Source of the DNA: Rhodococcus sp. KBS0724
GTDB lineage: Bacteria; Actinomycetota; Actinomycetes; Mycobacteriales; Mycobacteriaceae
Assembly (NCBI RefSeq): GCF_005938745.2
Contig: NZ_VCBX02000001.1
Coordinates: 4,106,501 to 4,170,500 of the forward strand
Direction: 5' to 3'
DNA: 64,000 nt
The notes beneath the pieces were generated by a model, which was given only the letters and a program-made list of their open reading frames with translations, did no database searches and was not told where the DNA came from. The position numbers and the translations under genes are program-made. Positions within the stretch are counted from its first letter, which is position 1; each line of letters starts with the position of its first letter. Shown here one piece after another: positions 1 through 64,000 of this stretch.

Positions 1-1
1 C

Positions 2-211
2 GAGTCCGAATCGCAGCCGGTCGCAACCGCACTCCTGGGCGACTTCCAGAAGGCGGTCCTGTGGGATCGCGAGCAGACCACGGTCACCGTGACCGACTCG
101 CATGCGGACTTCTTCATTCGCAACATGGTTGCGATCTTGGCTGAAGAGCGCATCGGGTTCGCGGTCACGCGCCCGACCGCATTCGTCAAGGTCGGCACCG
201 GCGTCAGCTAA
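2..211 (+). CDS. Phage major capsid protein, C-terminal end (partial)
   Basis: Only the last 69 residues lie in the window; the gene enters from the left edge in frame 2 and stops at 209-211. The segment contains the typical HK97-fold C-terminus, with an FQKAVLWDREQ-like strand followed by an 'AEERIGFAVTRPTAFVKV' ending that is shared by actinophage capsid proteins (established family pattern). It forms the icosahedral head shell. Terminase, portal and protease should lie to the left, outside the window. The family call rests on the C-terminal motif and the order of downstream genes. Confidence 0.8.
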   Translation, partial: ESESQPVATALLGDFQKAVLWDREQTTVTVTDSHADFFIRNMVAILAEERIGFAVTRPTAFVKVGTGVS

Positions 212-238
212 TCGACGATCACACGGAAGGAGGTTCCG

Positions 239-394
239 ATGGGACTCTCTGAATACAACGTGGTGATCGACGGATTTGCAACGACGCTGCAGCTCTCCGA
301 CGAGGATGCCAAGGCTCGCGGGTTGGTGGCGGCGAAAGCTGTCACTGCTCCGCCGAACAAGGCGCGCACTCGCACTCGTACGAAGAAGGTGTGA
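239..394 (+). CDS. Small phage protein after the capsid gene (51 aa)
   Basis: ATG at 239 follows a strong AAGGAGG ribosome site at 225-233. The 51-aa product (MGLSEYNVVI...TRTRTKKV) has an acidic middle and a very basic Arg/Thr/Lys tail. Small ORFs at this position, between capsid and the first head-tail connector, are common in actinophages, but I do not recognise a family. The basic tail could contact DNA or a partner protein (inference). The stop overlaps the Shine-Dalgarno spacing of the next gene, so it is part of the head operon. Confidence 0.6.
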   Translation: MGLSEYNVVIDGFATTLQLSDEDAKARGLVAAKAVTAPPNKARTRTRTKKV

Positions 395-395
395 C

Positions 396-899
396 GTGGA
401 GCCGCTGATCAGTGTCCAGGAAATTGAGGCTCGACTCGGCGGCAGTGGCGTCACTCAGGCGTACGTGGACGGGGTGTCTGCAGCGATCCGTAGTTATTGC
501 GGTTGGCATGTGGCCCCCGTCCTCGAGCAAACGTTCGTCGTCGACGGCACCGGTGGTTCGGTGTTGAATCTGCCGACGCTGCGTCTGGTCTCGGTGGTCG
601 AGGTCAAGGTGCAGGGTGCTGCGATTGCGGAGCCTGAGTGGTCGCATGACGGGACGATGCGCGGGTCATGGCCGGATGTTTATCGCGCTGTCGAGGCGAA
701 GGTGACACATGGTTTCGATGATGCTCACGATGTCATGTCGGTGGCGATGGATGCTCTTGCTCGGGCGGTGAATTCGGAGTTGGGCGGCGGCGAGGAAACT
801 ATCGGGCCGTTCAGCTTCGGGGCATCGCAGGGTGGTGTGAGTTTCTACGCTCATGAGCTGGATGTGTTGAACCGCTACAGATTGCCGAACATGCCATGA
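396..899 (+). CDS. Head-tail connector/adaptor protein (gp6-like)
   Basis: 167 aa. I chose GTG 396 because it directly follows the previous stop and has GAAGAAGG upstream; an open frame further upstream only overlaps the 51-aa gene. The N-terminus (ISVQEIEARLGGSG followed by a helical stretch ending in YCGW) matches the helical 'QAYVDGVSAAIRSYCGWH' pattern of actinophage head-tail adaptors, in which a helical bundle is followed by a beta domain. It should dock under the portal. It overlaps the next gene by 4 nt (ATGA). The function is inferred from this pattern plus position. Confidence 0.65.
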   Translation: MEPLISVQEIEARLGGSGVTQAYVDGVSAAIRSYCGWHVAPVLEQTFVVDGTGGSVLNLPTLRLVSVVEVKVQGAAIAEPEWSHDGTMRGSWPDVYRAVEAKVTHGFDDAHDVMSVAMDALARAVNSELGGGEETIGPFSFGASQGGVSFYAHELDVLNRYRLPNMP

Positions 900-1216
900 G
901 CGAAGAAGTGATTCGCATCCGCCGCAATCCTGGCGGACTGGATGACAACAACGATCCGATCCCGTCGTCCGTTTCGCGTGACCCGCTCAAAGCTAAGGCT
1001 GTCGCTCCTGGTGCGTCGAAGCGCAATGCGTCGCTGGCGCGCCAGGGCGAGACCATCGAGCACACCGTGTACTTCATGCCAGCCCCGGATCTGACTAACG
1101 ATGACGAACTCGAGATAAGAGGCCTCGTCTGCAAGGTCCGGATTTTGGATTGGCGGTCCGCGTTCGGCACTGGCCGGCGCGGGCTCGAAGTCCTGGCCGT
1201 CACAGGGAGGGGGTAG
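896..1216 (+). CDS. Head-tail stopper/closure protein
   Basis: 106 aa, starting in the ATGA overlap with the connector gene. Small, beta-rich and hydrophilic, with the 'DELEIRGLVCKVRILDWRS' segment seen in actinophage head-closure proteins: a hydroxyl-rich N-terminus, then a beta barrel giving density at the neck. It likely seals the portal channel after DNA packaging. The order adaptor, stopper, minor neck protein, tail terminator is the standard siphovirus neck order and supports the call more than sequence identity does. Confidence 0.55.
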   Translation: MSEEVIRIRRNPGGLDDNNDPIPSSVSRDPLKAKAVAPGASKRNASLARQGETIEHTVYFMPAPDLTNDDELEIRGLVCKVRILDWRSAFGTGRRGLEVLAVTGRG

Positions 1217-1218
1217 TC

Positions 1219-1488
1219 GTGGCGAGCAAGTTCAAACTCGACAAGGCTGGCGTAGGTCAGATCCTCAATTCCCCTGAGGCGCAGGCGGCGTGCATGGAGT
1301 TGGCCGAGCAGATTGCGGGCAACGTTTCCGTCAAGGATGGCGTCGACGTGATCGTGCGGCCGTACAACTCGGACCGAGCTGGCGCGTCGGTGTTCATCGC
1401 CCACCCTGGCGGGTTGGGGATGCAAGCGAAGCATGGCGCTCTCTCTCGGGCTGCGGCGTCGGTGGGTCTCACGGTGAAGCCGCGGTGA
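1219..1488 (+). CDS. Minor neck/head-tail joining protein (gp10-like position)
   Basis: 89 aa. GTG 1219 lies two bases after the previous stop, and AGGGAGGGGG at 1203-1213 is its ribosome site. The product starts ASKFKLDKAGVGQIL and has a helix 'EAQAACMELAEQIAG' and a basic C-terminus. This size, helix content and position fit the HK97-gp10-like or minor capsid/neck protein found between stopper and tail terminator. No diagnostic motif is visible. It overlaps the next gene (GTGA). Confidence 0.45.
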   Translation: MASKFKLDKAGVGQILNSPEAQAACMELAEQIAGNVSVKDGVDVIVRPYNSDRAGASVFIAHPGGLGMQAKHGALSRAAASVGLTVKPR

Positions 1489-1901
1489 AGGCGCTTCGTC
1501 AGCCGGGTGAGGCCGCTGTCCCGGTAAAAGATTTTCTTGTCTCCCGGCTGGCAGTAGCGCAGCCGGGCGTGAAGGCGGCACTCAATCTGGACTCGAAGTG
1601 GACGCCTGCGAATGGTTCTGGCGTTGCGTCGAATCCGGCTGTCGTCGTCTTTGATGACTCGGGCTCGCTGGATTGGCCGGTGTCGACGACGCATCAGATT
1701 CGCGTGACGGTCTGGTCGGACTCGCGCACCAAGTCCCGGAAGATCGCGGGCATGTGTCTCGGTTGGCTGCTGTGCTCGAAAGTCCCTGGCATCACTCACA
1801 TAGGGCCTGGCTCCCATCTCATCGAAACCCTGGACCCCGACAACGGTGGTCGCATGGTGTCTTTCACGGTCAACGCGAAGGTGCGGACCGTCTCACTCTG
1901 A
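1485..1901 (+). CDS. Tail terminator protein
   Basis: 138 aa from GTG 1485, which overlaps the previous TGA. The sequence 'VKDFLVSRLAVAQPGVKAAL' then 'STTHQIRVTVWSDSRTKSRKIAG' is the alpha/beta arrangement of gpU-type tail terminators, which form a hexameric ring that stops tail tube growth and joins it to the neck. It sits immediately before the tail tube gene, as expected. Assigned by position and general fold pattern. Confidence 0.6.
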   Translation: MKALRQPGEAAVPVKDFLVSRLAVAQPGVKAALNLDSKWTPANGSGVASNPAVVVFDDSGSLDWPVSTTHQIRVTVWSDSRTKSRKIAGMCLGWLLCSKVPGITHIGPGSHLIETLDPDNGGRMVSFTVNAKVRTVSL

Positions 1902-1944
1902 TTGCCACCTCGGTGGCCCAATCCCCTGGAAGGGGTGCTTTTCT

Positions 1945-2502
1945 ATGTCCGGACTTATCAATCCCGACCTGTCTCGGATTTGGGACGAGGCCGAGGTGTA
2001 CGTCATCTTGAATGCGGACGTCCCGAGTGGCGGCATTTCGACGCTGATCCCGGCAACGGTTGACGCTGCGATTGCTGCCGACTGGGAGTTCGTCGGCCTG
2101 CTCGATGCAGCCAAGGGAATCCCTGTGACGCCCGCGATCGAGATCACGCACTACGACGGCTACGGTCACCCGCGGTACCGGTCGAAGGCGAAGAAGGGCA
2201 CGCTCACGACGGGCTTCACTGCGCTGGAAGACAATGCGGTCACTCGCAAGCTGGTGCTGCCCGGTTCGGCGGCGAACAAGATCGGTGCGCCGAAGAACAT
2301 TCGCGGCTACACGCTGTACGTCCTGCGCGATGAGGACATTGCGACCGATATTCGCGTGTCGACTCGGCCGGCGCTCTTCGAATTGGCCAGCCACACCGGC
2401 GCCATCGAGGGCGGGGCGGAAGCATACGAGATCACGTGCCATCACGCGAATGACGCTAACGGTGACGTGTTCACTCGTATCGAGACTGACACAACCCCTT
2501 AG
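1945..2502 (+). CDS. Major tail (tube) protein
   Basis: 185 aa. ATG 1945 has GGAAGGGG 10-15 nt upstream. N-terminal 'INPDLSRIWDEAEVYVI' and the middle 'DGYGHPRYRSKAKKGTL' and 'FTALEDN' resemble actinophage major tail proteins, which polymerise as stacked hexamers around the tape measure. It stops at TAG 2500-2502 just after CCC CTT; the -1 frame beyond stays open for an acidic extension (see separate entry). A strong hairpin follows, as often seen after tail tube genes. The family call is well supported by context. Confidence 0.75.
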   Translation: MSGLINPDLSRIWDEAEVYVILNADVPSGGISTLIPATVDAAIAADWEFVGLLDAAKGIPVTPAIEITHYDGYGHPRYRSKAKKGTLTTGFTALEDNAVTRKLVLPGSAANKIGAPKNIRGYTLYVLRDEDIATDIRVSTRPALFELASHTGAIEGGAEAYEITCHHANDANGDVFTRIETDTTP

Positions 2503-2582
2503 GGGCCGCGTCGGTACCTGATCCCGAACCCGACGCGGCGTTCGCCCCCGAGGACGACGAACCTCCCGAGGACGTCATCTGA
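2499..2582 (+). other. Possible -1 frameshift extension of the tail tube protein
   Basis: Directly after the tail tube stop the -1 frame has no stop until TGA 2580-2582 and no start codon of its own. It would add about 27 residues, acidic and proline-rich (PDPEP...EDDEPPED). Slippage of the proline tRNA from CCT (2497-2499) to CCC (2496-2498) next to the TAG would reach it. C-terminal extension of tail or capsid proteins by slippage on proline codons near the stop is known from Listeria phage PSA (there +1). Here the event is inferred only; an undetected C-run indel is the alternative. Confidence 0.4.
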
Positions 2583-2586
2583 TACC

Positions 2587-2622
2587 CCGGCCGCCAGCGG
2601 TGTGCAGCCCGCTGGCGGCCGG
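2587..2622 (+). terminator. Perfect 14-bp hairpin after the tail tube gene
   Basis: Arms CCGGCCGCCAGCGG (2587-2600) and its exact complement at 2609-2622, with an 8-nt loop. There is no clear U-run afterwards (GGTTCTC), so it may attenuate transcription rather than fully terminate it. It would lower expression of the chaperones relative to the abundant tube protein. Confidence 0.6.
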
Positions 2623-2647
2623 TTCTCAATGCTGCACAGGGAGAGTC

Positions 2648-2929
2648 ATGCGACAGAGAATCCCGAGCATCGCGGAACGTACGGAAGTCGCCATCGAGCT
2701 CGGCATCATCAAGCCGGGCGAGGAACTGACGCCGCGCCTGCAGAAGAAGCTCGCGCAGACAATCCAGATCGCCGAAGGAGAAGAGGCCGAAGCTGTGGAA
2801 GCGGCTGCCTCTGATCCTGTCGTGCTGATCGCCAAAGTCCATGCCGACCTACTTAAGGCCGGCCTCACATCTTTCGCCGCCGACCGTATTGCGGCGGCCA
2901 TCGCGCCACAAATTTGGCGCGACAACTAA
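2648..2929 (+). CDS. Unknown phage tail-region protein (93 aa)
   Basis: ATG 2648 has GGGAGAG upstream at 2640-2645. The protein is mostly helical and acidic, with 'IAEGEEAEAVEAAA' in the middle and 'VHADLLKAGLTSFAADRIAAAIAPQI' as an amphipathic C-terminal helix. It lies between tail tube and chaperone genes, 10 nt before the latter, so it is probably co-transcribed. It may be a tail-assembly accessory factor (inference from location). I recognise no domain. Confidence 0.5.
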   Translation: MRQRIPSIAERTEVAIELGIIKPGEELTPRLQKKLAQTIQIAEGEEAEAVEAAASDPVVLIAKVHADLLKAGLTSFAADRIAAAIAPQIWRDN

Positions 2930-2939
2930 GGAGCTGCAC

Positions 2940-3443
2940 ATGCCCTCAAATACTGATTTTGACGCCTTTGACGACGGCAATAAGAGCGTCGAGGAATTGG
3001 CTGTCGAGGTCGCTGAAGCGCGACTGGCAGCCGCACGAGCCCGCGCCGACGAGTCCGAAGACTACGACGATGTCGAGGAAGTGGAGGCTGCAGTTCCTGC
3101 GCCCGCCCCTAGCCCGAATCGTGCGACTCGACGAGCTGCGGCACGAGCGCCGAAGCCGAAAGCCGAACCGAAGCAGGAGCAGTCGACGGGCCGCGAGGAT
3201 GAGGCAGTCGAGGACACCCTCGAATTCAACTTCAACGGAGTCGCGTACACCGCGCCGGTCGCAGGCCGCACTCGAGGTCTCGTCGCCGCCATGGAGGATC
3301 AGAGCGTTCGGCGCATCCTCATCTCAATTCTCGGACATGAGCAGTATGAGGATTTCCTCGAGACGGACCCGTACGACTCCGAATACATGGAACTGTTCCG
3401 CACCTGGGCAAAGGCGGCAGGTTTCCGGATGCCGGGAAACTAG
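2940..3443 (+). CDS. Tail assembly chaperone, short form (gpG-like)
   Basis: 167 aa. ATG 2940 follows AAGGAG at 2928-2933. The acidic, charged N-terminal part and an Ala/Pro/Lys linker (about residues 50-85) precede a conserved 'TLEFNFNGVAYTAP' beta segment and a helical end. The stop TAG 3441-3443 immediately follows a GGGAAAC heptamer in register. This is the classical gpG of the gpG/gpGT pair, which coats the tape measure during tail assembly and is absent from the finished tail. Position directly before the tape measure gene supports it. Confidence 0.8.
   Translation: MPSNTDFDAFDDGNKSVEELAVEVAEARLAAARARADESEDYDDVEEVEAAVPAPAPSPNRATRRAAARAPKPKAEPKQEQSTGREDEAVEDTLEFNFNGVAYTAPVAGRTRGLVAAMEDQSVRRILISILGHEQYEDFLETDPYDSEYMELFRTWAKAAGFRMPGN
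3434..3440 (+). promoter_or_regulatory. -1 ribosomal slippery site GGGAAAC
   Basis: GGGAAAC lies in register as G GGA AAC, one codon before the stop TAG of the short chaperone. It is a canonical X XXY YYZ heptamer of the type used in siphovirus G/GT genes. GC-rich sequence just downstream (GATCCGCGACCGGGGGG region) could supply a stimulatory structure; I have not folded it. Confidence 0.8.
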
Positions 3444-3847
3444 TCAGCCTCCTGGTCGCGATCCGCGACCGGGGGGACGCTATCGAGGCGGACCTGATGC
3501 GCTACTACCGAGTTGAATTGCGGGATCTTTTTCGGCCTAGTGGTGGCGCATCCAAACTCACCCTGCGGTTGCTGTGGGTGTACATCCGGCACTTGCCGGC
3601 AGATTCAGCGCTCGCGATATCTGAGAACGGCGGCACTCAGCCGTGGACGCTTGCCGATCATCTCGCAGCCGATACATGGCTGGCGATCGTGCAGTCGAAC
3701 TCACCCAAGGGCAAGGCCCCGAAGGATCACCCGGCACGTGAACGTGTCAAGAAGAAGTTGACCTCCAGCAAGGCGACCAAGAGTCGCAGTGCTCACGATC
3801 GAGCAAAAGCGCGCAACGCCGAAAGGCTCAGGCTCGCAGGACGATAG
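3440..3847 (+). CDS. Tail assembly chaperone, frameshifted T part (gpGT)
   Basis: Made as a fusion: translation of 2940-3440 shifts -1 at the slippery G GGA AAC (3434-3440) and continues for 135 codons to 3847. The region read only after the shift begins LVSLLVAIRDRGDAIEADLM and runs into RYYRVELRDLF, the conserved pattern of the second actinophage chaperone; it starts upstream of the first ATG in this frame (3497), which argues for the fusion rather than separate initiation. The C-terminus is very basic (KARNAERLRLAGR). The gpG:gpGT ratio is set by shift efficiency. Confidence 0.8.
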   Translation, partial: LVSLLVAIRDRGDAIEADLMRYYRVELRDLFRPSGGASKLTLRLLWVYIRHLPADSALAISENGGTQPWTLADHLAADTWLAIVQSNSPKGKAPKDHPARERVKKKLTSSKATKSRSAHDRAKARNAERLRLAGR

Positions 3848-3859
3848 GAGGCGACAGCC

Positions 3860-6800
3860 GTGGCATCAATCGGGTGGGCAGGCCTGCAGATCATCCCGAC
3901 CATCAATGGTGTGGCGGGGCAGATCAGCAGTCAACTCGTTACGCCGCTTCAGCAGGGTGGACAGCAGGCCGGCCAGGCTGCGGGACAGGGTGTGGCGAGT
4001 GGCCTCACCTCGCAGCGTACGACTGTCGAGAAGGCTTCGGCGCAGCTCGCGGCGGCTCGCGGTAAGGAAGCTGACGCCGCGGGCAAGGTCCGTGTCGCAG
4101 AGCTGAAGCTGCAAGAACTCCGGGACAAGGGCACCGCGTCGGCGTCACAGATCGCCGCCGCCGAGGAGCGTCTCGCCACCGCCAACCGTGGACATGACAA
4201 CGCGATGGCGGGCCGAGTCCGGGCGGTCAACAACCTGACCGAGGCTCGTGCTCGTGCCGCGAACGGCGCCGACGAAGAAGCCGATGCCGTCGATGACGCC
4301 ACCGACGCACAGGAACGCAACGGTGACAGTGCTGTCGATCTGGCAAAGAAGCTCGGCGGCCTTGCCATCGCAGCCGCAGGTATCGGGTCGGCAATGGACC
4401 TCGCCACACAGAGTATGGAGAAGTCTCAGCTCGGCTCGAAGCTCGCCGCATCGCTGGGCGAGTCACCGGAAGAGGCAAAGCGGTACGGCGAGGTTGCAGG
4501 CAATCTGTACGCCTCCGGCATTGGCGAGTCCATGGAAGACGTTGCCGCATCCGTTGCCGCAGTAAGCGGAACCTTCGGATCACTCGACAGCATGGGCGCC
4601 GGTCGCCTGGAGGAACTCTCGGGCAAGGCGTCGAATTTCGCGGCGGTATTCGATCAGGATGTCGCAGGGTCGATCGAGACTGCCGGCCTGATGATGCAGA
4701 ACGGTCTCGCGGACAATGCCGATCAGGCATTCGACCTGATGACTCGCGGCATGCAAGAGGTTTCGGTTGGGATGCGGGAAGAGATTCCGGCGATCCTGAA
4801 CGAGTACGGCACAAACTTCCGCGCTCTTGGCTTCAATGGCCAGGACGCTTTCAACATGCTGATCTCAGCATCGCAGGGCGGTGCGATCGCCCTCGATAAA
4901 ACGGGTGACGCGCTTAAGGAATTCACGATCCGTGGCGCTGACATGTCCACATCATCGGTCGATACGTTCAAGCTGATTGGACTGTCGGGCGAGGAGATGG
5001 CGAATGCTATCGCGACTGGTGGCGCGGGCGCGCAGGAGGCCTTGCAGAAGACTGCTGCCGGACTGCTCAAGATCGAGAATCCTGCAGAACGAGCAAATGC
5101 TGCGATCGCACTCTTCGGTGCACCGCTCGAGGATATGTCCGTCGACAAGATCCCAGGATTCCTCGAGTCTCTCGCCGGGACTGAAGATGTCATGGGCGAC
5201 GTCACGGGCGCCACCGATGAGATGACGGCGACTCTAAACGACAATGCGGGGTCGGCATTCGAGAACATGAAGCGGGCCATCACCGGCGAGCTTCTGGGTG
5301 GTCTCGAGTCGATGGCGGACTGGGTTGGTCGAAATACCGAGCTACTGAAAACTATTGGCACAGTCATTGCGCCACTCGTTATCGGGCTCGTGGCGTACAA
5401 GGCCATCACACTCGGCATGGCCGCCGCGACTGCGACATGGAATGCGATCCAGATGGTTCTCAACGGGACCATGATGCTCAACCCGGTCGGGTTGATCGTC
5501 GCGGCAATTGCTGGACTCGTGGCGATCGTCATCCTGATTGCCACGAAAACGACATGGTTTCAAACGATTTGGGAAGTCGTTTGGAATGCCGTGTCGGCGG
5601 CGTGGGACTGGGTATGGGGAAAACTCAAGGAAGGCTTCGAACTTCTCAAGGGTGCGTTCCAGGCTATCGGCGACAAGGCCGGTGAGGTCAAGGATTGGGT
5701 CGTCCGCAAGTGGGACGAGATGGTCGGATTCGTCACTGGGCTCCCGGGCCGGATCTCATCTGCAGTTTCTGGTATGTGGGACGGCGTCAAGGATGCTTTC
5801 AAGGGCGCCTTGAATTGGATCATCGACAAGTGGAATAACTTCCGCATCCCGGCGATACGTGTGGCTGGCGTTCAGGTCAGTCCGGAGATCAACTTTCCGG
5901 ACATCGCACGTTTCGCTGCGGGTGGTGATGTGACCGGTGGCGTTCGAGGCAAGGACTCGGTCCTGGCGATGCTCATGCCAGACGAGCACGTGTGGACGAC
6001 TAAGGAAGTCGCTGCAGTCGGCGGTCACGGTGCCATGTTCCGGATGCGTGAGGCTGCCCTGATGGGTGACCTTCCAGCCTTCGCAACGGGCGGCGCGGTC
6101 CAGGGTCCAGGCATCAACCGGGACAAGCCGAAGTCCGCTTTCGCGGGCGTGCAAACTACCGCAACGGCATCGGTTCCAACGTCAGCTTTCGCGGGCGTGA
6201 CAACCGGGGCAACGGCTACCGCATCCGGGCCGCCATCAACGTTCTACAAGGATATGTACGGCAACGGAACATCAGCTCCGGCTCCGACGATTGCCGTCAC
6301 GGGCAATGGTGGTGGTGGTGGTGGCGCGTCTGGAAACTCTGGAACCTCGGGCGCATCGGGCGCATCGGGCGGTGGCGGCGGCACATCCAGTGGTGGAGCA
6401 AGTACGGCCACCGCGGCGATCTCGGGAACGGCGACTGTCGACGGCCTGGTGGAGTTCGCCAAGGGTGTTGAGGGTGCGCCGTACGTGTGGGGTGGCGTCA
6501 ACTGGGGCGACTGCTCTGGCGCAATCTCAGCCATCGCCAACTATGTCACCGGCAGAGCACCTTTCGGTTCTCGTTTCGCGACGATGACCGAAGGTGCGGA
6601 GCTGGCGGCACGCGGTTTCCAGTCCGGCCTCGGCCCTGCCGGGTCGCTGAACATCGGCTGGTATAACGGCGGCGAATGGGGCGGTCACACGGCCGCGACA
6701 CTTCCCAATGGCGTCAACTTCGAGATGGGTGGAGCGGGCGGCGACGGCCAGTATGGCGGATCTGCTGCAGGCGCTCGTGATTCGATGTTCACCGACCACA

Positions 6801-7456
6801 AATTCCTGCCTGCAAGTTTCTTTGCATCCACGGCGGGCGGCGCCAGTGGAAGTGATTCGGCATCGAACGGCGGAACGTCAGATAGCTCGTCGGGTTCGGA
6901 TAGCTCGGGCAGTGGAACATCAGCGTCGAGCGAGCCGAAGCAAGTGTTCTCGGGTCGCGACCGTGTCAAGACGATGTTCACGGATATCGCGGGCATCTGG
7001 TCCGACTCCCTGATTGAGATGACGGGCGTCGGCGAGTATCTCGATCTCGCTGACCGGTACACGATCGAGGACAGCAATGCCAGCACGGCGGAGATCAGCA
7101 CCCCGTCGACCGGGCAGGAAGGCAAGGTCGGCAACGAGAACATCGCACCGTGGATCGAGCAGGCGCAAAACTTCCTCAGTGGCGTTGGACTCTTTGACAC
7201 GGGCGGTGTTTGGGAACCGGGAACTTTCGGGTTCAACGGACTCAATGAGCGCGAGTACGTCCTGAAAGACGCTCACTGGAACACAGCCCAGGCCAACATC
7301 GCCAAGGTCGACGAACTTGTCGGCGCCGGCGTGGGTGGCGGCCCTCGGGTGCAGATCACCAACAACAACAACCAGATCATCGCCGACCAGGCCTCCTGGC
7401 AGCGCGATCAGGCGAGCCGTGACCGGTTCGCGCTCATGAGATACGGGGGGAACTAG
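3860..7456 (+). CDS. Tape measure protein with embedded NlpC/P60 endopeptidase domain
   Basis: 1198 aa from GTG 3860 (GGAGGCGA upstream). N-terminus (1-150) is Ala/Gln/Glu-rich coiled coil; about residues 490-575 hold long hydrophobic helices (IAPLVIGLVAYKAITLG; VGLIVAAIAGLVAIVILIA) that would span the membrane at DNA injection. A Gly/Ser linker (about 814-850) leads to an NlpC/P60-like domain (about 855-985) with 'YVWGGVNWGDCSG' (Cys885) and 'GGHTA' (His943), the Cys-His pair of peptidoglycan gamma-D-Glu/DAP endopeptidases. A second Ser/Gly linker follows. It sets tail length and probably opens the wall locally during infection. Confidence 0.9.
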   Translation: MASIGWAGLQIIPTINGVAGQISSQLVTPLQQGGQQAGQAAGQGVASGLTSQRTTVEKASAQLAAARGKEADAAGKVRVAELKLQELRDKGTASASQIAAAEERLATANRGHDNAMAGRVRAVNNLTEARARAANGADEEADAVDDATDAQERNGDSAVDLAKKLGGLAIAAAGIGSAMDLATQSMEKSQLGSKLAASLGESPEEAKRYGEVAGNLYASGIGESMEDVAASVAAVSGTFGSLDSMGAGRLEELSGKASNFAAVFDQDVAGSIETAGLMMQNGLADNADQAFDLMTRGMQEVSVGMREEIPAILNEYGTNFRALGFNGQDAFNMLISASQGGAIALDKTGDALKEFTIRGADMSTSSVDTFKLIGLSGEEMANAIATGGAGAQEALQKTAAGLLKIENPAERANAAIALFGAPLEDMSVDKIPGFLESLAGTEDVMGDVTGATDEMTATLNDNAGSAFENMKRAITGELLGGLESMADWVGRNTELLKTIGTVIAPLVIGLVAYKAITLGMAAATATWNAIQMVLNGTMMLNPVGLIVAAIAGLVAIVILIATKTTWFQTIWEVVWNAVSAAWDWVWGKLKEGFELLKGAFQAIGDKAGEVKDWVVRKWDEMVGFVTGLPGRISSAVSGMWDGVKDAFKGALNWIIDKWNNFRIPAIRVAGVQVSPEINFPDIARFAAGGDVTGGVRGKDSVLAMLMPDEHVWTTKEVAAVGGHGAMFRMREAALMGDLPAFATGGAVQGPGINRDKPKSAFAGVQTTATASVPTSAFAGVTTGATATASGPPSTFYKDMYGNGTSAPAPTIAVTGNGGGGGGASGNSGTSGASGASGGGGGTSSGGASTATAAISGTATVDGLVEFAKGVEGAPYVWGGVNWGDCSGAISAIANYVTGRAPFGSRFATMTEGAELAARGFQSGLGPAGSLNIGWYNGGEWGGHTAATLPNGVNFEMGGAGGDGQYGGSAAGARDSMFTDHKFLPASFFASTAGGASGSDSASNGGTSDSSSGSDSSGSGTSASSEPKQVFSGRDRVKTMFTDIAGIWSDSLIEMTGVGEYLDLADRYTIEDSNASTAEISTPSTGQEGKVGNENIAPWIEQAQNFLSGVGLFDTGGVWEPGTFGFNGLNEREYVLKDAHWNTAQANIAKVDELVGAGVGGGPRVQITNNNNQIIADQASWQRDQASRDRFALMRYGGN

Positions 7457-8379
7457 TGCTCGATATCGCCATCATCGGCGCGAACGGCCACCGTCTCGAC
7501 ATTGCCGGACGTAACGCCGGTACCCAGGGTGTCGTCGCTGCAGCCGGTCAGCTCCAGGGCATCCTTGGCGCCCCAATCAGCAGCGAGTGGAAGCGTGCAG
7601 CACGGGAAAGGGGCGGGCGATTCAAGTCCCGCACCTTCCCGTGGCGCGATATGGCCATCGGGCTGCATCTTTTCGGAGATGACGGCCCGATGGACATCGA
7701 GCAACTCGACGGTCTGCTGGATCAGATGATCACCGACGCCCCGGACGAGTGGGATGACGACGAGGAACTCGCTCGGGTCGTCGTCAAGTCCAAGCGTGAC
7801 ATTCGGCGTCTGTTCATTCAGCGGTACGACAACACGGATCTTGATCCTGAGTACGATCCGACGCTCGAAGATGAGCAGTACCTGAATCCGATCTACAAAG
7901 TTCGTTCGGCTCAACCGTTCTGGGAGGGCCGACCGGACGTCACGCACTTCGAGGCGGGTGCGACGTCGGCTTCTGGATTCATTGAGGTCTGGAATCCGAC
8001 GCCGATCACCATGATTCAGACATGGGTGCTCACTCGGGCGCAGTGGAATGTCCCGGACACGTCGTGGGTCGGCAAGAAGGGGCGGCGCGTTCCGGGCGGC
8101 AGGTTCGTCAACCGCATTGTGCCGCTCCTGCCGATCGACTCCGTTCATGCCGGGGCTCGTATCAACTATGACCCGATGCGTCTGATGCTCGAATCCTGGT
8201 CCGGTACGAACCTTCTCGGCGCGAGCGGTGGCCAGAACTTCTTCATGCACAAGATTCCGCCGTACACCCCGCGGACTCTGCTGCCAATCAGTTACACGGG
8301 CGCCCCCGCGGGGGGTGCTCGGGCGGAACTACATCAGCCGCGGCTATGGCCGAAGCCATTTGGAGGTGAGCTGATGTGA
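7456..8379 (+). CDS. Distal tail / minor tail protein (Dit-like)
   Basis: 307 aa from GTG 7456, overlapping the tape measure stop by one base. It starts LDIAIIGANGHRLDIAG and is beta-rich, with Trp-containing strands in the C-terminal half (FIEVWNPTPITMIQTWVL). The first gene after the tape measure in siphoviruses is normally the distal tail hub (siphovirus-type tail component family), and size and fold pattern agree. It would link the tail tube to the baseplate. It overlaps the next gene by 4 nt. Confidence 0.65.
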   Translation: MLDIAIIGANGHRLDIAGRNAGTQGVVAAAGQLQGILGAPISSEWKRAARERGGRFKSRTFPWRDMAIGLHLFGDDGPMDIEQLDGLLDQMITDAPDEWDDDEELARVVVKSKRDIRRLFIQRYDNTDLDPEYDPTLEDEQYLNPIYKVRSAQPFWEGRPDVTHFEAGATSASGFIEVWNPTPITMIQTWVLTRAQWNVPDTSWVGKKGRRVPGGRFVNRIVPLLPIDSVHAGARINYDPMRLMLESWSGTNLLGASGGQNFFMHKIPPYTPRTLLPISYTGAPAGGARAELHQPRLWPKPFGGELM

Positions 8380-10064
8380 CAGCAGTCGATTTCGACCTGA
8401 CCCTCGCCGAACAATGCGCCGCGATCATGGAGGAAACCGATCGGATTCATCGTGAACTCGAGCGGATGCGCAATACTCCACCGCTGCTCCGCCTCTGGAC
8501 GGGCGCGAACTGCGACCTAGTCCACATTGTCGAGTGCGAAGACGATGCGAGATGGGAAGATCCGGAGCTTGATACCGGTGTCGGCACCCTGAAAATCGAT
8601 TTTTCGATGCCGCAAGCACAGTGGCTCAACGACATGCACGGCCGTATGGAGCGCGGCGAGAAGATCAACGTCATTGTTTCGGTCGATTACATGGGCATTC
8701 GCTGGTCGGGGCTCATGAAAGAGGTCGGTGTCGAGACGGATGACCTCGGATATTCGGTACTGACGGCCACGTTCCTGTCCGATTTTCAGCAGCTCAAGAC
8801 GAAGCTGCTGTGGTCGACGCCGGTTATGCCTGCGATTTTCCAGCCGATCAAGGTGTTCGGGCTTGCGGGCCCGATCCCGTGGGTGGTTCTCGGCGCACTG
8901 CATATCAATTTGCGGCGCGAGAACTCGCCGATCCTCACCCTTCCCGATGATCCGCTGAAGTTTTCGTCGTGGTGGGAGGGCTACGACATGTCCACATGGA
9001 CTGTCGTCACCAAGCCTGGCAGCTTCATGGACGGGGTTGCCTCGGGTGTTCCGTGGGGCAAGCTGACGTCCCGCTTCAAGTACTGGCATGAGGCTGCAAC
9101 GGCGATGCTCGCGGACGGCGAGCAGTCGCTGCAGTGGCGGCGCTGGTTCACCGGTGACCCGCTTCCGTGGCCCAACGCGAAATTGCGTCACGGCGCGCTC
9201 GTTGTGTGGGTCGAGGACAAGTCCGGAATCTTCGCAGGAACGTCCAATGGCGGCACCTGGTTCGACGGACTCAAGCGAAACATTCGCTCGTACACCGATG
9301 ACTTCTACGAGGACATTGACGAGGCGATTACGGGGATGCCGACTGTCGCGGACTACCGCGTTCCGGGCAAACGCCTGACGGACGCCCGAGTTCCGTACGT
9401 CTACTACCCGCCTGACAGCCCTGGTGTCATTCGCTCGAGCTTCCGGCAGAAGTTGCCGGGCCCGGTGCAGCTCGTCACCGGTGGTTCGTCGATGCCGGGC
9501 GTCAATGAAACTATGGGTGCCCTCGTGCAGGGCGTCTTCGATGTCGTCGGCAACGCTCTGCAGTTCGGATCGGTCGGCGGGTCCATTGACCGAATCCTGG
9601 CCCCGTTCTACGAGGACACTGTGGCCGCGTGGATTGCGGTCAAACTGCTACGGCGGGCGCAACAGGTGGGTGACTTCCGGGAGTTCGAGTACTTCATTGC
9701 CTCCGGCGGCAAGGCGTACACGCTGGACTCACTGGCGGCGATCCGTGCCGGCGCTTACGAGACGCGCACGATCTTCTCAGGCTCGATGGAAATCGCCAAT
9801 GCCGCACCGTATGTCATCGGCGCACCGGGTATCGGTCACTTCGACCGCGGTGATCGTGTCGCAACCCGTATCCCTGGTGATCTGACGCAGCGGATTCATG
9901 TCGAGCGTGTCTCGAATCGAATCATCGCGTGGGGTGTGGACCGGGTTGTGGATGTCGAGATCGTTCTCGGCGGCGAGAAGCTGCAGCAAGACCCGATCCT
10001 GCGACTGATGTCCGAGATCGCCACCACGAAATCCGAACTGAAGGACATGGGGGTCATGGGGTGA
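8376..10064 (+). CDS. Minor tail protein, ReqiPepy6 Gp37-like
   Basis: 562 aa from GTG 8376. The N-terminal hub-type domain carries 'GTLKIDFSMPQAQWL', 'VSVDYMGIRWSGLMKEV' and 'TATFLSDFQQLKTKLLW', the pattern of the Siphovirus ReqiPepy6 Gp37-like family named after a Rhodococcus equi phage (established family). It is the tail-associated hub protein below Dit, forming the central baseplate. No lytic domain is visible here, consistent with the lytic domain residing in the tape measure. It overlaps the next gene by 4 nt. Confidence 0.75.
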   Translation: MTAVDFDLTLAEQCAAIMEETDRIHRELERMRNTPPLLRLWTGANCDLVHIVECEDDARWEDPELDTGVGTLKIDFSMPQAQWLNDMHGRMERGEKINVIVSVDYMGIRWSGLMKEVGVETDDLGYSVLTATFLSDFQQLKTKLLWSTPVMPAIFQPIKVFGLAGPIPWVVLGALHINLRRENSPILTLPDDPLKFSSWWEGYDMSTWTVVTKPGSFMDGVASGVPWGKLTSRFKYWHEAATAMLADGEQSLQWRRWFTGDPLPWPNAKLRHGALVVWVEDKSGIFAGTSNGGTWFDGLKRNIRSYTDDFYEDIDEAITGMPTVADYRVPGKRLTDARVPYVYYPPDSPGVIRSSFRQKLPGPVQLVTGGSSMPGVNETMGALVQGVFDVVGNALQFGSVGGSIDRILAPFYEDTVAAWIAVKLLRRAQQVGDFREFEYFIASGGKAYTLDSLAAIRAGAYETRTIFSGSMEIANAAPYVIGAPGIGHFDRGDRVATRIPGDLTQRIHVERVSNRIIAWGVDRVVDVEIVLGGEKLQQDPILRLMSEIATTKSELKDMGVMG

Positions 10065-10474
10065 AGAAAGAAGAGATCCCGCAGCGGGCATCGTGCGACC
10101 TCGATGATCCGGAGGAGATGTTCTGGTGGATGTTCGTCTCGATGCCTGGACTCAAGGGCGCGTTGGCGATGGTCCCGCTCATCTATTACCGGCTGATGTC
10201 GAAGCGTCTGCATGATCTGGGCGCCCGGCTCAAGTGCGATGCGTGCGGTCACATGGCCGAGCCGACACTGAAGCTGAGATTGCCGCAGACGGAAGAGCAT
10301 TGGATGACCGGACTCGGCAAATGGGTGCCGGTTGACGAGCCTGATCCGCCGCAACCACAGGCAATCGACATTGTTCGGAAGATGCCGCAAGCGGCCCGAG
10401 ATGACTTAGACCAAGCCCTCGCCATTTTGAAGGCTGAGGGCACCATGCAACCCCTGAACGAGGAGGAATCGTGA
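10061..10474 (+). CDS. Minor tail-region protein with Cys pair (137 aa)
   Basis: GTG 10061 overlaps the preceding stop (GTGA). N-terminal acidic stretch with two Trp (EEMFWWMFVSMPGLKGAL), then 'LKCDACGHMAEP', a CxxC zinc-ribbon half-site, and a Pro-rich helical C-terminus. Genes of this size after the Gp37-like protein occur in many actinophages (possibly the DUF2744 group; recalled, not verified). Probably a virion or assembly component. It shares a 4-nt overlap with the endolysin gene. Confidence 0.5.
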   Translation: MKKEEIPQRASCDLDDPEEMFWWMFVSMPGLKGALAMVPLIYYRLMSKRLHDLGARLKCDACGHMAEPTLKLRLPQTEEHWMTGLGKWVPVDEPDPPQPQAIDIVRKMPQAARDDLDQALAILKAEGTMQPLNEEES

Positions 10475-11217
10475 CCTGGACAGGAGATCCCGTCTGGCTT
10501 GCAGATGTATTGCGGGCCGAGGGAGTGAAGGTTGTCGAGTATCCCGGCTGGAAAGACCGCGGGCACGGCGACATGGGCACGATCTGGGGCGTCATTGCGC
10601 ACCACACCGGCAACAATCCACCCGGCAACAACCCCGGCTACATCGCGAATCACCCCTCACTAGGACTGTGTTCGCAGATTCACCTCTCCCGAGATGGTGT
10701 CGCAACCGTCGTGGGTGTCGGTGTCGCATGGCATGCAGGAAGTGGCGCATACCCGGGCCTGCCGACGAACGGTGCGAACGAACGCACCATCGGCATCGAA
10801 GCCGAAAACAATGGCACCGAAGGCTGGACGCCCGCGCAATATGACGCCTACGTGCGTTGCTGCGCTGCGATCCTCCGCAAGGTGGGCCAACCCGCATCCC
10901 ATGCCATCGGCCACAAAGAGTGGGCCGGTGCCGCACAGGGCAAGTGGGACCCGGGCGGAATGGATATGAGCAAGTTCCGCGCAGACATTCAGGCTCGCAT
11001 CGACAACAGCCCCAAGGAGGGTGAGATGGATTTCGCAACATTCAAGAAGTACATGGACGCAGTGGTGTCCGACGTGAAGGACATTCGCGAACAGTTGTGC
11101 GGTTCGGGGCAGCGTGACGCCGGCCAGTTCAAGGGTTGGTCTCAGCTTGGTGGCAAGACGGTGGTCGATGCGCTCGCCGACATTCAGGCACGGCTCACGA
11201 AGCTGGAGGGCAAGTGA
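10471..11217 (+). CDS. Endolysin, N-acetylmuramoyl-L-alanine amidase
   Basis: 248 aa from GTG 10471. Amidase_2 catalytic domain at about residues 35-175: 'WGVIAHHTGNN' (His44/His45), 'RTIGIEAENNG' and 'AIGHKEW' (His148) with 'KWDPGG' (Asp160) supply the zinc ligands and acid typical of actinophage LysA amidases. The C-terminal 65 residues (DFATFKKYMDAVVSDV...LTKLEGK) form a helical region, possibly for wall binding or dimerisation. It cuts the peptide from muramic acid at the end of the lytic cycle. Directly followed by holin-type genes. Confidence 0.9.
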   Translation: MTWTGDPVWLADVLRAEGVKVVEYPGWKDRGHGDMGTIWGVIAHHTGNNPPGNNPGYIANHPSLGLCSQIHLSRDGVATVVGVGVAWHAGSGAYPGLPTNGANERTIGIEAENNGTEGWTPAQYDAYVRCCAAILRKVGQPASHAIGHKEWAGAAQGKWDPGGMDMSKFRADIQARIDNSPKEGEMDFATFKKYMDAVVSDVKDIREQLCGSGQRDAGQFKGWSQLGGKTVVDALADIQARLTKLEGK

Positions 11218-11477
11218 TGTCTGAGAATTCAACCGTTGCAACACAGACCGCGTACCCGTGGCGTGCAGTCGCTCGTACTGTCGTCGCGTTCCTGATTGCG
11301 ATCCTGCCGTATGTCGCAGCGGCGCTGGCAGATGCTTCGACGGCAACACAGTCCACCGCCCTGATTGCGGGCGCCGGCGTCGCGGGCGCGGTCACGAAGG
11401 CGCTGGCGAACCCGGCGGTCGACGCGATCCTGAAGAAGTACATTCCCGCGCTCGCAACTGCACCCAAGCAAGGGTGA
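11217..11477 (+). CDS. Holin-like membrane protein 1
   Basis: 86 aa, ATG 11217 in a TGATG overlap with the endolysin. Two hydrophobic helices, about residues 20-39 (ARTVVAFLIAILPYVAAALA) and 45-62, with a short polar N-terminus and a Lys-rich end (AILKKYIPALATAPKQG). This two-helix layout immediately after an amidase gene is that of small actinophage holins or phage membrane proteins that time lysis. Confidence 0.65.
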   Translation: MSENSTVATQTAYPWRAVARTVVAFLIAILPYVAAALADASTATQSTALIAGAGVAGAVTKALANPAVDAILKKYIPALATAPKQG

Positions 11478-11482
11478 TCCCC

Positions 11483-11869
11483 ATGTCAGGGGTACGCATC
11501 GTCTCCCTGATCATGGGATTGATGTCAGTTCTCGTCGGCGTCACCTACTGGGGACCTACCCATTGGGTGCGCCGACCCCTACCGCCCGGCCAGGAAACGC
11601 TCGTCGTGATCATCGAGTCCATTGGCCCGGTGTGGCCGGTCATCTTCACGGTGACCGGCGTCCTACTGGTGATGTCGGCGCTGTTCAACCGCTATCCGGT
11701 CGCAGCACATGTCGTCGGAATCTTCGCGTGGATGTTTTACGGCAGCGCGATCCTGGCAGGCTCCATCCTCGCTGAACCTCCCGCGCCGATCGTGACGGGT
11801 CTGATCTCTATCAGCATTGCTGGCATCCATTTTGGGATGACCAGGGCACATCAGGAGGTCGGTGAGTGA
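11483..11869 (+). CDS. Holin-like membrane protein 2 (4 TM)
   Basis: 128 aa from ATG 11483. About four hydrophobic helices: residues 5-23, 43-66 (VWPVIFTVTGVLLVMSALF), 72-92 and 98-116. I know no named family, but the multi-spanning form and location in the lysis cassette suggest a second holin or an antiholin partner. It overlaps the next gene (GTGAGTG). Confidence that it is a real gene is high; the function is inferred from context. Confidence 0.65.
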   Translation: MSGVRIVSLIMGLMSVLVGVTYWGPTHWVRRPLPPGQETLVVIIESIGPVWPVIFTVTGVLLVMSALFNRYPVAAHVVGIFAWMFYGSAILAGSILAEPPAPIVTGLISISIAGIHFGMTRAHQEVGE

Positions 11870-12219
11870 GCGCAGAATCCTTGGGCGTCCTACTTGCGCT
11901 GATCGTTGCGTTCAGTACCGCTTTGGCCGGTGCCGTGACGGCGTGGAAGCGCGCACCCCAAGACAACATCACGACCCTTGCTGCACGGCTGGATAATTCG
12001 GAGGCTCGCGCAGACAAGGCAGACCGACGAACGGACGAACTCGAAGCGAAGGTTTCAGCTCGAGACAAAGTGATTGACCACATGGACCGCTGGCAGCTCG
12101 CGGCGCGCATTCACATCGCTCGACTTCAGAACACTTTGGCGGATAACGGAATTGTTGTGCCCGCCCCGCCCGCTGATCTGGAAATTACACCAAAGGGGGT
12201 TGTCCGTGACCTCCCCTGA
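11866..12219 (+). CDS. Membrane-anchored coiled-coil lysis protein (spanin/holin candidate)
   Basis: 117 aa from GTG 11866. One N-terminal membrane helix (LGVLLALIVAFSTALAGAV) followed by a long charged helix (residues 35-85, LAARLDNSEARADKADRRTDELEAK interrupted here) and a proline-rich tail. One anchor plus coiled coil is the architecture of the i-spanin-like or LysB-less 'membrane protein' genes of actinophage lysis cassettes. It may bridge membrane and wall during the final lysis step (inference). Confidence 0.6.
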   Translation: MSAESLGVLLALIVAFSTALAGAVTAWKRAPQDNITTLAARLDNSEARADKADRRTDELEAKVSARDKVIDHMDRWQLAARIHIARLQNTLADNGIVVPAPPADLEITPKGVVRDLP

Positions 12220-14047
12220 CCCCACTACCGGCGACGGCTTTTTCGACGGCCTCGGTGGTCTCGCGGCGTTCTCGCAGAAGACGCAAGCCCAGTGGGAGGC
12301 CGAGCGCGAGGCCGAGATGTTCAGCCTGGTCAATCCGATCGAGGGTTTCGGCACCTGGGTTCAGTCGCTGATCTCATGGGCTGGCGGCATCATCCACGAC
12401 GGCATTGTGGTCCTGCAGGATCTCGCAACCCGGGTGCTGGTGTGGATCAAGAATGCGATCGCGAATGTGCTCGAGCTGTTCTCGGGCGTGCCGTTCATCG
12501 GTGACGCGATCGGCGGTCTCGCGGACCTGTTGCGTGGCACTGACGACAAGGCGACTGAGGCTGTCGAGGTCGCGATGACGTCGGCGGAAGATGCTGCAGA
12601 GGCAGCAACGAAGGCGTCGGCGAACGAGGCCGGCAACATCGCGAACTCCTTCGCCATCGCCGAAGCGAACCTTGCGCTCGGCACGAAGGCTGACATCTCC
12701 GCGATTCCGACGAACGTGCCCGGTTACGTCACGCTCAATCCCGTTGAAGATGCAGTGTTCCCGCGTACAGGACTTGCCCCGATCCCCATTGGCGTCACCG
12801 GAAAGACATCCCTCGAATTCGGTGGAGAGAATTACCAGCACGACCACACCTTGAGTTCAGTCTCCATTGCATGGGCGCAGCCGATCTACACGACCGCACT
12901 GAACCGCTACGACATCGGCTACATCAATGCGACCAGAGACCGGATCTACAACACCGTGGGCTTTGTGATCGCAGCGCAAACCGTCACAACCAAGGCGTAC
13001 ATGTTCGTGACGATCTACAAGATGGACCGCGACCCGACGAGTCACTTCCCGAACGGAAACCTCACCCGAGTCTGGACCAGCGGAGTCGGCAACGTGAACA
13101 CGATTCCCTCGACATTCGGCAACGCTGCCCAAGACGTACGCATTGACCTCGGCATGGACATTGTCGCAGACCAAGGGGACTGGTACGCGGTTCTGATCAG
13201 CCAGTACGGGGCGGGTCGAACTCCACGCAACCTCCTCGGCATGAGAACCGCGACGATCAGCGCCATGTCTGGGGTTCACCCGACGCGACTCGCCATGAAT
13301 AAGTCCACGACCACCGTGGAACCACCGGCCACCCTGACCGCTGCTGAACTCGACAACACATCTGAGTGGATTCCGTGGGTGTGCATGGGCCAGACATTGG
13401 GCCTGATCAAGGTGAGTCTGGCTGACCTGTTTGATCGTGCCAATGCTGCGACTCTTGGCCCGAACTGGGCTGTGTACGGCGTCGGCATGGACATCGTTTC
13501 CGGTATCGCCCGGTGTAAGCGTATCGACCATGGCCGCTTCACGTCCCGCAAAGTGGATTACGCGCAGGCCGTGTACGTCTCCCAGTTGGCGACGGACGCA
13601 CAAGCGGCGTCGGTGAAGATCGACGCCTTCGACCGAACGAACGCGGACCTCGAGGACAATCCGGCCGCGATGGTTGCAGTGCGAGCGAACTCCGACATGA
13701 GTCATTGCGTCCGCATCGGCATCCGGTGGGGCCTGATCGAGATCCGTCTCTACAACGCGGCGAATCCGAATGGTGTCACCAAGAATTCGACGACGCGTAC
13801 ATGGGCGGCGGGTGACGTTGTGGAGCTTCGGGCGACTGACGATGTGGTTACCGGCAAGACGGACTTCACGGCGTACGTCAATGGCGATTCAGTCCTGACG
13901 TGGCCCGACCTCGCCAGTGAAGCATCCAAGGGCGCCGCGTTCCGACGCGCAGCCTTCGAGACAGCGTCCACACACCGCGGCGCAATCTTCGGTTACCTGT
14001 CGATCCCTTCTGTGGGAGCAAATGAATGGAAGGCGAGAGACCTTTGA
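12206..14047 (+). CDS. Minor tail protein (613 aa)
   Basis: GTG 12206 overlaps the preceding gene by 14 nt. Residues 1-150 include a hydrophobic helical stretch (WVQSLISWAGGIIHDGIVVL; IKNAIANVLELFSG) and a Glu/Ala coiled coil; the rest is beta-rich, including a 'LADLFDRANAATLGPNWAV' segment and a jelly-roll-like C-terminal region typical of DUF-type minor tail proteins of Rhodococcus and Gordonia phages. Probably a peripheral baseplate or fibre component involved in host contact. The placing after the lysis cassette is unusual but known in some actinophages. Confidence 0.6.
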   Translation: MTSPDPTTGDGFFDGLGGLAAFSQKTQAQWEAEREAEMFSLVNPIEGFGTWVQSLISWAGGIIHDGIVVLQDLATRVLVWIKNAIANVLELFSGVPFIGDAIGGLADLLRGTDDKATEAVEVAMTSAEDAAEAATKASANEAGNIANSFAIAEANLALGTKADISAIPTNVPGYVTLNPVEDAVFPRTGLAPIPIGVTGKTSLEFGGENYQHDHTLSSVSIAWAQPIYTTALNRYDIGYINATRDRIYNTVGFVIAAQTVTTKAYMFVTIYKMDRDPTSHFPNGNLTRVWTSGVGNVNTIPSTFGNAAQDVRIDLGMDIVADQGDWYAVLISQYGAGRTPRNLLGMRTATISAMSGVHPTRLAMNKSTTTVEPPATLTAAELDNTSEWIPWVCMGQTLGLIKVSLADLFDRANAATLGPNWAVYGVGMDIVSGIARCKRIDHGRFTSRKVDYAQAVYVSQLATDAQAASVKIDAFDRTNADLEDNPAAMVAVRANSDMSHCVRIGIRWGLIEIRLYNAANPNGVTKNSTTRTWAAGDVVELRATDDVVTGKTDFTAYVNGDSVLTWPDLASEASKGAAFRRAAFETASTHRGAIFGYLSIPSVGANEWKARDL

Positions 14048-14298
14048 GCGCAACATTTTCGGTCCCCGGACTTGGCGGGATCACGTTCACGGCAGAGTTC
14101 GATCCAGACCTGAACTGGCTGACGATCGCTGGCCGCAATGCCGACGACAAACTGGTCTCGAAGACCGGCATCTCGGTAACGCCCGACGTTGTCGAGGATG
14201 TCCCGATCTTGCCCGAGCCGATCATCCCCGAGGGCGGCACGGAAGCCACTGCCGCGCACATCGAAAGCTTCGCCCCACCTGAGGAGGTGTCCGAATGA
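14026..14298 (+). CDS. Small tail-fibre-associated protein (90 aa)
   Basis: ATG 14026 has GGGAG at 14014-14018; a TTG at 14044 overlapping the upstream stop is the alternative start. The product is beta-rich (SATFSVPGLGGITFTAEF) with an acidic C-terminus. It is sandwiched with overlaps between two tail genes, so it is likely a fibre accessory or chaperone (inference). No family recognised. Confidence 0.5.
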   Translation: MEGERPLSATFSVPGLGGITFTAEFDPDLNWLTIAGRNADDKLVSKTGISVTPDVVEDVPILPEPIIPEGGTEATAAHIESFAPPEEVSE

Positions 14299-16286
14299 CC
14301 ATTGTCAGAGCCTCTTTCGTGGATGGTGTCCGTGTCCCGTTGGGTAGCGGCACGATCACGTACACGCCGACGCGCCCTCTTCCGTCGACGGAGGATGCGA
14401 GCAAGACGGTTATGCCGGTTCATGCTCAGGCTTCGGTGACGGCTGGCGTGGTGCAGGAGAAGGATCTCAACCCTGGACCGTACGACGCGAAGATCGACAT
14501 CAACGGCAACGCGTGGTTCACGGAGACGTACAAGATCATCGTCCCCGAGACCGGTCCTGTGAATCTGATGGATCTGGTCGAGGAGACGACGGAGTATCAG
14601 CCACCGGTGGTTGGTGCTGTCACGGCACTGCGGAATGAGGTCGTTGCCGCTGTTGCTGCGGTCGAGGGTTTGTCGACGGCGCAGGATGCTGCGGTGGCTG
14701 ATCTGGTCGCTCCGGGTACCGCGACGAAGGCGGCACTGGACGGCACCTACGCCCCGAGTTCACTGTCCACAACAAAGGCGGATGCGTCGTCACTGACTGC
14801 GATCGCGCCCGCTGGCGGCGTGCGTGCAGTCGGCAAAGGCGAGTTGATCTTCAACGTCAGGGATTACGGTGCAGTCGGTAACGGCATCACCGACGACGGT
14901 CCTGCAATCGAAGCGGCAATCGCCGCGATCAATGCCGTACCAAACGCCTACAGTGCCGCAGGAGTTCTACTCTTCCCGCCTGGCAAATTTATGGACTCCA
15001 AGAATCATGTGATCCCGTCCAACAAGCGGATCCATATTCGAGGATCGCAGATTTACACGAGCATCGTTACCCGGACAGGCGCAGCGTCTGGGGACTGGTG
15101 GACTCTAAACAGCAACTCGGGAGGGATGGAGACCATCACCCTGGAAGGTGGTCGCTACCAAGGGGCGACGGGTGACGCTGTAGTTCTGAACGGCGCTTAC
15201 GGGTATCTGACCGACGTTCAGATAGTGAAGTCTGGTGGCAGTGGCCTAGTTGTCGGCAAAGCTGCGCCCGCTATCGCTCCCAGGATCACGCACGTATCGA
15301 TCAGTGAGTGCGCTCAATACGGTGCTCAGATAGTTGCAGGGTCCGGGTCCACTGATGGCATGTGGGTAAATGTCGTCATCTCTGCCACTGGGTGGACGGG
15401 GTTCAAGATCGAGGAATCCGCGCAGAACATTCTCAACCTTCACGTGTGGGGTTGTGGTGTCGAATCCACCACCGACTATCACGGAGTGTGGATCACCGCT
15501 ACCGGTTGCCTGTTCGCCACGTGGCAGTCGGAGAAGAACCTCGGTTCAGGGATATACATCCAAGGCAACAACAACCAATTTGTCGGCGGGCGCGCATGGG
15601 GCAACGGGCTGTCAGGAATTAGATCCTTGGCATCCAACCGAAACAACTACGTCGGTAATGAGATTTATTGGAACGGCGTCAAGAACACAACCCTGACCTC
15701 GACCATCAGTTTCTCGGGTATCCACATGGACAACTCGCAAGAGAACGTCCTCACGGGAAATAATGTGTGGGATTCCGCCGTCGAAATCCCAGCGGGTAAC
15801 TACGTCACCGTTCCGACACACCCTTATCCGGGACGAACTGCGACACAAACGCAGCCGTACAACTACGCGGAGGCCGGGACTTCCGACTTCAACGTACTGG
15901 TAGGAAATTCGATGCGGAAAGAACGTGCACGCTCGGGTGCGTACAACACAACAGATGGCGCAACGTTCGGCAATAGCAACATATGGTCCGGGAACGACCT
16001 TGGGTCTGCGCCCGTGCCGACCAAGTCGGTTGCCGGCGGTGCGGTACGTATCGCGGCGGAATCGGACACTGCCATAGTGTCGGCGTCGCAAGAGATTACA
16101 AGTATCCTTGGTCATCGAGCAGGCAGGGTGGTGCGCCTGATCTTCACAAACGCCAGCCCACAGCCTGTCCGCGACAACGGCACCACTTTGAATCTCAATG
16201 GCGACTTCGCCCCTACACAGAACGATGTTCTGTCACTTGTCAGTGACGGAACCAACTGGTATGAGGTCAGCCGCTCCGCTAACTGA
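14295..16286 (+). CDS. Tailspike with pectate-lyase-type beta-helix
   Basis: 663 aa, ATG 14295 in an ATGA overlap. Residues 1-110 look like a virion-attachment domain shared with actinophage tail proteins; a short Ala-rich coil follows; from about residue 185 'FNVRDYGAVGNGITDDGPAI' opens a right-handed parallel beta-helix (pectate lyase 3 superfamily) with Asn/Gly-rich turns (GIYIQGNNNQFVGGRAWGNG) up to about residue 550. The C-terminal 80 residues form a separate beta cap. Such spikes bind and often depolymerise surface polysaccharide, here probably a capsule or arabinogalactan-linked glycan (inference). It is the last gene of the + strand structural operon. Confidence 0.85.
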   Translation: MTIVRASFVDGVRVPLGSGTITYTPTRPLPSTEDASKTVMPVHAQASVTAGVVQEKDLNPGPYDAKIDINGNAWFTETYKIIVPETGPVNLMDLVEETTEYQPPVVGAVTALRNEVVAAVAAVEGLSTAQDAAVADLVAPGTATKAALDGTYAPSSLSTTKADASSLTAIAPAGGVRAVGKGELIFNVRDYGAVGNGITDDGPAIEAAIAAINAVPNAYSAAGVLLFPPGKFMDSKNHVIPSNKRIHIRGSQIYTSIVTRTGAASGDWWTLNSNSGGMETITLEGGRYQGATGDAVVLNGAYGYLTDVQIVKSGGSGLVVGKAAPAIAPRITHVSISECAQYGAQIVAGSGSTDGMWVNVVISATGWTGFKIEESAQNILNLHVWGCGVESTTDYHGVWITATGCLFATWQSEKNLGSGIYIQGNNNQFVGGRAWGNGLSGIRSLASNRNNYVGNEIYWNGVKNTTLTSTISFSGIHMDNSQENVLTGNNVWDSAVEIPAGNYVTVPTHPYPGRTATQTQPYNYAEAGTSDFNVLVGNSMRKERARSGAYNTTDGATFGNSNIWSGNDLGSAPVPTKSVAGGAVRIAAESDTAIVSASQEITSILGHRAGRVVRLIFTNASPQPVRDNGTTLNLNGDFAPTQNDVLSLVSDGTNWYEVSRSAN

Positions 16287-16498
16287 CAGGCGGCATTCAG
16301 GGCGGTTTCGAGCGTGCGCATGTAGGACTGTGCGATGTCCGACTTATCCCGATGCGCATCATATTGCCAACAACGGCCGCAACTCCTATCGCTGCCTGAT
16401 CGGCCTAGCCTTGCGCGAGAGAAGCCCTTCAGTGATTCGAAAGTTACTGATGAGATGGATGGCGCAATCGCCGACATTCACGCCTGGTGGACTGGACG

Positions 16499-16660
16499 CT
16501 AATCGCGGCAACGATTCGGCTGCTTCTCACGCTTTTCCGCACGTCGCAGTTCGGCGGCTGATTCTTCGAGGTCAGTGTGGCTGATTGCACGACCGATCCA
16601 GAAGGCAGCTAACGTGCCCACGACGATCCAGACGGCGACAATTCCGACAATCCACCACAT
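16499..16660 (-). CDS. Small single-pass membrane protein (53 aa)
   Basis: ATG at 16660, stop at 16499. One membrane helix (residues 2-24, IVGIVAVWIVVGTLAAFWIG) followed by a charged helix (LEESAAELRRAEKREKQ). Its 'FWIGRAISHTDLEE' resembles 'VWLGRAINHAEQE' of the small gene at 24250-24366, also on the minus strand, so the two are probably paralogues. No clear Shine-Dalgarno. An 18-bp palindrome lies 33 nt upstream. Role unknown; prophage small membrane proteins often act in superinfection exclusion (inference). Confidence 0.5.
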   Translation of the reverse strand: MWWIVGIVAVWIVVGTLAAFWIGRAISHTDLEESAAELRRAEKREKQPNRCRD

Positions 16661-16692
16661 AGCTGGAAGTGTGCCACAGGTTGTCTCGTATT

Positions 16693-16710
16693 ACTGGACC
16701 TTGGTCCAGT
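16693..16710. promoter_or_regulatory. Operator-like palindrome
   Basis: ACTGGACC and GGTCCAGT separated by TT: a perfect inverted repeat in the region between the minus-strand membrane gene and the + strand gene at 16805. It is a plausible repressor site. Confidence 0.4.
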
Positions 16711-16804
16711 TTGAGTGGAAGGTTCACCCCCGAATTCACCCGCCCAGGATCCTCTTCGCGCGAAACTTCGGACCTGGAGTTAGCGACGATGGCATCATCG
16801 GCAG

Positions 16805-17044
16805 ATGATCAATCCAGAACTGACCGTGCAGGAGATCGCGGACGACATCGCTCGACAGATCCCCATGATTACGAGCGCGTATGAAAACACCCCGTCAGAG
16901 TTGGAGAAGTATCGACTGCGTGGCCGCGTGGGGGTTCTTCTTGAGATGATGCTTGCGATCGATCCCGAGTTGGGTGAGATGCTAAAGGCTGAATGGGACA
17001 CGCGCACTACGAGCGCAAGTTGGACTGATGAGTTGAATCCGTAA
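16805..17044 (+). CDS. Hypothetical prophage protein (79 aa)
   Basis: ATG 16805, ending 22 nt before a terminator hairpin. Helical and acidic, beginning INPELTVQEIADDIARQI, with 'GRVGVLLEMMLAIDPELGEM' in the middle. I recognise no domain. Its own upstream region (with the palindrome at 16693) and its own terminator suggest independent expression, as expected for a lysogenically expressed cargo gene (inference). Confidence 0.55.
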   Translation: MINPELTVQEIADDIARQIPMITSAYENTPSELEKYRLRGRVGVLLEMMLAIDPELGEMLKAEWDTRTTSASWTDELNP

Positions 17045-17066
17045 CCCGCCCAGAATTGCTCATTAT

Positions 17067-17099
17067 GCCCCGCCCCGAGATCCGGGTGCGGGGCGTTTT
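17067..17099 (+). terminator. Rho-independent terminator
   Basis: GCCCCGC (17067-17073) pairs with GCGGGGC (17088-17094), with an inner CCC/GGG extension, followed by GTTTTG. It closes the 79-aa gene. Confidence 0.75.
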
Positions 17100-17494
17100 G
17101 TGCGTTCGGGGTGGACCCGCCGGCGCCAAACCTGTGAGTGAGCGCCAGCGGGTGCACATCGCCTTCCGATGCGATGCACTTTCCCCTTCGTCCATCTTCT
17201 GGCTGTGACCGCATGAGAAGGTGGACCTCCTGCGGCGTACCACTTTCCCGTGATCTCAGCGCCGCACCACCGGCATACCCAAACGGCGAACCTCAAACAC
17301 GGATTCTGTCCCGCCCCGGCACGTCAGGTGGCTTACCGGGTTGGGGGTTTGTGTATCCAACCCGGTAAGCCGATGGCCCGCCGGAAAGGTCGGGGGGACA
17401 TTCCGGTGAGCCAACCCGTATATCGCCCGAACCTGTTGAACCGTAAACTGTTCGTGGCACAGTTCACAGACCCGCGCCTGAGATACTCGACGGC
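17100..17494. other. Stretch without a confident gene
   Basis: Short open frames exist on both strands. On the minus strand, frames ending near 17256 and 17063 contain CxxC motifs (VCELCHEQF; VWVCRWCGAE) that could be remnants of a zinc-binding protein split by frameshift, but no intact frame with a good start is visible. A strong hairpin at 17331-17370 sits in the middle. Confidence 0.4.
17331..17370. repeat. Perfect 14-bp inverted repeat with 12-nt loop
   Basis: GCTTACCGGGTTGG (17331-17344) and its exact complement (17357-17370). Neither side has a U-run, so it is not a standard terminator. It could be a structured RNA element, a protein site or a former mobile-element end. Confidence 0.6.
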
Positions 17495-17650
17495 ATGGCA
17501 TTCGAACCTGCTCCCGACGAGGGTCAACCCGGCACCGTCCTACTCCCGGACGGCTCCTGGGCGTACCGATGGAAAGACGCACCCGACGCCGAACTGATCA
17601 TCATGAAGAAACCCGAGTCGATCTACACGCCGCCGCCGGCGAAAAGCTGA
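17495..17650 (+). CDS. Small hypothetical protein (51 aa)
   Basis: ATG 17495 to TGA 17648-17650. The sequence starts MAFEPAPDEGQPGTVLLPDG and contains 'GSWAYRWKDAPDAELIIMKK'. It is compact, with codon usage like its neighbours, and is followed at once by a strong terminator, which supports a real transcript. No family recognised; the 'LPDGSWAYRW' turn resembles a small beta domain. Confidence 0.5.
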   Translation: MAFEPAPDEGQPGTVLLPDGSWAYRWKDAPDAELIIMKKPESIYTPPPAKS

Positions 17651-17654
17651 CAGC

Positions 17655-17694
17655 AAAATACCCCGCACCTGACGGATCAGGTGCGGGGTATTTT
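17655..17694. terminator. Strong bidirectional terminator
   Basis: 18-bp perfect arms (17655-17672 and 17677-17694) with a CGGA tetraloop, A-run before and T-run after. It serves the + gene ending at 17650 and the minus gene ending at 17713. Confidence 0.9.
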
Positions 17695-17712
17695 TGTGCG
17701 TTCAGGAATTAG

Positions 17713-18102
17713 CTAGGCCCTGTGGCTTGCCTGGATATCCGCAAGGGTATTGATTCGGCGCTGCAGGTATCGAGTTTGCGACCCGAACCATGCTGGCGCC
17801 CATAGCCATGCCATGACCGGCGAAACCGTTACGGGCGAATTCGCGATCCCGTGGGCTTGGTTCAACCGCTTCGCAGTGCGCGACAATCCTACGAGGCCGT
17901 AAAACGGGATGATCTGCGACCACCATCGCGTCCAGCCCTCACGCTCGCTGCCCGTGAATGCTGCCAACTCGCCGTTGATACGGTCGTACCAGACGAGGTA
18001 GTAGATCCCGAAGGTGATCACGGTCAGCCACCACAGCCCCCACGGCCCCTGCTTCCGGATTGCCGATTGCTGAACCGGCGACTGAATCCCCTGTTGCGTC
18101 AT
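17713..18102 (-). CDS. DUF4234-type membrane protein
   Basis: 129 aa. I chose ATG 18102 because GAAGGG lies 8 nt upstream; a GTG at 18129 is possible. The N-terminal segment 'GPWGLWWLTVITFGIYYLVWY' and 'RINGELAAF' match the DUF4234 family (short loop, first helix with ITxGIY, then helix). Two further hydrophobic segments follow (SQIIPFYGLVGL; VSPVMAWLWAPAWFG). Membrane located. Genes of this family occur in actinobacterial genomes and prophages; a role in exclusion or host membrane change is possible but not shown. Confidence 0.7.
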   Translation of the reverse strand: MTQQGIQSPVQQSAIRKQGPWGLWWLTVITFGIYYLVWYDRINGELAAFTGSEREGWTRWWSQIIPFYGLVGLSRTAKRLNQAHGIANSPVTVSPVMAWLWAPAWFGSQTRYLQRRINTLADIQASHRA

Positions 18103-18301
18103 TGCGCTGCCCTTCGAGTCTTTGCCCACGCGTTACTCGGTGGGCGCTAGATACTCATACCAGACGGAACGGTCGTAACGGGGCCTATTGCTTCTGTGAA
18201 TGCCAGGAGGTGAGACGTGATGCGGGGCCGGCTGGTCTTCCCTTACCCTCCGGACCCCGCGCGACAGACGATAGCAGAATTTCGAACGTGTGTGCGAAAC
18301 T

Positions 18302-18517
18302 ATGAATATGTCCATTGAAGCAGCGCCCCCGTTCTGTCCCAATGGGCACACGCTCGCGGCGAACACCTGCCTCGTCGGCTGGGAAGTCTGCGGCTGCGAG
18401 TTGGCCGAGAACGGCGGGCATCGGACGCACTACTGCAAGACCTGCGGCGAAACCGTTCGCACTCCCCCATGTGCCGGCGCCATGCCGCAGGCGGATCGGT
18501 GGGCGAGTCGAACGTGA
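18302..18517 (+). CDS. Zinc-ribbon protein (71 aa)
   Basis: ATG 18302 or 18308. Eight cysteines with the order CPNGH, C, CGC, HYCKTCG, PPC: two treble-clef/zinc-ribbon knuckles. It has no obvious Shine-Dalgarno and may be leaderless. It ends two nt before a bidirectional terminator. Small zinc ribbons of this kind in prophages can bind nucleic acid or protein partners; function unknown. Confidence 0.6.
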   Translation: MNMSIEAAPPFCPNGHTLAANTCLVGWEVCGCELAENGGHRTHYCKTCGETVRTPPCAGAMPQADRWASRT

Positions 18518-18518
18518 A

Positions 18519-18548
18519 AATGCCCCAACCTCTTGAGGTTGGGGCATT
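18519..18548. terminator. Bidirectional terminator between convergent genes
   Basis: AATGCCCCAACCTC (18519-18532), TT, then the exact complement (18535-18548). It lies between the zinc-ribbon gene and the minus-strand two-gene cassette. Confidence 0.85.
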
Positions 18549-18562
18549 CGGCGTGGCGCACT

Positions 18563-19465
18563 CTAACTGGCCAGCGAGATTCTGAATCCGTTTCTTGCCC
18601 TGTTGCCGAAAACCGGCGCGTCAACCTCAGTATCGCCGGTTGTGGCTTCCGCGAGAAGCCGCTGATTGAGTACCTCATAAACACCAGATGCGGCCATCAG
18701 GTCGCGGATCGTTGACCCCAGCGTTAGGCCAGCATCCGACAAGGTTTCCATTGACCTGTCGGGCTCGACTGCTTTATGACCGGACAGGCCACTGACGGCT
18801 GAGATCGTCCAATTATTGTCTGGGTCATGCAATGCAGTCGTTACCACAACACTGTCATTCTCGGTCATCTGCTCAAGGACCGAGTCGATGGTGTCAGTCT
18901 CCAGGCAGGCAATAACAAGTGCTGTGCCATCCTCGGCTGTCCCCCAGCGACGAATCTTCTCAGCACCGACTTTTTCATGCCGAGTCGTTGCAAGGAATTT
19001 GAGCGCGACATGCTTTCTCCACTCCTCGTCCGGACCAAGCGCGTATCGAAGCCAGAAACCATCTGGGGTGCGCGTCTGCAGATGAGAAATGACGGTCGAG
19101 AGATCGTTGGGTACGTCAATCGGCACAGGAGGTGAAGCCTTGAAGAGTCGCTTCCATACCTCAGCCATCACCTCGGGAGCGCCGTACTTTTCTCGGGGGA
19201 TCGTCTCCCAACTCTGAGGATTGTCGCCGTCAACCTTCACGATGAGATGAGTCGCGGCGTTCGCGCCTTCGTCGAGGGCGAGGTATATCTCACCGGTCTC
19301 GGCATTTTCTTCAGCGACGATTGCCGAGAATCGTAGGTCTTCCATGTCATCGAGTGCTGTCACTCGGTCGCCAACGCTGACTGGACCGTCTGCCCAACTC
19401 CTGAGAGCGACGACCTTGCCACCGCGTGCGAGGTCGTTGAAATCGACCAAAACTGTCGTTGTCAC
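18563..19465 (-). CDS. Unknown 300-aa protein of a two-gene cassette
   Basis: GTG at 19465 with GAAGGGG 6-12 nt upstream, overlapping the stop of the upstream gene (GTGA), so translation is coupled. Residues 1-75 look like a small beta barrel (GGKVVALRSWADGPVSVGD); 75-140 contain 'APEVMAEVWKRLF' and a leucine-rich helix; 140-300 are alpha/beta with 'TALVIACLETDTIDSVLEQM'. I recognise no family, signal peptide or membrane segment, so it is probably cytoplasmic. Its size and placement next to prophage control genes fit an accessory (moron) gene expressed in the lysogen, perhaps defence-related (inference). Confidence 0.6.
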   Translation of the reverse strand: MTTTVLVDFNDLARGGKVVALRSWADGPVSVGDRVTALDDMEDLRFSAIVAEENAETGEIYLALDEGANAATHLIVKVDGDNPQSWETIPREKYGAPEVMAEVWKRLFKASPPVPIDVPNDLSTVISHLQTRTPDGFWLRYALGPDEEWRKHVALKFLATTRHEKVGAEKIRRWGTAEDGTALVIACLETDTIDSVLEQMTENDSVVVTTALHDPDNNWTISAVSGLSGHKAVEPDRSMETLSDAGLTLGSTIRDLMAASGVYEVLNQRLLAEATTGDTEVDAPVFGNRARNGFRISLAS

Positions 19466-19851
19466 TTCATCCCCTTCGCAGGATTCGGTTCGGGCTCTCC
19501 GAAGCATCCAATCAGTCGCTCAACTGCTTCATCCGACACGTCAGACCCAAATTCCACATGGTGGTGGTTCGGATTCGCGCCGTCAGACAGTTCCAGAGTA
19601 AGCGAAAAACCAGCTGTATACAGCGAATTTACCATGGCAACCATCACTTGACCGTTCTTCAGCCCAACAGAAGCTCGCAACACAACGTCATCACGAGAAT
19701 CGCCCGGAAGCCACAGTTCAGCTTGCACCGAAATGACGTTGCCCTTATTTCGCTCGTTTGCGTTCGAGAGCTTTCTTCGGATTGCTTCTGGAGTGCAACG
19801 CATCCCACCTAGAACTGCAACTCCACGTGCGTCTTTCGCAAAGGCAGTCAT
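19462..19851 (-). CDS. Unknown 129-aa first gene of the cassette
   Basis: ATG 19851, weak ribosome site. N-terminal part 'LGGMRCTPEAIRRKLSNANER' is a charged helix; the rest is beta-rich (ISVQAELWLPG; GFSLTLELSDG) with an HHH run (NPNHHHVEFG) and a C-terminal helix. Coupled by a 4-nt overlap to the 300-aa gene, suggesting the two products act together. No family recognised. A terminator closes the pair downstream at 18519. Confidence 0.55.
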   Translation of the reverse strand: MTAFAKDARGVAVLGGMRCTPEAIRRKLSNANERNKGNVISVQAELWLPGDSRDDVVLRASVGLKNGQVMVAMVNSLYTAGFSLTLELSDGANPNHHHVEFGSDVSDEAVERLIGCFGEPEPNPAKGMK

Positions 19852-20141
19852 GCACTCTGGCTCGGCCGTCTAAAGCGGACACTAGGACCTGCCCATGCCA
19901 ACTCAGGCACAAGCCTATAATTCGTCATGTCGACACTTCACCTGTCGGCCGGGCCTCGGAGATGTTTGCCGCATCTGCCGAGGCTGATCTTCACAATCCG
20001 AAAATCATCGCATGCCACAAACTGCAAGCATCATCCGAACCGACTTTTCGGTCGGAGACCAGACGCCTTGCCCTCTGCTTGAATCAGCAATCCGACGCCT
20101 TCGGCGAACTCGACCGAGTCAACCGATAGAGATTGCTCGAC

Positions 20142-20522
20142 TCAGTTCTGTCTAATTCCGTATTTGCTGGTCGGGCGCCGTTGAAACCTGTCGGCATCGT
20201 CGCGATGGATTCGCCATGTGCCGTTCGGGGTGGTGACTTGATATCCGACGAGTCCGGTTCCTGCGGTGATCTGCTCACTGGCGAGGAGTCGTAGGACTGT
20301 CTTCTGATGAATGCGCAGATAATCTGCGGCTTCTTTGACTGTCATCCAGGCATGCGAGTCTTCAGGTCTCGCCGCGAGTCCCTGTGCAGTCGATGCCATC
20401 GCCGAACTGCCACGTTCTGCCAACAGTTCGGCGACCAGCTCGGCTACCAGAGGACGCATCACATTGCGAATGACGTCGACGAGCTCGGTAGGAATCTCAA
20501 GTGGGATCTGATTCTGTTTCAT
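20142..20522 (-). CDS. Excisionase/MerR-type HTH protein A
   Basis: 126 aa from ATG 20522. N-terminal helix (IPTELVDVIRNVMRPLVAEL) likely for oligomerisation, then a winged HTH at about residues 58-120: 'WMTVKEAADYLRIHQKTVLR' and 'TWRIHRDDADRF'. This is the 'DNA-binding domain, excisionase family' pattern. It is a paralogue of the gene just upstream (same N-terminal helix, same HTH, same tail). Possible roles are directionality factor or transcriptional switch of the prophage. Confidence 0.7.
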   Translation of the reverse strand: MKQNQIPLEIPTELVDVIRNVMRPLVAELVAELLAERGSSAMASTAQGLAARPEDSHAWMTVKEAADYLRIHQKTVLRLLASEQITAGTGLVGYQVTTPNGTWRIHRDDADRFQRRPTSKYGIRQN

Positions 20523-20560
20523 TCGCGGACGGTACCCGCGGTCGGAGTAATAAGGTCCCG

Positions 20561-20917
20561 TCAACGCCGACGTCTCTTGTTTGGCTTCTCGCCTCGGATG
20601 TACAGCTCGACATCATCCCTATTGATTCGCCAGCTCGCCTTGGGTCCCGACTGATATCCGATCATCTGCTTGGTTCTCAACAATCTGAGGACCGTGAGCA
20701 CGGAGCAGCCCATGTACTCCGCGACCTCGCTGGTGCTCATCCACTGCTTAGCCTTGGGCGTACGCGTCGGCAATGGAGTTGGTGTTGCCGCAGTGAGTTG
20801 CGCACTAATCCCGCTGTCGCGAAGCTGCCTAGCCAGTTCAGGGATCAGTGGTCGGAGGACATCGCGGATCGCCTCAGCGTCCCCACCCTGAAGGTCGATG
20901 GTGATCTCAAGTTTCAT
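20561..20917 (-). CDS. Excisionase/MerR-type HTH protein B
   Basis: 118 aa from ATG 20917. 'AIRDVLRPLIPELARQL' mirrors the oligomerisation helix of protein A, followed by a Pro/Thr linker and HTH 'WMSTSEVAEYMGCSVLTVLR', wing 'SWRINRDDVELYI' and a basic tail KRRRR. The tandem arrangement with protein A indicates a local duplication followed by divergence. Role as for protein A; the two may bind the same sites as a heteromer (inference). Confidence 0.7.
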   Translation of the reverse strand: MKLEITIDLQGGDAEAIRDVLRPLIPELARQLRDSGISAQLTAATPTPLPTRTPKAKQWMSTSEVAEYMGCSVLTVLRLLRTKQMIGYQSGPKASWRINRDDVELYIRGEKPNKRRRR

Positions 20918-20981
20918 ACATCCATCGAATCCGGAAGCTCGACTATTTGCGACCCCAATTTACGTGGCCGCAGCCAGATGC

Positions 20982-21158
20982 CTATCCCCTACGTCGAGAC
21001 GCAATGAACGCGTCAAGATCCTCTGGTGCGATTCGTCGCTTGCGCGGCGAAAGCATGATGCACGGCAGCTCGCGACGCCGGCACATCCGGGCATCTACCG
21101 CTGCGGACACGTTCAGTATTTCGCCGGCCTCGGCGGAGGTGAGAAGTGGTCGAGTCAT
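20982..21158 (-). CDS. Small AlpA/Xis-type HTH protein (58 aa)
   Basis: ATG 21158 directly abuts the stop of the next upstream gene (TGAATG). Sequence begins MTRPLLTSAEAGEILNVSAA and ends with 'KRRIAPEDLDAFIASRRRG': a minimal winged-helix excisionase/AlpA domain with a basic tail. Size and location by the integrase remnant fit a recombination directionality factor or regulator. Confidence 0.65.
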   Translation of the reverse strand: MTRPLLTSAEAGEILNVSAAVDARMCRRRELPCIMLSPRKRRIAPEDLDAFIASRRRG

Positions 21159-21413
21159 TCAGCACTCACGCTCGCGAATCCCTGCAGCTTCCTGCTCGGC
21201 AATCCAGGCGAGAATGACGCTCTTACGCCAGACTCTGCGTCGGCCAAGCTTGAAGCTCACCGGCCCTTTGCCGATGTGCGCCCAGTAGAGCCAGGTTCCC
21301 TTGGGGGCACCGGTGGCGATTTGGCACTGAGGCGCTTGCCAGAACTCATCTCCGTCCGGCGCGATGGTCAGGATGGGCCTCTTTGCAGGTACCCCGTTTT
21401 CATCTGGTCTCAT
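21159..21413 (-). CDS. AlpA/Xis-like DNA-binding protein (84 aa)
   Basis: ATG 21413. The C-terminal half 'VSFKLGRRRVWRKSVILAWIAEQE' is the wing and last helix of excisionase-like domains; the first HTH helix is less typical (DEFWQAPQCQIATGAPKGTW). It is translationally adjacent to the 58-aa HTH gene, forming a pair. Together with the two HTH genes downstream this makes four HTH proteins in a row on the same strand as the broken integrase. Confidence 0.6.
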   Translation of the reverse strand: MRPDENGVPAKRPILTIAPDGDEFWQAPQCQIATGAPKGTWLYWAHIGKGPVSFKLGRRRVWRKSVILAWIAEQEAAGIREREC

Positions 21414-21578
21414 CGCTCAATGATCTGGCTCAACCCGTCGGCGGGTGTACGGTTCCGCGAAAATCGTGCATCGCCGATGGGGCAAACAGCCATTCCGTCC
21501 GCAGAGCGTCCGCAGCACTACCGGTACACGACAACGCAAGCAGTCACTACCAACGATAAACATGCAGGTCAAAGGGAC

Positions 21579-22040
21579 TCAACCAACATTGCCAACGCAC
21601 ACAAACGCCCAGGTGGTAATCCGAGCTCTACTACGACGTGTAACCCCGGTGGAGTAGCTGACCTGCACAGTAGTTCGTAGGTCCAGCCCTCCGTCCGCAG
21701 TACCTATAGCCGAGTCCACCCGCTTCGTGATCACAGCATCGATCGCCAAGCGGGTGGACTCGTCTGCGTCCGGCCACAGATGGCCGTAGACATCGAGCGT
21801 CGTCTTCGCACTCGCGTGCCGCATCCGAGCCTGGACCGTCTTGATGTCCGCGCCGGACGCAATGAGCAGCGACGCCAAGTAGTGATGCAAGTAGTGATGC
21901 AAGTCGTGTCGAAATCGCTGAACTCATCCGGTAGACCACGCGCCGCCCCGGGTGAGGCTAACTGCCACTGCCACGAATTGAACGGCTCTTGTGGAGAGGG
22001 CCTATTCGTCACCATTCCAGCGCTGGCAGATCCGGAAGGC
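21579..22040 (-). pseudogene. Tyrosine integrase remnant (frameshifted, C-terminal part)
   Basis: Two frames together resemble the C-terminal catalytic half of an actinophage integrase. Upstream frame: 'VTNRPSPQEPFNSWQWQLA' and 'ARGLPDEFSDF'. After a shift near 21906-21915, the next frame reads HDLHHYLHHYLASLLI, 'SGADIKTVQARMRHASAKTT', and 'LDVYGHLWPDADESTR' (nucleophile Tyr context). The box II HDLRH motif has become HDLHH, and a 12-bp tandem duplication inserts LHHY. The N-terminal half is absent. It is therefore non-functional by three independent lesions. Confidence 0.8.
21877..21900. repeat. 12-bp tandem duplication inside the integrase remnant
   Basis: AAGTAGTGATGC occurs twice back to back (21877-21888, 21889-21900). 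In the minus-strand reading it duplicates four codons, giving LHHYLHHYL. Confidence 0.85.
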
Positions 22041-22301
22041 GATGACATTGGCGAGAACGCCAGAGTCGGCGGTCAGAAGGAATTCGAAAGATGCAATCGC
22101 CACGGTAGGGACTCCTCGATGATCGAGAGTGAGTGCCCGGCCCACAACCGGCAGCGATTTGGCTTTCGCCGCATGTGGGGTTGGGCGGTGGGGTGTCCCG
22201 GAACGATGAACAGGATGCCCGCCCCCGCGTTCAGACGGCCGATCATTTAACGGCTTGCAGAGGATGGCATCCCGTTCGTCATCCACACTAAACGTGGAGC
22301 C

Positions 22302-22318
22302 GTGGTCAAAATGACCAC
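22302..22318. promoter_or_regulatory. Operator-like palindrome GTGGTCA-aaa-TGACCAC
   Basis: Perfect 7-bp arms with a 3-nt spacer, 13 nt before the ATG at 22331. Possible repressor site for the small genes that follow. Confidence 0.35.
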
Positions 22319-22330
22319 AGTTGGCGCGCG

Positions 22331-22597
22331 ATGGACATTGCGCCGGAGGATGGGGTGCTCAGCCGGGTCGATGATCGGATGCTGCACCGCGCCGGGATCA
22401 TCCAGTTAGCAAAGCTTTTGGCTCGGCAGCATCCGGAGTATCGAGGGCTGACCGGAAAACGAGTAGACACCCCTCGTCGATCAGGGCATATTCAGGCTCG
22501 ATATCGCGAAGTCCTTTCACGCGCACAAGCGTTCCGGCTTGGCGACGTAAATGATGCGCACCTAGCGCACGCATCGAGAGAGCGAAAGGCAGCTTGA
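22331..22597 (+). CDS. Hypothetical protein (88 aa)
   Basis: ATG 22331, ending one base before the next ATG. The product is basic and helical: 'MLHRAGIIQLAKLLARQHPE', then 'DTPRRSGHIQARYREVLSRA'. The short spacing to the 125-aa gene suggests co-transcription. The start is uncertain and no family is recognised. Lying just outside the integrase remnant, it could be either prophage cargo or host DNA. Confidence 0.4.
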   Translation: MDIAPEDGVLSRVDDRMLHRAGIIQLAKLLARQHPEYRGLTGKRVDTPRRSGHIQARYREVLSRAQAFRLGDVNDAHLAHASRERKAA

Positions 22598-22598
22598 G

Positions 22599-22976
22599 AT
22601 GGGAGCAGACGCTTACCTTTATGCGGTCGGCCCGGTTACCGACGACGAACTTGCCGCAGCCAACAAGTACATGCTCGGGCGCGATCACGGATTCGGTGAC
22701 AACTGCGAGGGCGAGTACCTGATGAGGAGCGAGTACCCACCTGAATATGATCGGATTGAATTTCACAACGCGCGACGACTCTACGATCGGGAGTACACCA
22801 AAGGGAATTGGCCAATCATCTACGGGGCCATACGACTGATGCAGACGGCTTTTCCTCAATGCCTCATCCACTACGGAAGTGATGGCCTTGACGACTGTCC
22901 TGTGGTGACCGATGAACTAATGGACGAGATCTGGGAGCTCTACTTGGGGCCGGATGGGAAGCGACCGGGATATTAG
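22599..22976 (+). CDS. Hypothetical acidic protein (125 aa), immunity-protein-like
   Basis: ATG 22599 with AAAGGC upstream. Acidic, aromatic-rich and soluble: 'YLYAVGPVTDDELAAANKYM', 'YDREYTKGNWPIIYGAIRLM', 'DELMDEIWELYLGPDGKR'. The composition and size resemble stand-alone immunity proteins of polymorphic toxin systems, but no toxin gene is nearby in this window, so this is only a suggestion. Confidence 0.5.
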   Translation: MGADAYLYAVGPVTDDELAAANKYMLGRDHGFGDNCEGEYLMRSEYPPEYDRIEFHNARRLYDREYTKGNWPIIYGAIRLMQTAFPQCLIHYGSDGLDDCPVVTDELMDEIWELYLGPDGKRPGY

Positions 22977-23076
22977 GTTTCACCAGCAGGCTTAACGGCA
23001 CCGCCCGTGGTAAGCCAAGCAGAGCGCGGGTAGTGAATGAAATCATCTTGTCGGTGGTCGACGATACATTTTTCCC

Positions 23077-23358
23077 GTGCGTAATCTAGTGGAGTTCGCC
23101 GAAGAGCTGGCAGCTGTCGTCGATCCGATCACCGATGATGAGGGTCGTCGCTCCCACAGAATCTCGTTTGACTGTGGAGAGCCGATGTCTGTCATTCAGA
23201 TGGCGGTGGGCAGTGCTGCCATCAATCACTTTCCGATTCCTGATCGACTCCTTGATGAGGCGTGGTATTGGGGCATTGAGCTGAATGGGGTTCGTCCTCG
23301 CGCGCAGGCCAAGTTTCGGCAGTGGATAGCCGAACTCCGAACACTCGCCAGTCCGTGA
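23077..23358 (+). CDS. Hypothetical protein (93 aa)
   Basis: GTG 23077 with no Shine-Dalgarno; a TACATT box lies about 10 nt upstream, so translation may be leaderless. Soluble mixed alpha/beta protein starting RNLVEFAEELAAVVDPITDD and ending 'AKFRQWIAELRTLASP'. A terminator follows at 23450. No family recognised; similar in character to the preceding orphan and also immunity-like (inference). Confidence 0.5.
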   Translation: MRNLVEFAEELAAVVDPITDDEGRRSHRISFDCGEPMSVIQMAVGSAAINHFPIPDRLLDEAWYWGIELNGVRPRAQAKFRQWIAELRTLASP

Positions 23359-23449
23359 GTGACGTTGCCGCACCTGCACATCTGTGCCGGCGCATGAAGG
23401 CAAGCTGAAGTATGAAGGCCGGGAAAGGATCCCGGTTCCGTATGACACG

Positions 23450-23477
23450 CACCTCGCTCATCCGGGCGAGGTGTTTT
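23450..23477 (+). terminator. Rho-independent terminator
   Basis: CACCTCGC (23450-23457) pairs with GCGAGGTG (23466-23473), followed by TTTT. Downstream of the 93-aa gene. Confidence 0.7.
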
Positions 23478-23935
23478 GCTGTGGCTTCTGTCGTCGATAT
23501 TGCGATGCTCGTCGACAACTTCACGCCGACACCTAGGGACCAACCCTGACCCGGCGGGAGTCGGCCAAATCGTCAGCAAAGCAAAAAGATACGCACCGCT
23601 GTCGAACTCGATTCGCTACAGCGCCTCGCGTGCACCGACTTGCCTATATAAGCGTCCGCACACGTGTTGCACTCCTTCGCGAAGTGGCCACTACCGTTCA
23701 CCGCGCTATTTCTTCCGCTTGTCGACCTGACACGCAAGTGGGACTTAAGTCCCTTAGCTATACATACCAGACGGAATATTCTTGCTTGTGTACGGACTTC
23801 GTGGACCGATGTGCTTCAGCCCGGGGGACGTGCAGGCCTTGCCGGATCGACCGCAAAGTCGCCCCGGCAAGGCCCCAGCATCTGTTCCTCCCACTCCGAC
23901 GGTTGGACAGAACAGCATTGATTGCGAGAGTAGCC
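23478..23935. other. About 460 nt without a recognisable gene
   Basis: Open frames here are short, overlap on both strands and have no ribosome sites or family resemblance. I see no tRNA, repeat or attachment core. It may be decayed DNA at the prophage border. Confidence 0.4.
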
Positions 23936-24106
23936 ATGCCCAAAGAACATCGAACCAGTAGCGACATCGCAATCATTGCAGTCGCTGCCGGCACCACAGG
24001 CGGGTTCATGTGCGGCGCAGGCTACGGTCCGGTTGCGGCGATCACGGTAGGCGGTTTTCTCGCGGGCGGATTTGCACTTGCGAGGTACGTGATCAAAGGC
24101 CGTTGA
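23936..24106 (+). CDS. Small Gly/Ala-rich membrane protein (56 aa)
   Basis: ATG 23936 after GAGAG. A polar start (MPKEHRTSSD) is followed by two short hydrophobic Gly-rich segments (IAIIAVAAGTTGGFMCGAG; VAAITVGGFLAGGFALA) and a basic end (RYVIKGR), suggesting a helical hairpin in the membrane. Glycine-zipper-like spacing is compatible with oligomerisation. Function unknown. Confidence 0.5.
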   Translation: MPKEHRTSSDIAIIAVAAGTTGGFMCGAGYGPVAAITVGGFLAGGFALARYVIKGR

Positions 24107-24249
24107 CCGCTGCCGGACATCCGCGGTGCATGTCGGCGCAGCTAGCCGCGACACCCCCTGATCGAGCCTCCGCTCGATCACTCTGAACGCGCAGCCTCGT
24201 ATGCAGGCGGGCGACGCACTCACTCTTGGGTGCAGCCACCCAGGAGTTG

Positions 24250-24366
24250 TTACAACCAGGCGCGCTGCGCCCTTTCCTGCTCAGCGTGATTGATGGCGCG
24301 GCCCAACCAGACTGCGAGGAAGGCCGCGGTTGCCGTCCAGCCCGTCAAAATTTCAACAATCATCAT
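24250..24366 (-). CDS. Very small membrane protein (38 aa), paralogue of the 53-aa protein
   Basis: ATG 24366 (or 24363). One membrane helix (ILTGWTATAAFLAVWLGRA) and a short charged end (HAEQERAQRAWL). 'VWLGRAINHAEQE' aligns with 'FWIGRAISHTDLEE' of the minus-strand gene at 16499-16660, including the helix-exit WxGRAIxH. Two palindromes lie just upstream (24378-24407). Its short length makes the call moderate, but the shared motif argues for a real gene. Confidence 0.45.
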   Translation of the reverse strand: MMIVEILTGWTATAAFLAVWLGRAINHAEQERAQRAWL

Positions 24367-24377
24367 GCCGTGATTGT

Positions 24378-24407
24378 GACATATGTCTGGTATCTGTAAC
24401 TACAGAT
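24378..24407. promoter_or_regulatory. Two adjacent operator-like palindromes
   Basis: GACATATGTC (24378-24387) and ATCTGTAACTACAGAT (24392-24407; 7-bp arms, AC spacer). They sit within 45 nt upstream of the 38-aa minus-strand gene, where a promoter is expected. Confidence 0.4.
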
Positions 24408-24559
24408 CGGGTCGATATGTAACGCGGCTCACCGACGAGGTCGGCAACCGAACAAACGAAAAAATAGGTATCGCCCTAGGTAATTCAGCCCGCGCACACA
24501 GAGCCTTGCGCTGACAGGGTCAAAACGTACCGACAACGTGATCGAAGGTGGCGGCAACG

Positions 24560-24712
24560 ATGAACCTCAGAGATCAACTGGACACTTGTCAGTTTCTACT
24601 GAACCGTGCCCAACTCGCGGGGGACGTCGACGCCGTTCGGCGGCTCTCAGAACGTCGACTCATGCTGGTTAAGCAGCTAGCCAGCATGAGAGCTCACCTC
24701 CGCTTGGTGTAG
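24560..24712 (+). CDS. Small helical protein (50 aa)
   Basis: ATG 24560 with AAGGTGG 8 nt upstream, a good ribosome site. The protein is a single amphipathic helix pair: 'LRDQLDTCQFLLNRAQLAGD', then 'AVRRLSERRLMLVKQLASMR'. A hairpin follows at 24718. It could be a coiled-coil adaptor or regulator; no family recognised. Confidence 0.5.
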   Translation: MNLRDQLDTCQFLLNRAQLAGDVDAVRRLSERRLMLVKQLASMRAHLRLV

Positions 24713-24717
24713 GTACC

Positions 24718-24750
24718 GCAGTCGGGCCGCCGTCATTGCGGCCCGGCTGC
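24718..24750 (+). terminator. Hairpin between convergent genes
   Basis: GCAGTCGGGCCGC and GCGGCCCGGCTGC (one G-T wobble), 7-nt loop. No strong U-run. It lies between the 50-aa gene and the minus-strand transglutaminase gene. Confidence 0.5.
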
Positions 24751-24809
24751 GATAGTCGCAATGTTCCCCCTCGGTCGAATTGTCCACGTAGAGACCGGTC
24801 CAGCAAGAT

Positions 24810-25415
24810 TCACGCGTCCAGTGCAGTCGGCAAGCCGCCGTCCAGGAGGTCGAGCACGTTGGTCGCACCACGAAGTGTGTCGACAACGCACGCCACTGGT
24901 GACGCGAACACCTGCGGGTAGTCGATCTCCCCCACAGTCGGATCGACCGGCCACGCAAGCCGTTCCGTGCCGAGCGAGAATTCTGCGTCGACTCCAACCT
25001 TGTTCCCTCGCGGATCTTGGCGATGCCAGGATCCTTCGAGATAGATCGCGACCAAGCCGTGAAGCACGAACCCGTCACGATCCGCGAGTCGCTGGTAGCA
25101 GAGGCCCGTGGGGATGCCCTCGGATCGCAAAAGCGCAGTGAGCAAGTGCGCCTTGGCATAACAGAGCCCCACTCGCGCATCGAGAACCTCGGTCGCGGTC
25201 AACGTCACTCTCGGATCCTGAACATCGTTGGAGTGCCCGACATTATCTCGCGCCCATTCGAATGCAGCCTTGGCGAACGCTGTTTTGTTGTCCGACGCCT
25301 GGCGTAACTGTTGCGCCAAAGATCGAACAGCCGGGTCGTCAACGTCGATAATCTCGTCGTGCCCCAGGTAGTTCTGCGGAACTCCCACGTCAAGCATCAG
25401 TTTTCGAATCGACAT
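24810..25415 (-). CDS. Transglutaminase-like cysteine protease-fold protein
   Basis: 201 aa. ATG 25415 starts at MSIRKLMLDVG; AGGG lies 8 nt upstream. The Transglut_core triad is visible: Cys85 in 'VGLCYAKAHLL', His119 in 'FVLHGLVAIY', Asp134 in 'WHRQDPRGN'. No signal peptide, so cytoplasmic. Stand-alone proteins of this kind are peptidases or transglutaminases of unknown substrate. It begins 11 nt after the lipoprotein gene ends, probably forming an operon with it. Confidence 0.75.
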   Translation of the reverse strand: MSIRKLMLDVGVPQNYLGHDEIIDVDDPAVRSLAQQLRQASDNKTAFAKAAFEWARDNVGHSNDVQDPRVTLTATEVLDARVGLCYAKAHLLTALLRSEGIPTGLCYQRLADRDGFVLHGLVAIYLEGSWHRQDPRGNKVGVDAEFSLGTERLAWPVDPTVGEIDYPQVFASPVACVVDTLRGATNVLDLLDGGLPTALDA

Positions 25416-25425
25416 CTCCAGAACC

Positions 25426-26634
25426 CTAGTTACAGCCGCTGATATCCAGCAGCTCGGCCGGCAGATCGTTCTGCATGACAACCTCGTTTCCGTCCCAGAC
25501 GAATGTTGCGGTCGCCAAGCCACTCGGATTTGCATTCGAGTCCCTACCGCGCGGCCACCTGTACTGCACTGTTGCACTCTCACTGGTGGAATCGACAACG
25601 GTAGTGAATCCGAACGCACAGGACGTCGCAGTTCCGAGGTACTCGCCTCGATGAAAGAACATCACATGTTCCGGTGAACTGCCCGTACCTCCCTTGGTTT
25701 CGGCTAGGGCGTAGCTCAGATCCGCACACGGATCAAAGTTTGTGTCCCCCAGAAAGATCCATTCGATGTCAGGAATCCTGGGGTCGGCAGGAACTCGCGC
25801 GACGCCATTCGTGATCGCAATGTTCGGAGACTCGGTACCGCACTTGACGGTTGACGCGGTTGCGGGATCGACAGCATTGGCGCCACAGAGCCACGGCCAC
25901 CCTGCCAGCTGTCCGAGATTCTGCGGCTCCGCACTGTAGGTTTCCTCTTGCCCGAACATCGAGCCGTCCCCGAACTGGCCGCCGTTGGCAGCTCCATAGG
26001 TATACGAGGTGACCTTCATCGATGGCTGCGCGGTGGATCCGCCGTATGGCGAGGTGAGATTCCAGACCTCGATCGGTCGATCGGTGTCGCCCGTGCAGCG
26101 GACCGCAGTCTCGTATCCCTCGCCCCTGTGCAACGTCCACTCAACTGGGTTGCCTTCGTACAGCGAGACCGGCGGCGACATCACCGCAAGCGTCGAGTCC
26201 CCCCACGACCAGACCTTGTACGCGGCGCTGCCACCGAGATCGGATGTCGCGATGATTACTTCGGCCCCCGGACGCCCGTCGATGTCCCACGCTCCGACAA
26301 ATCCACCTGTTCGTTGAACCGCCGGATCCGAGAGCTTGGCGGACTCGGTCCCCGCCACCTCGGCTTCGATGCCGGCCATCGTCAGAACAACAATCCGATC
26401 GTCGACTCGACCGATCGAGTCGTCGTTGCCGTCTCCATCGACGTCGACGGTCGCCACATCGATGCAGCGCAGTCGTCCCGCACAGACGTCGGGTGCGGTT
26501 GCCTCCGGCGTCGCCGCGCTGGAGGTTTCCGGGCTCTCCCCCGCCATCGCAGCCCCGTCTACCGATTCCGATCCACAGGCAGCGAGGACCACTACCGCCG
26601 ACGCACACACCAAAACAGCCAACGTAGTTCTCAC
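25426..26634 (-). CDS. LppP/LprE-type lipoprotein
   Basis: 402 aa. I chose GTG 26634 (GGGGG upstream) rather than a GTG 21 nt earlier. Signal peptide with lipobox 'VLAACGSES', so anchored in the outer leaflet of the plasma membrane. Residues about 55-240 form a beta domain with a calcium-like 'DVDGDGNDD' loop (FG-GAP-like). The C-terminal about 120 residues match the LppP/LprE family: 'FDPCADLSYALAETKGGTGS', 'FFHRGEYLGTATS', 'YRWPRGRDSNANPSG'. Function of the family in the envelope is unknown. Confidence 0.8.
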   Translation of the reverse strand: MRTTLAVLVCASAVVVLAACGSESVDGAAMAGESPETSSAATPEATAPDVCAGRLRCIDVATVDVDGDGNDDSIGRVDDRIVVLTMAGIEAEVAGTESAKLSDPAVQRTGGFVGAWDIDGRPGAEVIIATSDLGGSAAYKVWSWGDSTLAVMSPPVSLYEGNPVEWTLHRGEGYETAVRCTGDTDRPIEVWNLTSPYGGSTAQPSMKVTSYTYGAANGGQFGDGSMFGQEETYSAEPQNLGQLAGWPWLCGANAVDPATASTVKCGTESPNIAITNGVARVPADPRIPDIEWIFLGDTNFDPCADLSYALAETKGGTGSSPEHVMFFHRGEYLGTATSCAFGFTTVVDSTSESATVQYRWPRGRDSNANPSGLATATFVWDGNEVVMQNDLPAELLDISGCN

Positions 26635-26743
26635 ATTGCCCCCTGATCCGATCACCGTGGATATCGAGAATCATAAAAGTCACCCTGAGATAAGTAGGGC
26701 TAGGCTCGCGAAGGCACCTTCGACATAACCAAGGACGGACTCT

Positions 26744-27091
26744 ATGAACACTTTCCAGAAGTCTGCGGCCGCGATCAACAAGGTTGTCCTCGCGGCGATG
26801 CGAGTGCCGCTCATCGAGAAGCTCATCGGCGGCTCGACGGCCCAGATCACCTACACCGGACGCAAATCCGGAAAGACCTTCACCTTGCCTGTGTCGTACC
26901 GCCAGAGGAACGACGAAGTGCTCATCAGAGTTGCACTTCCCCAGAAGAAGAACTGGTGGCGCAATTTTCTGAATGAGGGCGGTCGGATGCGCGTCAATAT
27001 TCGGGGAATCGATCGCACAGGCCATGCGGTGAGTACCCGGGACGAGAAAGGAAACGTGTCTGTGAAGGTAACCCTGGACCCGGTCAGCTGA
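26744..27091 (+). CDS. Deazaflavin (F420)-dependent nitroreductase-family protein
   Basis: 115 aa from ATG 26744 (AAGGACGG upstream). 'ITYTGRKSGKTFTLPVSYR' and 'WWRNFLNEGG' match the DDN/nitroreductase split-barrel family of Corynebacteriales, here a short version. Family members bind F420 or flavin and reduce quinones or nitro-compounds. It is convergent with the PPOX-type gene 4 nt beyond its stop. The specific substrate cannot be read from the sequence. Confidence 0.75.
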   Translation: MNTFQKSAAAINKVVLAAMRVPLIEKLIGGSTAQITYTGRKSGKTFTLPVSYRQRNDEVLIRVALPQKKNWWRNFLNEGGRMRVNIRGIDRTGHAVSTRDEKGNVSVKVTLDPVS

Positions 27092-27095
27092 GCAA

Positions 27096-27491
27096 CTACG
27101 GCTCCAGGGTGACGACGACGCCAACGTCACCGTAGGGGAATGAGCCCTTGCCGATATGGCCGAGGACGTTGAAGAATTTCGAAATCGGCACCATCACACC
27201 ATATTTCGCTTTCACTTTACTCTGAATCTCGTCGAAGTCGGAACCTGAGCGCACTAAGGTCGCGACCCCGCGGACCGGCACAGCTCCGGGTGTCACTTTG
27301 CCCCGGCTGTTACACGGCACCACCGTGACCTGCGGATTGTTCCGCAACCGTTTTGCCTTACCGGATTTCGAGGACGTCCAGAACCCGATGCGACCGTCGG
27401 ACAGCGGGACGACCCAGGTGGGCGTCACGACGCCGTCGCCGCTCTTTCGGAAGGTTGTTACCGAGATCGTTTTCTCTTCGCCGAGGGACAT
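27096..27491 (-). CDS. PPOX-class F420-dependent oxidoreductase
   Basis: 131 aa; ATG 27491 (MSLGEEKTISV) is the natural start, with longer frames upstream lacking a ribosome site. 'TFRKSGDGVVTPTWVVPLSD', 'FWTSSKSGKAKRLRNNPQVT' and 'VPCNSRGKV' are the split beta-barrel motifs of PPOX/pyridoxamine-oxidase-like F420 enzymes (Rv1155/Rv2607-like). Predicted to be a soluble cofactor-dependent reductase. It is divergent from pitA with a 127-nt gap. Confidence 0.8.
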   Translation of the reverse strand: MSLGEEKTISVTTFRKSGDGVVTPTWVVPLSDGRIGFWTSSKSGKAKRLRNNPQVTVVPCNSRGKVTPGAVPVRGVATLVRSGSDFDEIQSKVKAKYGVMVPISKFFNVLGHIGKGSFPYGDVGVVVTLEP

Positions 27492-27618
27492 CGACCGAGC
27501 GTATTCCTGTTCCACTGAGGTGGCCACAGAAACAGCCACAGAAACACTCGACTCGCGCCGTGAAACTCGTGCGGCCGGGTCCGTTTCACCCGCCCTTCCT
27601 GCGGGAACATCAGTACAC

Positions 27619-28839
27619 GTGAATGCGGAACTGATCGTTCTCCTCGTTGTTGTTGTCACCGCGCTCGCATTCGACTTCACCAATGGTTTTCACGACACCG
27701 GAAACGCGATGGCTACCTCGATCGCTACGGGTGCGCTCCGCCCCAAGGTTGCTGTCGCCCTCTCCGCATCACTCAACCTGGTCGGGGCCTTCCTCTCCGT
27801 CGAGGTGGCCGCGACTGTGGCCAAGGGCGTGGTGAATCTCGGAAATGTCGGCGGCCCAGCACTGCTGACGATCGTCTTCGCAGGCCTTGTGGGCGGCATC
27901 ATCTGGAACCTCGCCACGTGGCTGCTGGGCATCCCGTCGAGCTCCTCACATGCATTGTTCGGTGGCTTGATCGGCGCAGCAGTTGCCTCGTTGGGCATGA
28001 ATGGCGTCGCCTGGAACGGCGTCCTGAGCAAGGTCGTCATCCCGGCTGCGTTGGCACCCCTGGTCGCTGGCCTGGTGGCGGCAGCCGGCACGTGGCTCGT
28101 CTACCGAATCACGTCGAAGGTCCGCGAGGATACCCAGGAGCGAGGTTTCCGTTTGGGCCAAATCGGTTCGGCCTCACTGGTTTCCCTCGCTCACGGGACC
28201 AACGACGCTCAGAAGACCATGGGCGTCATCTTCCTGGCGCTGGTCGCGCACGGCACCATCTCCGCTGACGCTCCGATGCCGTTCTGGGTCAAGTTGACGT
28301 GTGCGCTCGCGATCGCGGCCGGCACTTATCTCGGCGGGTGGCGGGTCATCCGTACACTCGGCAAAGGTCTGGTCGAAATTGCGGCGCCGCAAGGCATGGC
28401 TGCCGAAGCATCCTCTGCTGCAATAATTCTCACCTCCAGCCACCTCGGCCTCCCGCTATCCACCACCCACGTGGCGACGGGTTCGATCCTCGGAACCGGG
28501 CTCGGACGCAAAGGAGCTACGGTTCGCTGGAGCGTCGCAGGCCGCATGGGTATTGCTTGGTTGATCACGCTCCCCTCCGCCGCAATCGTGGGAGCTGCGT
28601 GTTGGGGCCTGGTAAATATCGTCGGTGGATTACCTGGTGTGCTCGTGGTTTTTGCGATCCTCATCGCGATGGCCGCCTGGATGTACATCCGCTCCCGCAG
28701 GGCGCCGATCGATTCCAGCAACGTCAACGCCGAATGGGACGACGCGCTCGTTCCCACCGAAGTTCCCGCCGAAGTTCCCGGACCGGACTCCGAAATCCCC
28801 ACCGTCACCACGGCCCTGCACCTACCGAACCGAAAGTGA
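27619..28839 (+). CDS. pitA: Low-affinity inorganic phosphate transporter
   Basis: 406 aa from GTG 27619. The PiT signature 'FDFTNGFHDTGNAMATSIAT' in the first helix and its inverted-repeat counterpart 'LAHGTNDAQKTMGVIFLALV' are both present, as are 'SSSSHALFGGLIGA' and 'LPLSTTHVATGSILG'. About ten membrane helices; symport of metal-phosphate with protons. The C-terminus is acidic and cytoplasmic. It is followed with a 4-nt overlap by a DUF3349 gene, the same neighbourhood as Rv0543c-Rv0545c in M. tuberculosis. Confidence 0.9.
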   Translation: MNAELIVLLVVVVTALAFDFTNGFHDTGNAMATSIATGALRPKVAVALSASLNLVGAFLSVEVAATVAKGVVNLGNVGGPALLTIVFAGLVGGIIWNLATWLLGIPSSSSHALFGGLIGAAVASLGMNGVAWNGVLSKVVIPAALAPLVAGLVAAAGTWLVYRITSKVREDTQERGFRLGQIGSASLVSLAHGTNDAQKTMGVIFLALVAHGTISADAPMPFWVKLTCALAIAAGTYLGGWRVIRTLGKGLVEIAAPQGMAAEASSAAIILTSSHLGLPLSTTHVATGSILGTGLGRKGATVRWSVAGRMGIAWLITLPSAAIVGAACWGLVNIVGGLPGVLVVFAILIAMAAWMYIRSRRAPIDSSNVNAEWDDALVPTEVPAEVPGPDSEIPTVTTALHLPNRK

Positions 28840-29186
28840 CCACATTGCCCCCACCGATCCCGTCACTGGCTCAGTCGATCCTTGCGTGGCTACGCGCCGG
28901 TTATCCGGAAGGTATCCCACCGAAGGATCGAATCCCGCTGATCGCCCTGCTGCGACGCCGACTCACCGATGTAGAAGTGCGTGAAATCGCGATCGGCGCC
29001 GCGCTCGCGGAATTGATCGACGAAAACAGCGACCAGGTAATCCGAGGTGACGAGATCAGCGCTCAAATCACGGATGTGACCAGCCAGAACGCCTCCGACG
29101 AGGACATCGCACGCGTTGCGGCAGTCTTGTCCGCAGCGGGATGGCCGCTCGCCGATCTCGACACAGACGCAGATTCAGGGACCTGA
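28836..29186 (+). CDS. DUF3349 protein
   Basis: 116 aa, GTG 28836 overlapping the pitA stop. 'LRAGYPEGIPPKDRIPLIAL' and 'LTDVEVREIAIGAALA' match the DUF3349 family (Rv0543c-like, small helical protein of known fold but unknown function). Coupled expression with pitA suggests an accessory role in phosphate handling (inference). The last 25 residues are acidic. Confidence 0.8.
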   Translation: MTTLPPPIPSLAQSILAWLRAGYPEGIPPKDRIPLIALLRRRLTDVEVREIAIGAALAELIDENSDQVIRGDEISAQITDVTSQNASDEDIARVAAVLSAAGWPLADLDTDADSGT

Positions 29187-29329
29187 ACTGTGTACGGCAT
29201 TCGCCCTATTTCTGTATCGAAGCAGTAACGGATACGCGATACCGCCGTACCGACCGCTCCATGTTCGCCAGAGTTGAACGACTCGGGGGCACAATCTGAA
29301 ATCTCGGGGCACACCACTAAGGGGCGGGA

Positions 29330-30334
29330 GTGGCTGGAATGCGAATTTTCCGAAGAGGCGTATCAAAACAGTTCAGGCGGGCGCGGTCAGGGTCGGCGGT
29401 ACTGGCACTGACAATTCCATTGGCGATGGGCCTGATCGGATCTTCGACCGCGACTGCGGCACCGGTTCGAACCGCACAATCGGGCGGCTACGAAGAAGTC
29501 TTCGTCGACTCCTCGATGGGGCCAATCAAGGTTCAGATCCAGTGGGCATCCCGTGGTGGCAACGCTGCCCTGTACCTGCTCGACGGCCTCCGCGCTCGCA
29601 ATGATCGCAACGCGTGGAGCTTCGAGACAAACGCATTCGATCAGTTCCGCGAGAACAACATCACGTTGGTGATGCCGGTCGGTGGCCAGTCCAGTTTCTA
29701 CTCCGACTGGTATTCCACCAGCAACCTCAACCGCCAACCCGTCACATACAAATGGGAAACATTTCTCACTCAGGAACTTCCCGCATACCTCGACACCCGA
29801 GGCGTTTCGCGCACCAATAACGGTGTCCTCGGCCTCTCGATGGGCGGCAGCGCAGCACTGACCCTGGCCGCCTACCACCGTGATCAGTTCAAGTTCGCGG
29901 GATCGTTCTCCGGGTACCTCAACATCTCCGCACCCGGTATGCGTGAAGCCATCCGGGTCGCGATGATCAGCGCCGGATCCTTCAACGTCGACGCGATGTG
30001 GGGCCCACCGTGGAATCCGGCCTGGCTGCGCAACGATCCCCTCGTTTTTGCACCGGAACTCAGAGGTCTGTCGATGTACATCTCGGCGGCAAGTGGATTG
30101 CCCGGCGAACTCGACAAACCCCGACGCCCGGTCGACTTCGTCAACACCGGCAGCGCAATGGGACTCGAAGCACTCGCCTTGCTGAACACCCGAGCGTTCC
30201 AGGTGCGTCTCAACACACTCGGCATTCCTGCCACTTTCAGCTTCCCGTCCAACGGAACCCATTCGTGGCCGTACTGGGGTTCGGAACTGTGGAAGGCGCG
30301 CGGTCAGATCCTCGACACACTCAACGCTTGGTGA
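29330..30334 (+). CDS. Mycolyltransferase (antigen 85 / esterase family)
   Basis: 334 aa from GTG 29330 (ATG 29339 also possible). Signal peptide with 'ALTIPLAMGLIGSSTATAAP', so secreted. Alpha/beta hydrolase: nucleophile in 'LGLSMGGSAALTLA' (Ag85 LSMxGS motif) and histidine in 'NGTHSWPYW'; the oxyanion region 'ALYLLDGLRARNDRNAW' and 'FYSDWY' are also Ag85-like. It transfers mycolic acids to trehalose mycolates and arabinogalactan. Typical for Rhodococcus, which carries many paralogues. Confidence 0.9.
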   Translation: MAGMRIFRRGVSKQFRRARSGSAVLALTIPLAMGLIGSSTATAAPVRTAQSGGYEEVFVDSSMGPIKVQIQWASRGGNAALYLLDGLRARNDRNAWSFETNAFDQFRENNITLVMPVGGQSSFYSDWYSTSNLNRQPVTYKWETFLTQELPAYLDTRGVSRTNNGVLGLSMGGSAALTLAAYHRDQFKFAGSFSGYLNISAPGMREAIRVAMISAGSFNVDAMWGPPWNPAWLRNDPLVFAPELRGLSMYISAASGLPGELDKPRRPVDFVNTGSAMGLEALALLNTRAFQVRLNTLGIPATFSFPSNGTHSWPYWGSELWKARGQILDTLNAW

Positions 30335-30358
30335 GTTCACCAGTGACACATACCCGAC

Positions 30359-30817
30359 TCACTGAACCCGATAGGTGTCTCCCCGAGCAGGATCCACCAG
30401 AATCCGCATGATGTCGTACGCCCGATCGGGATCGACGTACGGCGGAATCATCATCAACACGAGTTGCCGACCGTAGATGTCGTCGAGATACATCAAATCT
30501 GCGGGTTGACCTGGATACGGACCTCGAACTTCGAGTCCGTCGACCTCGTCGATACGACGCTGCACAGTACTCACCGTGTTCCAGTCGAATGCAACGCGTG
30601 TAATCGGCCCTAGGCGCAGTGAGAGTGCTGAAATCAGATCGTGGAGCTCCGCTGTGACGTTGGTGGTCCATGGGAACCAAGCACCGTCGACATGCGACTT
30701 CACCGCGCCCTGACCCCGTAGTAGGAACCGCGGTGTTCGGGTAGGCGAGGGAAATGGTTGACCTGGGTGTCGCGGTTGCGTTTCCAACCCGAAGTCGACT
30801 GTGTTCGTGTGCGCCAT
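30359..30817 (-). CDS. DUF5994 family protein
   Basis: 152 aa from ATG 30817. 'VDGAWFPWTTNVTAELHDLI' and 'ITRVAFDWNTV' fit the DUF5994 pattern of actinobacterial proteins (from memory, not searched). No signal or membrane segment. Convergent with the mycolyltransferase gene, 24 nt beyond its stop. Function unknown. Confidence 0.6.
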   Translation of the reverse strand: MAHTNTVDFGLETQPRHPGQPFPSPTRTPRFLLRGQGAVKSHVDGAWFPWTTNVTAELHDLISALSLRLGPITRVAFDWNTVSTVQRRIDEVDGLEVRGPYPGQPADLMYLDDIYGRQLVLMMIPPYVDPDRAYDIMRILVDPARGDTYRVQ

Positions 30818-30931
30818 GACGGACGCCCCTTAGAAAAAATGGTCATGGGACCGTCAGGCAAACGCCGGATCATGAGACCCATGTAGTCCACGGTACTCCG
30901 TCCAGGCTGTCCGAAATCTCCTGCGCGCCGT

Positions 30932-31189
30932 TCAACCGCCCAATTCGGCGATCATCTGGCTCAATGACGCAGCAGCCAAAGTCAATTCACCTTCGACAGG
31001 TGATTTTCCGCCGGACGGAAGTCGCTCGCTGAGTTGCTCCCGGGTCACCACTGAGATGCCGTCGGATTGGAACCCTTCCTCATGGGGCTCGAAGACTGTG
31101 ATGCCGCCATCGACGGCCACCAGTTCCGCGTGCGGACTACTCCTGAGAAGTGCGCGAAGGTGTTCGGCAGTCACAGTCAGATCGTTCAT
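30932..31189 (-). CDS. Hypothetical acidic protein (85 aa)
   Basis: ATG 31189 (MNDLTVTAEHLRALL) with AGAG upstream; a longer frame to 31303 lacks a better site. Residues 1-50 resemble a small beta domain (HAELVAVDGGITVFEP), and the C-terminus is helical (LAAASLSQMIAEL). Divergent from the gene at 31330. No family recognised. Confidence 0.5.
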   Translation of the reverse strand: MNDLTVTAEHLRALLRSSPHAELVAVDGGITVFEPHEEGFQSDGISVVTREQLSERLPSGGKSPVEGELTLAAASLSQMIAELGG

Positions 31190-31329
31190 GAGCGTCTCTT
31201 TCGCGTCGACAACTCCACATCCGGGCATCCAGTAGGTACCCACTGGCGGTGACTCGAAATCAGAGCCGGCAATTCCGGTTTCGCAACGCCGGTGACCGGG
31301 CACAGCGATCGAGTACAGCGCGAAGACGA

Positions 31330-31575
31330 ATGGACGTGACGGCTATGAGCACGGAGAAGAAGGTATTCCTCGCGACACGTTTGGACGAGTTGATCAGAGA
31401 CCTCGAAGCGGACGTACCTGCGCCTTCGCCGGGTCCCCCCGGTCATCCCGACGGGTTACTGGTCACAGCACAACGGCATCGGGCCGAGGTGGACACAGCT
31501 GACGCCAAGCACATCGACGAAATCATGGGCTTTCACCCGGAGATAGCCGCTGCGTGGTCGAGCCGATCGACGTGA
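31330..31575 (+). CDS. Hypothetical protein (81 aa)
   Basis: ATG 31330 with GAAGA upstream, or ATG 31345. Helical start 'TEKKVFLATRLDELIRDLEA', then a Pro/Gly-rich stretch (PAPSPGPPGHPDG) and a charged end. It overlaps the following membrane-protein gene by 22 nt. Possibly a cytoplasmic partner of that protein (inference). Confidence 0.45.
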   Translation: MDVTAMSTEKKVFLATRLDELIRDLEADVPAPSPGPPGHPDGLLVTAQRHRAEVDTADAKHIDEIMGFHPEIAAAWSSRST

Positions 31576-32024
31576 TCATGAAGGCGTTGCCGGCGATTCT
31601 GGCGAGCGTCGTGATTGTGGGCGTCGTCGCAGTCGGTGCTTATCTCGTGATCCATAAATCGCCGCAAGCCGAGACTTCTCGCACCCTCGCCGATACGCCG
31701 GCCGTCATCGACGGGCAACCGACAACGTGCGCCGAGCTGTTCGGCGAGGCGTGCAGCTTCGACTTGCAAACCGAGTACAACCAGTGGGGCCACGCAATCG
31801 ACAGTTTCGTCCACTCCGGAGTGCTCGGTCCCTACGCACGCAGCGTCGGCTTCGCCCCCGCCGCGAAGCTGAGTCTGCAGGCATGCGGAGTCAGCAGTAC
31901 CGCAGGCCGAACGGTTTTCGATTTCAACGATCTGGCTCTGACGGATCACCCCGATGCGAGCACGACCGACCTCTTTCCGTTCTGGAACGCATCCCGCCAA
32001 TTCCTTTGTCCTGCTGTGCCCTAG
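31554..32024 (+). CDS. Membrane-anchored extracytoplasmic protein (156 aa)
   Basis: GTG 31554 (or ATG 31578, eight codons later). One membrane helix 'ILASVVIVGVVAVGAYLVI' near the N-terminus, then an extracytoplasmic domain with four cysteines likely forming disulfides (TTCAELFGEACSF; LQACGVSS; QFLCPAVP). No family recognised, but this layout is common among actinobacterial envelope proteins of unknown function. Confidence 0.6.
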   Translation: MVEPIDVIMKALPAILASVVIVGVVAVGAYLVIHKSPQAETSRTLADTPAVIDGQPTTCAELFGEACSFDLQTEYNQWGHAIDSFVHSGVLGPYARSVGFAPAAKLSLQACGVSSTAGRTVFDFNDLALTDHPDASTTDLFPFWNASRQFLCPAVP

Positions 32025-32086
32025 CTTTCTCCTGATATGTCCGAGTATCGGGACATTTGGTCACGCCCTGCCACATACTGATTTCC

Positions 32087-32371
32087 ATGACAACTGGCGT
32101 ACCCGAACGCGATCAACGTCAACGCTTGGTGGGATCACTGGCCCAGGTCGTCGTCGGACTGCCGCTAGGCCTGATCGCCGCGGGAGCGCTCTGGCGAACG
32201 CTGCCCTTTCAATCCGGGATCGCCGTATTCGTGACCGCCGTCGTGACCACTCTCGCGCTCGCTGCATTCGTGGCCGTGCGCTTTCGAACTTTCCTACCCG
32301 GCGCTGTCACCTTCGCGGTATCGGCGACTCTGCTCAACCTGCTCGTAGCAGTCGTCGTTCTCGGACCCTGA
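32087..32371 (+). CDS. Small integral membrane protein (94 aa)
   Basis: ATG 32087; an in-frame ATG at 32057 lacks a ribosome site. Three hydrophobic helices: 'VVVGLPLGLIAAGALW', 'IAVFVTAVVTTLALAAFVAV' and 'VTFAVSATLLNLLVAVVVL'. Convergent with the glyoxalase gene. No family recognised. Confidence 0.6.
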   Translation: MTTGVPERDQRQRLVGSLAQVVVGLPLGLIAAGALWRTLPFQSGIAVFVTAVVTTLALAAFVAVRFRTFLPGAVTFAVSATLLNLLVAVVVLGP

Positions 32372-32391
32372 AATATGCCGGAAGCGATCGG

Positions 32392-32784
32392 TCAGAGCGC
32401 GGCAAACAGATCGACCGTGTTTCCGTCCGGGTCGAGGAGCACCGCGTAACGCTGGCCCCACACGGCGTCGAAGGGTTCCTTGTGCCCGGCAAAGTCTGCG
32501 GTGATTCGTGCGTACGCTTCGTCGACGGCCCCGGGGGTACCGAAATCGAAGGCCAACGCCACGGGATGTCGGCCGGCCGCTGTCGCATAGTCAGGGTCGA
32601 AACTCTTGATCGTCGACTCGGCATCCCACGCCAGCCTCAGTCCGCCCTCGAAGGTGAACTCGACGTGCGGGGCATCGGACGGCGTCTCGGGGATCTCGAG
32701 GCCCAGGCTGCGGTAGAACGCAAGGGAACGATCGAGATCGCCGGTGACAATTCCGACAAGATCAAGACGAGGTGACACCGACAC
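32392..32784 (-). CDS. Glyoxalase/VOC-family protein
   Basis: 130 aa, GTG 32784 with AGGAG 7 nt upstream. 'LVGIVTGDLDRSLAFYRSLG' is the first beta-alpha-beta unit and 'RYAVLLDPDGNTVDLF' the C-terminal metal-ligand strand of the vicinal oxygen chelate fold. Single-module, so it probably dimerises. Possible roles are lactoylglutathione-lyase-like detoxification, dioxygenase or antibiotic binding. It is divergent from an AraC regulator, which likely controls it. Confidence 0.8.
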   Translation of the reverse strand: MSVSPRLDLVGIVTGDLDRSLAFYRSLGLEIPETPSDAPHVEFTFEGGLRLAWDAESTIKSFDPDYATAAGRHPVALAFDFGTPGAVDEAYARITADFAGHKEPFDAVWGQRYAVLLDPDGNTVDLFAAL

Positions 32785-32840
32785 TGTGTTCTCCTGTTTT
32801 CGGTTCGAAAAGTAGTCGACGAGTGTGTGACGATCAAGAG

Positions 32841-33617
32841 ATGACTGCCACGGACGCTCGCACCACACACGGTAGTCGCAGCGCGGACACCGGTCTTGAA
32901 CAAAACGGCCACATGTACGCGGAAAAACGCATCGATGGCACAGACCTCTTCGGTTGCCTGTGGACAAGCACGTCCAGCGCCGAGAACACCGATGCCGTTC
33001 ATCGGATCATTCCGGATCTCTGCGCAGACTTCATAGCCGACAGCACGGGCAAAGCCTGGCTGGTCGGGCCGGCGACCGCCGCGGATCTGGTCACGACGAC
33101 GCCGGGAGTAACCCGGTGGGGAGTTCGAATCAGTCCACCTGCCCTACGTTCGATACTCGGGACCGATGCGGAAGCTGTGCAGGACACCAAAGTCGACTTC
33201 GACGGCATTCTCCCCTCCCGAACGGCCCGAATCCTGGCGGACGCGTTGCGTTGCGAACGCGTCGATGCGGCCCTCCTCGAAAAACTGTGGCCGAGTATCT
33301 ATCCCGAAGAGATGGCCCAGATCGGATATGCAGCATTGACCGCGTCGCCGCAAGCCAAGGTCCGCGACATAGCGGCAGATCTCGGAGTCTCCGAACGACA
33401 TTTCCGGCGCACAATCGTTGCGTCGACGGGGCTCGCACCGAAGATGATCCAGAAAGTCCAGCGTATGCAGAACATACTGACGTCATCGCGCAGCACGAAC
33501 GTTCCCTTGGCCGTTCATGCGGCGCACGCCGGATACGCCGATCAGGCTCACCTGTCCCGTGATGTTCAGGCGCTGACCGGCGTAACTCCGACCCAGCTAC
33601 TGCGCGAGTACCGCTAG
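32841..33617 (+). CDS. AraC-family transcriptional regulator
   Basis: 258 aa from ATG 32841 (CAAGAG upstream). The N-terminal 150 residues are a sensing domain resembling DUF6597-type AraC proteins (HRIIPDLCADFIADSTGKAW; LVGPATAADLVTT). The C-terminal 100 residues hold two HTHs: 'KVRDIAADLGVSERHFRRTI' and 'AVHAAHAGYADQAHLSRDVQ'. It is divergent from the VOC gene with only 56 nt between starts, so probably a local activator. Confidence 0.85.
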   Translation: MTATDARTTHGSRSADTGLEQNGHMYAEKRIDGTDLFGCLWTSTSSAENTDAVHRIIPDLCADFIADSTGKAWLVGPATAADLVTTTPGVTRWGVRISPPALRSILGTDAEAVQDTKVDFDGILPSRTARILADALRCERVDAALLEKLWPSIYPEEMAQIGYAALTASPQAKVRDIAADLGVSERHFRRTIVASTGLAPKMIQKVQRMQNILTSSRSTNVPLAVHAAHAGYADQAHLSRDVQALTGVTPTQLLREYR

Positions 33618-33625
33618 AGCAGCAC

Positions 33626-34735
33626 TCAGTCCAGTTCGTCGAATCGCGGAATCAGGTACTCCGACACCCATTTTGCTTCTTCGATCAGCGGCCATCCCGC
33701 GAGAATGAGTGCGGTCAGGCCGGTGCGCTGCCGAAGGGTGCGCACCGAATCGGTGATCGAATCGGGGTCGCCAACATAGTAGACCGCCGACGAACCAGTT
33801 CCGAAGATATCGAGTGGAGACCACGCGGTAATGCCGGCATAGAGTCCGTCACCGACATACAAGTCTTCAGGTTCGGGGAGCCGACCGGCCGCGATTGCAT
33901 CGACCCACCCTTGGCGCTGCGAGTCGCGGGCGGTGAAGGTCTTGAGATCCTGCGCGCCGTGTGTGCGTCGACGCACCGCGTTGTCGAGAATATCGGCAAT
34001 CTGCTCGATGCCCGTCTTCTCGAACAGCGATCGGAATCGTTCGAGCGCTTCGCCTTTCGTGGGCCGTACGATCACTCCGGTCAGGGCACCGAAGTCTGTG
34101 AATTCGCGTCCAGCGGCAGTTGCCGCGTCCCGCGCGGCCGAGAACTTCTCCTCGATGAAGGACGTTTCGCGGAGCATCGCCAGGTACGTGTCGAGGACCT
34201 TGCCTGAATTTGCCAGGCCTGCAGGCGAATCCCCGGTTCCCCACAGCGGAACCTGGTGGCCCACCGGTGCATCGATCCGCAACGGTGTGTTCGGGAAGTT
34301 GGACTCGGTGCCCTCGGCGTAGATGCGTCGGAAATCAGCCCAGTACTGCTCGCCCAGTTCGTACCGCTGGTCGTGGTCGACGTTCATGTCGTACTTGGTC
34401 AGGATGTTCTCGCGGCCGTTGACCGAGTTGATCATCAACCTGCCGCCGCTGAAAGCGTCGAAGGTCAGTGCCTTCTCGGCCAGCAAACGTGCCGGTGTCA
34501 TGTTCGCGTAGATCGCGACCAGGAACTTCATGCGACTGGTATGAGCTGCTGCCCAGGTCGCGGAAATGAACGGATCATTCGGCCAGGTGGCTACCAGTGC
34601 ACCTTCGAATCCGCCGTCGTCGATCGTCTTGGCAAGTTCGATCTGCCGCGCGCCGTCCACCGGGTACAACCCGCCGGGGCTCCACGGGTAGTCACCGTCA
34701 GCCTGGGTGAGGTACCAGAAAGTCTTGACGCTCAT
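33626..34735 (-). CDS. LLM-class FMN-dependent monooxygenase (SsuD-like)
   Basis: 369 aa, ATG 34735 in a TGATG overlap with thiM. TIM-barrel bacterial luciferase fold: 'FWYLTQADGDYPWSP', 'MKFLVAIYANMTPARLLAEK', 'RLMINSVNGRENILTKYDMN', 'HDQRYELGEQYWADFRRIY', all typical of alkanesulfonate monooxygenase-type enzymes using FMNH2. No flavin reductase is adjacent. Its fusion into an operon with ThiM and a sulfurtransferase suggests an organosulfur or thiazole substrate rather than plain alkanesulfonates (inference). Confidence 0.85.
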   Translation of the reverse strand: MSVKTFWYLTQADGDYPWSPGGLYPVDGARQIELAKTIDDGGFEGALVATWPNDPFISATWAAAHTSRMKFLVAIYANMTPARLLAEKALTFDAFSGGRLMINSVNGRENILTKYDMNVDHDQRYELGEQYWADFRRIYAEGTESNFPNTPLRIDAPVGHQVPLWGTGDSPAGLANSGKVLDTYLAMLRETSFIEEKFSAARDAATAAGREFTDFGALTGVIVRPTKGEALERFRSLFEKTGIEQIADILDNAVRRRTHGAQDLKTFTARDSQRQGWVDAIAAGRLPEPEDLYVGDGLYAGITAWSPLDIFGTGSSAVYYVGDPDSITDSVRTLRQRTGLTALILAGWPLIEEAKWVSEYLIPRFDELD

Positions 34736-35592
34736 CAGTTCTGCACTCCGGCCGGCAGTTCGAAGGATTCGACGCGAGCTCGCGCGCGAATGGTGTCGGC
34801 GTCTACGGCGTAGAGCGCGTCCAGGTAGGCAACCGCAAACGATCCTGGGCCGGTGGAGTTCGCCTCAGCGATCTCGGACGCAACGGCAACGTGAGTGTGG
34901 GCCGCAACAAGTCCTTCCAACGGAGTCGGTGCCACAGCAAGATACGCAGCAACAAGGCCACCCAACGAGCATCCCGTGCTGGTGACACGGGGAAGAAGTG
35001 CGCTGCCGCCCGAAATCTTGACACCGACGACGCCGCCGTCACGGTCGCGCCCGACAACGTAATCGACCGGACCCGAAGCAGATACGGCGTCCGCGTACTT
35101 CAACAGAGCGAGCGCTGCCGGAACAGCGTCGACCGAATCGGACGCGCTGTCGACGCCACGGGTATCTCCGCCCAGACCGGCGAGCGCGATGATCTCCGAC
35201 GCATTACCGCGGATTGCGGTCGGACGGAACTGAAGGAGGTCCACGGCAATCTCGCTGCGCCAGGGCAATCCACCGACACCGACCGGGTCGAGAACCCAGG
35301 GTGTGCCTGCGGTCTGAGCTGCTTCGGCAGCAACACGGAAAGCTGCGGCAGTCGCGTCGTCAGGAGTGCCGAGATTGACCAGAACTCCCCCGGCGATCGC
35401 TGCAAAACCGGCCGCTTCGTGCACATTGTCGATATGCGCATTGCTTGCCCCTGCCGCCAGAAGAACATTGGTCAGGAAGTTGGCCGAGACGATGTTGGTC
35501 AGTGATTGAACGAGCGGCACCTGCGCACGAAGCGCCTCGAGCGCCGAGACAACAGTTTCTGCAGAAATATCGGCCGTATTGATGTCAGACAT
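34735..35592 (-). CDS. thiM: Hydroxyethylthiazole kinase
   Basis: 285 aa, ATG 35592 with GAAGGAAA upstream. 'PLVQSLTNIVSANFLTNVLL', 'GTPWVLDPVGVGGLPWRSEI', 'IRGNASEIIALAG' and 'VTSTGCSLGGLVAAYL' are the hallmark motifs of ThiM, including the catalytic Cys. It phosphorylates 4-methyl-5-(2-hydroxyethyl)thiazole for thiamine salvage. Unusual context: thiE/thiD are not beside it; instead it sits between a rhodanese and an LLM monooxygenase. No TPP riboswitch is visible upstream of the operon. Confidence 0.9.
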   Translation of the reverse strand: MSDINTADISAETVVSALEALRAQVPLVQSLTNIVSANFLTNVLLAAGASNAHIDNVHEAAGFAAIAGGVLVNLGTPDDATAAAFRVAAEAAQTAGTPWVLDPVGVGGLPWRSEIAVDLLQFRPTAIRGNASEIIALAGLGGDTRGVDSASDSVDAVPAALALLKYADAVSASGPVDYVVGRDRDGGVVGVKISGGSALLPRVTSTGCSLGGLVAAYLAVAPTPLEGLVAAHTHVAVASEIAEANSTGPGSFAVAYLDALYAVDADTIRARARVESFELPAGVQN

Positions 35593-35635
35593 GAATTTTC
35601 CTTCGAGAATGTGAGGTCGGTACGGGGCCGGGCGA

Positions 35636-36544
35636 TCAGGACTCGCGACATCGATCGCTGTCGGTGGGCCCGGTTCCCGCAACCATCGGCAAGGTGGGAT
35701 CAGCTGTCCATTCCTCGAGGGAACCGTCGTATACCTTGATGGCGTCGTAGCCGCTCATCACCAGGCTGAGCGCGGTCAGGCACGCGGAAACGCCTCCGCC
35801 GCAATAGATGATGATCGGAGCGACACTCGCCGACAGCACGTGCGCCCGCGACGCGAGATCGGTGGCCGGCAGCATCAATCCGTTGTCGTCCAGCAGGCTT
35901 TTTGCCGACAGATTCCGGCTTCCCGGGATGTGCCCACGCCGCGAATATCTCGTTTTCTCGGTTCCGGCAAATTGTTCGGGGGCCAGCGCGCAGACCAGGG
36001 TGCCAGGCTGCTCGCCGGTCGAGACCGCTGCAACATCGTCGCGATCAGCCCACAGGTCCAGATCGGCAACGTCCCAGGCCGCAACAGACTGCGCCGGTGT
36101 TCGTTCTTCCCCGGATTCGACCGCAAATCCGTGCCACGTCCAGGCGGCGAGTCCGCCGTCGAGTACCCGCGCACCGATTCCCGCGTTGCGCAGCACCCAC
36201 CACAGCCGCGACGCCCAGGTCATCGAGCCTTGGTCGTAGATCACGATCGTTGCGTCCGCCCCGATCCCGGCCGCTGCCAGGTCGAGTGCCAGTTGTTCGG
36301 CCGTGGGCTTGGTGAAATGCAATGATGCGCCGCGGTCGGAGAACGTTGTCATGAGATCGACGTGGCGGGATCCCGGAATATGAGCCTCGGTCCAGCCTGC
36401 GTAGCCCGACTCGGGGCGGTAGTCACCGTCGAAGCGCGCTGGCGGGAAATGCACCGTGACGTCGAGAACCACGACGTTGCCGCCGGGCAACAGCTGCGAC
36501 AGTGTCTCACTGTCGATCAACGGTGTGACCGAAGTTTGTGTCAC
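35636..36544 (-). CDS. sseA: Thiosulfate/3-mercaptopyruvate sulfurtransferase
   Basis: 302 aa from GTG 36544 (AGAGG 7 nt upstream). Two rhodanese domains: N-terminal inactive (VVVLDVTVHFPP; HIPGSRHVDLMTTFSD; IVIYDQGSMTWASRLWWVLR) and C-terminal with active Cys in 'IIIYCGGGVSACLTALSL'. It moves sulfane sulfur from mercaptopyruvate or thiosulfate to an acceptor. It is the first gene of the operon with thiM and the monooxygenase, divergent from gntR across the palindromic operator. Confidence 0.85.
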   Translation of the reverse strand: MTQTSVTPLIDSETLSQLLPGGNVVVLDVTVHFPPARFDGDYRPESGYAGWTEAHIPGSRHVDLMTTFSDRGASLHFTKPTAEQLALDLAAAGIGADATIVIYDQGSMTWASRLWWVLRNAGIGARVLDGGLAAWTWHGFAVESGEERTPAQSVAAWDVADLDLWADRDDVAAVSTGEQPGTLVCALAPEQFAGTEKTRYSRRGHIPGSRNLSAKSLLDDNGLMLPATDLASRAHVLSASVAPIIIYCGGGVSACLTALSLVMSGYDAIKVYDGSLEEWTADPTLPMVAGTGPTDSDRCRES

Positions 36545-36618
36545 CGACGCACCTCTTCCGTAACTGCAACCACGTGAGCTGAAACCCACCGAACCGAAAC
36601 CAACGTCCACGAACTTAT

Positions 36619-36648
36619 GTGAGTACTAGCGTATACGCAAGTACTCAC
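36619..36648. promoter_or_regulatory. 30-bp near-perfect palindrome (GntR operator candidate)
   Basis: Arms GTGAGTACT and AGTACTCAC flank a GTATAC core (36631-36636); only one position pair breaks the symmetry. It lies between the divergent sulfurtransferase operon and the GntR/FCD gene. FCD-type GntR proteins often bind sites with a central TGTATACA-like core, so self and operon control is likely. Confidence 0.65.
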
Positions 36649-36704
36649 GCGTTGTCAGTGGCATAATCAAACGCGCTTCACTCACGAAGAAGGAACGGGG
36701 AAAC

Positions 36705-37391
36705 ATGGGCGTCGAGGAAACCACGACCAGCGCAGACATACTGGTGCCGGAGGCAGCACTGGGACGTTCCGACCAGACTTCCCGCCAGTACCTACGCTTG
36801 CGCGCCGACATCCTCGACGGAAAGTTCGCCCAGGGCGCCCCATTACATGAAACCCAATTGTGCGAAACCTACGGCGCTTCCCGCACTCCTATCCGGGAAG
36901 CCCTCAATTGGCTTGCGCACGACGGCCTTCTCGAGCGCGCCGCCCGCGGATTCCGCGTACGCTCCGGGACCCCCGAAGACGTGATCGAAATCTATGCTGC
37001 GCGAGTGGCTTTGGAGTCCGAAGCCGCCGGGGCGGCCGCACTGCGCCACACCGAACTGGATCTTGCACGCCTCGAAGGGCTTCACGAACAGTGCTGCACG
37101 GCCACCGACGGCGCCGCGGTTCGGGCCGGCAATTTCAAGTTCCACGAAGCACTCTGGCAGTCTGCGCACAACGCCACGATCACATCACTTCTGATCAGAT
37201 TGACTACCCAACTACGGATCTACGACAGCGGCCCGCCGTCCAACTACGGTGAACCCGACCTGCTGAACTCCGAACATCAGGACATCCTGGCCGCAATCCG
37301 CGGTCGCGACGAGAAGTCCGCCCGCGAACATATGCGGGCTCACCTCGAACGCAGTCGTGAGCAACGCATCAAAATGTTTGCAGGTCGCTGA
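36705..37391 (+). CDS. GntR-family regulator (FCD/FadR type)
   Basis: 228 aa, ATG 36705 with GAAGGAACGGGG upstream. Winged HTH at about residues 25-90 ('LHETQLCETYGASRTPIREA', 'HDGLLERAARGFRV'), followed by an all-helical FCD ligand domain with metal-binding His/Asp residues ('FHEALWQSAHN', 'EHQDILAAIRGRD', 'HMRAHLERS'). It probably responds to a carboxylate ligand. It is divergent from the sulfurtransferase-thiM-monooxygenase operon with a palindrome between, so it is very likely its repressor. Confidence 0.85.
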   Translation: MGVEETTTSADILVPEAALGRSDQTSRQYLRLRADILDGKFAQGAPLHETQLCETYGASRTPIREALNWLAHDGLLERAARGFRVRSGTPEDVIEIYAARVALESEAAGAAALRHTELDLARLEGLHEQCCTATDGAAVRAGNFKFHEALWQSAHNATITSLLIRLTTQLRIYDSGPPSNYGEPDLLNSEHQDILAAIRGRDEKSAREHMRAHLERSREQRIKMFAGR

Positions 37392-37428
37392 CCCGCCAGC
37401 ACTGACTCACCAGCACTACTGACAACAC

Positions 37429-37461
37429 GACCGCTCGATCCGTCAGACGGATGGAGCGGTC
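37429..37461 (+). terminator. Terminator after gntR
   Basis: GACCGCTCGATCCGTC and GACGGATGGAGCGGTC (one mismatch), then CTTTGTC. The stem must open a few bases at the tip to form a loop. Confidence 0.65.
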
Positions 37462-37487
37462 TTTGTCATGTCTATCGCGCCACAAAA

Positions 37488-37522
37488 TTAGGCAAGTCAA
37501 CCCTTAGCAAGGCTATGCTAGC
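37488..37522 (+). promoter_or_regulatory. Overlapping IdeR/DtxR-like iron boxes
   Basis: TTAGGCAAGTCAACCCTTA (37488-37506) and TTAGCAAGGCTATGCTAGC (37504-37522) resemble the 19-bp IdeR/DtxR consensus TTAGGTTAGGCTAACCTAA (about two thirds of positions each). They lie 70-100 nt upstream of the uptake operon, fitting Fe-dependent repression. Confidence 0.5.
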
Positions 37523-37591
37523 TTTACTTCCGCTAGAAATTGATTTCAGTTTTCGATAACCATCACCACGCCAAGTCTTTTCGGAGAAACC

Positions 37592-38755
37592 ATGCCCCCG
37601 AAGCACACCCCATCCCCTCTTGCCGGCGCCCTGACGCGGCGCCAACTCATCCGCTCGATGGGCGTCGCAGCGGCAGCACTCGGAGCTTTCGGCGTTACAG
37701 CGTGCTCGTCTCGGACGCCGGTGTCCGAGACTGCGTCGACCGGCCCCAGCACCGGTCCGTTTACCGTAGTGGATCAGTACCAGAACACGATTACCTTCGA
37801 CACCCCGGTCGGCCGGATCGCGTCCGCAATCATCCCCGTTCCGTCGATGATTGCCGGTTCCGATCAGTCGATCTCGCGCAACGTCGGCGTCAACTCGAGC
37901 GCGATCTCGCTTGCCAAGAACGGCATGCTCGGAGTGATGTTCCCCGAATTCCTCAATACCCCAGTCGTTTCGGGACCCGACTTCGTCCCGAACGTCGAAC
38001 AGATTCTCTCCCTCAACCCGGATGTCGTCATACAGTGGGGCGACAAGGGCGACGACATTGTTGCGCCACTGCGCAACGCAGGCCTCAAGGTCATCCTCCT
38101 CAAGTACGGCACGCAGGAAGATCTCGAAGCCTGGATCAACATCTTCGGCGACCTTCTCGACAAGAAGGAAGAAGCGCAGGAAATCCTCGCGCGCATGGCA
38201 ACTGACCGCAAGACCGTCGAATCCATTGCCGCTGCCAATACGGCCAAGGCGCCTCGAGCGATGTACTTCTACAGCACTCCCGAGACCAAGGTGTCCGCCG
38301 ACAACACGTACATGGACTTCTGGATCACCCTCGCCGGCGGCAAGAACGTCGCCCGCGGCGCCGGAAAAGGCACGAGCGTAGCCGTCACCAAGGAGCAGAT
38401 CCTCACGTGGGATCCCGAAGTCCTGGTTCTCGGAAACTTCGACGCGGCCACCCCGCAGGACATCTACGACGACCCCAACTGGGCATCGTTGAGCGCGGTG
38501 AAGAACAAGCGCGTCTACAAGGCGCCGATCGGCGGATTCTCGTGGGATCCCCCGTGCAACGAGTCGAACCTGATGTGGCTCTGGGTCGCTGAGATCTTCT
38601 ATCCCGAAGCGAAACTCGATCTCGATCTGCGCAATCGTATTCGTGAGACGTACACGTCGCTGTACGCCTACGACGTCACCGACGCCGAAATCGATCGCAT
38701 CCTGCATCTCGAGTCCAATCAGGTGAGCACCGGATATGACTCGTTCCGCGCTTGA
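37592..38755 (+). CDS. Iron(metal)-complex ABC transporter substrate-binding lipoprotein
   Basis: 387 aa from ATG 37592 (GGAGAAACC upstream). Twin-arginine motif 'LTRRQLIRSMG' and lipobox 'FGVTACSS': exported folded and lipidated. Periplasmic-binding domain of the FecB/FhuD/BtuF type: 'FVPNVEQILSLNPDVVIQWG', 'AQEILARMATDRKTVESIA', 'DPNWASLSAVKNKRVYKAP'. Likely ligands are a siderophore-Fe complex, but cobalamin, haem or molybdate/tungstate complexes use the same family. First gene of a five-gene operon. Confidence 0.85.
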   Translation: MPPKHTPSPLAGALTRRQLIRSMGVAAAALGAFGVTACSSRTPVSETASTGPSTGPFTVVDQYQNTITFDTPVGRIASAIIPVPSMIAGSDQSISRNVGVNSSAISLAKNGMLGVMFPEFLNTPVVSGPDFVPNVEQILSLNPDVVIQWGDKGDDIVAPLRNAGLKVILLKYGTQEDLEAWINIFGDLLDKKEEAQEILARMATDRKTVESIAAANTAKAPRAMYFYSTPETKVSADNTYMDFWITLAGGKNVARGAGKGTSVAVTKEQILTWDPEVLVLGNFDAATPQDIYDDPNWASLSAVKNKRVYKAPIGGFSWDPPCNESNLMWLWVAEIFYPEAKLDLDLRNRIRETYTSLYAYDVTDAEIDRILHLESNQVSTGYDSFRA

Positions 38756-39821
38756 GCCCAACCCGGCAGCCTCCGATAGCGAGAAATCCGCCGGAAGGTC
38801 CTCCCGGTACAAAGCTTTCGCCGTTCCACTGATCTTGACGTTCGGAATCCTCGCGATCGGCCTGGCAGCCCTTGCCATCGGCCGGTACACGATCCCGGTC
38901 AACGAGGTCGCCCGGATCCTCATCGATCGGGTGATCCCACTCGAGCAGACCTGGACCGATGTCGAGTCGCAAGTTGTTCTCGGCGTGCGGTTCCCGCGAC
39001 TTCTGCTCGGAATGCTGGTCGGCGGCGGCCTCGCCCTGGGTGGTTCCGCCCTGCAAGCAGTATTCCGGAACCCTTTGGTAAGCCCTCAGGTTCTGGGCGT
39101 CTCGTCCGGAGCTTCCTTCGGCGGAGTCCTTGTCCTGATGCTCGGACTCGGTTCGGCATTCCTGGTCGGTGGAGCATTCATTTTCGGTATCGCCGCCCTG
39201 ATCATGGTGATGGCGATCGGAAAAACCCGTTCCGGCAGTTCGATTCTCATGATCGTGCTCGGCGGCGTGGTAACCAGTGCGTTTTTCTCGGCACTGGTCT
39301 CGTTGATCACCTACCTCGCCGATCCGTACAGCACACTTCCGTCAATTGTCTTCTGGCTCATGGGCTCTTTGGCCACTGCCGACATGGGCAAGGTGGCAAT
39401 TGCCGCCGTTCCCATCCTTCTCGGCAGCGCGGTCATCCTCGGGTTGCGCTGGCGAGTGAACATCCTCTCGCTCGGCGACGACGACGCCGCGTCGCTCGGT
39501 GTGAAACCGCACCGGCTGCGCATGCTGCTTCTGGTCATGGTGGCGTTCATGACGGCAGGTGCAGTCGCTGTGTCCGGTGTCATCGGCTGGGTCGGCCTGG
39601 TTGTCCCGCATCTGGCCCGGTTGTGGGTCGGCCCGGACCACCGCATCTCGATGCCGACGACGTTTGTTCTCGGAGCTGCGTACCTCACGGTGATCGACAC
39701 GCTGTCGCGCACGATCAGTCCGGGCGAGATCCCACTGGGAATCCTGACGGCAATCATCGGTGCGCCGGTATTTGTCGTTCTCCTTCGCAACTCGAGCAGA
39801 AGGGCGTTCATCGATGCTTGA
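38736..39821 (+). CDS. FecCD-family ABC permease
   Basis: 361 aa, ATG 38736, overlapping the SBP gene by 20 nt. About nine to ten membrane helices with FecCD motifs 'VVLGVRFPRLLLGMLVGGGL', 'GSALQAVFRNPLVSPQVLGV', 'LGDDDAASLGVKPHRLRML', 'GVIGWVGLVVPHLARLWVGP'. Forms a homodimeric channel that receives substrate from the lipoprotein. The N-terminal 30 residues are polar and cytoplasmic. Confidence 0.9.
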   Translation: MTRSALEPNPAASDSEKSAGRSSRYKAFAVPLILTFGILAIGLAALAIGRYTIPVNEVARILIDRVIPLEQTWTDVESQVVLGVRFPRLLLGMLVGGGLALGGSALQAVFRNPLVSPQVLGVSSGASFGGVLVLMLGLGSAFLVGGAFIFGIAALIMVMAIGKTRSGSSILMIVLGGVVTSAFFSALVSLITYLADPYSTLPSIVFWLMGSLATADMGKVAIAAVPILLGSAVILGLRWRVNILSLGDDDAASLGVKPHRLRMLLLVMVAFMTAGAVAVSGVIGWVGLVVPHLARLWVGPDHRISMPTTFVLGAAYLTVIDTLSRTISPGEIPLGILTAIIGAPVFVVLLRNSSRRAFIDA

Positions 39822-40605
39822 ACTGGTTGACCTCGGATTCCGGTATCCCGGGCAGGACTGGGTATTTCGCCACACGAACCTCACCATCACGTCGGGCTCG
39901 ATCACGTCGATCCTCGGTCCCAACGGCAAGGGCAAGACCACGCTGCTGCGGTGCATTGCCGGGCTGTCCACCCCGGAGGAAGGTCGGGTGCTCGAGCACC
40001 CGAACATCGGCTACGTCCCGCAGGCCACGGGTTCCAGCTTTGCCTACACAGTCTTCGACATGGTGCTGATGGGCCGAGCGAAAAAGGTTTCGACCTTCGG
40101 GGTTCCCAGCAAAGCTGATGTGGCACTGACTCGTACGGTACTCGAACGAGTCGGCATCGATCATCTCGCGACATCGAATTTCACCGAACTGTCCGGTGGG
40201 CAACGACAACTGGTCCTGATCGCCCGTGCACTCAACACCGACTGCACCTTCATGATCCTCGACGAACCCGTCTCGGCGCTCGACCTCCGAAACCAGGCGC
40301 ACGTACTCGGGCTTCTGCGTGAACTCGCAGCGGAAGGAATGGGCATCCTGCTGACCACACATCACCCCGATCACGCGCTCCATCTCGGCGGCGACGCGGT
40401 AATCATGTTCAGCCCCGAGGAGATCGTCGTCGGCCGAGTGGAAACTCTCGTGACGGGCGAAACCCTGTCGCGGCTCTACGGCATCGACGTCGTCACCGAC
40501 ACGGTCGACGACCGCGGGAAGCCCCGCACCGTGGTCTACACCCGCTACGACAATTTTGCGGCGGCCGGAAACGACCTTCGCCTCACAGAAAGTTCGCTCA
40601 CATGA
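39814..40605 (+). CDS. ABC transporter ATPase (FepC/BtuD-like)
   Basis: 263 aa; ATG 39814 overlaps the permease stop. Walker A 'GPNGKGKTTLL', Q-loop 'YVPQATGS', signature 'LSGGQRQLVLIARAL', Walker B 'FMILDEPVSALD', H-loop 'LLTTHHPDHA'. The C-terminal 60 residues extend beyond the standard NBD, as in metal-chelate importers. Powers the uptake system. It is followed by a 4-nt overlap to an unknown gene. Confidence 0.9.
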   Translation: MLELVDLGFRYPGQDWVFRHTNLTITSGSITSILGPNGKGKTTLLRCIAGLSTPEEGRVLEHPNIGYVPQATGSSFAYTVFDMVLMGRAKKVSTFGVPSKADVALTRTVLERVGIDHLATSNFTELSGGQRQLVLIARALNTDCTFMILDEPVSALDLRNQAHVLGLLRELAAEGMGILLTTHHPDHALHLGGDAVIMFSPEEIVVGRVETLVTGETLSRLYGIDVVTDTVDDRGKPRTVVYTRYDNFAAAGNDLRLTESSLT

Positions 40606-41231
40606 CCGCCGCAACACACGCAACAACTCCGGTTCTGCACTTCGTGATGGGCTCCAACGCCGGTATGGCCGGCGGCACGTCGGACACGGCTGTCGTCCGC
40701 AACGTCGACCTCTACGAACTCGACGCACTGGACTTGACCAGTGTCACCGGACTCATCGTCAACGGCAACTGCGATCAGATCTACTTGGAACGACGCAAAG
40801 ACGTCCTCACGGACTTCGTCGTAGGCGGCGGCCGGATCGCGATCATGGGGCATCCCCTGACGGATTTTCTTCCCGGACTGGGACAGTGGCGCAAACTGCA
40901 GTACTCCGGCCCCAAGGATCTGGCAATCTCGGCCGGTAGCCCCCACCCCGTCTGGGAAGGAGTCGATCCCGCCGATCTCAGTTTCCGCAAGGAAGTCTCC
41001 GGCTTCTACGGGCGCGGCTACAGTCAGAAACTTCCGGACAACGCCATCGTCACCAACTACATCGGCCGTCACGGCCTGCCTGTCGACTACGTCTACCCAC
41101 TCGGCAATGGCGAAGTGCTGGTACACGCAGGAATCGATCTGGCTGTGTTCCAGTCCGATCCGAATACGTCCGCACGTGTCTACCCCCAGCTGCTTTCCTG
41201 GCTTGCTCAGCTCGACCGAACGGAAATCTGA
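40602..41231 (+). CDS. GATase1/ThuA-like protein of the uptake operon, copy 1
   Basis: 209 aa, ATG 40602 in an ATGA-type overlap. Alpha/beta fold: 'VTGLIVNGNCDQIYLERRKD', 'VVGGGRIAIMGHPLTDFLPG', 'SPHPVWEGVDPADL', 'GRHGLPVDYVYPLGNGEVLV'. The strand-loop pattern is that of class I glutamine-amidotransferase-like/ThuA proteins without the usual GxCxG nucleophile elbow. Translational coupling to the transporter means it acts on, or reports, the imported compound (inference). A broken paralogue lies at 41951-42399 on the opposite strand. Confidence 0.6.
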   Translation: MTAATHATTPVLHFVMGSNAGMAGGTSDTAVVRNVDLYELDALDLTSVTGLIVNGNCDQIYLERRKDVLTDFVVGGGRIAIMGHPLTDFLPGLGQWRKLQYSGPKDLAISAGSPHPVWEGVDPADLSFRKEVSGFYGRGYSQKLPDNAIVTNYIGRHGLPVDYVYPLGNGEVLVHAGIDLAVFQSDPNTSARVYPQLLSWLAQLDRTEI

Positions 41232-41920
41232 TGACCACCACCGAAACGACAACCCTCGAAGCATTCAACCGCACCGACCGCGCTCCCCTGTCCACTCGCA
41301 ACCTCGCACTGGTGCACGGCGGCTCACACTTTCATCTCCAGACGCTCAAGGATCCGGCCGTTGTCGCGCACCAGCCGGACTTCCATTACCTCGCCGACCT
41401 GCAGCCTGGCGACCTTGACGACGTCACGACGCTGATTCTCGCCGATCGCTTGCATCCGGAGCTACTCCGCAAGCACGCCGCCGAGTTCCTGGCAGTCGCC
41501 GAACGCGGTGGCACACTTGTCGTGCTGGGTGAAAATGCCGCGCACACCTGGCTTCCCGGCGTGACCTGGAGCCCGCGTCCGACCAACTTCTGGTGGTGGC
41601 GAACCGGCGAGGATCCGTTGATCCGTACACGCAGCCACGACCACGAATCGTGGAAGTATCTCACCACGAAGTCTGTGATCTGGCACCACCACGGCCTCCT
41701 TCATACCGACGCAGACGTTGTCCCGCTCCTGATTTCGGAGGAGCCTGACGCAAACGGCAATCCACATGATGCCGGCATGATGCTCTTCGAGGACACCACC
41801 TCGACGCCTGGTCGTATCATCGCCACGACACTGGATCCGACGTATCACCACGGCAACAACTTCATGCCGGGCTCGACGCGCTTCCTCTACGCACTGCTGC
41901 GCTGGGTCGACCACACCTGA
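41231..41920 (+). CDS. GATase1/ThuA-like protein of the uptake operon, copy 2
   Basis: 229 aa, ATG 41231 overlapping the previous stop by one base. Distantly related to copy 1: 'DDVTTLILADRLHPELLRKH', 'FLAVAERGGTLVVLGENAAH', 'SVIWHHHGLLHTDADVVPLL', 'GRIIATTLDPTYHHGNNFMP', 'STRFLYALLRWV'. Rich in His clusters (HHH, HH), which could bind metal. The pair probably forms a heteromer or sequential steps in releasing metal from the imported complex (inference). Ends before a bidirectional terminator. Confidence 0.6.
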   Translation: MTTTETTTLEAFNRTDRAPLSTRNLALVHGGSHFHLQTLKDPAVVAHQPDFHYLADLQPGDLDDVTTLILADRLHPELLRKHAAEFLAVAERGGTLVVLGENAAHTWLPGVTWSPRPTNFWWWRTGEDPLIRTRSHDHESWKYLTTKSVIWHHHGLLHTDADVVPLLISEEPDANGNPHDAGMMLFEDTTSTPGRIIATTLDPTYHHGNNFMPGSTRFLYALLRWVDHT

Positions 41921-41940
41921 TCGTTCGCCAATCGAAGAAC

Positions 41941-41978
41941 GGTGCCCGCATCAATGTATTTCATTTGATACGGGCACC
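41941..41978. terminator. Bidirectional terminator
   Basis: GGTGCCCG pairs with CGGGCACC, inner ATCAA with TTGAT, AT-rich loop. It ends the uptake operon and overlaps the stop of the opposing pseudogene. Confidence 0.7.
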
Positions 41979-42399
41979 GTCAGGTCGTTACCCGAATGGA
42001 CCAGCACGTAGCCATCACCCAATGGGTATACATAGTCGAGAGGCAGCTGCTCTCGGCCGATGCGAGTAGTGACGACGGCTCCAGCCGGAAGTTTCTGCGG
42101 GTATCCGCGAGCGTAAAAACCCGAAACACCCTTGCGGGTGGTCAATTCCGCGGCGTCCACCCCCTGCCACACCGGGTGCGGTTCACTCAGGCGATGCGAC
42201 CACCGGAAGACGCAATGGCCGTCAAGCGCTCTCGTCGCCGTTCGAGGAAGATCTGATCGCAATCCGAGCTGACGACAAGTGCATCGATCGTGGACAGATC
42301 GAGATCGTCGAAGGTGTAGAGGTCGACGTATCGAACTCGCGAATCGCCGGGATAGGTGGATCCCGCGCGCATCACGAGATTCACGATGGACGAGGTCAC
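41951..42399 (-). pseudogene. Decayed paralogue of the 209-aa operon protein
   Basis: GTG 42399 opens a frame with 'RYVDLYTFDDLDLSTIDALV' and 'SSDCDQIFLERRRERLTAIA' matching copy 1 ('RNVDLYELDALDL', 'NGNCDQIYLERRKD'). It stops at 42187 right after GGRIA. The next frame then continues 'EPHPVWQGVDAAELTTRKGV', 'SGFYARGYPQKLPAGAVVTT', 'LPLDYVYPLGDGYVLVHSG', matching the C-terminal half of copy 1. About 27 residues (GHPLTDFLPG...) are missing, so a deletion also broke the frame. It overlaps (GTGA) the gene at 42396. Confidence 0.85.
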
Positions 42400-42917
42400 T
42401 GCGAAACCGTGCTCGGGACCACGTCGTAGATCTGGTCAGCCGGACTTGCCATGACACGATCGGTCATCTCGAGCTTCAGCACGACCAACCGTGCGTCCTC
42501 CTCGGTTGTTCTGTCGGCCTTTCCGACAAGCTCGATGAATTCGTCGACCACAATTCCTTCACGAATGATCAGCGTCACGCTCTGGTCGCGGTAGTCGATC
42601 TGGAAAACGTACTGCGCCAACGTGTTACCACGCTCCGGACGAGCAAGCGCCTTGTCGACGGTGTATCGCCCCTCCGTGACCGCGCGGGTGACCAGTTCGA
42701 AGGTGTCGCGCACGCCGGGTCCGCCGTGTGACGTTGTGATGACCAGTTCGCGGCGCTCGACCGGTCCGTCCACGGCCAACTCCCCGAGCGCGCGCTCGAT
42801 CACCTTGTAGGCGTGTGCAACGCCTCCCGGAGCGAGGGGACCGTGGTATCGCAATGCGTCGTCGAAGGTGAAGTCGAGGATTGTTCCCTGATCGATCACG
42901 GAGAGAGTGTTGGTCAT
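42396..42917 (-). CDS. FmdE-like protein (degenerate) linked to the uptake locus
   Basis: 173 aa, ATG 42917 with AAGGAC upstream. 'FTFDDALRYHGPLAPGGVAH' and 'AYKVIERALGEL' recall the FmdE family signature (FHGHLCPGLxxGYR), but the cysteine is replaced by Ala. Later 'HGGPGVRDTFELVTRAVTEG' and 'NTLAQYVFQIDYRDQSVTLI' fit the second half of the domain. FmdE-like proteins often accompany FecBCD-type metal importers in other bacteria (family knowledge from memory). Possible metal or tetrapyrrole ligand handling. Confidence 0.5.
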   Translation of the reverse strand: MTNTLSVIDQGTILDFTFDDALRYHGPLAPGGVAHAYKVIERALGELAVDGPVERRELVITTSHGGPGVRDTFELVTRAVTEGRYTVDKALARPERGNTLAQYVFQIDYRDQSVTLIIREGIVVDEFIELVGKADRTTEEDARLVVLKLEMTDRVMASPADQIYDVVPSTVSQ

Positions 42918-43075
42918 GATGTTGTCCTTACAGATTTTTGGCTGAAGTTCGAAATCCACGGCATGAAGCCGGCGAGGAATTATTCGGTTGTGGGCATGAA
43001 ATATGCACCGTAATGCGACATCGGGTCCAATGTGGCAACTACCAACGTACCTCCGGACGTACCCCCACAGACAAA

Positions 43076-43107
43076 AGGGCTCTCCGGCACGAATGCCGGA
43101 GAGCCCT
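43076..43107 (-). terminator. Terminator after the alcohol dehydrogenase gene
   Basis: AGGGCTCTCCGGCA, CGAA loop, exact complement; on the minus strand it is followed by TTTTGTC. Confidence 0.85.
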
Positions 43108-43125
43108 GGTCAAGCACGAGCAAGG

Positions 43126-44253
43126 TCAGTAATCGGCCTCGGTGTACAGGATCATGCCGCGCAGATTCTTTCCGGCGAGCATGTCTGCGTAGCCCTCGTT
43201 GATCTCCTCGAGCTTGTAGGTGTTGGTCACCAACTCGTCGAGTTTGAGTGCGCCACTGCGGTAGTGATCGAGCAGCTTGGGAATCTGGGAACGCGGGCCG
43301 ACACCGCCGAAGATGGCTCCCTGCAAGCGCTTCTGGAGCAATGTCAGCTCGAACAGGCTGAGTGTCACCTGCGAATCGGCATAATGGCCCATGCCGACCA
43401 CCACAACCTGACCGCCCTTACCTGTGGCACTGAGGGCAGGTTGAATCATGTCGCCGTGGATCTCACCGACTGTGATCACGGTGACGTCGGCCATCTTGCC
43501 CCACGTGAGTTCGCCGATCGCCGGGATAGCTTCTTCGAGGGAAGCGTAGGTATGTGTTGCGCCGAATTCCATGGCCTTCTGCCGCTTGAATTCAACCGGG
43601 TCGATCGCGATGACAAAGCGAGCACCGGCAGACGCAGCACCCTGCACGGAGTTGATGCCGACGCCGCCAACTCCGATCACCACTACCGTGTCACCGACCT
43701 TGGCGCCACCGATCGCCGTCGCCGATCCCCATCCCGTTGCGACGCCACACCCGAGCAGTGCCGCCTTGTCGAGTGGGATGTCCTTCTCGATCTTGATCAC
43801 CGAGGACTCGTTGACCGTCACGTACGGAGAGAACGTGCCGAGCAGGCACATCTGAATGACGGGCTCACCATCGAGGGTGACTCGATACGAATTGTCCGAG
43901 ATGGACTGCCCCGTAAGAAGTCCGGCACCCTGGTCGCAGATATTCTGCAATCCCTTCGCGCACGACGGACAGCGTCCACACGCCGGAATGAACGCAAGGA
44001 CAACATGATCGCCTTCGACGACGCTCGTCACACCGGGCCCCACCTTCGTCACCACTCCGGCGCCTTCGTGCCCACCCACGGCGGGATAGAAGGGAAGCGG
44101 ACTTGCACCCGTCCGCAGGTGCTCGTCCGAATGGCACAGCCCCGATGCGGCAAGCCGAACCTGCACTTCTCCGGAAATCGGATCACCCAAATCAACCTGT
44201 TCGATTTCCCACGGCTGACCTGGCGCCTTGACTACTGCTGCCTTGACCTTCAC
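43126..44253 (-). CDS. NDMA-dependent/zinc alcohol dehydrogenase
   Basis: 375 aa from GTG 44253 (GAGGAG upstream). MDR superfamily: catalytic zinc in 'GLCHSDEHLRTG', 'GHEGAGVV', structural zinc 'CGRCPSCAKGLQNIC', and Rossmann 'VVVIGVGGVGINSVQGAASA'. The 'AFIPACGRCPSCAKGLQ' stretch with 'GTFSPYVTVNES' is characteristic of the actinobacterial NDMA-dependent alcohol dehydrogenase family, in which NAD is tightly held and a mycofactocin-type carrier accepts electrons (family knowledge). No mycofactocin genes are in this window. Confidence 0.85.
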   Translation of the reverse strand: MKVKAAVVKAPGQPWEIEQVDLGDPISGEVQVRLAASGLCHSDEHLRTGASPLPFYPAVGGHEGAGVVTKVGPGVTSVVEGDHVVLAFIPACGRCPSCAKGLQNICDQGAGLLTGQSISDNSYRVTLDGEPVIQMCLLGTFSPYVTVNESSVIKIEKDIPLDKAALLGCGVATGWGSATAIGGAKVGDTVVVIGVGGVGINSVQGAASAGARFVIAIDPVEFKRQKAMEFGATHTYASLEEAIPAIGELTWGKMADVTVITVGEIHGDMIQPALSATGKGGQVVVVGMGHYADSQVTLSLFELTLLQKRLQGAIFGGVGPRSQIPKLLDHYRSGALKLDELVTNTYKLEEINEGYADMLAGKNLRGMILYTEADY

Positions 44254-44407
44254 CAGCACTCCTCGAAATTCTTCGTGATGCACGGACGACGACGGATCGA
44301 ACCGAGGCACTGTGTCCCCGATCACACTCCACTGACGAGTGTGCCCGATGATGACAAAAAATGTTGCCGCTCAGACAATCACTTTCCGACGCGACAATGC
44401 CGCCACA

Positions 44408-44447
44408 CGACAATGCCGCCACCGAGAAAATTCGGTGACGGCATTGT
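44408..44447. terminator. Hairpin with partial direct repeat after gatA
   Basis: 17-bp arms with one mismatch (GACAATGCCGCCACCGA at 44408-44424; 44431-44447) and a GAAAAT loop. A second copy of CGACAATGCCGCCAC precedes it (44390-44404), so two alternative pairings are possible. It separates gatA from the ADH gene, both minus strand. Confidence 0.55.
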
Positions 44448-44467
44448 CGGGAGAAAGTGCTCTGCGG

Positions 44468-45949
44468 TCAGACAGCGGTACCGATCGGGCCACGCGCCGC
44501 TTCGTACGCCGCACCGACGCGGTACAGACGCTCGTCCGCCATGGCCGGAGCCATGATCTGCAGACCGACGGGCAGATTGTCGTCCGCCGAGAGACCCGAC
44601 GGCACCGACATGGCGCAATGGCCGGCCAGGTTGGTGGGCAGGGTGCAGAGGTCGGAGAGGTACATCGCGAGCGGATCGCCCACCTTCTCCCCCAACTTCC
44701 ACGGCGTGAACGGACTGGTCGGCGAGACCAGAACGTCGACCTGCTCGTACGCCTTGTCGAAATCGCGAGCGATCAGAGTGCGAACCTTCAGCGCCGAGCC
44801 GTAGTAGGCCTCGTAGTAACCCGAGGACAAGGCGTAGGTACCGATCATGATGCGGCGCTTGACCTCCGGACCGAAGCCGGCAGCGCGGGTGGCTGCCATG
44901 ACCTGGTCGGCGCTCATGTTGCCGTCGTCGACACGCATGCCGTAACGCATCGCGTCGAAGCGGGCCAGGTTGGACGAGACCTCACTGGGCAGCACGAGGT
45001 AGTACGACGCGAGCGCGTACTCGAAGCTCGGGCACGACACCTCGACAACCTCGGCGCCGAGAGCCTCGAGCTGCTCGACTGCTGCGTCGAAGGACGCGAT
45101 GACGCCGGGCTGGTAACTGTCGGAGTGCAGTTCCTTGACGACGCCGACCTTGACGCCGCGCAGGTCGCCGTTGGCACCCTCGCGAGCGGCGGCAACCACC
45201 GGACGCACCGGGGCGTCGATGGACGTGGAGTCCCGCGGATCATGTCCGGCGATGACCTCGTGCAGCAGCGCGGTATCGAGCACGGTACGACCGCACGGGC
45301 CACCCTGATCGAGCGAAGACGCGCACGCGACAAGACCGAAACGCGAGACGGTTCCGTACGTCGGCTTGGTCCCGACGGTTGCCGTGACAGCAGCCGGCTG
45401 ACGAATGGATCCACCGGTGTCGGTGCCGATGGCCAACGGCGCCTGACGGGACGCGAGCGCCGCTGCGCTACCACCGCCAGAGCCGCCGGGGATACGCGTG
45501 GTGTCCCACGGGTTACGCGTCGGGCCGTACGCCGAGTTCTCGGTGGAGGATCCCATCGCGAATTCGTCGAGGTTGGTCTTGCCGAGGATCGGAATGCCTG
45601 CGGCGCGAAGCTTGCTCGTCAGGGTCGCGTCGTACGGCGCTACCCATCCTTCGAGCATCTTCGACGCACAGGTCGTCGGCATGTCGGTGGTGGTGAAGAT
45701 GTCCTTGAGCGCAATCGGGACACCGGCGAGCGCAGACGCGGGCTCGTTTCCGGCGGCCAGGGAGCTGTCGACGGCAGCGGCGGCTTCGAGGGCCTGCTCA
45801 CCGGCGACGTGCAGGAAGGCGTGGTACTCGGAGTCGACAGCAGCGATGCGATCGAGGTGCGCCTGAGTGACCTCTACCGAGGACACCTCACGCGAATGGA
45901 TCTTGTCTGCCAGAACCGATGCGTCCAGCGTGGTCAGGTCGGCGGTCAT
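44468..45949 (-). CDS. gatA: Asp-tRNA(Asn)/Glu-tRNA(Gln) amidotransferase subunit A
   Basis: 493 aa. Amidase-signature enzyme: '[18 protein letters not shown]' (Lys of the triad), '[13 protein letters not shown]', and '[19 protein letters not shown]' (cis-Ser and nucleophile Ser). It hydrolyses glutamine and passes ammonia to GatB to amidate mischarged tRNA. gatC precedes with a 4-nt overlap; gatB is not adjacent, as in M. tuberculosis. Confidence 0.95.
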
Positions 45950-46278
45950 TCGCCCTCTCCAAGGATCTGCGGAACGGCAAAGCGATCCTGTTCGACTGCG
46001 GGTGCACCGGACAACGCCTGATCCGGGGTCAATCCCGGCACGATGACGTCCGGTCGGGTGACGTTGGTGACGGCATTGGGGTTCGCCATGGGCGGAACGT
46101 CGTCGGCCGCAACCTCGGTGACCACCTTGACGTGGTTGAGAATCGAATCCAACTGACCGGCGAACTCGTCGAGTTCTGCGTCGGACAGTGCGAGTCTGGA
46201 CAGCCGCGCGAGGTGCGCGACCTCGTCACGGGAGATGGCAGGCACCGCGGGGCCCCTTTCGGAAGAGGACGTATTCAT
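45946..46278 (-). CDS. gatC: Amidotransferase subunit C
   Basis: 110 aa from ATG 46278 (GAAAGGGG upstream). '[20 protein letters not shown]' and '[14 protein letters not shown]' are the typical GatC helices that wrap GatA and GatB. Overlaps gatA. It is divergent from the ACT-domain gene, as in the Rv3011c-Rv3013 segment. Confidence 0.95.
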
Positions 46279-46499
46279 TGCCGGTCCAGCCTAGTTGCTC
46301 GGCTCCCGAGACCTGTAGTCGCGCCTCGCGTGTCCACCGCCACGTCCGGTTCGACCGAAGTGTTTCGGTCATGTCACAACCTCGTATTGCGGGCGTGACA
46401 GGGCCGCGGCGCCGACCATCGACAAGGCGACAAGTGCAAAGATGACTTACAGCGCGAGTCATCACGGCCCGGGCGAAAACCGAAAGTGAAAGGACGAAC

Positions 46500-47150
46500 G
46501 TGTCATACCTGCTCCGCGTCAGTCTGCCCGATCGACCCGGTAGCCTCGGCGCACTCGCCGTCGCACTGGGTTCCGTCGGAGCCGACATTCTCTCCCTCGA
46601 CGTCGTGGAGCGAGGCGACGGTTTTGCCATCGACGATCTTGTCGTCGACGTCGAACCGGGAGCGCTACCGGACACGCTCATCACGGCAGCTGAGCATCTC
46701 CCCGGTGTATCGGTGGATTCCATTCGTCCGTACGCGGGAATCCTCGACACCCATCGTGAACTCGAACTCATCGACTCCGTCGCCACCGCGAAGGACGATC
46801 GCCTGCAGGTACTCGTCGACGGCGCCCCGCGAGTGCTGCGCGTGGGCTGGTCCGTGATCATCGACATCGGCCCGCAAGGTGCATATCGGGTGGTCGGCAG
46901 CTCGGGCGCGCCCGAAACTCACGCCACCGAGGTCCCATGGATGCCCCTCGAGAAGCCGGCCGTCCTCGACGGTGAGGCCGACTGGGTGCCCGAGGTGTGG
47001 CGCGACATGGACACCAGCCTCGCCGCTGCGCCGCTGGGCTCCGGTGGTCGTGTCCTGATGCTCGGACGCCCCGGCGGGCCGGAATTCCGGCCGTCGGAAA
47101 TTGCCCGTCTGGGCTATCTCGCCGGGATCATCGCGACAGTCCTGGGCTGA
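46500..47150 (+). CDS. ACT-domain protein (Rv3013-like)
   Basis: 216 aa from GTG 46500 (GAAAGGA upstream). ACT domain at the N-terminus: 'YLLRVSLPDRPGSLGALAVA', 'LGSVGADILSLDVVER', with the conserved Gly at the ligand loop. Residues 100-216 are a second alpha/beta region ('LQVLVDGAPRVLRVGWSVI', 'SEIARLGYLAGIIATVL'). Probably an amino-acid-sensing regulator; the target is unknown. Position divergent from gatC is conserved in Corynebacteriales. Confidence 0.85.
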   Translation: MSYLLRVSLPDRPGSLGALAVALGSVGADILSLDVVERGDGFAIDDLVVDVEPGALPDTLITAAEHLPGVSVDSIRPYAGILDTHRELELIDSVATAKDDRLQVLVDGAPRVLRVGWSVIIDIGPQGAYRVVGSSGAPETHATEVPWMPLEKPAVLDGEADWVPEVWRDMDTSLAAAPLGSGGRVLMLGRPGGPEFRPSEIARLGYLAGIIATVLG

Positions 47151-47183
47151 CTGCTCAGGGCTTACCTACTCGGGGCTTACTAC

Positions 47184-47672
47184 TCAAGCCAGGTCCCGCA
47201 CCATCACGGTCAACTCCATACCCCGGATCGGCTCCCACGCCCGGTCCGGGTCCGGAACAAATCCGTTGCGATCGTAGATACGACGCGCATCGACCATCTC
47301 GGGTTGAGTCGACATGACTACCGAGTGATCACCCCGGTCGTAGGCCTCGGCTATTACTGCGCGCACCAAAGCCGTACCCGCTCCCGACCCGCGAGCATCG
47401 GGTGAAACTGCAAGCATGCGGAATTCGAGTTCGCCGGTCTTCGCGACGTCCGCGAGCTGGGTTCCGGGTTCCGCCACGGTGAGCGATCCCACAACGCGGT
47501 CCCCGAGAACTGCAACCAGCACTCGGCCGTCCTGCACCCGAGTTGCCGTGTCGCGCAGACGCTCCGCATACGGGGTTCCCTCGGCAACAAACCCGCCACC
47601 CACGTACGCCTGCACCGTCAGCTCCCCCACGGTGTCGAACTCGTTGGGGAGGATTTCGCGAATCTCGATCAT
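47184..47672 (-). CDS. GNAT-family N-acetyltransferase
   Basis: 162 aa from ATG 47672. 'IEIREILPNEFDTVGELTVQ' is the first strand-helix; 'FRMLAVSPDARGSGAGTALV' is motif A (Q/RxxGxG/A acetyl-CoA pyrophosphate loop); 'ARRIYDRNGFVPDPDRAW' is the C-terminal motif. Substrate unknown. Convergent with the ACT gene and upstream of nothing in its operon. Confidence 0.85.
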   Translation of the reverse strand: MIEIREILPNEFDTVGELTVQAYVGGGFVAEGTPYAERLRDTATRVQDGRVLVAVLGDRVVGSLTVAEPGTQLADVAKTGELEFRMLAVSPDARGSGAGTALVRAVIAEAYDRGDHSVVMSTQPEMVDARRIYDRNGFVPDPDRAWEPIRGMELTVMVRDLA

Positions 47673-47725
47673 GGCGCCACTATTGCACCCTGCCTACCGA
47701 ACTCGGAAATCGCAGAGCGCGGTGG

Positions 47726-50903
<3,178 letters not shown>

Positions 50904-50907
<4 letters not shown>

Positions 50908-52001
50908 AGTGTGTTCGGCTCGGATTCGGTTCCGGCGATGGTGCCACTGCCGAGCACCTGATCGCCCAGTTCGCTGTCGGGACGGTACAGAACCACTGCC
51001 TGCCCCTTCGCGACACCGGTCAGCGGTTCACGCAGGGAAATCGTGATGCCACCGTTTACAGCTTCGGCGACTGCCTGAGCCAGCCCGCCGTGCGCCCGTA
51101 CCTGCACCATGCACTCGACCGGGCCGTCGGGAGCCTCACCGGACGTCCAGATCGCACGCTGCGCCGTGATCGCCCACACGTCGAGATTCTTGGCCGAACC
51201 GACTCGGACAGTGCCGGTTTCGGGTTCGATCGACGTCACGTACCGCGGACGTCCGTCCACCGCGGGACCTTCGACGCCCAGTCCCTTACGCTGACCGATC
51301 GTGAAGCCGTGAACACCGTCGTGCGCTGCCAGGACTTCACCCGAATCGGCGTCGACGACGCTTCCCGGGCGAACACCGATCCGGGCGCCGAGGAAAGCCC
51401 GGGTGTCGCCGGTCGGGATGAAGCAGATGTCGTGGCTGTCCGGCTTGTTCGCGACGGCCAGTCCGCGCTCGGCCGCCTCTTCGCGGATCTGCTCCTTCGG
51501 TGTGTCACCGATCGGGAACATCGCGCGCGAGAGCTGCGCTGCGGTCAGGACACCCAGAACGTACGACTGATCCTTGTCGGGATCGACGGCGCGGCGCAGG
51601 ACGCCGTCTTCGAGGCGCGCGTAATGGCCGGTGGCGACCGCGTCGAATCCGAGTGCAACCGCGCGATCGGCGAGAGCGGTGAACTTGATCTTCTCGTTGC
51701 AGCGCAGGCACGGGTTGGGCGTCTCACCCGCTGCGTACGACGCCACAAAATCGTCGATCACGTCTTCTTTGAAGCGATCCGCAAAGTCCCAGACGTAGAA
51801 GGGAATTCCCAGAACGTCGGCGGCGCGCCTGGCATCGCCCGCGTCTTCCTTGGAACAGCATCCACGCGAACCCGTGCGCAAAGCGCCAGGTGCCGTCGAC
51901 AACGCCAGATGAACTCCCACGACGTCATGTCCGGCGGCAACTGCGCGGGCGGCGGCAACGGCGGAGTCGACGCCTCCGCTCATGGCTGCGAGTACTCGCA
52001 T
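50904..52001 (-). CDS. mnmA: tRNA 2-thiouridylase MnmA
   Basis: 365 aa, ATG 52001 in a TGATG overlap with the desulfurase gene. PP-loop '[20 protein letters not shown]', catalytic Cys in '[12 protein letters not shown]' and second Cys in '[12 protein letters not shown]'; C-terminal beta barrel '[18 protein letters not shown]'. It thiolates U34 of Lys, Glu and Gln tRNAs with sulfur delivered by the neighbouring cysteine desulfurase. Confidence 0.95.
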
Positions 52002-53230
52002 CAGCGATCCCCTCCACGCGAACCGGCACCGGCAAGACCGGCGGCCCGAGCGCGCTCTACTACTTGTGGCAGCGCTGCGATGAGCGCATCCACATCGGTG
52101 ACACTCGACGTATGTCCGAGTGAGAATCTCAAGGAGCCCCGCGCAGTCGACGGTTCGACGCCCATCGCGATCAGCACGTGGCTGGCCCGGGCAACACCTG
52201 CGGTGCATGCCGAACCGGTGGAGCATTCGATTCCGGCAGCGTCGAGGAGCATCAGTAGTGAGTCCCCTTCGCAACCGGGAAACGTGAAGTGCACGTTGCC
52301 GGGCAGGCGATCCGAACCGGTCGGGCCGTTGAGCACCGACTCGGGGAGAATCCGGAAAACACCCTCGATCAAACGATCGCGCAGCTCGGCCAATTCCCGT
52401 GCGCTGGAATCGATGTGCGCGGTGTTCTCCCGCAGGGCCGCAGCCATGCCCACCACACCTGCGGTATCCGGGGTTCCCGAACGAAGATCACGCTCGTGTC
52501 CCCCACCGTGCAGAAGCGGCACACACGGAACCTGACGTCCCAGCAGCAGCGCACCGACGCCGTGCGGCCCACCGAACTTGTGCGCCGCAATACTCAGCGC
52601 CGATAGCTTGCTCGCGGCAAAATCGACCGGCAACTGGGCGACGGCCTGAACCGCGTCACTGTGCATCGGGATCTCGAATTCCGCTGATATCTGGGCTAAT
52701 TCGAGGATCGGCATGATGGTGCCGACCTCATTGTTGGCCCACATGATCGTGACCAGTGCAACCTCGTCGGCGTGCACCGACAGCTCGTCTCGCAGAGTCT
52801 GCGGGTCGACTACACCGTTGGCGTCCACCGGCAACCAGGTGACCCGGGCACCCTCGTGCTTTTCGAGCCACTCCACGGTGTCGAGAACGGCGTGGTGTTC
52901 TACCGAGCTCGCCAGGATTCGGGTGCGCTTCGGGTCTGCGTCGCGGCGCGCCCAGAAGATGCCCTTGACCGCGAGGTTGTCACTCTCGGTGCCGCCGGAC
53001 GTGAAGATGACCTCCGACGGGCGAGCACCCAGGCTCGCCGCGATCGACTCGCGCGATTCCTCGACGCGGCGCCGCGCCGCGCGGCCGGAACCGTGCAGCG
53101 AGGACGCATTGCCCACAGTGGCGAAGGTATCGGTCATCGCCTCGATAGCAGCTGCCGTCATCGGTGTGGTGGCGGCATGATCGAGGTACACCGGAAATGC
53201 GGTGTCAACACGGTGTGCAGGCAGAGTCAT
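52001..53230 (-). CDS. iscS: Cysteine desulfurase (IscS/NifS-like)
   Basis: 409 aa from ATG 53230. PLP enzyme: '[20 protein letters not shown]', '[17 protein letters not shown]', '[14 protein letters not shown]', PLP lysine '[14 protein letters not shown]' (Lys218), persulfide Cys342 in '[19 protein letters not shown]'. It makes persulfide for MnmA and Fe-S assembly. First of the iscS-mnmA-metE-like coupled operon, as Rv3025c-Rv3024c. Confidence 0.9.
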
Positions 53231-53274
53231 GGCCTGACCAGGATAGCCCAGCACGGCGGCTCTCTTCGCGCCGC

Positions 53275-54150
53275 TTACCCGACCAGGCGAACATCTTCCG
53301 GCCGTACTGTGACCCGCATCTCCAGATCCGGCACCAGAGCAGTGGCACCTCGCACTGCCCTCTCGCATCGCTGCGCAAGATCGCGTCTGCACTCTCCGGC
53401 CTCTTCCAGCGGCGCCAACCGGACCTCCACCTCGACATCCTTCTGGCGCAAGATTCGCCCGATGGATTGACCGATCGTCTCGCTGCCGACAAAACACGGT
53501 CCGGTACACAGGGTGCCGTCGCCGTTTGCATACCGGATCGCCATGGGCTGGACCGGGCACTGCGAATCGACCGCGGCCTGGAACATGGCCGGGCGGAATC
53601 CGCCGTACGCGCGCCCGCACCACGTGGTTCCCTCCGGAAAAGCCATGACCCGCACGCCGCGTTCCAGACGCTCACGCACAGTGCCCACGACGTCGGGCAG
53701 CTCACGCAGTCGAGCGCGATCGATCGGTACCACCCGCATCCGACGCGCCAGCGATCCGAGGACCGCCCACTCCAGCAGATCGGCACGGGCGACGAAGTTC
53801 GCGGGCGCAACAGCACTGGCAACCAGCACGTCCGTCCAGGACACGTGGCCGGCCACCACCAAAACCCCATCCGGTTCCGGCCTGCCCAATCGCTGATCGT
53901 CGACGCTCAGTTTCATACCGAGGCAGCGGAGCAGCAGGCGTGAATACCCGCGCTGCAGCTGGGCCCGCCAGATTCGCGGCAGTAACCAGCCCGCCGACAA
54001 TATCGGCGCAGTCAGTAGGGCGCAGCCGACCAGCACCGCTCGAACCACCACCGTGATTTTCGACACACGTGCTGGATCGGGCGGTAGACACCCGTCGCCG
54101 CAGGGGCTCGACGGCACCCAGTACGGGGCCATCCCACGAGGCGGGGTCAT
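53275..54150 (-). CDS. 1-acyl-glycerol-3-phosphate acyltransferase family protein
   Basis: 291 aa, ATG 54150 in an ATGA overlap with the upstream gene; a tandem repeat places a second possible ATG six codons later. N-terminal membrane helix '[20 protein letters not shown]', then PlsC motifs: H(X4)D '[12 protein letters not shown]', '[20 protein letters not shown]' and '[15 protein letters not shown]'. Likely the OlsA-type partner of the adjacent GNAT-like acyltransferase (OlsB-type) for making an acylated amino lipid (inference). Syntenic with Rv3026c. Confidence 0.85.
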
Positions 54151-54158
54151 CCCACGAG
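54124..54158. repeat. 18-nt tandem repeat over a stop/start junction
   Basis: CGGGGCCATCCCACGAG (54124-54140) and CGGGGTCATCCCACGAG (54142-54158) repeat with an 18-nt period and duplicate the ATG context in frame at the start of the acyltransferase gene. Confidence 0.8.
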
Positions 54159-54977
54159 CCCGTGCTGGGTCGACGCCGCCGATCGCAGCCGATCGAGGTA
54201 CCGCTTGTTTGCGGAGTGCAGACCCTGCAGCGCAACAAAGTCCGCGACGCCGAAGGCGGGATCGTAGGCTGGTTCACCACAGATCACGGCGCCCATGCGC
54301 AGGTACCCGCGCAGCAGGGGCGGCATGGTCACGCGCGTGGGCGGTGCGATCTGGTCCAACGTGCGCCCGCCAAGCACCACTGGATTGCGCGGAACGGCCC
54401 GACGCCCCAGCGCACTCCCGTGCTTGTTCAGCACAAAATCTCGGACGCCGCGCACCTCAGCCCCTGGTACGGCGCCGGGGTGCGGTGTGATCGGAACGGA
54501 AACGCACCCCATCACCCATTCGTGGCCCGTCAGTTCGAGGTACTGCAGAATCCCGGACCACATGAGCCCGAGAACCGAACCGTTGCGATGCGCCGGATCG
54601 ACACACGCGCGGCCCATCTCGACAATTCGGAGCGCTACCGGATCCAGAGCCGATATGTCGAATTCCGTTGCGGTGTAATACCCGCCCGCTTTTGCCGCGG
54701 CGTCCGGGGTGAGCATGCGATAGCACCCGACGTAGTCGCCGGTGATGTCGTCGCGGACCAGAATATGGTCACAGAATTCGTCGAACGCATCTGCGTCCAG
54801 CTCGAAAGGTGAAGCGGGAATCGAGAATCCGGGTTCGGAGACGAATACCCGGTATCGAAGGCGCTGCGCGGCCACTCGATGTTCACGGTCGGAGGAGACG
54901 ATCAGGGAATATCTCGGCGCGGCGACCTCACGGCCGAGATTGTCACTCGCGGGGCGAAGGACTGACGTAATTGTCAT
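54147..54977 (-). CDS. GNAT-like/OlsB-type N-acyltransferase
   Basis: 276 aa from ATG 54977. Acyltransferase family of the hemolysin-like (OlsB) type: 'YSLIVSSDREHRVAAQRLRY', 'RVFVSEPGF', 'DHILVRDDITGDYVGCYRML', 'EMGRACVDPAHRNGSVLGLM'. It uses acyl-ACP to acylate an amine, probably ornithine. The C-terminal region carries 'PPLLRGYLRMGAVICGEPAY', typical of the family. Syntenic with Rv3027c. Coupled to the PlsC-type gene. Confidence 0.8.
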   Translation of the reverse strand: MTITSVLRPASDNLGREVAAPRYSLIVSSDREHRVAAQRLRYRVFVSEPGFSIPASPFELDADAFDEFCDHILVRDDITGDYVGCYRMLTPDAAAKAGGYYTATEFDISALDPVALRIVEMGRACVDPAHRNGSVLGLMWSGILQYLELTGHEWVMGCVSVPITPHPGAVPGAEVRGVRDFVLNKHGSALGRRAVPRNPVVLGGRTLDQIAPPTRVTMPPLLRGYLRMGAVICGEPAYDPAFGVADFVALQGLHSANKRYLDRLRSAASTQHGLVG

Positions 54978-55055
54978 GCGCCAGGTTTATCCACCAGACG
55001 CAACGCTGCGGCATCAGCAAAGTGACGGGCCGATGCAGGCCGGGTGAATAACGCA

Positions 55056-55099
55056 CTGTGCGCCTTTATCAACCGCGGGGGGTTGATAAAGGCGCACAG
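55056..55099. terminator. Perfect 19-bp hairpin after etfA
   Basis: Arms 55056-55074 and 55081-55099, exactly complementary, with a G-rich 6-nt loop. It ends the etf operon on the minus strand, though the U-run is weak (TGCGTTATT). Confidence 0.75.
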
Positions 55100-55112
55100 C
55101 AGATCGTGCTTT

Positions 55113-56069
55113 TTAGCCCTTGTGAGCCTTCACAGCTTCGGTGAGCTGCGGTGCGACGTTGAACAGGTCGCCCACGATGCCGAAGTCGGCGATCTCGAAG
55201 ATGGGTGCCTCTTCGTCCTTGTTGACCGCGACGATGGTCTTGGACGTCTGCATGCCGGCGCGGTGCTGGATGGCACCGGAAATGCCGAGTGCGATGTACA
55301 GCTGCGGGGAGACCGTCTTACCGGTCTGACCGACCTGGAACTGTCCGGGGTAGTAACCCGAGTCCACAGCGGCACGCGAAGCGCCGACTGCAGCACCGAG
55401 GGAATCGGCGAGCTCTTCGACGACGGAGAACTTGTCCGCGCTGCCGACGCCGCGTCCACCGGAAACCACAACGCTGGCTTCGGTGAGCTCGGGGCGGTCG
55501 CCACCGACGATGGGCTCACGCGAGGTGACCTTGACGGCACTCTCGTCCTGAGCCGGAACCTCGACAGCGATCTGCTCGCCGGCACCGGCCTGCGGAGCTG
55601 CCTCGACTGCACCCGGGCGAACCGAGTAGACGGGGACCTCTCCGTTGGCCTTGGCCTCGACGGTGAACGCGCCACCGAAGATGGAGTGGACGCCGGTTCC
55701 GTCAGCCTTGATCTCGATGACGTCGGTCAGCAGACCGGAGCCCAGACGTGCGGCCAGACGACCGGCAACCTCCTTGCCCTCGGTGCCGGCAGCGGTGATG
55801 ACCGCTGCGGGGCTGGTGGACTCGACGAGTGCGGCGAGAACGTCGACCTTGGGGGTGACGAGGTAGCCCTCGATGTCGTCGGACTCGGCGACGTAGATCT
55901 TCTCGGCGCCGGCTGCTGCCAACGCGTCGGCGAGCTTGGCTGCGGTGCCTGCGGGGCCGGCGACAACTGCCGACGGCTCACCGAGTACGCGTGCAGCGGT
56001 GATGAGTTCGGTGCTGACCTTCTTCAGCGCACCTTCTGCGTGCTCTACGAGCACAAGTACTTCTGCCAT
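55113..56069 (-). CDS. etfA: Electron transfer flavoprotein subunit alpha
   Basis: 318 aa from ATG 56069 (AGGGAG upstream). N-terminal domain '[20 protein letters not shown]' and the FAD domain at the C-terminus: '[20 protein letters not shown]', '[20 protein letters not shown]', '[20 protein letters not shown]'. Accepts electrons from acyl-CoA dehydrogenases. Follows etfB by 48 nt. Confidence 0.95.
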
Positions 56070-56117
56070 GACTTAACTCTCCCTGAGTTTTTCTGCTGGT
56101 TGCCTAGAAGGGCGCGA

Positions 56118-56918
56118 TCAGATGACCTTGTTGCTGACGAGGTACGCGGCAATCTTGGTGCCACCGTCTCCCTCGTCGGCGATGCGCTCACCAGCGGTGC
56201 GGGGGGGCTTCGGAGTGGAGGAGGTCACGGTCGTGCCGGCGTTGGCAACACCCACGGTCTCCGGGTCGACACCGAGGTCGGCCAGTGTGTAGACGAGAAC
56301 TTCCTTCTTCTTCGCGGCCATGATGCCCTTGAAGGAGGGGAAGCGCGGCTCGTTGATCTTCTCGGTGACCGAGACGATTGCGGGCAGCGAAGCCTCGAGG
56401 CCGAAAACGCCCTCGTCGGTCTCGCGCTCGCCGGTGACGGTGCCGTCGGCGACGACGAGCTTGCGCAGCTGCGTGAGCTGGGGAATGCCCAGGTACTCGG
56501 CAATGATGGCCGGAACAGCGCCGACGCGGCCGTCAGTGGCCTCGTTTCCGGCGATGATCAGGTCTGCGGGCTCTTCGTTCTCGAACGTGATCTGTCCGAG
56601 TGCGGCAGCAAGGGTCCACGCGGTCTGGATGGCGTCGGAGCCGTGCAGCGCGGGGTCGTTGATGTGGACGGCCTTGTCGGCGCCCATCGACAGTGCCTTG
56701 CGGATAGCGTCGGTGGCGCGGTCGGGACCTGCGGACAGCACCGTCACCTCACCGCCCTGAGCTTCCTTGATGAGGAGTGCTTCTTCGACGGAGCGCTCGT
56801 TGATCTCGTCGAGCACTGCGTCTGCGGCTTCACGGTCAAGCGTGTAGTCGCCGTCGGTCAGCTTGCGCTCGGACCATGTGTCGGGGACCTGCTTGATCAA
56901 AACAACGATATTCGTCAT
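56118..56918 (-). CDS. etfB: Electron transfer flavoprotein subunit beta
   Basis: 266 aa from ATG 56918 (AGGAGG upstream). 'NIVVLIKQVPDTWSERKLTD', 'ERSVEEALLIKEAQGGEVTV', and 'ADLIIAGNEATDGRVGAVPA' are typical EtfB segments; AMP binding at 'LIIAGNEATDG'. Pairs with EtfA. A near-perfect palindrome lies 120 nt upstream (57039-57070), suggesting regulation by fatty-acid or TetR-type signal. Confidence 0.95.
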   Translation of the reverse strand: MTNIVVLIKQVPDTWSERKLTDGDYTLDREAADAVLDEINERSVEEALLIKEAQGGEVTVLSAGPDRATDAIRKALSMGADKAVHINDPALHGSDAIQTAWTLAAALGQITFENEEPADLIIAGNEATDGRVGAVPAIIAEYLGIPQLTQLRKLVVADGTVTGERETDEGVFGLEASLPAIVSVTEKINEPRFPSFKGIMAAKKKEVLVYTLADLGVDPETVGVANAGTTVTSSTPKPPRTAGERIADEGDGGTKIAAYLVSNKVI

Positions 56919-57038
56919 GGGTCTTCGTCGACCTCCTGTGTGTATTTCACCTGATAAATCGTCTGTGTTGCTACGCGCAGGCCGAGGGATTCCGGAAAAG
57001 GATTTCTCGTCTCACGTCGGCTGTGCGTTAGATTACCT

Positions 57039-57070
57039 CACGTTAAGTTACCCGTCGGTAACTTAGCGTG
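57039..57070. promoter_or_regulatory. Near-perfect 32-bp palindrome upstream of etfB
   Basis: CACGTTAAGTTACC and GGTAACTTAGCGTG (one mismatch) around CGTC. It lies between etfB and the divergent methyltransferase gene. The arrangement fits a TetR-family operator, possibly for fatty acid metabolism (inference). Confidence 0.5.
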
Positions 57071-57165
57071 GAACCACCCTCACCATAACGGCACGCGGTG
57101 CAAATTATCGCTGTGATCTGAACCACGTGAACATGTTCTAGCCGATTGGCACTAATCTCCCTGGG

Positions 57166-57960
57166 GTGAGTGAAACAAGTGTCAGCAACCACGAGGACGC
57201 ACCCCTTCCCCTGACGGGCGAACGAACGGTGCCGGGAATCCCCGAAGAGAACTACTGGTTCCGGCGCCACGAAGTTGTCTACCGCGCGTTGCTGGGGCGC
57301 TGCACCGACCGCCGCGTGCTCGAAGCCGGATCCGGAGAAGGCTACGGCGCCAACATGATTGCCGATGTCGCCACCAAGGTCACCGGCCTCGATTACGACA
57401 TCTCCGCCGTCGAGCACGTCCGCGCCCGATACCCCCGCGTCGAGATGATCCACGGCAATCTCGCCGAACTGCCACTCGAAGACAACTCGGTGGACGTCGT
57501 AGTGAACTTCCAGGTAATCGAGCACCTGTGGGACCAGGGACAGTTCCTGCGCGAATGCTTCCGGGTTTTGTCTCCCGGCGGCGAACTTCTGATCAGCACC
57601 CCCAACCGGATCACCTTCTCCCCCGGCCGGGACACACCGCTCAACCCGTTTCACACCCGCGAACTCAATGCGGACGAGATGACGGAACTACTGGTCGACG
57701 CCGGATTCCGCGTCCAACTCATGACCGGTGTCCATCACGGCCGCAGGCTGAAGGATCTCGACGCGAAACATGGCGGATCGTTCATCGATGCGCAGATCGA
57801 CCGCGCCCTCGCCGGTGAGCCGTGGCCGGCAGACCTGACCCGCGACGTCGAAGGCATCACCGTCGACGACTTCACACTGTCCGTCCCCGACATCGACGCG
57901 AGCCTCGACCTCGTTGCCATCGCTGTGAAAGATGCCGCAGTGAAAGATCCTGCCGAGTGA
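57166..57960 (+). CDS. SAM-dependent methyltransferase (Rv3030-like)
   Basis: 264 aa from GTG 57166 (CTGGGG upstream). Class I Rossmann fold: motif I 'RVLEAGSGEGYGANMIADVA', post-I 'TGLDYDISAVEHVRARYP', motif IV 'VVVNFQVIEHLWDQGQFLRE', 'LSPGGELLISTPN'. Starts a three-gene unit with a GH57 branching enzyme and GT4 glycosyltransferase, the order of Rv3030-Rv3032 in mycobacteria, where the cluster makes 6-O-methylglucosyl lipopolysaccharides. Likely methylates glucose residues of that polymer. Confidence 0.85.
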   Translation: MSETSVSNHEDAPLPLTGERTVPGIPEENYWFRRHEVVYRALLGRCTDRRVLEAGSGEGYGANMIADVATKVTGLDYDISAVEHVRARYPRVEMIHGNLAELPLEDNSVDVVVNFQVIEHLWDQGQFLRECFRVLSPGGELLISTPNRITFSPGRDTPLNPFHTRELNADEMTELLVDAGFRVQLMTGVHHGRRLKDLDAKHGGSFIDAQIDRALAGEPWPADLTRDVEGITVDDFTLSVPDIDASLDLVAIAVKDAAVKDPAE

Positions 57961-59516
57961 GAAACGCAACACCTGTCCAAGAACCGGGGATGTTCGCCCT
58001 GGTCCTGCACTCGCACCTGCCGTGGCTCGCCAACCACGGACGGTGGCCCGTCGGCGAAGAATGGCTCTACCAGTCGTGGGCCGGGTCGTACCTCCCCCTC
58101 ACCGCGGCGCTACGACGCCTCGCCGACGAAGGTCGATCCAACCTCCTGACGCTGGGAATCACGCCGGTACTCGCGGCGCAGCTCGACGATCCGCACTGCC
58201 TGGCCGGTATGCACCACTGGCTCGGCAATTGGCAAATCCGAGCGCACGAAGCTGCCGGGATGCCAGACGCGGCGCACCGTGAACTCGGCGCGCGTGAGCA
58301 CCGTGCGTCGGCTGCAGCGTTGGAGGACTTCGAAACCCGTTGGCAGCACGGCGCTTCCCCGGTTTTCCGCGATCTCATCGACCGTGGCGCTTTCGAATTG
58401 CTCGGGGGCCCGTTGGCTCATCCGTTCCAGCCGCTCCTCGACCCACGACTGCGTGCGTTCTCCCTCCGCGAGGGCCTCGCCGACGCTCAGGCGCGGTGGA
58501 ACCACACCCCGACCGGCATCTGGGGACCCGAATGCGGATACACACCCGGCATGGAACGTGGCTACGCCGAAGCCGGCGTCACTCACTTCATGGTCGACGG
58601 TCCCGCGCTGCGCGGTGACACGACCCTCGGTCGACCGGTCCGCGACTCCGACGTTGTGGCCTTCGGCCGCGACCTGCAGGTCAGCTACCGCGTCTGGTCG
58701 CCGAAATCCGGATATCCGGGCCACGGCGCGTACCGCGATTTCCATACCTACGACCACGAGACCGGCCTGAAGCCGTCCCGGGTCACGGGCCGAACCGTCG
58801 ACTCCGCCGACAAGGCTCCTTACGATCCCGAGTTGGCGGCACGTGCAGTCGACAAGCACGTCGCCGACTTCGTCGAGGCTGTCCGGGCGCGCCTGCGCAG
58901 TGAATCCGCGCGTATCGGGCGCGACGCTCTGGTTGTCGCGGCGTTCGACACCGAACTGTTCGGACACTGGTGGCACGAGGGTCCGCAGTGGCTCGAAAAA
59001 GTGCTGCGCGCCCTACCCGAGGCGGGCATCCGCGTCGGAACCCTCAACGATGCTCAGGCCGCCGGATACGTGGGTGAGCCTGTGCAACTGGAGGATTCGT
59101 CGTGGGGATCAGGTAAGGACTGGCGCGTGTGGGCCGGTGACCAAGTCAGCGATCTCGTGCAACTCAACGCCGAAGTCGTCGACACCGCACTGGGCGCGGT
59201 GGACAAATCCCGTGGACACGACAATGCCCCAGGACGTCCGGAACTGCGAAACCGGGTAAACGATCAGGTGCTTCGGGAGACACTGATGACAGTGTCGAGC
59301 GATTGGGCGTTCATGGTGAGCAAGGATTCCGCGGCGGGGTACGCCCGCGAGCGCGCACACAAGCATGCCCACGCAACCAGAGAGATCGCCGAAGCGGTGG
59401 TCTCCGGCAAGGACGCGGTCGCCACTCGCCTCGCCGACGGCTGGAACCGCGCGGACGGCCTGTTCCCCGGTCTGGACGCGCGCCGTCTGCCTGACACAGA
59501 ACTGAGCCCGTCGTGA
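57957..59516 (+). CDS. GH57 alpha-1,4-glucan branching enzyme
   Basis: 519 aa, GTG 57957 in a GTGA overlap. GH57 barrel: 'FALVLHSHLPWLANHGRWPV' (HSHLPW motif), nucleophile Glu in 'GIWGPECGYTPGMERGY', acid Asp in 'VAAFDTELFGHWWHEGPQWL', and the C-terminal 'MTVSSDWAFMVSKDSAAGYA' segment of the GH57 branching/DUF1957 group. Introduces alpha-1,6 branches in the MGLP or glycogen-like glucan. Ortholog of Rv3031 by order. Confidence 0.9.
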   Translation: MRNATPVQEPGMFALVLHSHLPWLANHGRWPVGEEWLYQSWAGSYLPLTAALRRLADEGRSNLLTLGITPVLAAQLDDPHCLAGMHHWLGNWQIRAHEAAGMPDAAHRELGAREHRASAAALEDFETRWQHGASPVFRDLIDRGAFELLGGPLAHPFQPLLDPRLRAFSLREGLADAQARWNHTPTGIWGPECGYTPGMERGYAEAGVTHFMVDGPALRGDTTLGRPVRDSDVVAFGRDLQVSYRVWSPKSGYPGHGAYRDFHTYDHETGLKPSRVTGRTVDSADKAPYDPELAARAVDKHVADFVEAVRARLRSESARIGRDALVVAAFDTELFGHWWHEGPQWLEKVLRALPEAGIRVGTLNDAQAAGYVGEPVQLEDSSWGSGKDWRVWAGDQVSDLVQLNAEVVDTALGAVDKSRGHDNAPGRPELRNRVNDQVLRETLMTVSSDWAFMVSKDSAAGYARERAHKHAHATREIAEAVVSGKDAVATRLADGWNRADGLFPGLDARRLPDTELSPS

Positions 59517-60757
59517 AAATTCTCATCGTCTCGTGGGAGTACCCCCCGGTTGTGGTCGGCGGACTCGGTCGGCACGTCCACCATCTCGCCACCGAGTTGG
59601 CTGCGGCCGGGCACGAGGTGGTGGTTCTGTCGCGTCGTCCGTCCGGTACCGACGCGTCGACGCACCCGACACTCACGCACATTTCCGAAGGCGTGCTTGT
59701 GGTCGCGGTTGCCGAGGATCCCGCGCACTTCGTGTTCGGTGAAGACATGCTCGCCTGGACGCTCGCGATGGGTCACGCGATGGTCCGAGCCGGAATGGCA
59801 CTGCACAAGCCCGGCGTCGGCGAGGGCTGGCAGCCCGATGTGGTCCACGCCCACGATTGGCTGGTTGCCCACCCCGCAATCGCCTTGGCCGAATTCTACG
59901 ACGTGCCATTGGTTTCCACGCTCCACGCCACGGAAGCTGGACGGCACAGCGGCTGGATCTCCGGCCGCATCAACCGTCAGGTCCACTCCGTCGAATGGTG
60001 GCTGGCCAATGAATCCGACGCTCTCATAACGTGTTCCGCGTCGATGCAGGACGAGGTCACCGAACTCTACGGCCCCACGCTTCCGCCGGTCAGTGTCATC
60101 CGTAACGGAATCGACTTGACCACGTGGAACTTTCGCGAACGCGCGCCACGATCCGGGCCGCCGAAACTGCTCTTTGTCGGACGGCTCGAATACGAGAAGG
60201 GTGTCCAGGACGCCATTGCGGCGCTCCCGCGAATCCGTCGTAGCCACCCCGGCACCACGCTCGCGATCGCGGGCGAGGGCACTCAGTTCGGCTGGCTCGC
60301 CGAACAGGCGCGCGCCCATCGCGTCGTCCGGTCCGTGAATTTCCTCGGCAACCTCGATCACACCGAACTGCTGAGTTGGCTGCACGGCGCGGACGCCATA
60401 GTCCTGCCGTCACGGTACGAACCGTTCGGCATCATCGCTCTCGAAGCTGCGGCGGCAGGCACACCGCTGATTACGTCTACTGCAGGCGGACTGGGTGAGG
60501 CCGTCGTCGACGGTGTCACCGGCATGTCCTTCCAACCGGGCGATGTTGCGGGGCTGACGTCGGCCGTGCGCGAAGTGCTCGACGATCCGGCCGGCGCTCA
60601 GGAACGGGCGCTCGCAGCGCGGGCACGTCTCACCTCGGACTTCGACTGGCACCAAGTCGCCGAGGAAACCGCACATGTCTACGCGGGAGCCAAGCGCCGA
60701 GTGCGCCATCCCCTGGCCCGGCCGGTGATTCCGGAGCGACCGCTACCCGGCCGCTGA
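59513..60757 (+). CDS. GT4 alpha-1,4-glucosyltransferase (Rv3032-like)
   Basis: 414 aa, GTG 59513 overlapping by 4 nt. GT-B fold: 'ILIVSWEYPPVVVGGLGRHV' (glycogen-synthase-like start), 'DVVHAHDWLVAHPAIALAEF', 'LLFVGRLEYEKGVQDAIAAL' and the E-x7-E motif 'SRYEPFGIIALEAAAAGTPL'. Rv3032 elongates the alpha-1,4-glucan of MGLP and glycogen in M. tuberculosis. Probably NDP-glucose dependent, cytosolic. Confidence 0.9.
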   Translation: MKILIVSWEYPPVVVGGLGRHVHHLATELAAAGHEVVVLSRRPSGTDASTHPTLTHISEGVLVVAVAEDPAHFVFGEDMLAWTLAMGHAMVRAGMALHKPGVGEGWQPDVVHAHDWLVAHPAIALAEFYDVPLVSTLHATEAGRHSGWISGRINRQVHSVEWWLANESDALITCSASMQDEVTELYGPTLPPVSVIRNGIDLTTWNFRERAPRSGPPKLLFVGRLEYEKGVQDAIAALPRIRRSHPGTTLAIAGEGTQFGWLAEQARAHRVVRSVNFLGNLDHTELLSWLHGADAIVLPSRYEPFGIIALEAAAAGTPLITSTAGGLGEAVVDGVTGMSFQPGDVAGLTSAVREVLDDPAGAQERALAARARLTSDFDWHQVAEETAHVYAGAKRRVRHPLARPVIPERPLPGR

Positions 60758-61372
60758 CGTGAACCGCATCCGCGCGTCGCCGAGCAAGTAGCCCGGCGGC
60801 AGGATGCGGCCACACAGCACCATCAGCAAGTCCTGTGCGGCGCCGTGTACTTCGGCACCGGCGCCGAATTCCCAGTCCCGGTCGTCGGCGCGCAGACGCA
60901 CGCCTTCGAGGTCTGCTCCGAAGTACTTCACGTTCTTCGGTGACAGGCCGTCCAGAACACGACTGAGGCGATCTTCGGGCACGACATAGTCGTCGCCGAG
61001 TGCAACGCGGATGTCCTGGCCGTGAATGACGTCGTGGGACAGCGCCCCGTCGAAGCCACCTCCCGGCGGTTTCCAGGGGTACGCGACGTTGTCGCGCAGG
61101 GAGCTGAGCAACTGCTGCTCGGTCAACTCCTGTGCATCGGCGAGTGCACGACGGTTGGACATGCGGTTGAAGTTGCCTCGGGATTTCACCATCTCGAGAA
61201 CGAATCTCGATGCGGGATAGCGGTACGGCATGGTGATGTGCGCGACCACCTCACGCACGCGCCACCCCTCGCACAGCGACTGTGTGTCCCATTGCGCAGC
61301 GGTGAGGCCGTCCAGGAAGGCCACCAGTTCGCGTCGGTGCTCGACAACCCACTCGGGTGTCTGTTCACTCAT
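60743..61372 (-). CDS. Mycothiol-dependent (maleylpyruvate isomerase-like) DinB-fold protein
   Basis: 209 aa from ATG 61372. 'LVAFLDGLTAAQWDTQSLCE', 'GWRVREVVAHITMPYR' and 'DGALSHDVIHGQDIRVALG' carry the metal-binding His residues of the DinB/MDMPI family (His in VAHI and DVIHGQD). Family members use mycothiol as cofactor. It overlaps the 3' end of the GT4 gene by 15 nt tail to tail. It is an insertion into the otherwise syntenic MGLP region; substrate unknown. Confidence 0.75.
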   Translation of the reverse strand: MSEQTPEWVVEHRRELVAFLDGLTAAQWDTQSLCEGWRVREVVAHITMPYRYPASRFVLEMVKSRGNFNRMSNRRALADAQELTEQQLLSSLRDNVAYPWKPPGGGFDGALSHDVIHGQDIRVALGDDYVVPEDRLSRVLDGLSPKNVKYFGADLEGVRLRADDRDWEFGAGAEVHGAAQDLLMVLCGRILPPGYLLGDARMRFTSAAG

Positions 61373-61390
61373 GCCGCACTCCCCTCCCGC

Positions 61391-62152
61391 TTATCGCTTG
61401 GCCGACTCGTCCGCCTCGGCTGCTGCCTTCTTACGCGCGATGTCTTCGAGGGCCGCGATGTACTCGGCGCGATCCGCTGCGCCCGCTTCCCAGTCGGACT
61501 TGCGGTTCTTGACGACCTTGGCCGGCGAACCGACGGCGATGCTGTAGTCCGGGATGTCGCCCTTGACCACGGCGTGGGCCCCGAGAACACAACCCCGGCC
61601 GACGCGGGTGTTGCGCAGGACGGTGACCTTGGCGGCGACCCAGGTGTCCGGGCCGATACGGACCGGTCCCTTGACGATGCCCTGGTCCTTGATGGGTGTG
61701 TTGACATCGTCCATGCGGTGGTCGAAGTCGCAGATGTAGCACCAGTCGGCCACCAGTGTGGAGGCGCCGATTTCGATGTCGAGGTACGTGTTGACGACGT
61801 TGTCCTTGCCGAAGACAACCTTGTCCCCGATACGCAGGGAGCCTTCGTGGCAGCGGATCGCGTTACCGTCGCCGATGTGGACCCAGCGCCCGATTTCGAG
61901 GCGGGACAGATCGGGAGTCGAGTGAATTTCGACGTTCTTGCCGAGAAACACCATGCCGCGCAGAATCACGTGCGGGTTGGCCATCTTGAACTTGGCAAGA
62001 CGGTAGTACCGCACCAGGTACCAGGGGGTATATGCCTTGTTCGCCAGAACCCATTTGAGGGAATCGACGGTCAGGAACTTGGCCTGATCGCTGTCGTTTC
62101 GGCGTGATCCCCGCCACCGAGTGCGCAACGGTGCGCCCCACATGCTCGTCAT
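61391..62152 (-). CDS. Hexapeptide-repeat O-acetyltransferase (Rv3034c-like)
   Basis: 253 aa from ATG 62152. Left-handed beta-helix from about residue 65: 'IHSTPDLSRLEIGRWVHIGD', 'LRIGDKVVFGKDNVVNTYLD', 'VRIGPDTWVAAKVTVLRNTR', 'VLGAHAVVKGDIPDYSIAVG'. An N-terminal helical region and a charged tail with 'IARKKAAAEADESAKR' follow. The position after the Rv3032-like gene matches Rv3034c, proposed to acylate MGLP. Confidence 0.85.
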   Translation of the reverse strand: MTSMWGAPLRTRWRGSRRNDSDQAKFLTVDSLKWVLANKAYTPWYLVRYYRLAKFKMANPHVILRGMVFLGKNVEIHSTPDLSRLEIGRWVHIGDGNAIRCHEGSLRIGDKVVFGKDNVVNTYLDIEIGASTLVADWCYICDFDHRMDDVNTPIKDQGIVKGPVRIGPDTWVAAKVTVLRNTRVGRGCVLGAHAVVKGDIPDYSIAVGSPAKVVKNRKSDWEAGAADRAEYIAALEDIARKKAAAEADESAKR

Positions 62153-62269
62153 GAGTATTCAGACTACGGGCAGTCGACGCACCGACCCTCGGGGTGTGCC
62201 CCGTCACGTTGCCTACGGCGGGATAGTCTCTGCTCCGAACTACTTTCGCAAGCGGCAGGGAGATGTGAG

Positions 62270-63577
62270 ATGCGGCGGGTCCTACGGTCGTCCGTGATGG
62301 TGATGGCGGCGATCGCTACGGTGATGGCTGCCGGGTGCGGAAGCGAGTCTTCCGTAGTCGACCGTTACGCAACTGCCGGGTGGCCGGCGATGCACGCCGA
62401 CGCCCGCAACAGCGACACCAGCCCGGTCACGGGATCCCGCGATCTCGAGTTCTCGTGGTCTCGTCCGCTCGGCGGCCCGGTTGCCGCCTATGCGTCCGTA
62501 GGAGCGAACGGCCAGAGTTTCGTGACGGCGCGCGCCGAGAACGGTTGCAACCTCTTCTCGTTCCAGCTCGATACCGGCCGCAAGGTGTGGTGTACCCGGA
62601 TGAACGACGGTGTTGCCGCGTCGACGCCCATCGTGGACACCGCGACCAACGTCTACGTGGGTGAGAGCGGCGCGATGGCGTCGTACACCCGCAATGGCCA
62701 GTTGCGTTGGCGCACACTTGTTGTCGGCACTCCCCTCTCGGCGCAGTTCACCGGCGACGGCAATCTGCTGTTCATCACGCAGCTCGGCCAGATCAATGTG
62801 CTGAATCCGCAGACCGGCGCGAAGGTCGTCTCGTCGTACAACCTGATTCCGCCGCCGACGTTCGACCAGCAGCCCAATGCCGAACTCATTCCCGACAATC
62901 AGGGACTCGACGAGTGCTTCCTCGGCACGGCCGGCTGCCCGGTGGCAAACACTCCCGCAATCGATCTGGCAAGCGGCACGTTCTACTTCACGTTCTTCGG
63001 GCCCAATTCGCTTGCCGCCGATCTGGTCGCCATGAAGTACACGGGCGGCGAGAACCCGTCGATCACTCCCGAGTGGTCCACCGACGCACTGCCCGGCGGA
63101 ACCGCGTCGAGCCCTGACCTGTCGAAGGACGGAAAGACCGTCTACACCACCGACAACAACGGCACCCTGTGGGCGATCGACGCGGCAACCGGCGACACCG
63201 TGTGGAGTTACGGCATAGGCTTCAACTCCGCAGGGAGCCCGTCCACCTCCGACGACGGATTGATCATCCCCGCCGGCGCCGGCGACGGTCACCTGCTTGC
63301 CGTCCAGGACAAGGGCGATCACGCCGAACTCGTCTGGGAGCGTAAAGATCTGCTGCAGTTGGGTGTTCCGGCTCAAACCGCGGGCAACACCGGGTACACC
63401 GTCGTCCGCGAAGGCGACAACGGGCTGAGCCTGGTCACATTCGACACCCGATCCGGTGAAACCGTGGCTCAGAACACCTTGCCGGGAGCGGTCGGCTTCA
63501 CTGTCGGCACCTCTGTGGGCCCGAACGGTGAAGTGGTGACACCCAGCGCAATCGGCGAATTGTTCGTCTTCAAGTGA
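62270..63577 (+). CDS. PQQ-repeat (beta-propeller) lipoprotein, Rv3035-like
   Basis: 435 aa from ATG 62270 (AGGGAG upstream). Signal peptide with lipobox 'TVMAAGCGSES'. The mature part consists of Trp/Gly-rich PQQ-like blades ('FSFQLDTGRKVWCTRMNDG', 'TNVYVGESGAMASYTRNG', 'GTLWAIDAATGDTVWSYGIG'), predicting an eight-bladed propeller, surface exposed. Cysteines may form disulfides (CFLGTAGC). Function unknown; synteny with Rv3035 supports assignment. Confidence 0.85.
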   Translation: MRRVLRSSVMVMAAIATVMAAGCGSESSVVDRYATAGWPAMHADARNSDTSPVTGSRDLEFSWSRPLGGPVAAYASVGANGQSFVTARAENGCNLFSFQLDTGRKVWCTRMNDGVAASTPIVDTATNVYVGESGAMASYTRNGQLRWRTLVVGTPLSAQFTGDGNLLFITQLGQINVLNPQTGAKVVSSYNLIPPPTFDQQPNAELIPDNQGLDECFLGTAGCPVANTPAIDLASGTFYFTFFGPNSLAADLVAMKYTGGENPSITPEWSTDALPGGTASSPDLSKDGKTVYTTDNNGTLWAIDAATGDTVWSYGIGFNSAGSPSTSDDGLIIPAGAGDGHLLAVQDKGDHAELVWERKDLLQLGVPAQTAGNTGYTVVREGDNGLSLVTFDTRSGETVAQNTLPGAVGFTVGTSVGPNGEVVTPSAIGELFVFK

Positions 63578-63578
63578 G

Positions 63579-64000
63579 CTAGCGGGACGCCTCACAGATG
63601 AAGGCAGACGCCGAGCGTCCGATCCGCACGATCACGACGCTGAGCGAGCGCGAACCCTTGAGTTTGAGTCGCGGGCGCAGCACAGCCGGATCGACGTCGA
63701 CGCCGCGCACGAGGATCTCCACGATGCCGCAGTCGCGCTTGGAGAGAGTCTGCTTCAACAGCTTTTCGGAGTACTTGATCTGTTCGAGAATCCGGAATCC
63801 ACGAACACCATCGGGGACGCTGCTTCCCGTGAGATAGGCAATGCGTGGGTCCAGTTGCCACAGACCATGTCTGGCCGCATAGTGGCGCACCAGACCCGCC
63901 CGAACCACGGCGCCGTCCGGGTCGATGATCCACTCCCCCGGTTCCTGCTCGGGGATGGTGTCGTCCTCGGCGTCGGTCACCGACCACCCGGTACCGTCCG
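63579..64000 (-). CDS. THUMP-like/SAM methyltransferase, C-terminal part (partial)
   Basis: Open to the right edge of the window, so the N-terminus is outside; 139 codons are visible. The conserved tail 'WIIDPDGAVVRAGLVRHYAA', 'PRIAYLTGSS', 'GFRILEQIKYSEKLLKQTL', 'VEILVRGVDVDPAVLRPRLK' matches the THUMP-like C-terminal domain of Rv3037c-type class I methyltransferases. In M. tuberculosis Rv3037c is part of the same MGLP neighbourhood. An internal GTG at 63980 should not be taken as the start because the frame continues upstream. Confidence 0.8.
   Translation of the reverse strand, partial: DGTGWSVTDAEDDTIPEQEPGEWIIDPDGAVVRAGLVRHYAARHGLWQLDPRIAYLTGSSVPDGVRGFRILEQIKYSEKLLKQTLSKRDCGIVEILVRGVDVDPAVLRPRLKLKGSRSLSVVIVRIGRSASAFICEASR

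Follow-up and report, generated by a model that had tools for sequence, protein, structure and literature searches.

Our analysis of a stretch of DNA from the soil bacterium Rhodococcus sp. KBS0724 (64,000 nucleotides, hereafter the window) identified a pair of proteins of 209 and 229 amino acids (hereafter 209 and 229) that stays together while the importer encoded beside it changes class, and we propose, giving the proposal roughly an even chance, that the pair belongs to a cytosolic module under iron control that works on iron chelates after their import. The removal of iron from imported chelates in the cytosol is understood for few chelate types. If a conserved pair retains its iron control when the importer changes, it would reveal a common chemical step, and it would also let unassigned importers be sorted by cargo.

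On the forward strand, positions 37592 to 41920 hold one tightly coupled operon that encodes, in this order, a FecB/BtuF-type substrate-binding protein (SBP; 37592-38755, PF01497, E 4.7e-23), a FecCD-type permease (38736-39821, PF01032, E 7.4e-85), an importer ABC ATPase (39814-40605, PF00005, E 4.4e-26, with its ATG start at 39814 taken from the sequence), 209 (40602-41231) and 229 (41231-41920). All three Pfam matches exceed their own cut-offs, so the FecBCD-type ABC importer gene set is complete. By ORF coordinates, frame overlaps run through the entire operon: 20 nt between the SBP and permease genes, 8 nt between permease and ATPase, 4 nt (ATGA) between ATPase and 209, and 1 nt (TGATG) between 209 and 229. 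Both the gene content and the translational coupling of the importer to the pair, which an earlier note on this DNA had claimed, are therefore present. The closest solved relative of the SBP is 4ovk (E 3e-54), which is named just "periplasmic binding protein" with no ligand, and among the matches listed for the ATPase (25 of 195) no NCBIfam cut-off is reached. A perfect 9-bp inverted repeat, terminator-like in its sequence, lies at 41940-41979 between this operon and the unit that converges on it.

We fetched the loci of the best 80 of 367 relatives of 229, a choice in which close relatives are over-represented. A 209 partner accompanies 229 in all 80 of these loci, adjoining it in 72, fused to it in seven and lying 2.9 kb away in one; among plasmid relatives, fusions occur in both orders. 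This constant pairing, together with the fusions in both orders, makes it very likely that 209 and 229 form a heterodimer. The two proteins are themselves homologous, as indicated by the alignment of 209 to the 229 profile (hhalign, probability 94.5, E 8e-8), and neither is assigned a family in Pfam or NCBIfam. The module is rare, since 229 is present in 3 of the 246 genomes of the phylum. A pair of this type is not named in titles or abstract openings among the literature matches listed, which is not proof of its absence.

The "GATase-like" label given earlier to both proteins agrees with the predicted structure of a relative of 229, namely the 229 half of an Arthrobacter fusion (L059), which has a class I GATase/ThuA-like fold, and 209 is tied to that fold by the profile comparison with 229, its own half of the model being barely a test. 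The model of the fusion is of middling quality (pLDDT 76.4, pTM 0.53), and for this reason we do not draw the 209/229 interface from it. None of the related families ThuA (PF06283), DUF4159 and DUF4350 reaches its Pfam gathering score: the window 229 scores 14.7 against 30.4 bits for DUF4350, and the best DUF4159 score, in a Rhizobium etli fusion, is 25.1 against 25.9 bits. Unlike the class I glutamine amidotransferase/ThuA-like superfamily, 229 has no conserved cysteine (at most 6 in 83 rows of any alignment column), and consequently no glutaminase Cys-His-Glu triad; in 209 the top cysteine column has 27 of 83 rows. What 229 does conserve are near-invariant His/Trp/Arg clusters, including the motifs WHxHG and DPxxHHG, which look like a ligand site and are missing, in their histidines, from the paralogous 209.

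The importers beside the pair belong to four classes that differ in their binding proteins (FecBCD, Opp/Nik and NMT1, plus an Fbp-like one in a single archaeon), and the pair accompanies two permease families, FecCD and BPD_transp_1. The co-occurrence with FecBCD genes in other genomes that the earlier note had anticipated was found, with a FecCD permease within 5 kb in 59 of the 80 loci (best 80 of 367). The tree, which leaves out L030, where 229 is split over two ORFs, and in whose count L054, L058 and L080 are without a transporter label, requires seven changes of importer class. Because the importer class is swapped while the pair stays, we infer that the constant element acts after transport. 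The same association is seen on plasmids, where importer genes stand beside the pair in all nine of the records opened among 30 with a 229 match (CP007644, CP031587, NZ_CP076061, NZ_CP054613, NZ_CP095398, NZ_CP045348, NC_011314, NZ_CP143315 and NZ_AP023271; two of the nine, lacking annotated features, were interpreted with tblastn and HMM searches); in the corresponding plasmid search for FmdE, three further records out of 39 were opened. As for metallophore biosynthesis, no biosynthetic or exporter family was seen among the recurring neighbour clusters, just some of which have been named, so this role is still conceivable.

The conservation of iron boxes in relatives points to an association of the module with iron rather than with molybdate or cobalt. 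We used the 19-bp consensus in the form given in passages of PMC7174319. Boxes matching at least 15 of 19 positions precede the SBP genes of 23 of 52 actinobacterial FecBCD operons, an enrichment of about 410-fold over the five found elsewhere in 1.2 Mb, one of which is unplaced; this count covers actinobacterial loci with an SBP start, approximated as the longest-ORF start, and sets aside 17 non-actinobacterial loci and 11 lacking such a start. Similarly, nine of the ten Opp loci scanned have a box of 14-16/19 no more than about 140 bp from the first aligned OppSBP codon. In the window, the IdeR-like operator region ahead of the importer (37488-37525, forward strand), also proposed earlier, is present but weak, its best match of 13/19 at 37488 being the only forward-strand site of at least 13 in the 64 kb and standing outside the four sites with at most three mismatches in its genome. 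The stretch holding it is conserved in six aligned upstream regions from five Rhodococcus genomes (L004 and L113 being the same genome), and stronger boxes, up to 18/19, occupy a comparable position in other genera. The window operon may itself respond to iron.

Other lineages add different signs of metal uptake. Five alphaproteobacterial loci combine a TonB receptor and FecBCD with the trio of 209, 229 and an FmdE-like gene, and in Methylocystis HemP and TonB receptors adjoin the module. The solved relatives of the TonB receptor include heme, copper and B12 receptors, which makes haem or another metal possible. No palindrome common to the five TonB loci stands clearly above shuffles, the NMT1 loci have weak AT-rich palindromes, and most plasmid loci have no clear iron box; tests with the Irr/ICE consensus and with Fur patterns are soft. 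Uptake of molybdate, tungstate, cobalamin or thiamine, suggested by the name FmdE and by the permease's likeness to BtuC, was considered and rejected: neither the 14 loci searched nor positions 30000-48000 of the window hold a riboswitch that reaches the gathering score, and no NCBIfam cut-off was reached by either the SBP or the permease.

Under our proposal the operon would import an iron chelate, its predicted substrate, and the 209/229 heterodimer would act on it in the cytosol, either freeing the iron or altering the ligand. The histidines of WHxHG and DPxxHHG would make 229 the carrier of the candidate active site, with 209 as its non-histidine partner, and an FmdE-like protein may serve as an auxiliary of the chelate step in many lineages, not all. 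The substrate, the place of action and the chemistry are all inferred.

A different, rather unlikely reading is that an organic nutrient, such as a phosphonate or another small ligand, is imported under iron control and then degraded or modified by the module, which would have no part in iron release. On some plasmids the C-P lyase genes come after FecBCD-FmdE, in FecBCD-FmdE-phnG-H-I-J cassettes, and in Labrenzia the 209/229 fusion, FecBCD, FmdE and the phn genes succeed one another in a single direction, neighbours that could mean a phosphorus substrate; in addition, the names of the solved relatives of the NMT1-type SBP refer to sulphonates, nitrate, taurine and a pyrimidine. Against this, phnG, phnH, phnI and phnJ were undetected with Rhizobium queries in the 80 chromosomal loci (best 80 of 367), and iron is favoured by the iron boxes, by the TonB receptors and by HemP. 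A broader and more doubtful proposal is that 209 and 229, with or without the FmdE-like protein, form an undescribed, transporter-independent enzyme system that takes apart chemically related iron chelates in the cytosol of bacteria of several phyla and of haloarchaea. Such a system would have moved among the four importer classes, and in certain plasmid lineages it would have been joined by C-P lyase, giving the cell iron as well as phosphorus from an iron chelate that bears a phosphonate.

It is quite improbable, in our judgement, that 209 and 229 perform no chemistry and instead gate the importer as docked accessory or regulatory subunits; the coupling to the ATPase gene and the lack of a catalytic cysteine would suit such a role, but the pair goes with FecCD and BPD_transp_1 permeases, whose structures differ, and the His/Trp/Arg clusters resemble a ligand site. 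The cytosolic action on chelates that we prefer has precedents in the SIP/FSR reductases and the Fes-type esterases, which process ferric siderophores in the cytosol, are encoded with iron-regulated siderophore importers and release the iron after import. Our pair is likewise iron-linked and located beside importers, but neither 209 nor 229 matches such families in Pfam or NCBIfam. The uptake loci of opine-like zincophores (PMC7438024) also show one kind of metallophore served by Opp-type or FecCD-type importers, including in actinobacteria; however, in the passages concerned these loci handle zinc rather than iron, are defined by biosynthesis genes and come with no mention of 209 or 229.

Opposite the importer operon lies an intact FmdE-like gene (42396-42917, reverse strand), which is under purifying selection. 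The predicted structure of its product has the FmdE alpha+beta core fold, in agreement with the earlier label, although no Pfam match was obtained in the protein or its genome, the PF02663 gathering score being out of reach; in its family, 9 of 40 aligned members match PF02663 with an E-value of 1 or less, the best being 0.00055. Solved members of PF02663 are 2glz, 2gvi and 3d00; PMC2954224 reports Zn or Zn/Ni in the core domain for two of the three solved FmdE proteins and places most genes of the family next to metal-ion transporters. By motif alignment the window protein lacks most of the published metal site, as FHGHxC reads YHGPxA: among the ligands His15, His17, Cys19 and Cys55 (2glz numbering), the first is kept as His25 and Pro27 replaces His17, and the protein has no cysteine at all, so that two of the four ligands, and with them the published Cys-type zinc finger, are absent. 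These losses, and the fact that GATase-like folds are rarely chaperones, make it very unlikely that the proteins are metal chaperones or sensors receiving iron from the importer and passing it on, as the conserved histidines of 229 and the metal-binding and transporter-linked FmdE relatives might suggest.

The link of the FmdE-like gene to the proposed chelate-processing pair is looser than that between 209 and 229. With a profile built from close relatives, it was found within 3 kb in 35 of the 80 loci (best 80 of 367) and was absent from the fetched stretch in 41. Across 251 genomes of the family, an FmdE-like protein occurs in 35 of the 40 that have 229 (p 9e-28; two of the 35 rest on a fragment, G335 for 229 and G392 for FmdE-like), and the gene occurs without 229 in 11. 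In 11 FmdE-only loci that were read, neither FecCD nor Opp nor 209/229 genes were seen beside it. The idea of one functional unit thus holds well for 209 with 229 and moderately for the FmdE-like protein, the genomes without 229 counting against strict coupling. If the link is real, a fold named after a methanogen operon gains a testable role in aerobic bacteria.

In the window, the FmdE-like gene is what remains intact of a second operon, of the Opp type, in which 209 and 229 have been reduced to fragments. Downstream of it, a broken second-type 209 remnant (41978-42402, reverse strand) consists of two pieces that match residues 107-177 and 6-76 of the intact second-type 209 in the relative L112, with identities of 67.6% and 80.3%. 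The decayed third copy of 209 described earlier is therefore real, but it belongs to an entire second operon, now decayed, that encoded another class of transporter. Upstream stands what the earlier reader missed, the C-terminal part of a second-type 229 (about 42923-43057, reverse strand), with positions 42941-43057 matching at E 1.7e-7 and 42923-43051 being 79% identical to residues 172-214 of the intact L112 gene.

The operon at 37592-41920 (forward strand) encodes, in this order, a substrate-binding protein (SBP), a FecCD permease, an ABC ATPase and the 209-aa and 229-aa proteins (209, 40602-41231; 229, 41231-41920), and its successive frames overlap by 20, 8, 4 and 1 nt according to the ORF coordinates. 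The first three products pass their Pfam cut-offs; Pfam assigns none of 209, 229 and the FmdE-like protein encoded on the opposite strand (fmdE, 42396-42917), and NCBIfam gives them no meaningful match. Upstream of the operon, the gene at 36705-37391 encodes a GntR/FCD regulator, whose top NCBIfam match is a phosphonate-related regulator, far under the cut-off.

The 209/229 module is real and conserved, and no description of it was found in the literature searched. The two families are homologous to each other by profile comparison (hhalign probability 94.5, E 8e-8). Each 229 has a 209 partner in all of the best 80 of 367 loci with 229 relatives, a sample from named genomes in which close kin are over-represented: the two lie within 1.5 kb in 72 loci, are fused in one frame in seven, and are 2.9 kb apart in one. 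All seven fusions belong to Arthrobacter, which contributes two more, unfused loci. Plasmid relatives are fused as 209-229 in Labrenzia and Agrobacterium vitis and as 229-209 in Rhizobium etli and Aliivibrio; fusion in either order argues for a 209/229 heterodimer. Among 246 genomes drawn from the phylum, 229 occurs in three and the FmdE-like protein in five (E up to 1e-6). In R. etli, the reverse fusion and a separate 209/229 pair (L114:2879-4162 and 7378-8609) flank one FecBCD set, with an Opp-type importer nearby.

The importer beside the pair varies. Within the same best 80 of 367 loci, a FecCD permease lies within 5 kb in 59 and at 5.7 kb in one more (L061), an Opp-type system is present in nine and an NMT1-type system in eight; the three loci without an importer class are L054, which sits at a contig end, L058, with OppSBP matched about 8 kb off, and L080. 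From the 11 FecCD matches in the KBS0724 genome (7.25 Mb), the estimated chance that a position lies within 5 kb of such a match is roughly 1-2%. The Opp, NMT1 and Fbp-like systems all use permeases of the BPD_transp_1 family but have distinct binding proteins; FecCD belongs to another permease family. The arrangements include FmdE-209-229-OppSBP-OppB-OppCD in Paenibacillus (Bacillota), TonB receptor-SBP-FecCD-ATPase-209-229 in Cupriavidus and SBP-209-229-BPD permease-ATPase in the haloarchaeon Natribaculum, and a TonB receptor accompanies FmdE-209-229 and FecBCD in five alphaproteobacterial loci. In a phylogeny of 91 229 domains, built by a quick method with several long branches and L030 excluded, importer class switches seven times, and well-supported branches force at least three changes of the FecBCD label. 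For opine-like zincophores, importers of the Opp or the FecCD type are reported (PMC7438024). On a Paracoccaceae plasmid, a HupE/UreJ-type membrane protein gene (L115:6185-7396) lies between OppCD and 209.

Iron boxes (19-bp IdeR/DmdR-type operators) scoring at least 15/19 occur between -200 and +60 relative to the SBP frame in 23 of the 52 actinobacterial loci possessing such a frame, against five in the remaining 1.2 Mb, an enrichment of about 410-fold; four of these five belong to Opp-type loci, close to where 209 or OppSBP begins. Streptomyces sites reach 18/19, a form found among the DmdR1 sites listed in PMC7174319. In nine of the ten Opp-type loci scanned (L030 was outside the scan), boxes scoring 14-16/19 lie no more than about 140 bp from the codon where the OppSBP alignment begins; L103 has none. 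In alphaproteobacteria, L079 has one perfect Fur-like palindrome, and weaker ICE-like sites number 12 in 5.3 kb versus 13 in 247 kb by match to the consensus. Most of the ten plasmid stretches scanned lack a clear iron box; Natribaculum has a 14/19 site, and Labrenzia and R. etli have weak Fur-like sites. The window copy is likely to be under iron control, although its own box (37488) scores just 13/19 and the four sites with at most three mismatches in the KBS0724 genome are all elsewhere.

Were 209/229 a docking subunit of the importer, a fit to two permease families would not be expected. Since the two proteins stay together and, in many actinobacteria, retain an iron operator while the importer varies, the best explanation is a common post-transport step, in which 209/229 would act on the iron chelate taken up or on its ligand. 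Haem or a different chelate is a possible substrate, because the solved relatives of the TonB receptor include heme, copper and B12 receptors.

Plasmid cassettes with a LysR gene join FecBCD and an FmdE-like gene to phn genes in Rhizobium, Agrobacterium, Labrenzia, Morganella and Klebsiella (L119, L122, L123, L124, L125). Those of Rhizobium, A. vitis and Klebsiella contain the LysR gene, FecBCD, FmdE-like, phnG, phnH, phnI and phnJ, along with two genes of ABC type, presumably phnK and phnL. The copies in Morganella, extending into phnG at the record end, and in Labrenzia, where the 209/229 fusion, FecBCD, FmdE, phnG and phnH are all co-directional, are incomplete, cut by the end of the record or stretch. 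These cassettes raise the possibility of phosphonate chelates as substrates; as Rhizobium queries detected no phnG, phnH, phnI or phnJ in the best 80 of 367 loci, the C-P lyase association is a side branch.

The earlier note had read the sequence beside fmdE as a decayed paralogue of 209. In Rhodococcus sp. ARC_M6 (L112), an Opp-type operon faces the FecBCD-209-229 operon with the order OppB (truncated where the contig begins), OppCD, an additional ATPase, a 209 in divergent orientation, 229b, fmdEb, fmdE and 209b. Three other loci, including the window, hold an intact fmdE alone, flanked by part of 229b on one side and disrupted 209b pieces on the other. In R. globerulus (L113), fmdE persists next to the FecBCD operon, with no remnants of the second operon detected. 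The window fmdE is under purifying selection, with dN/dS of 0.07-0.17 against seven relatives (rough, as dS is above 1) and 0.10-0.25 for closer fmdE pairs (dS 0.24-0.37). Given these layouts and this selection, the decayed copy is the relic of an entire second, Opp-type operon from which the FmdE-like gene was retained. In three genomes from a different clade, fmdE persists although the stretch examined contains no FecBCD-209-229 operon and the genome encodes no 229, which counts against a strict fmdE link. The 11 FmdE-only loci (L096, L098-L101, L104-L109) have no adjoining FecCD, Opp or 209/229 gene. The FmdE-like protein is a common but non-obligate helper. Within a related clade of Rhodococcus (L104:6661-8211, L105:7805-9289), where the FecBCD-209-229 operon is absent from the stretch examined, fmdE lies directly 3' of a gene that looks cupin-like by eye. 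Also by eye, in the region L108:7391-15945 an FmdE-like gene follows an apparent response regulator and sensor kinase, with a siderophore-type hydroxylase and an NRPS a few kb off. An NDMA-dependent alcohol dehydrogenase gene (window 43126-44325, reverse strand; TIGR03989, 599.9 bits against a cut-off of 440) remains close to fmdE in several relatives.
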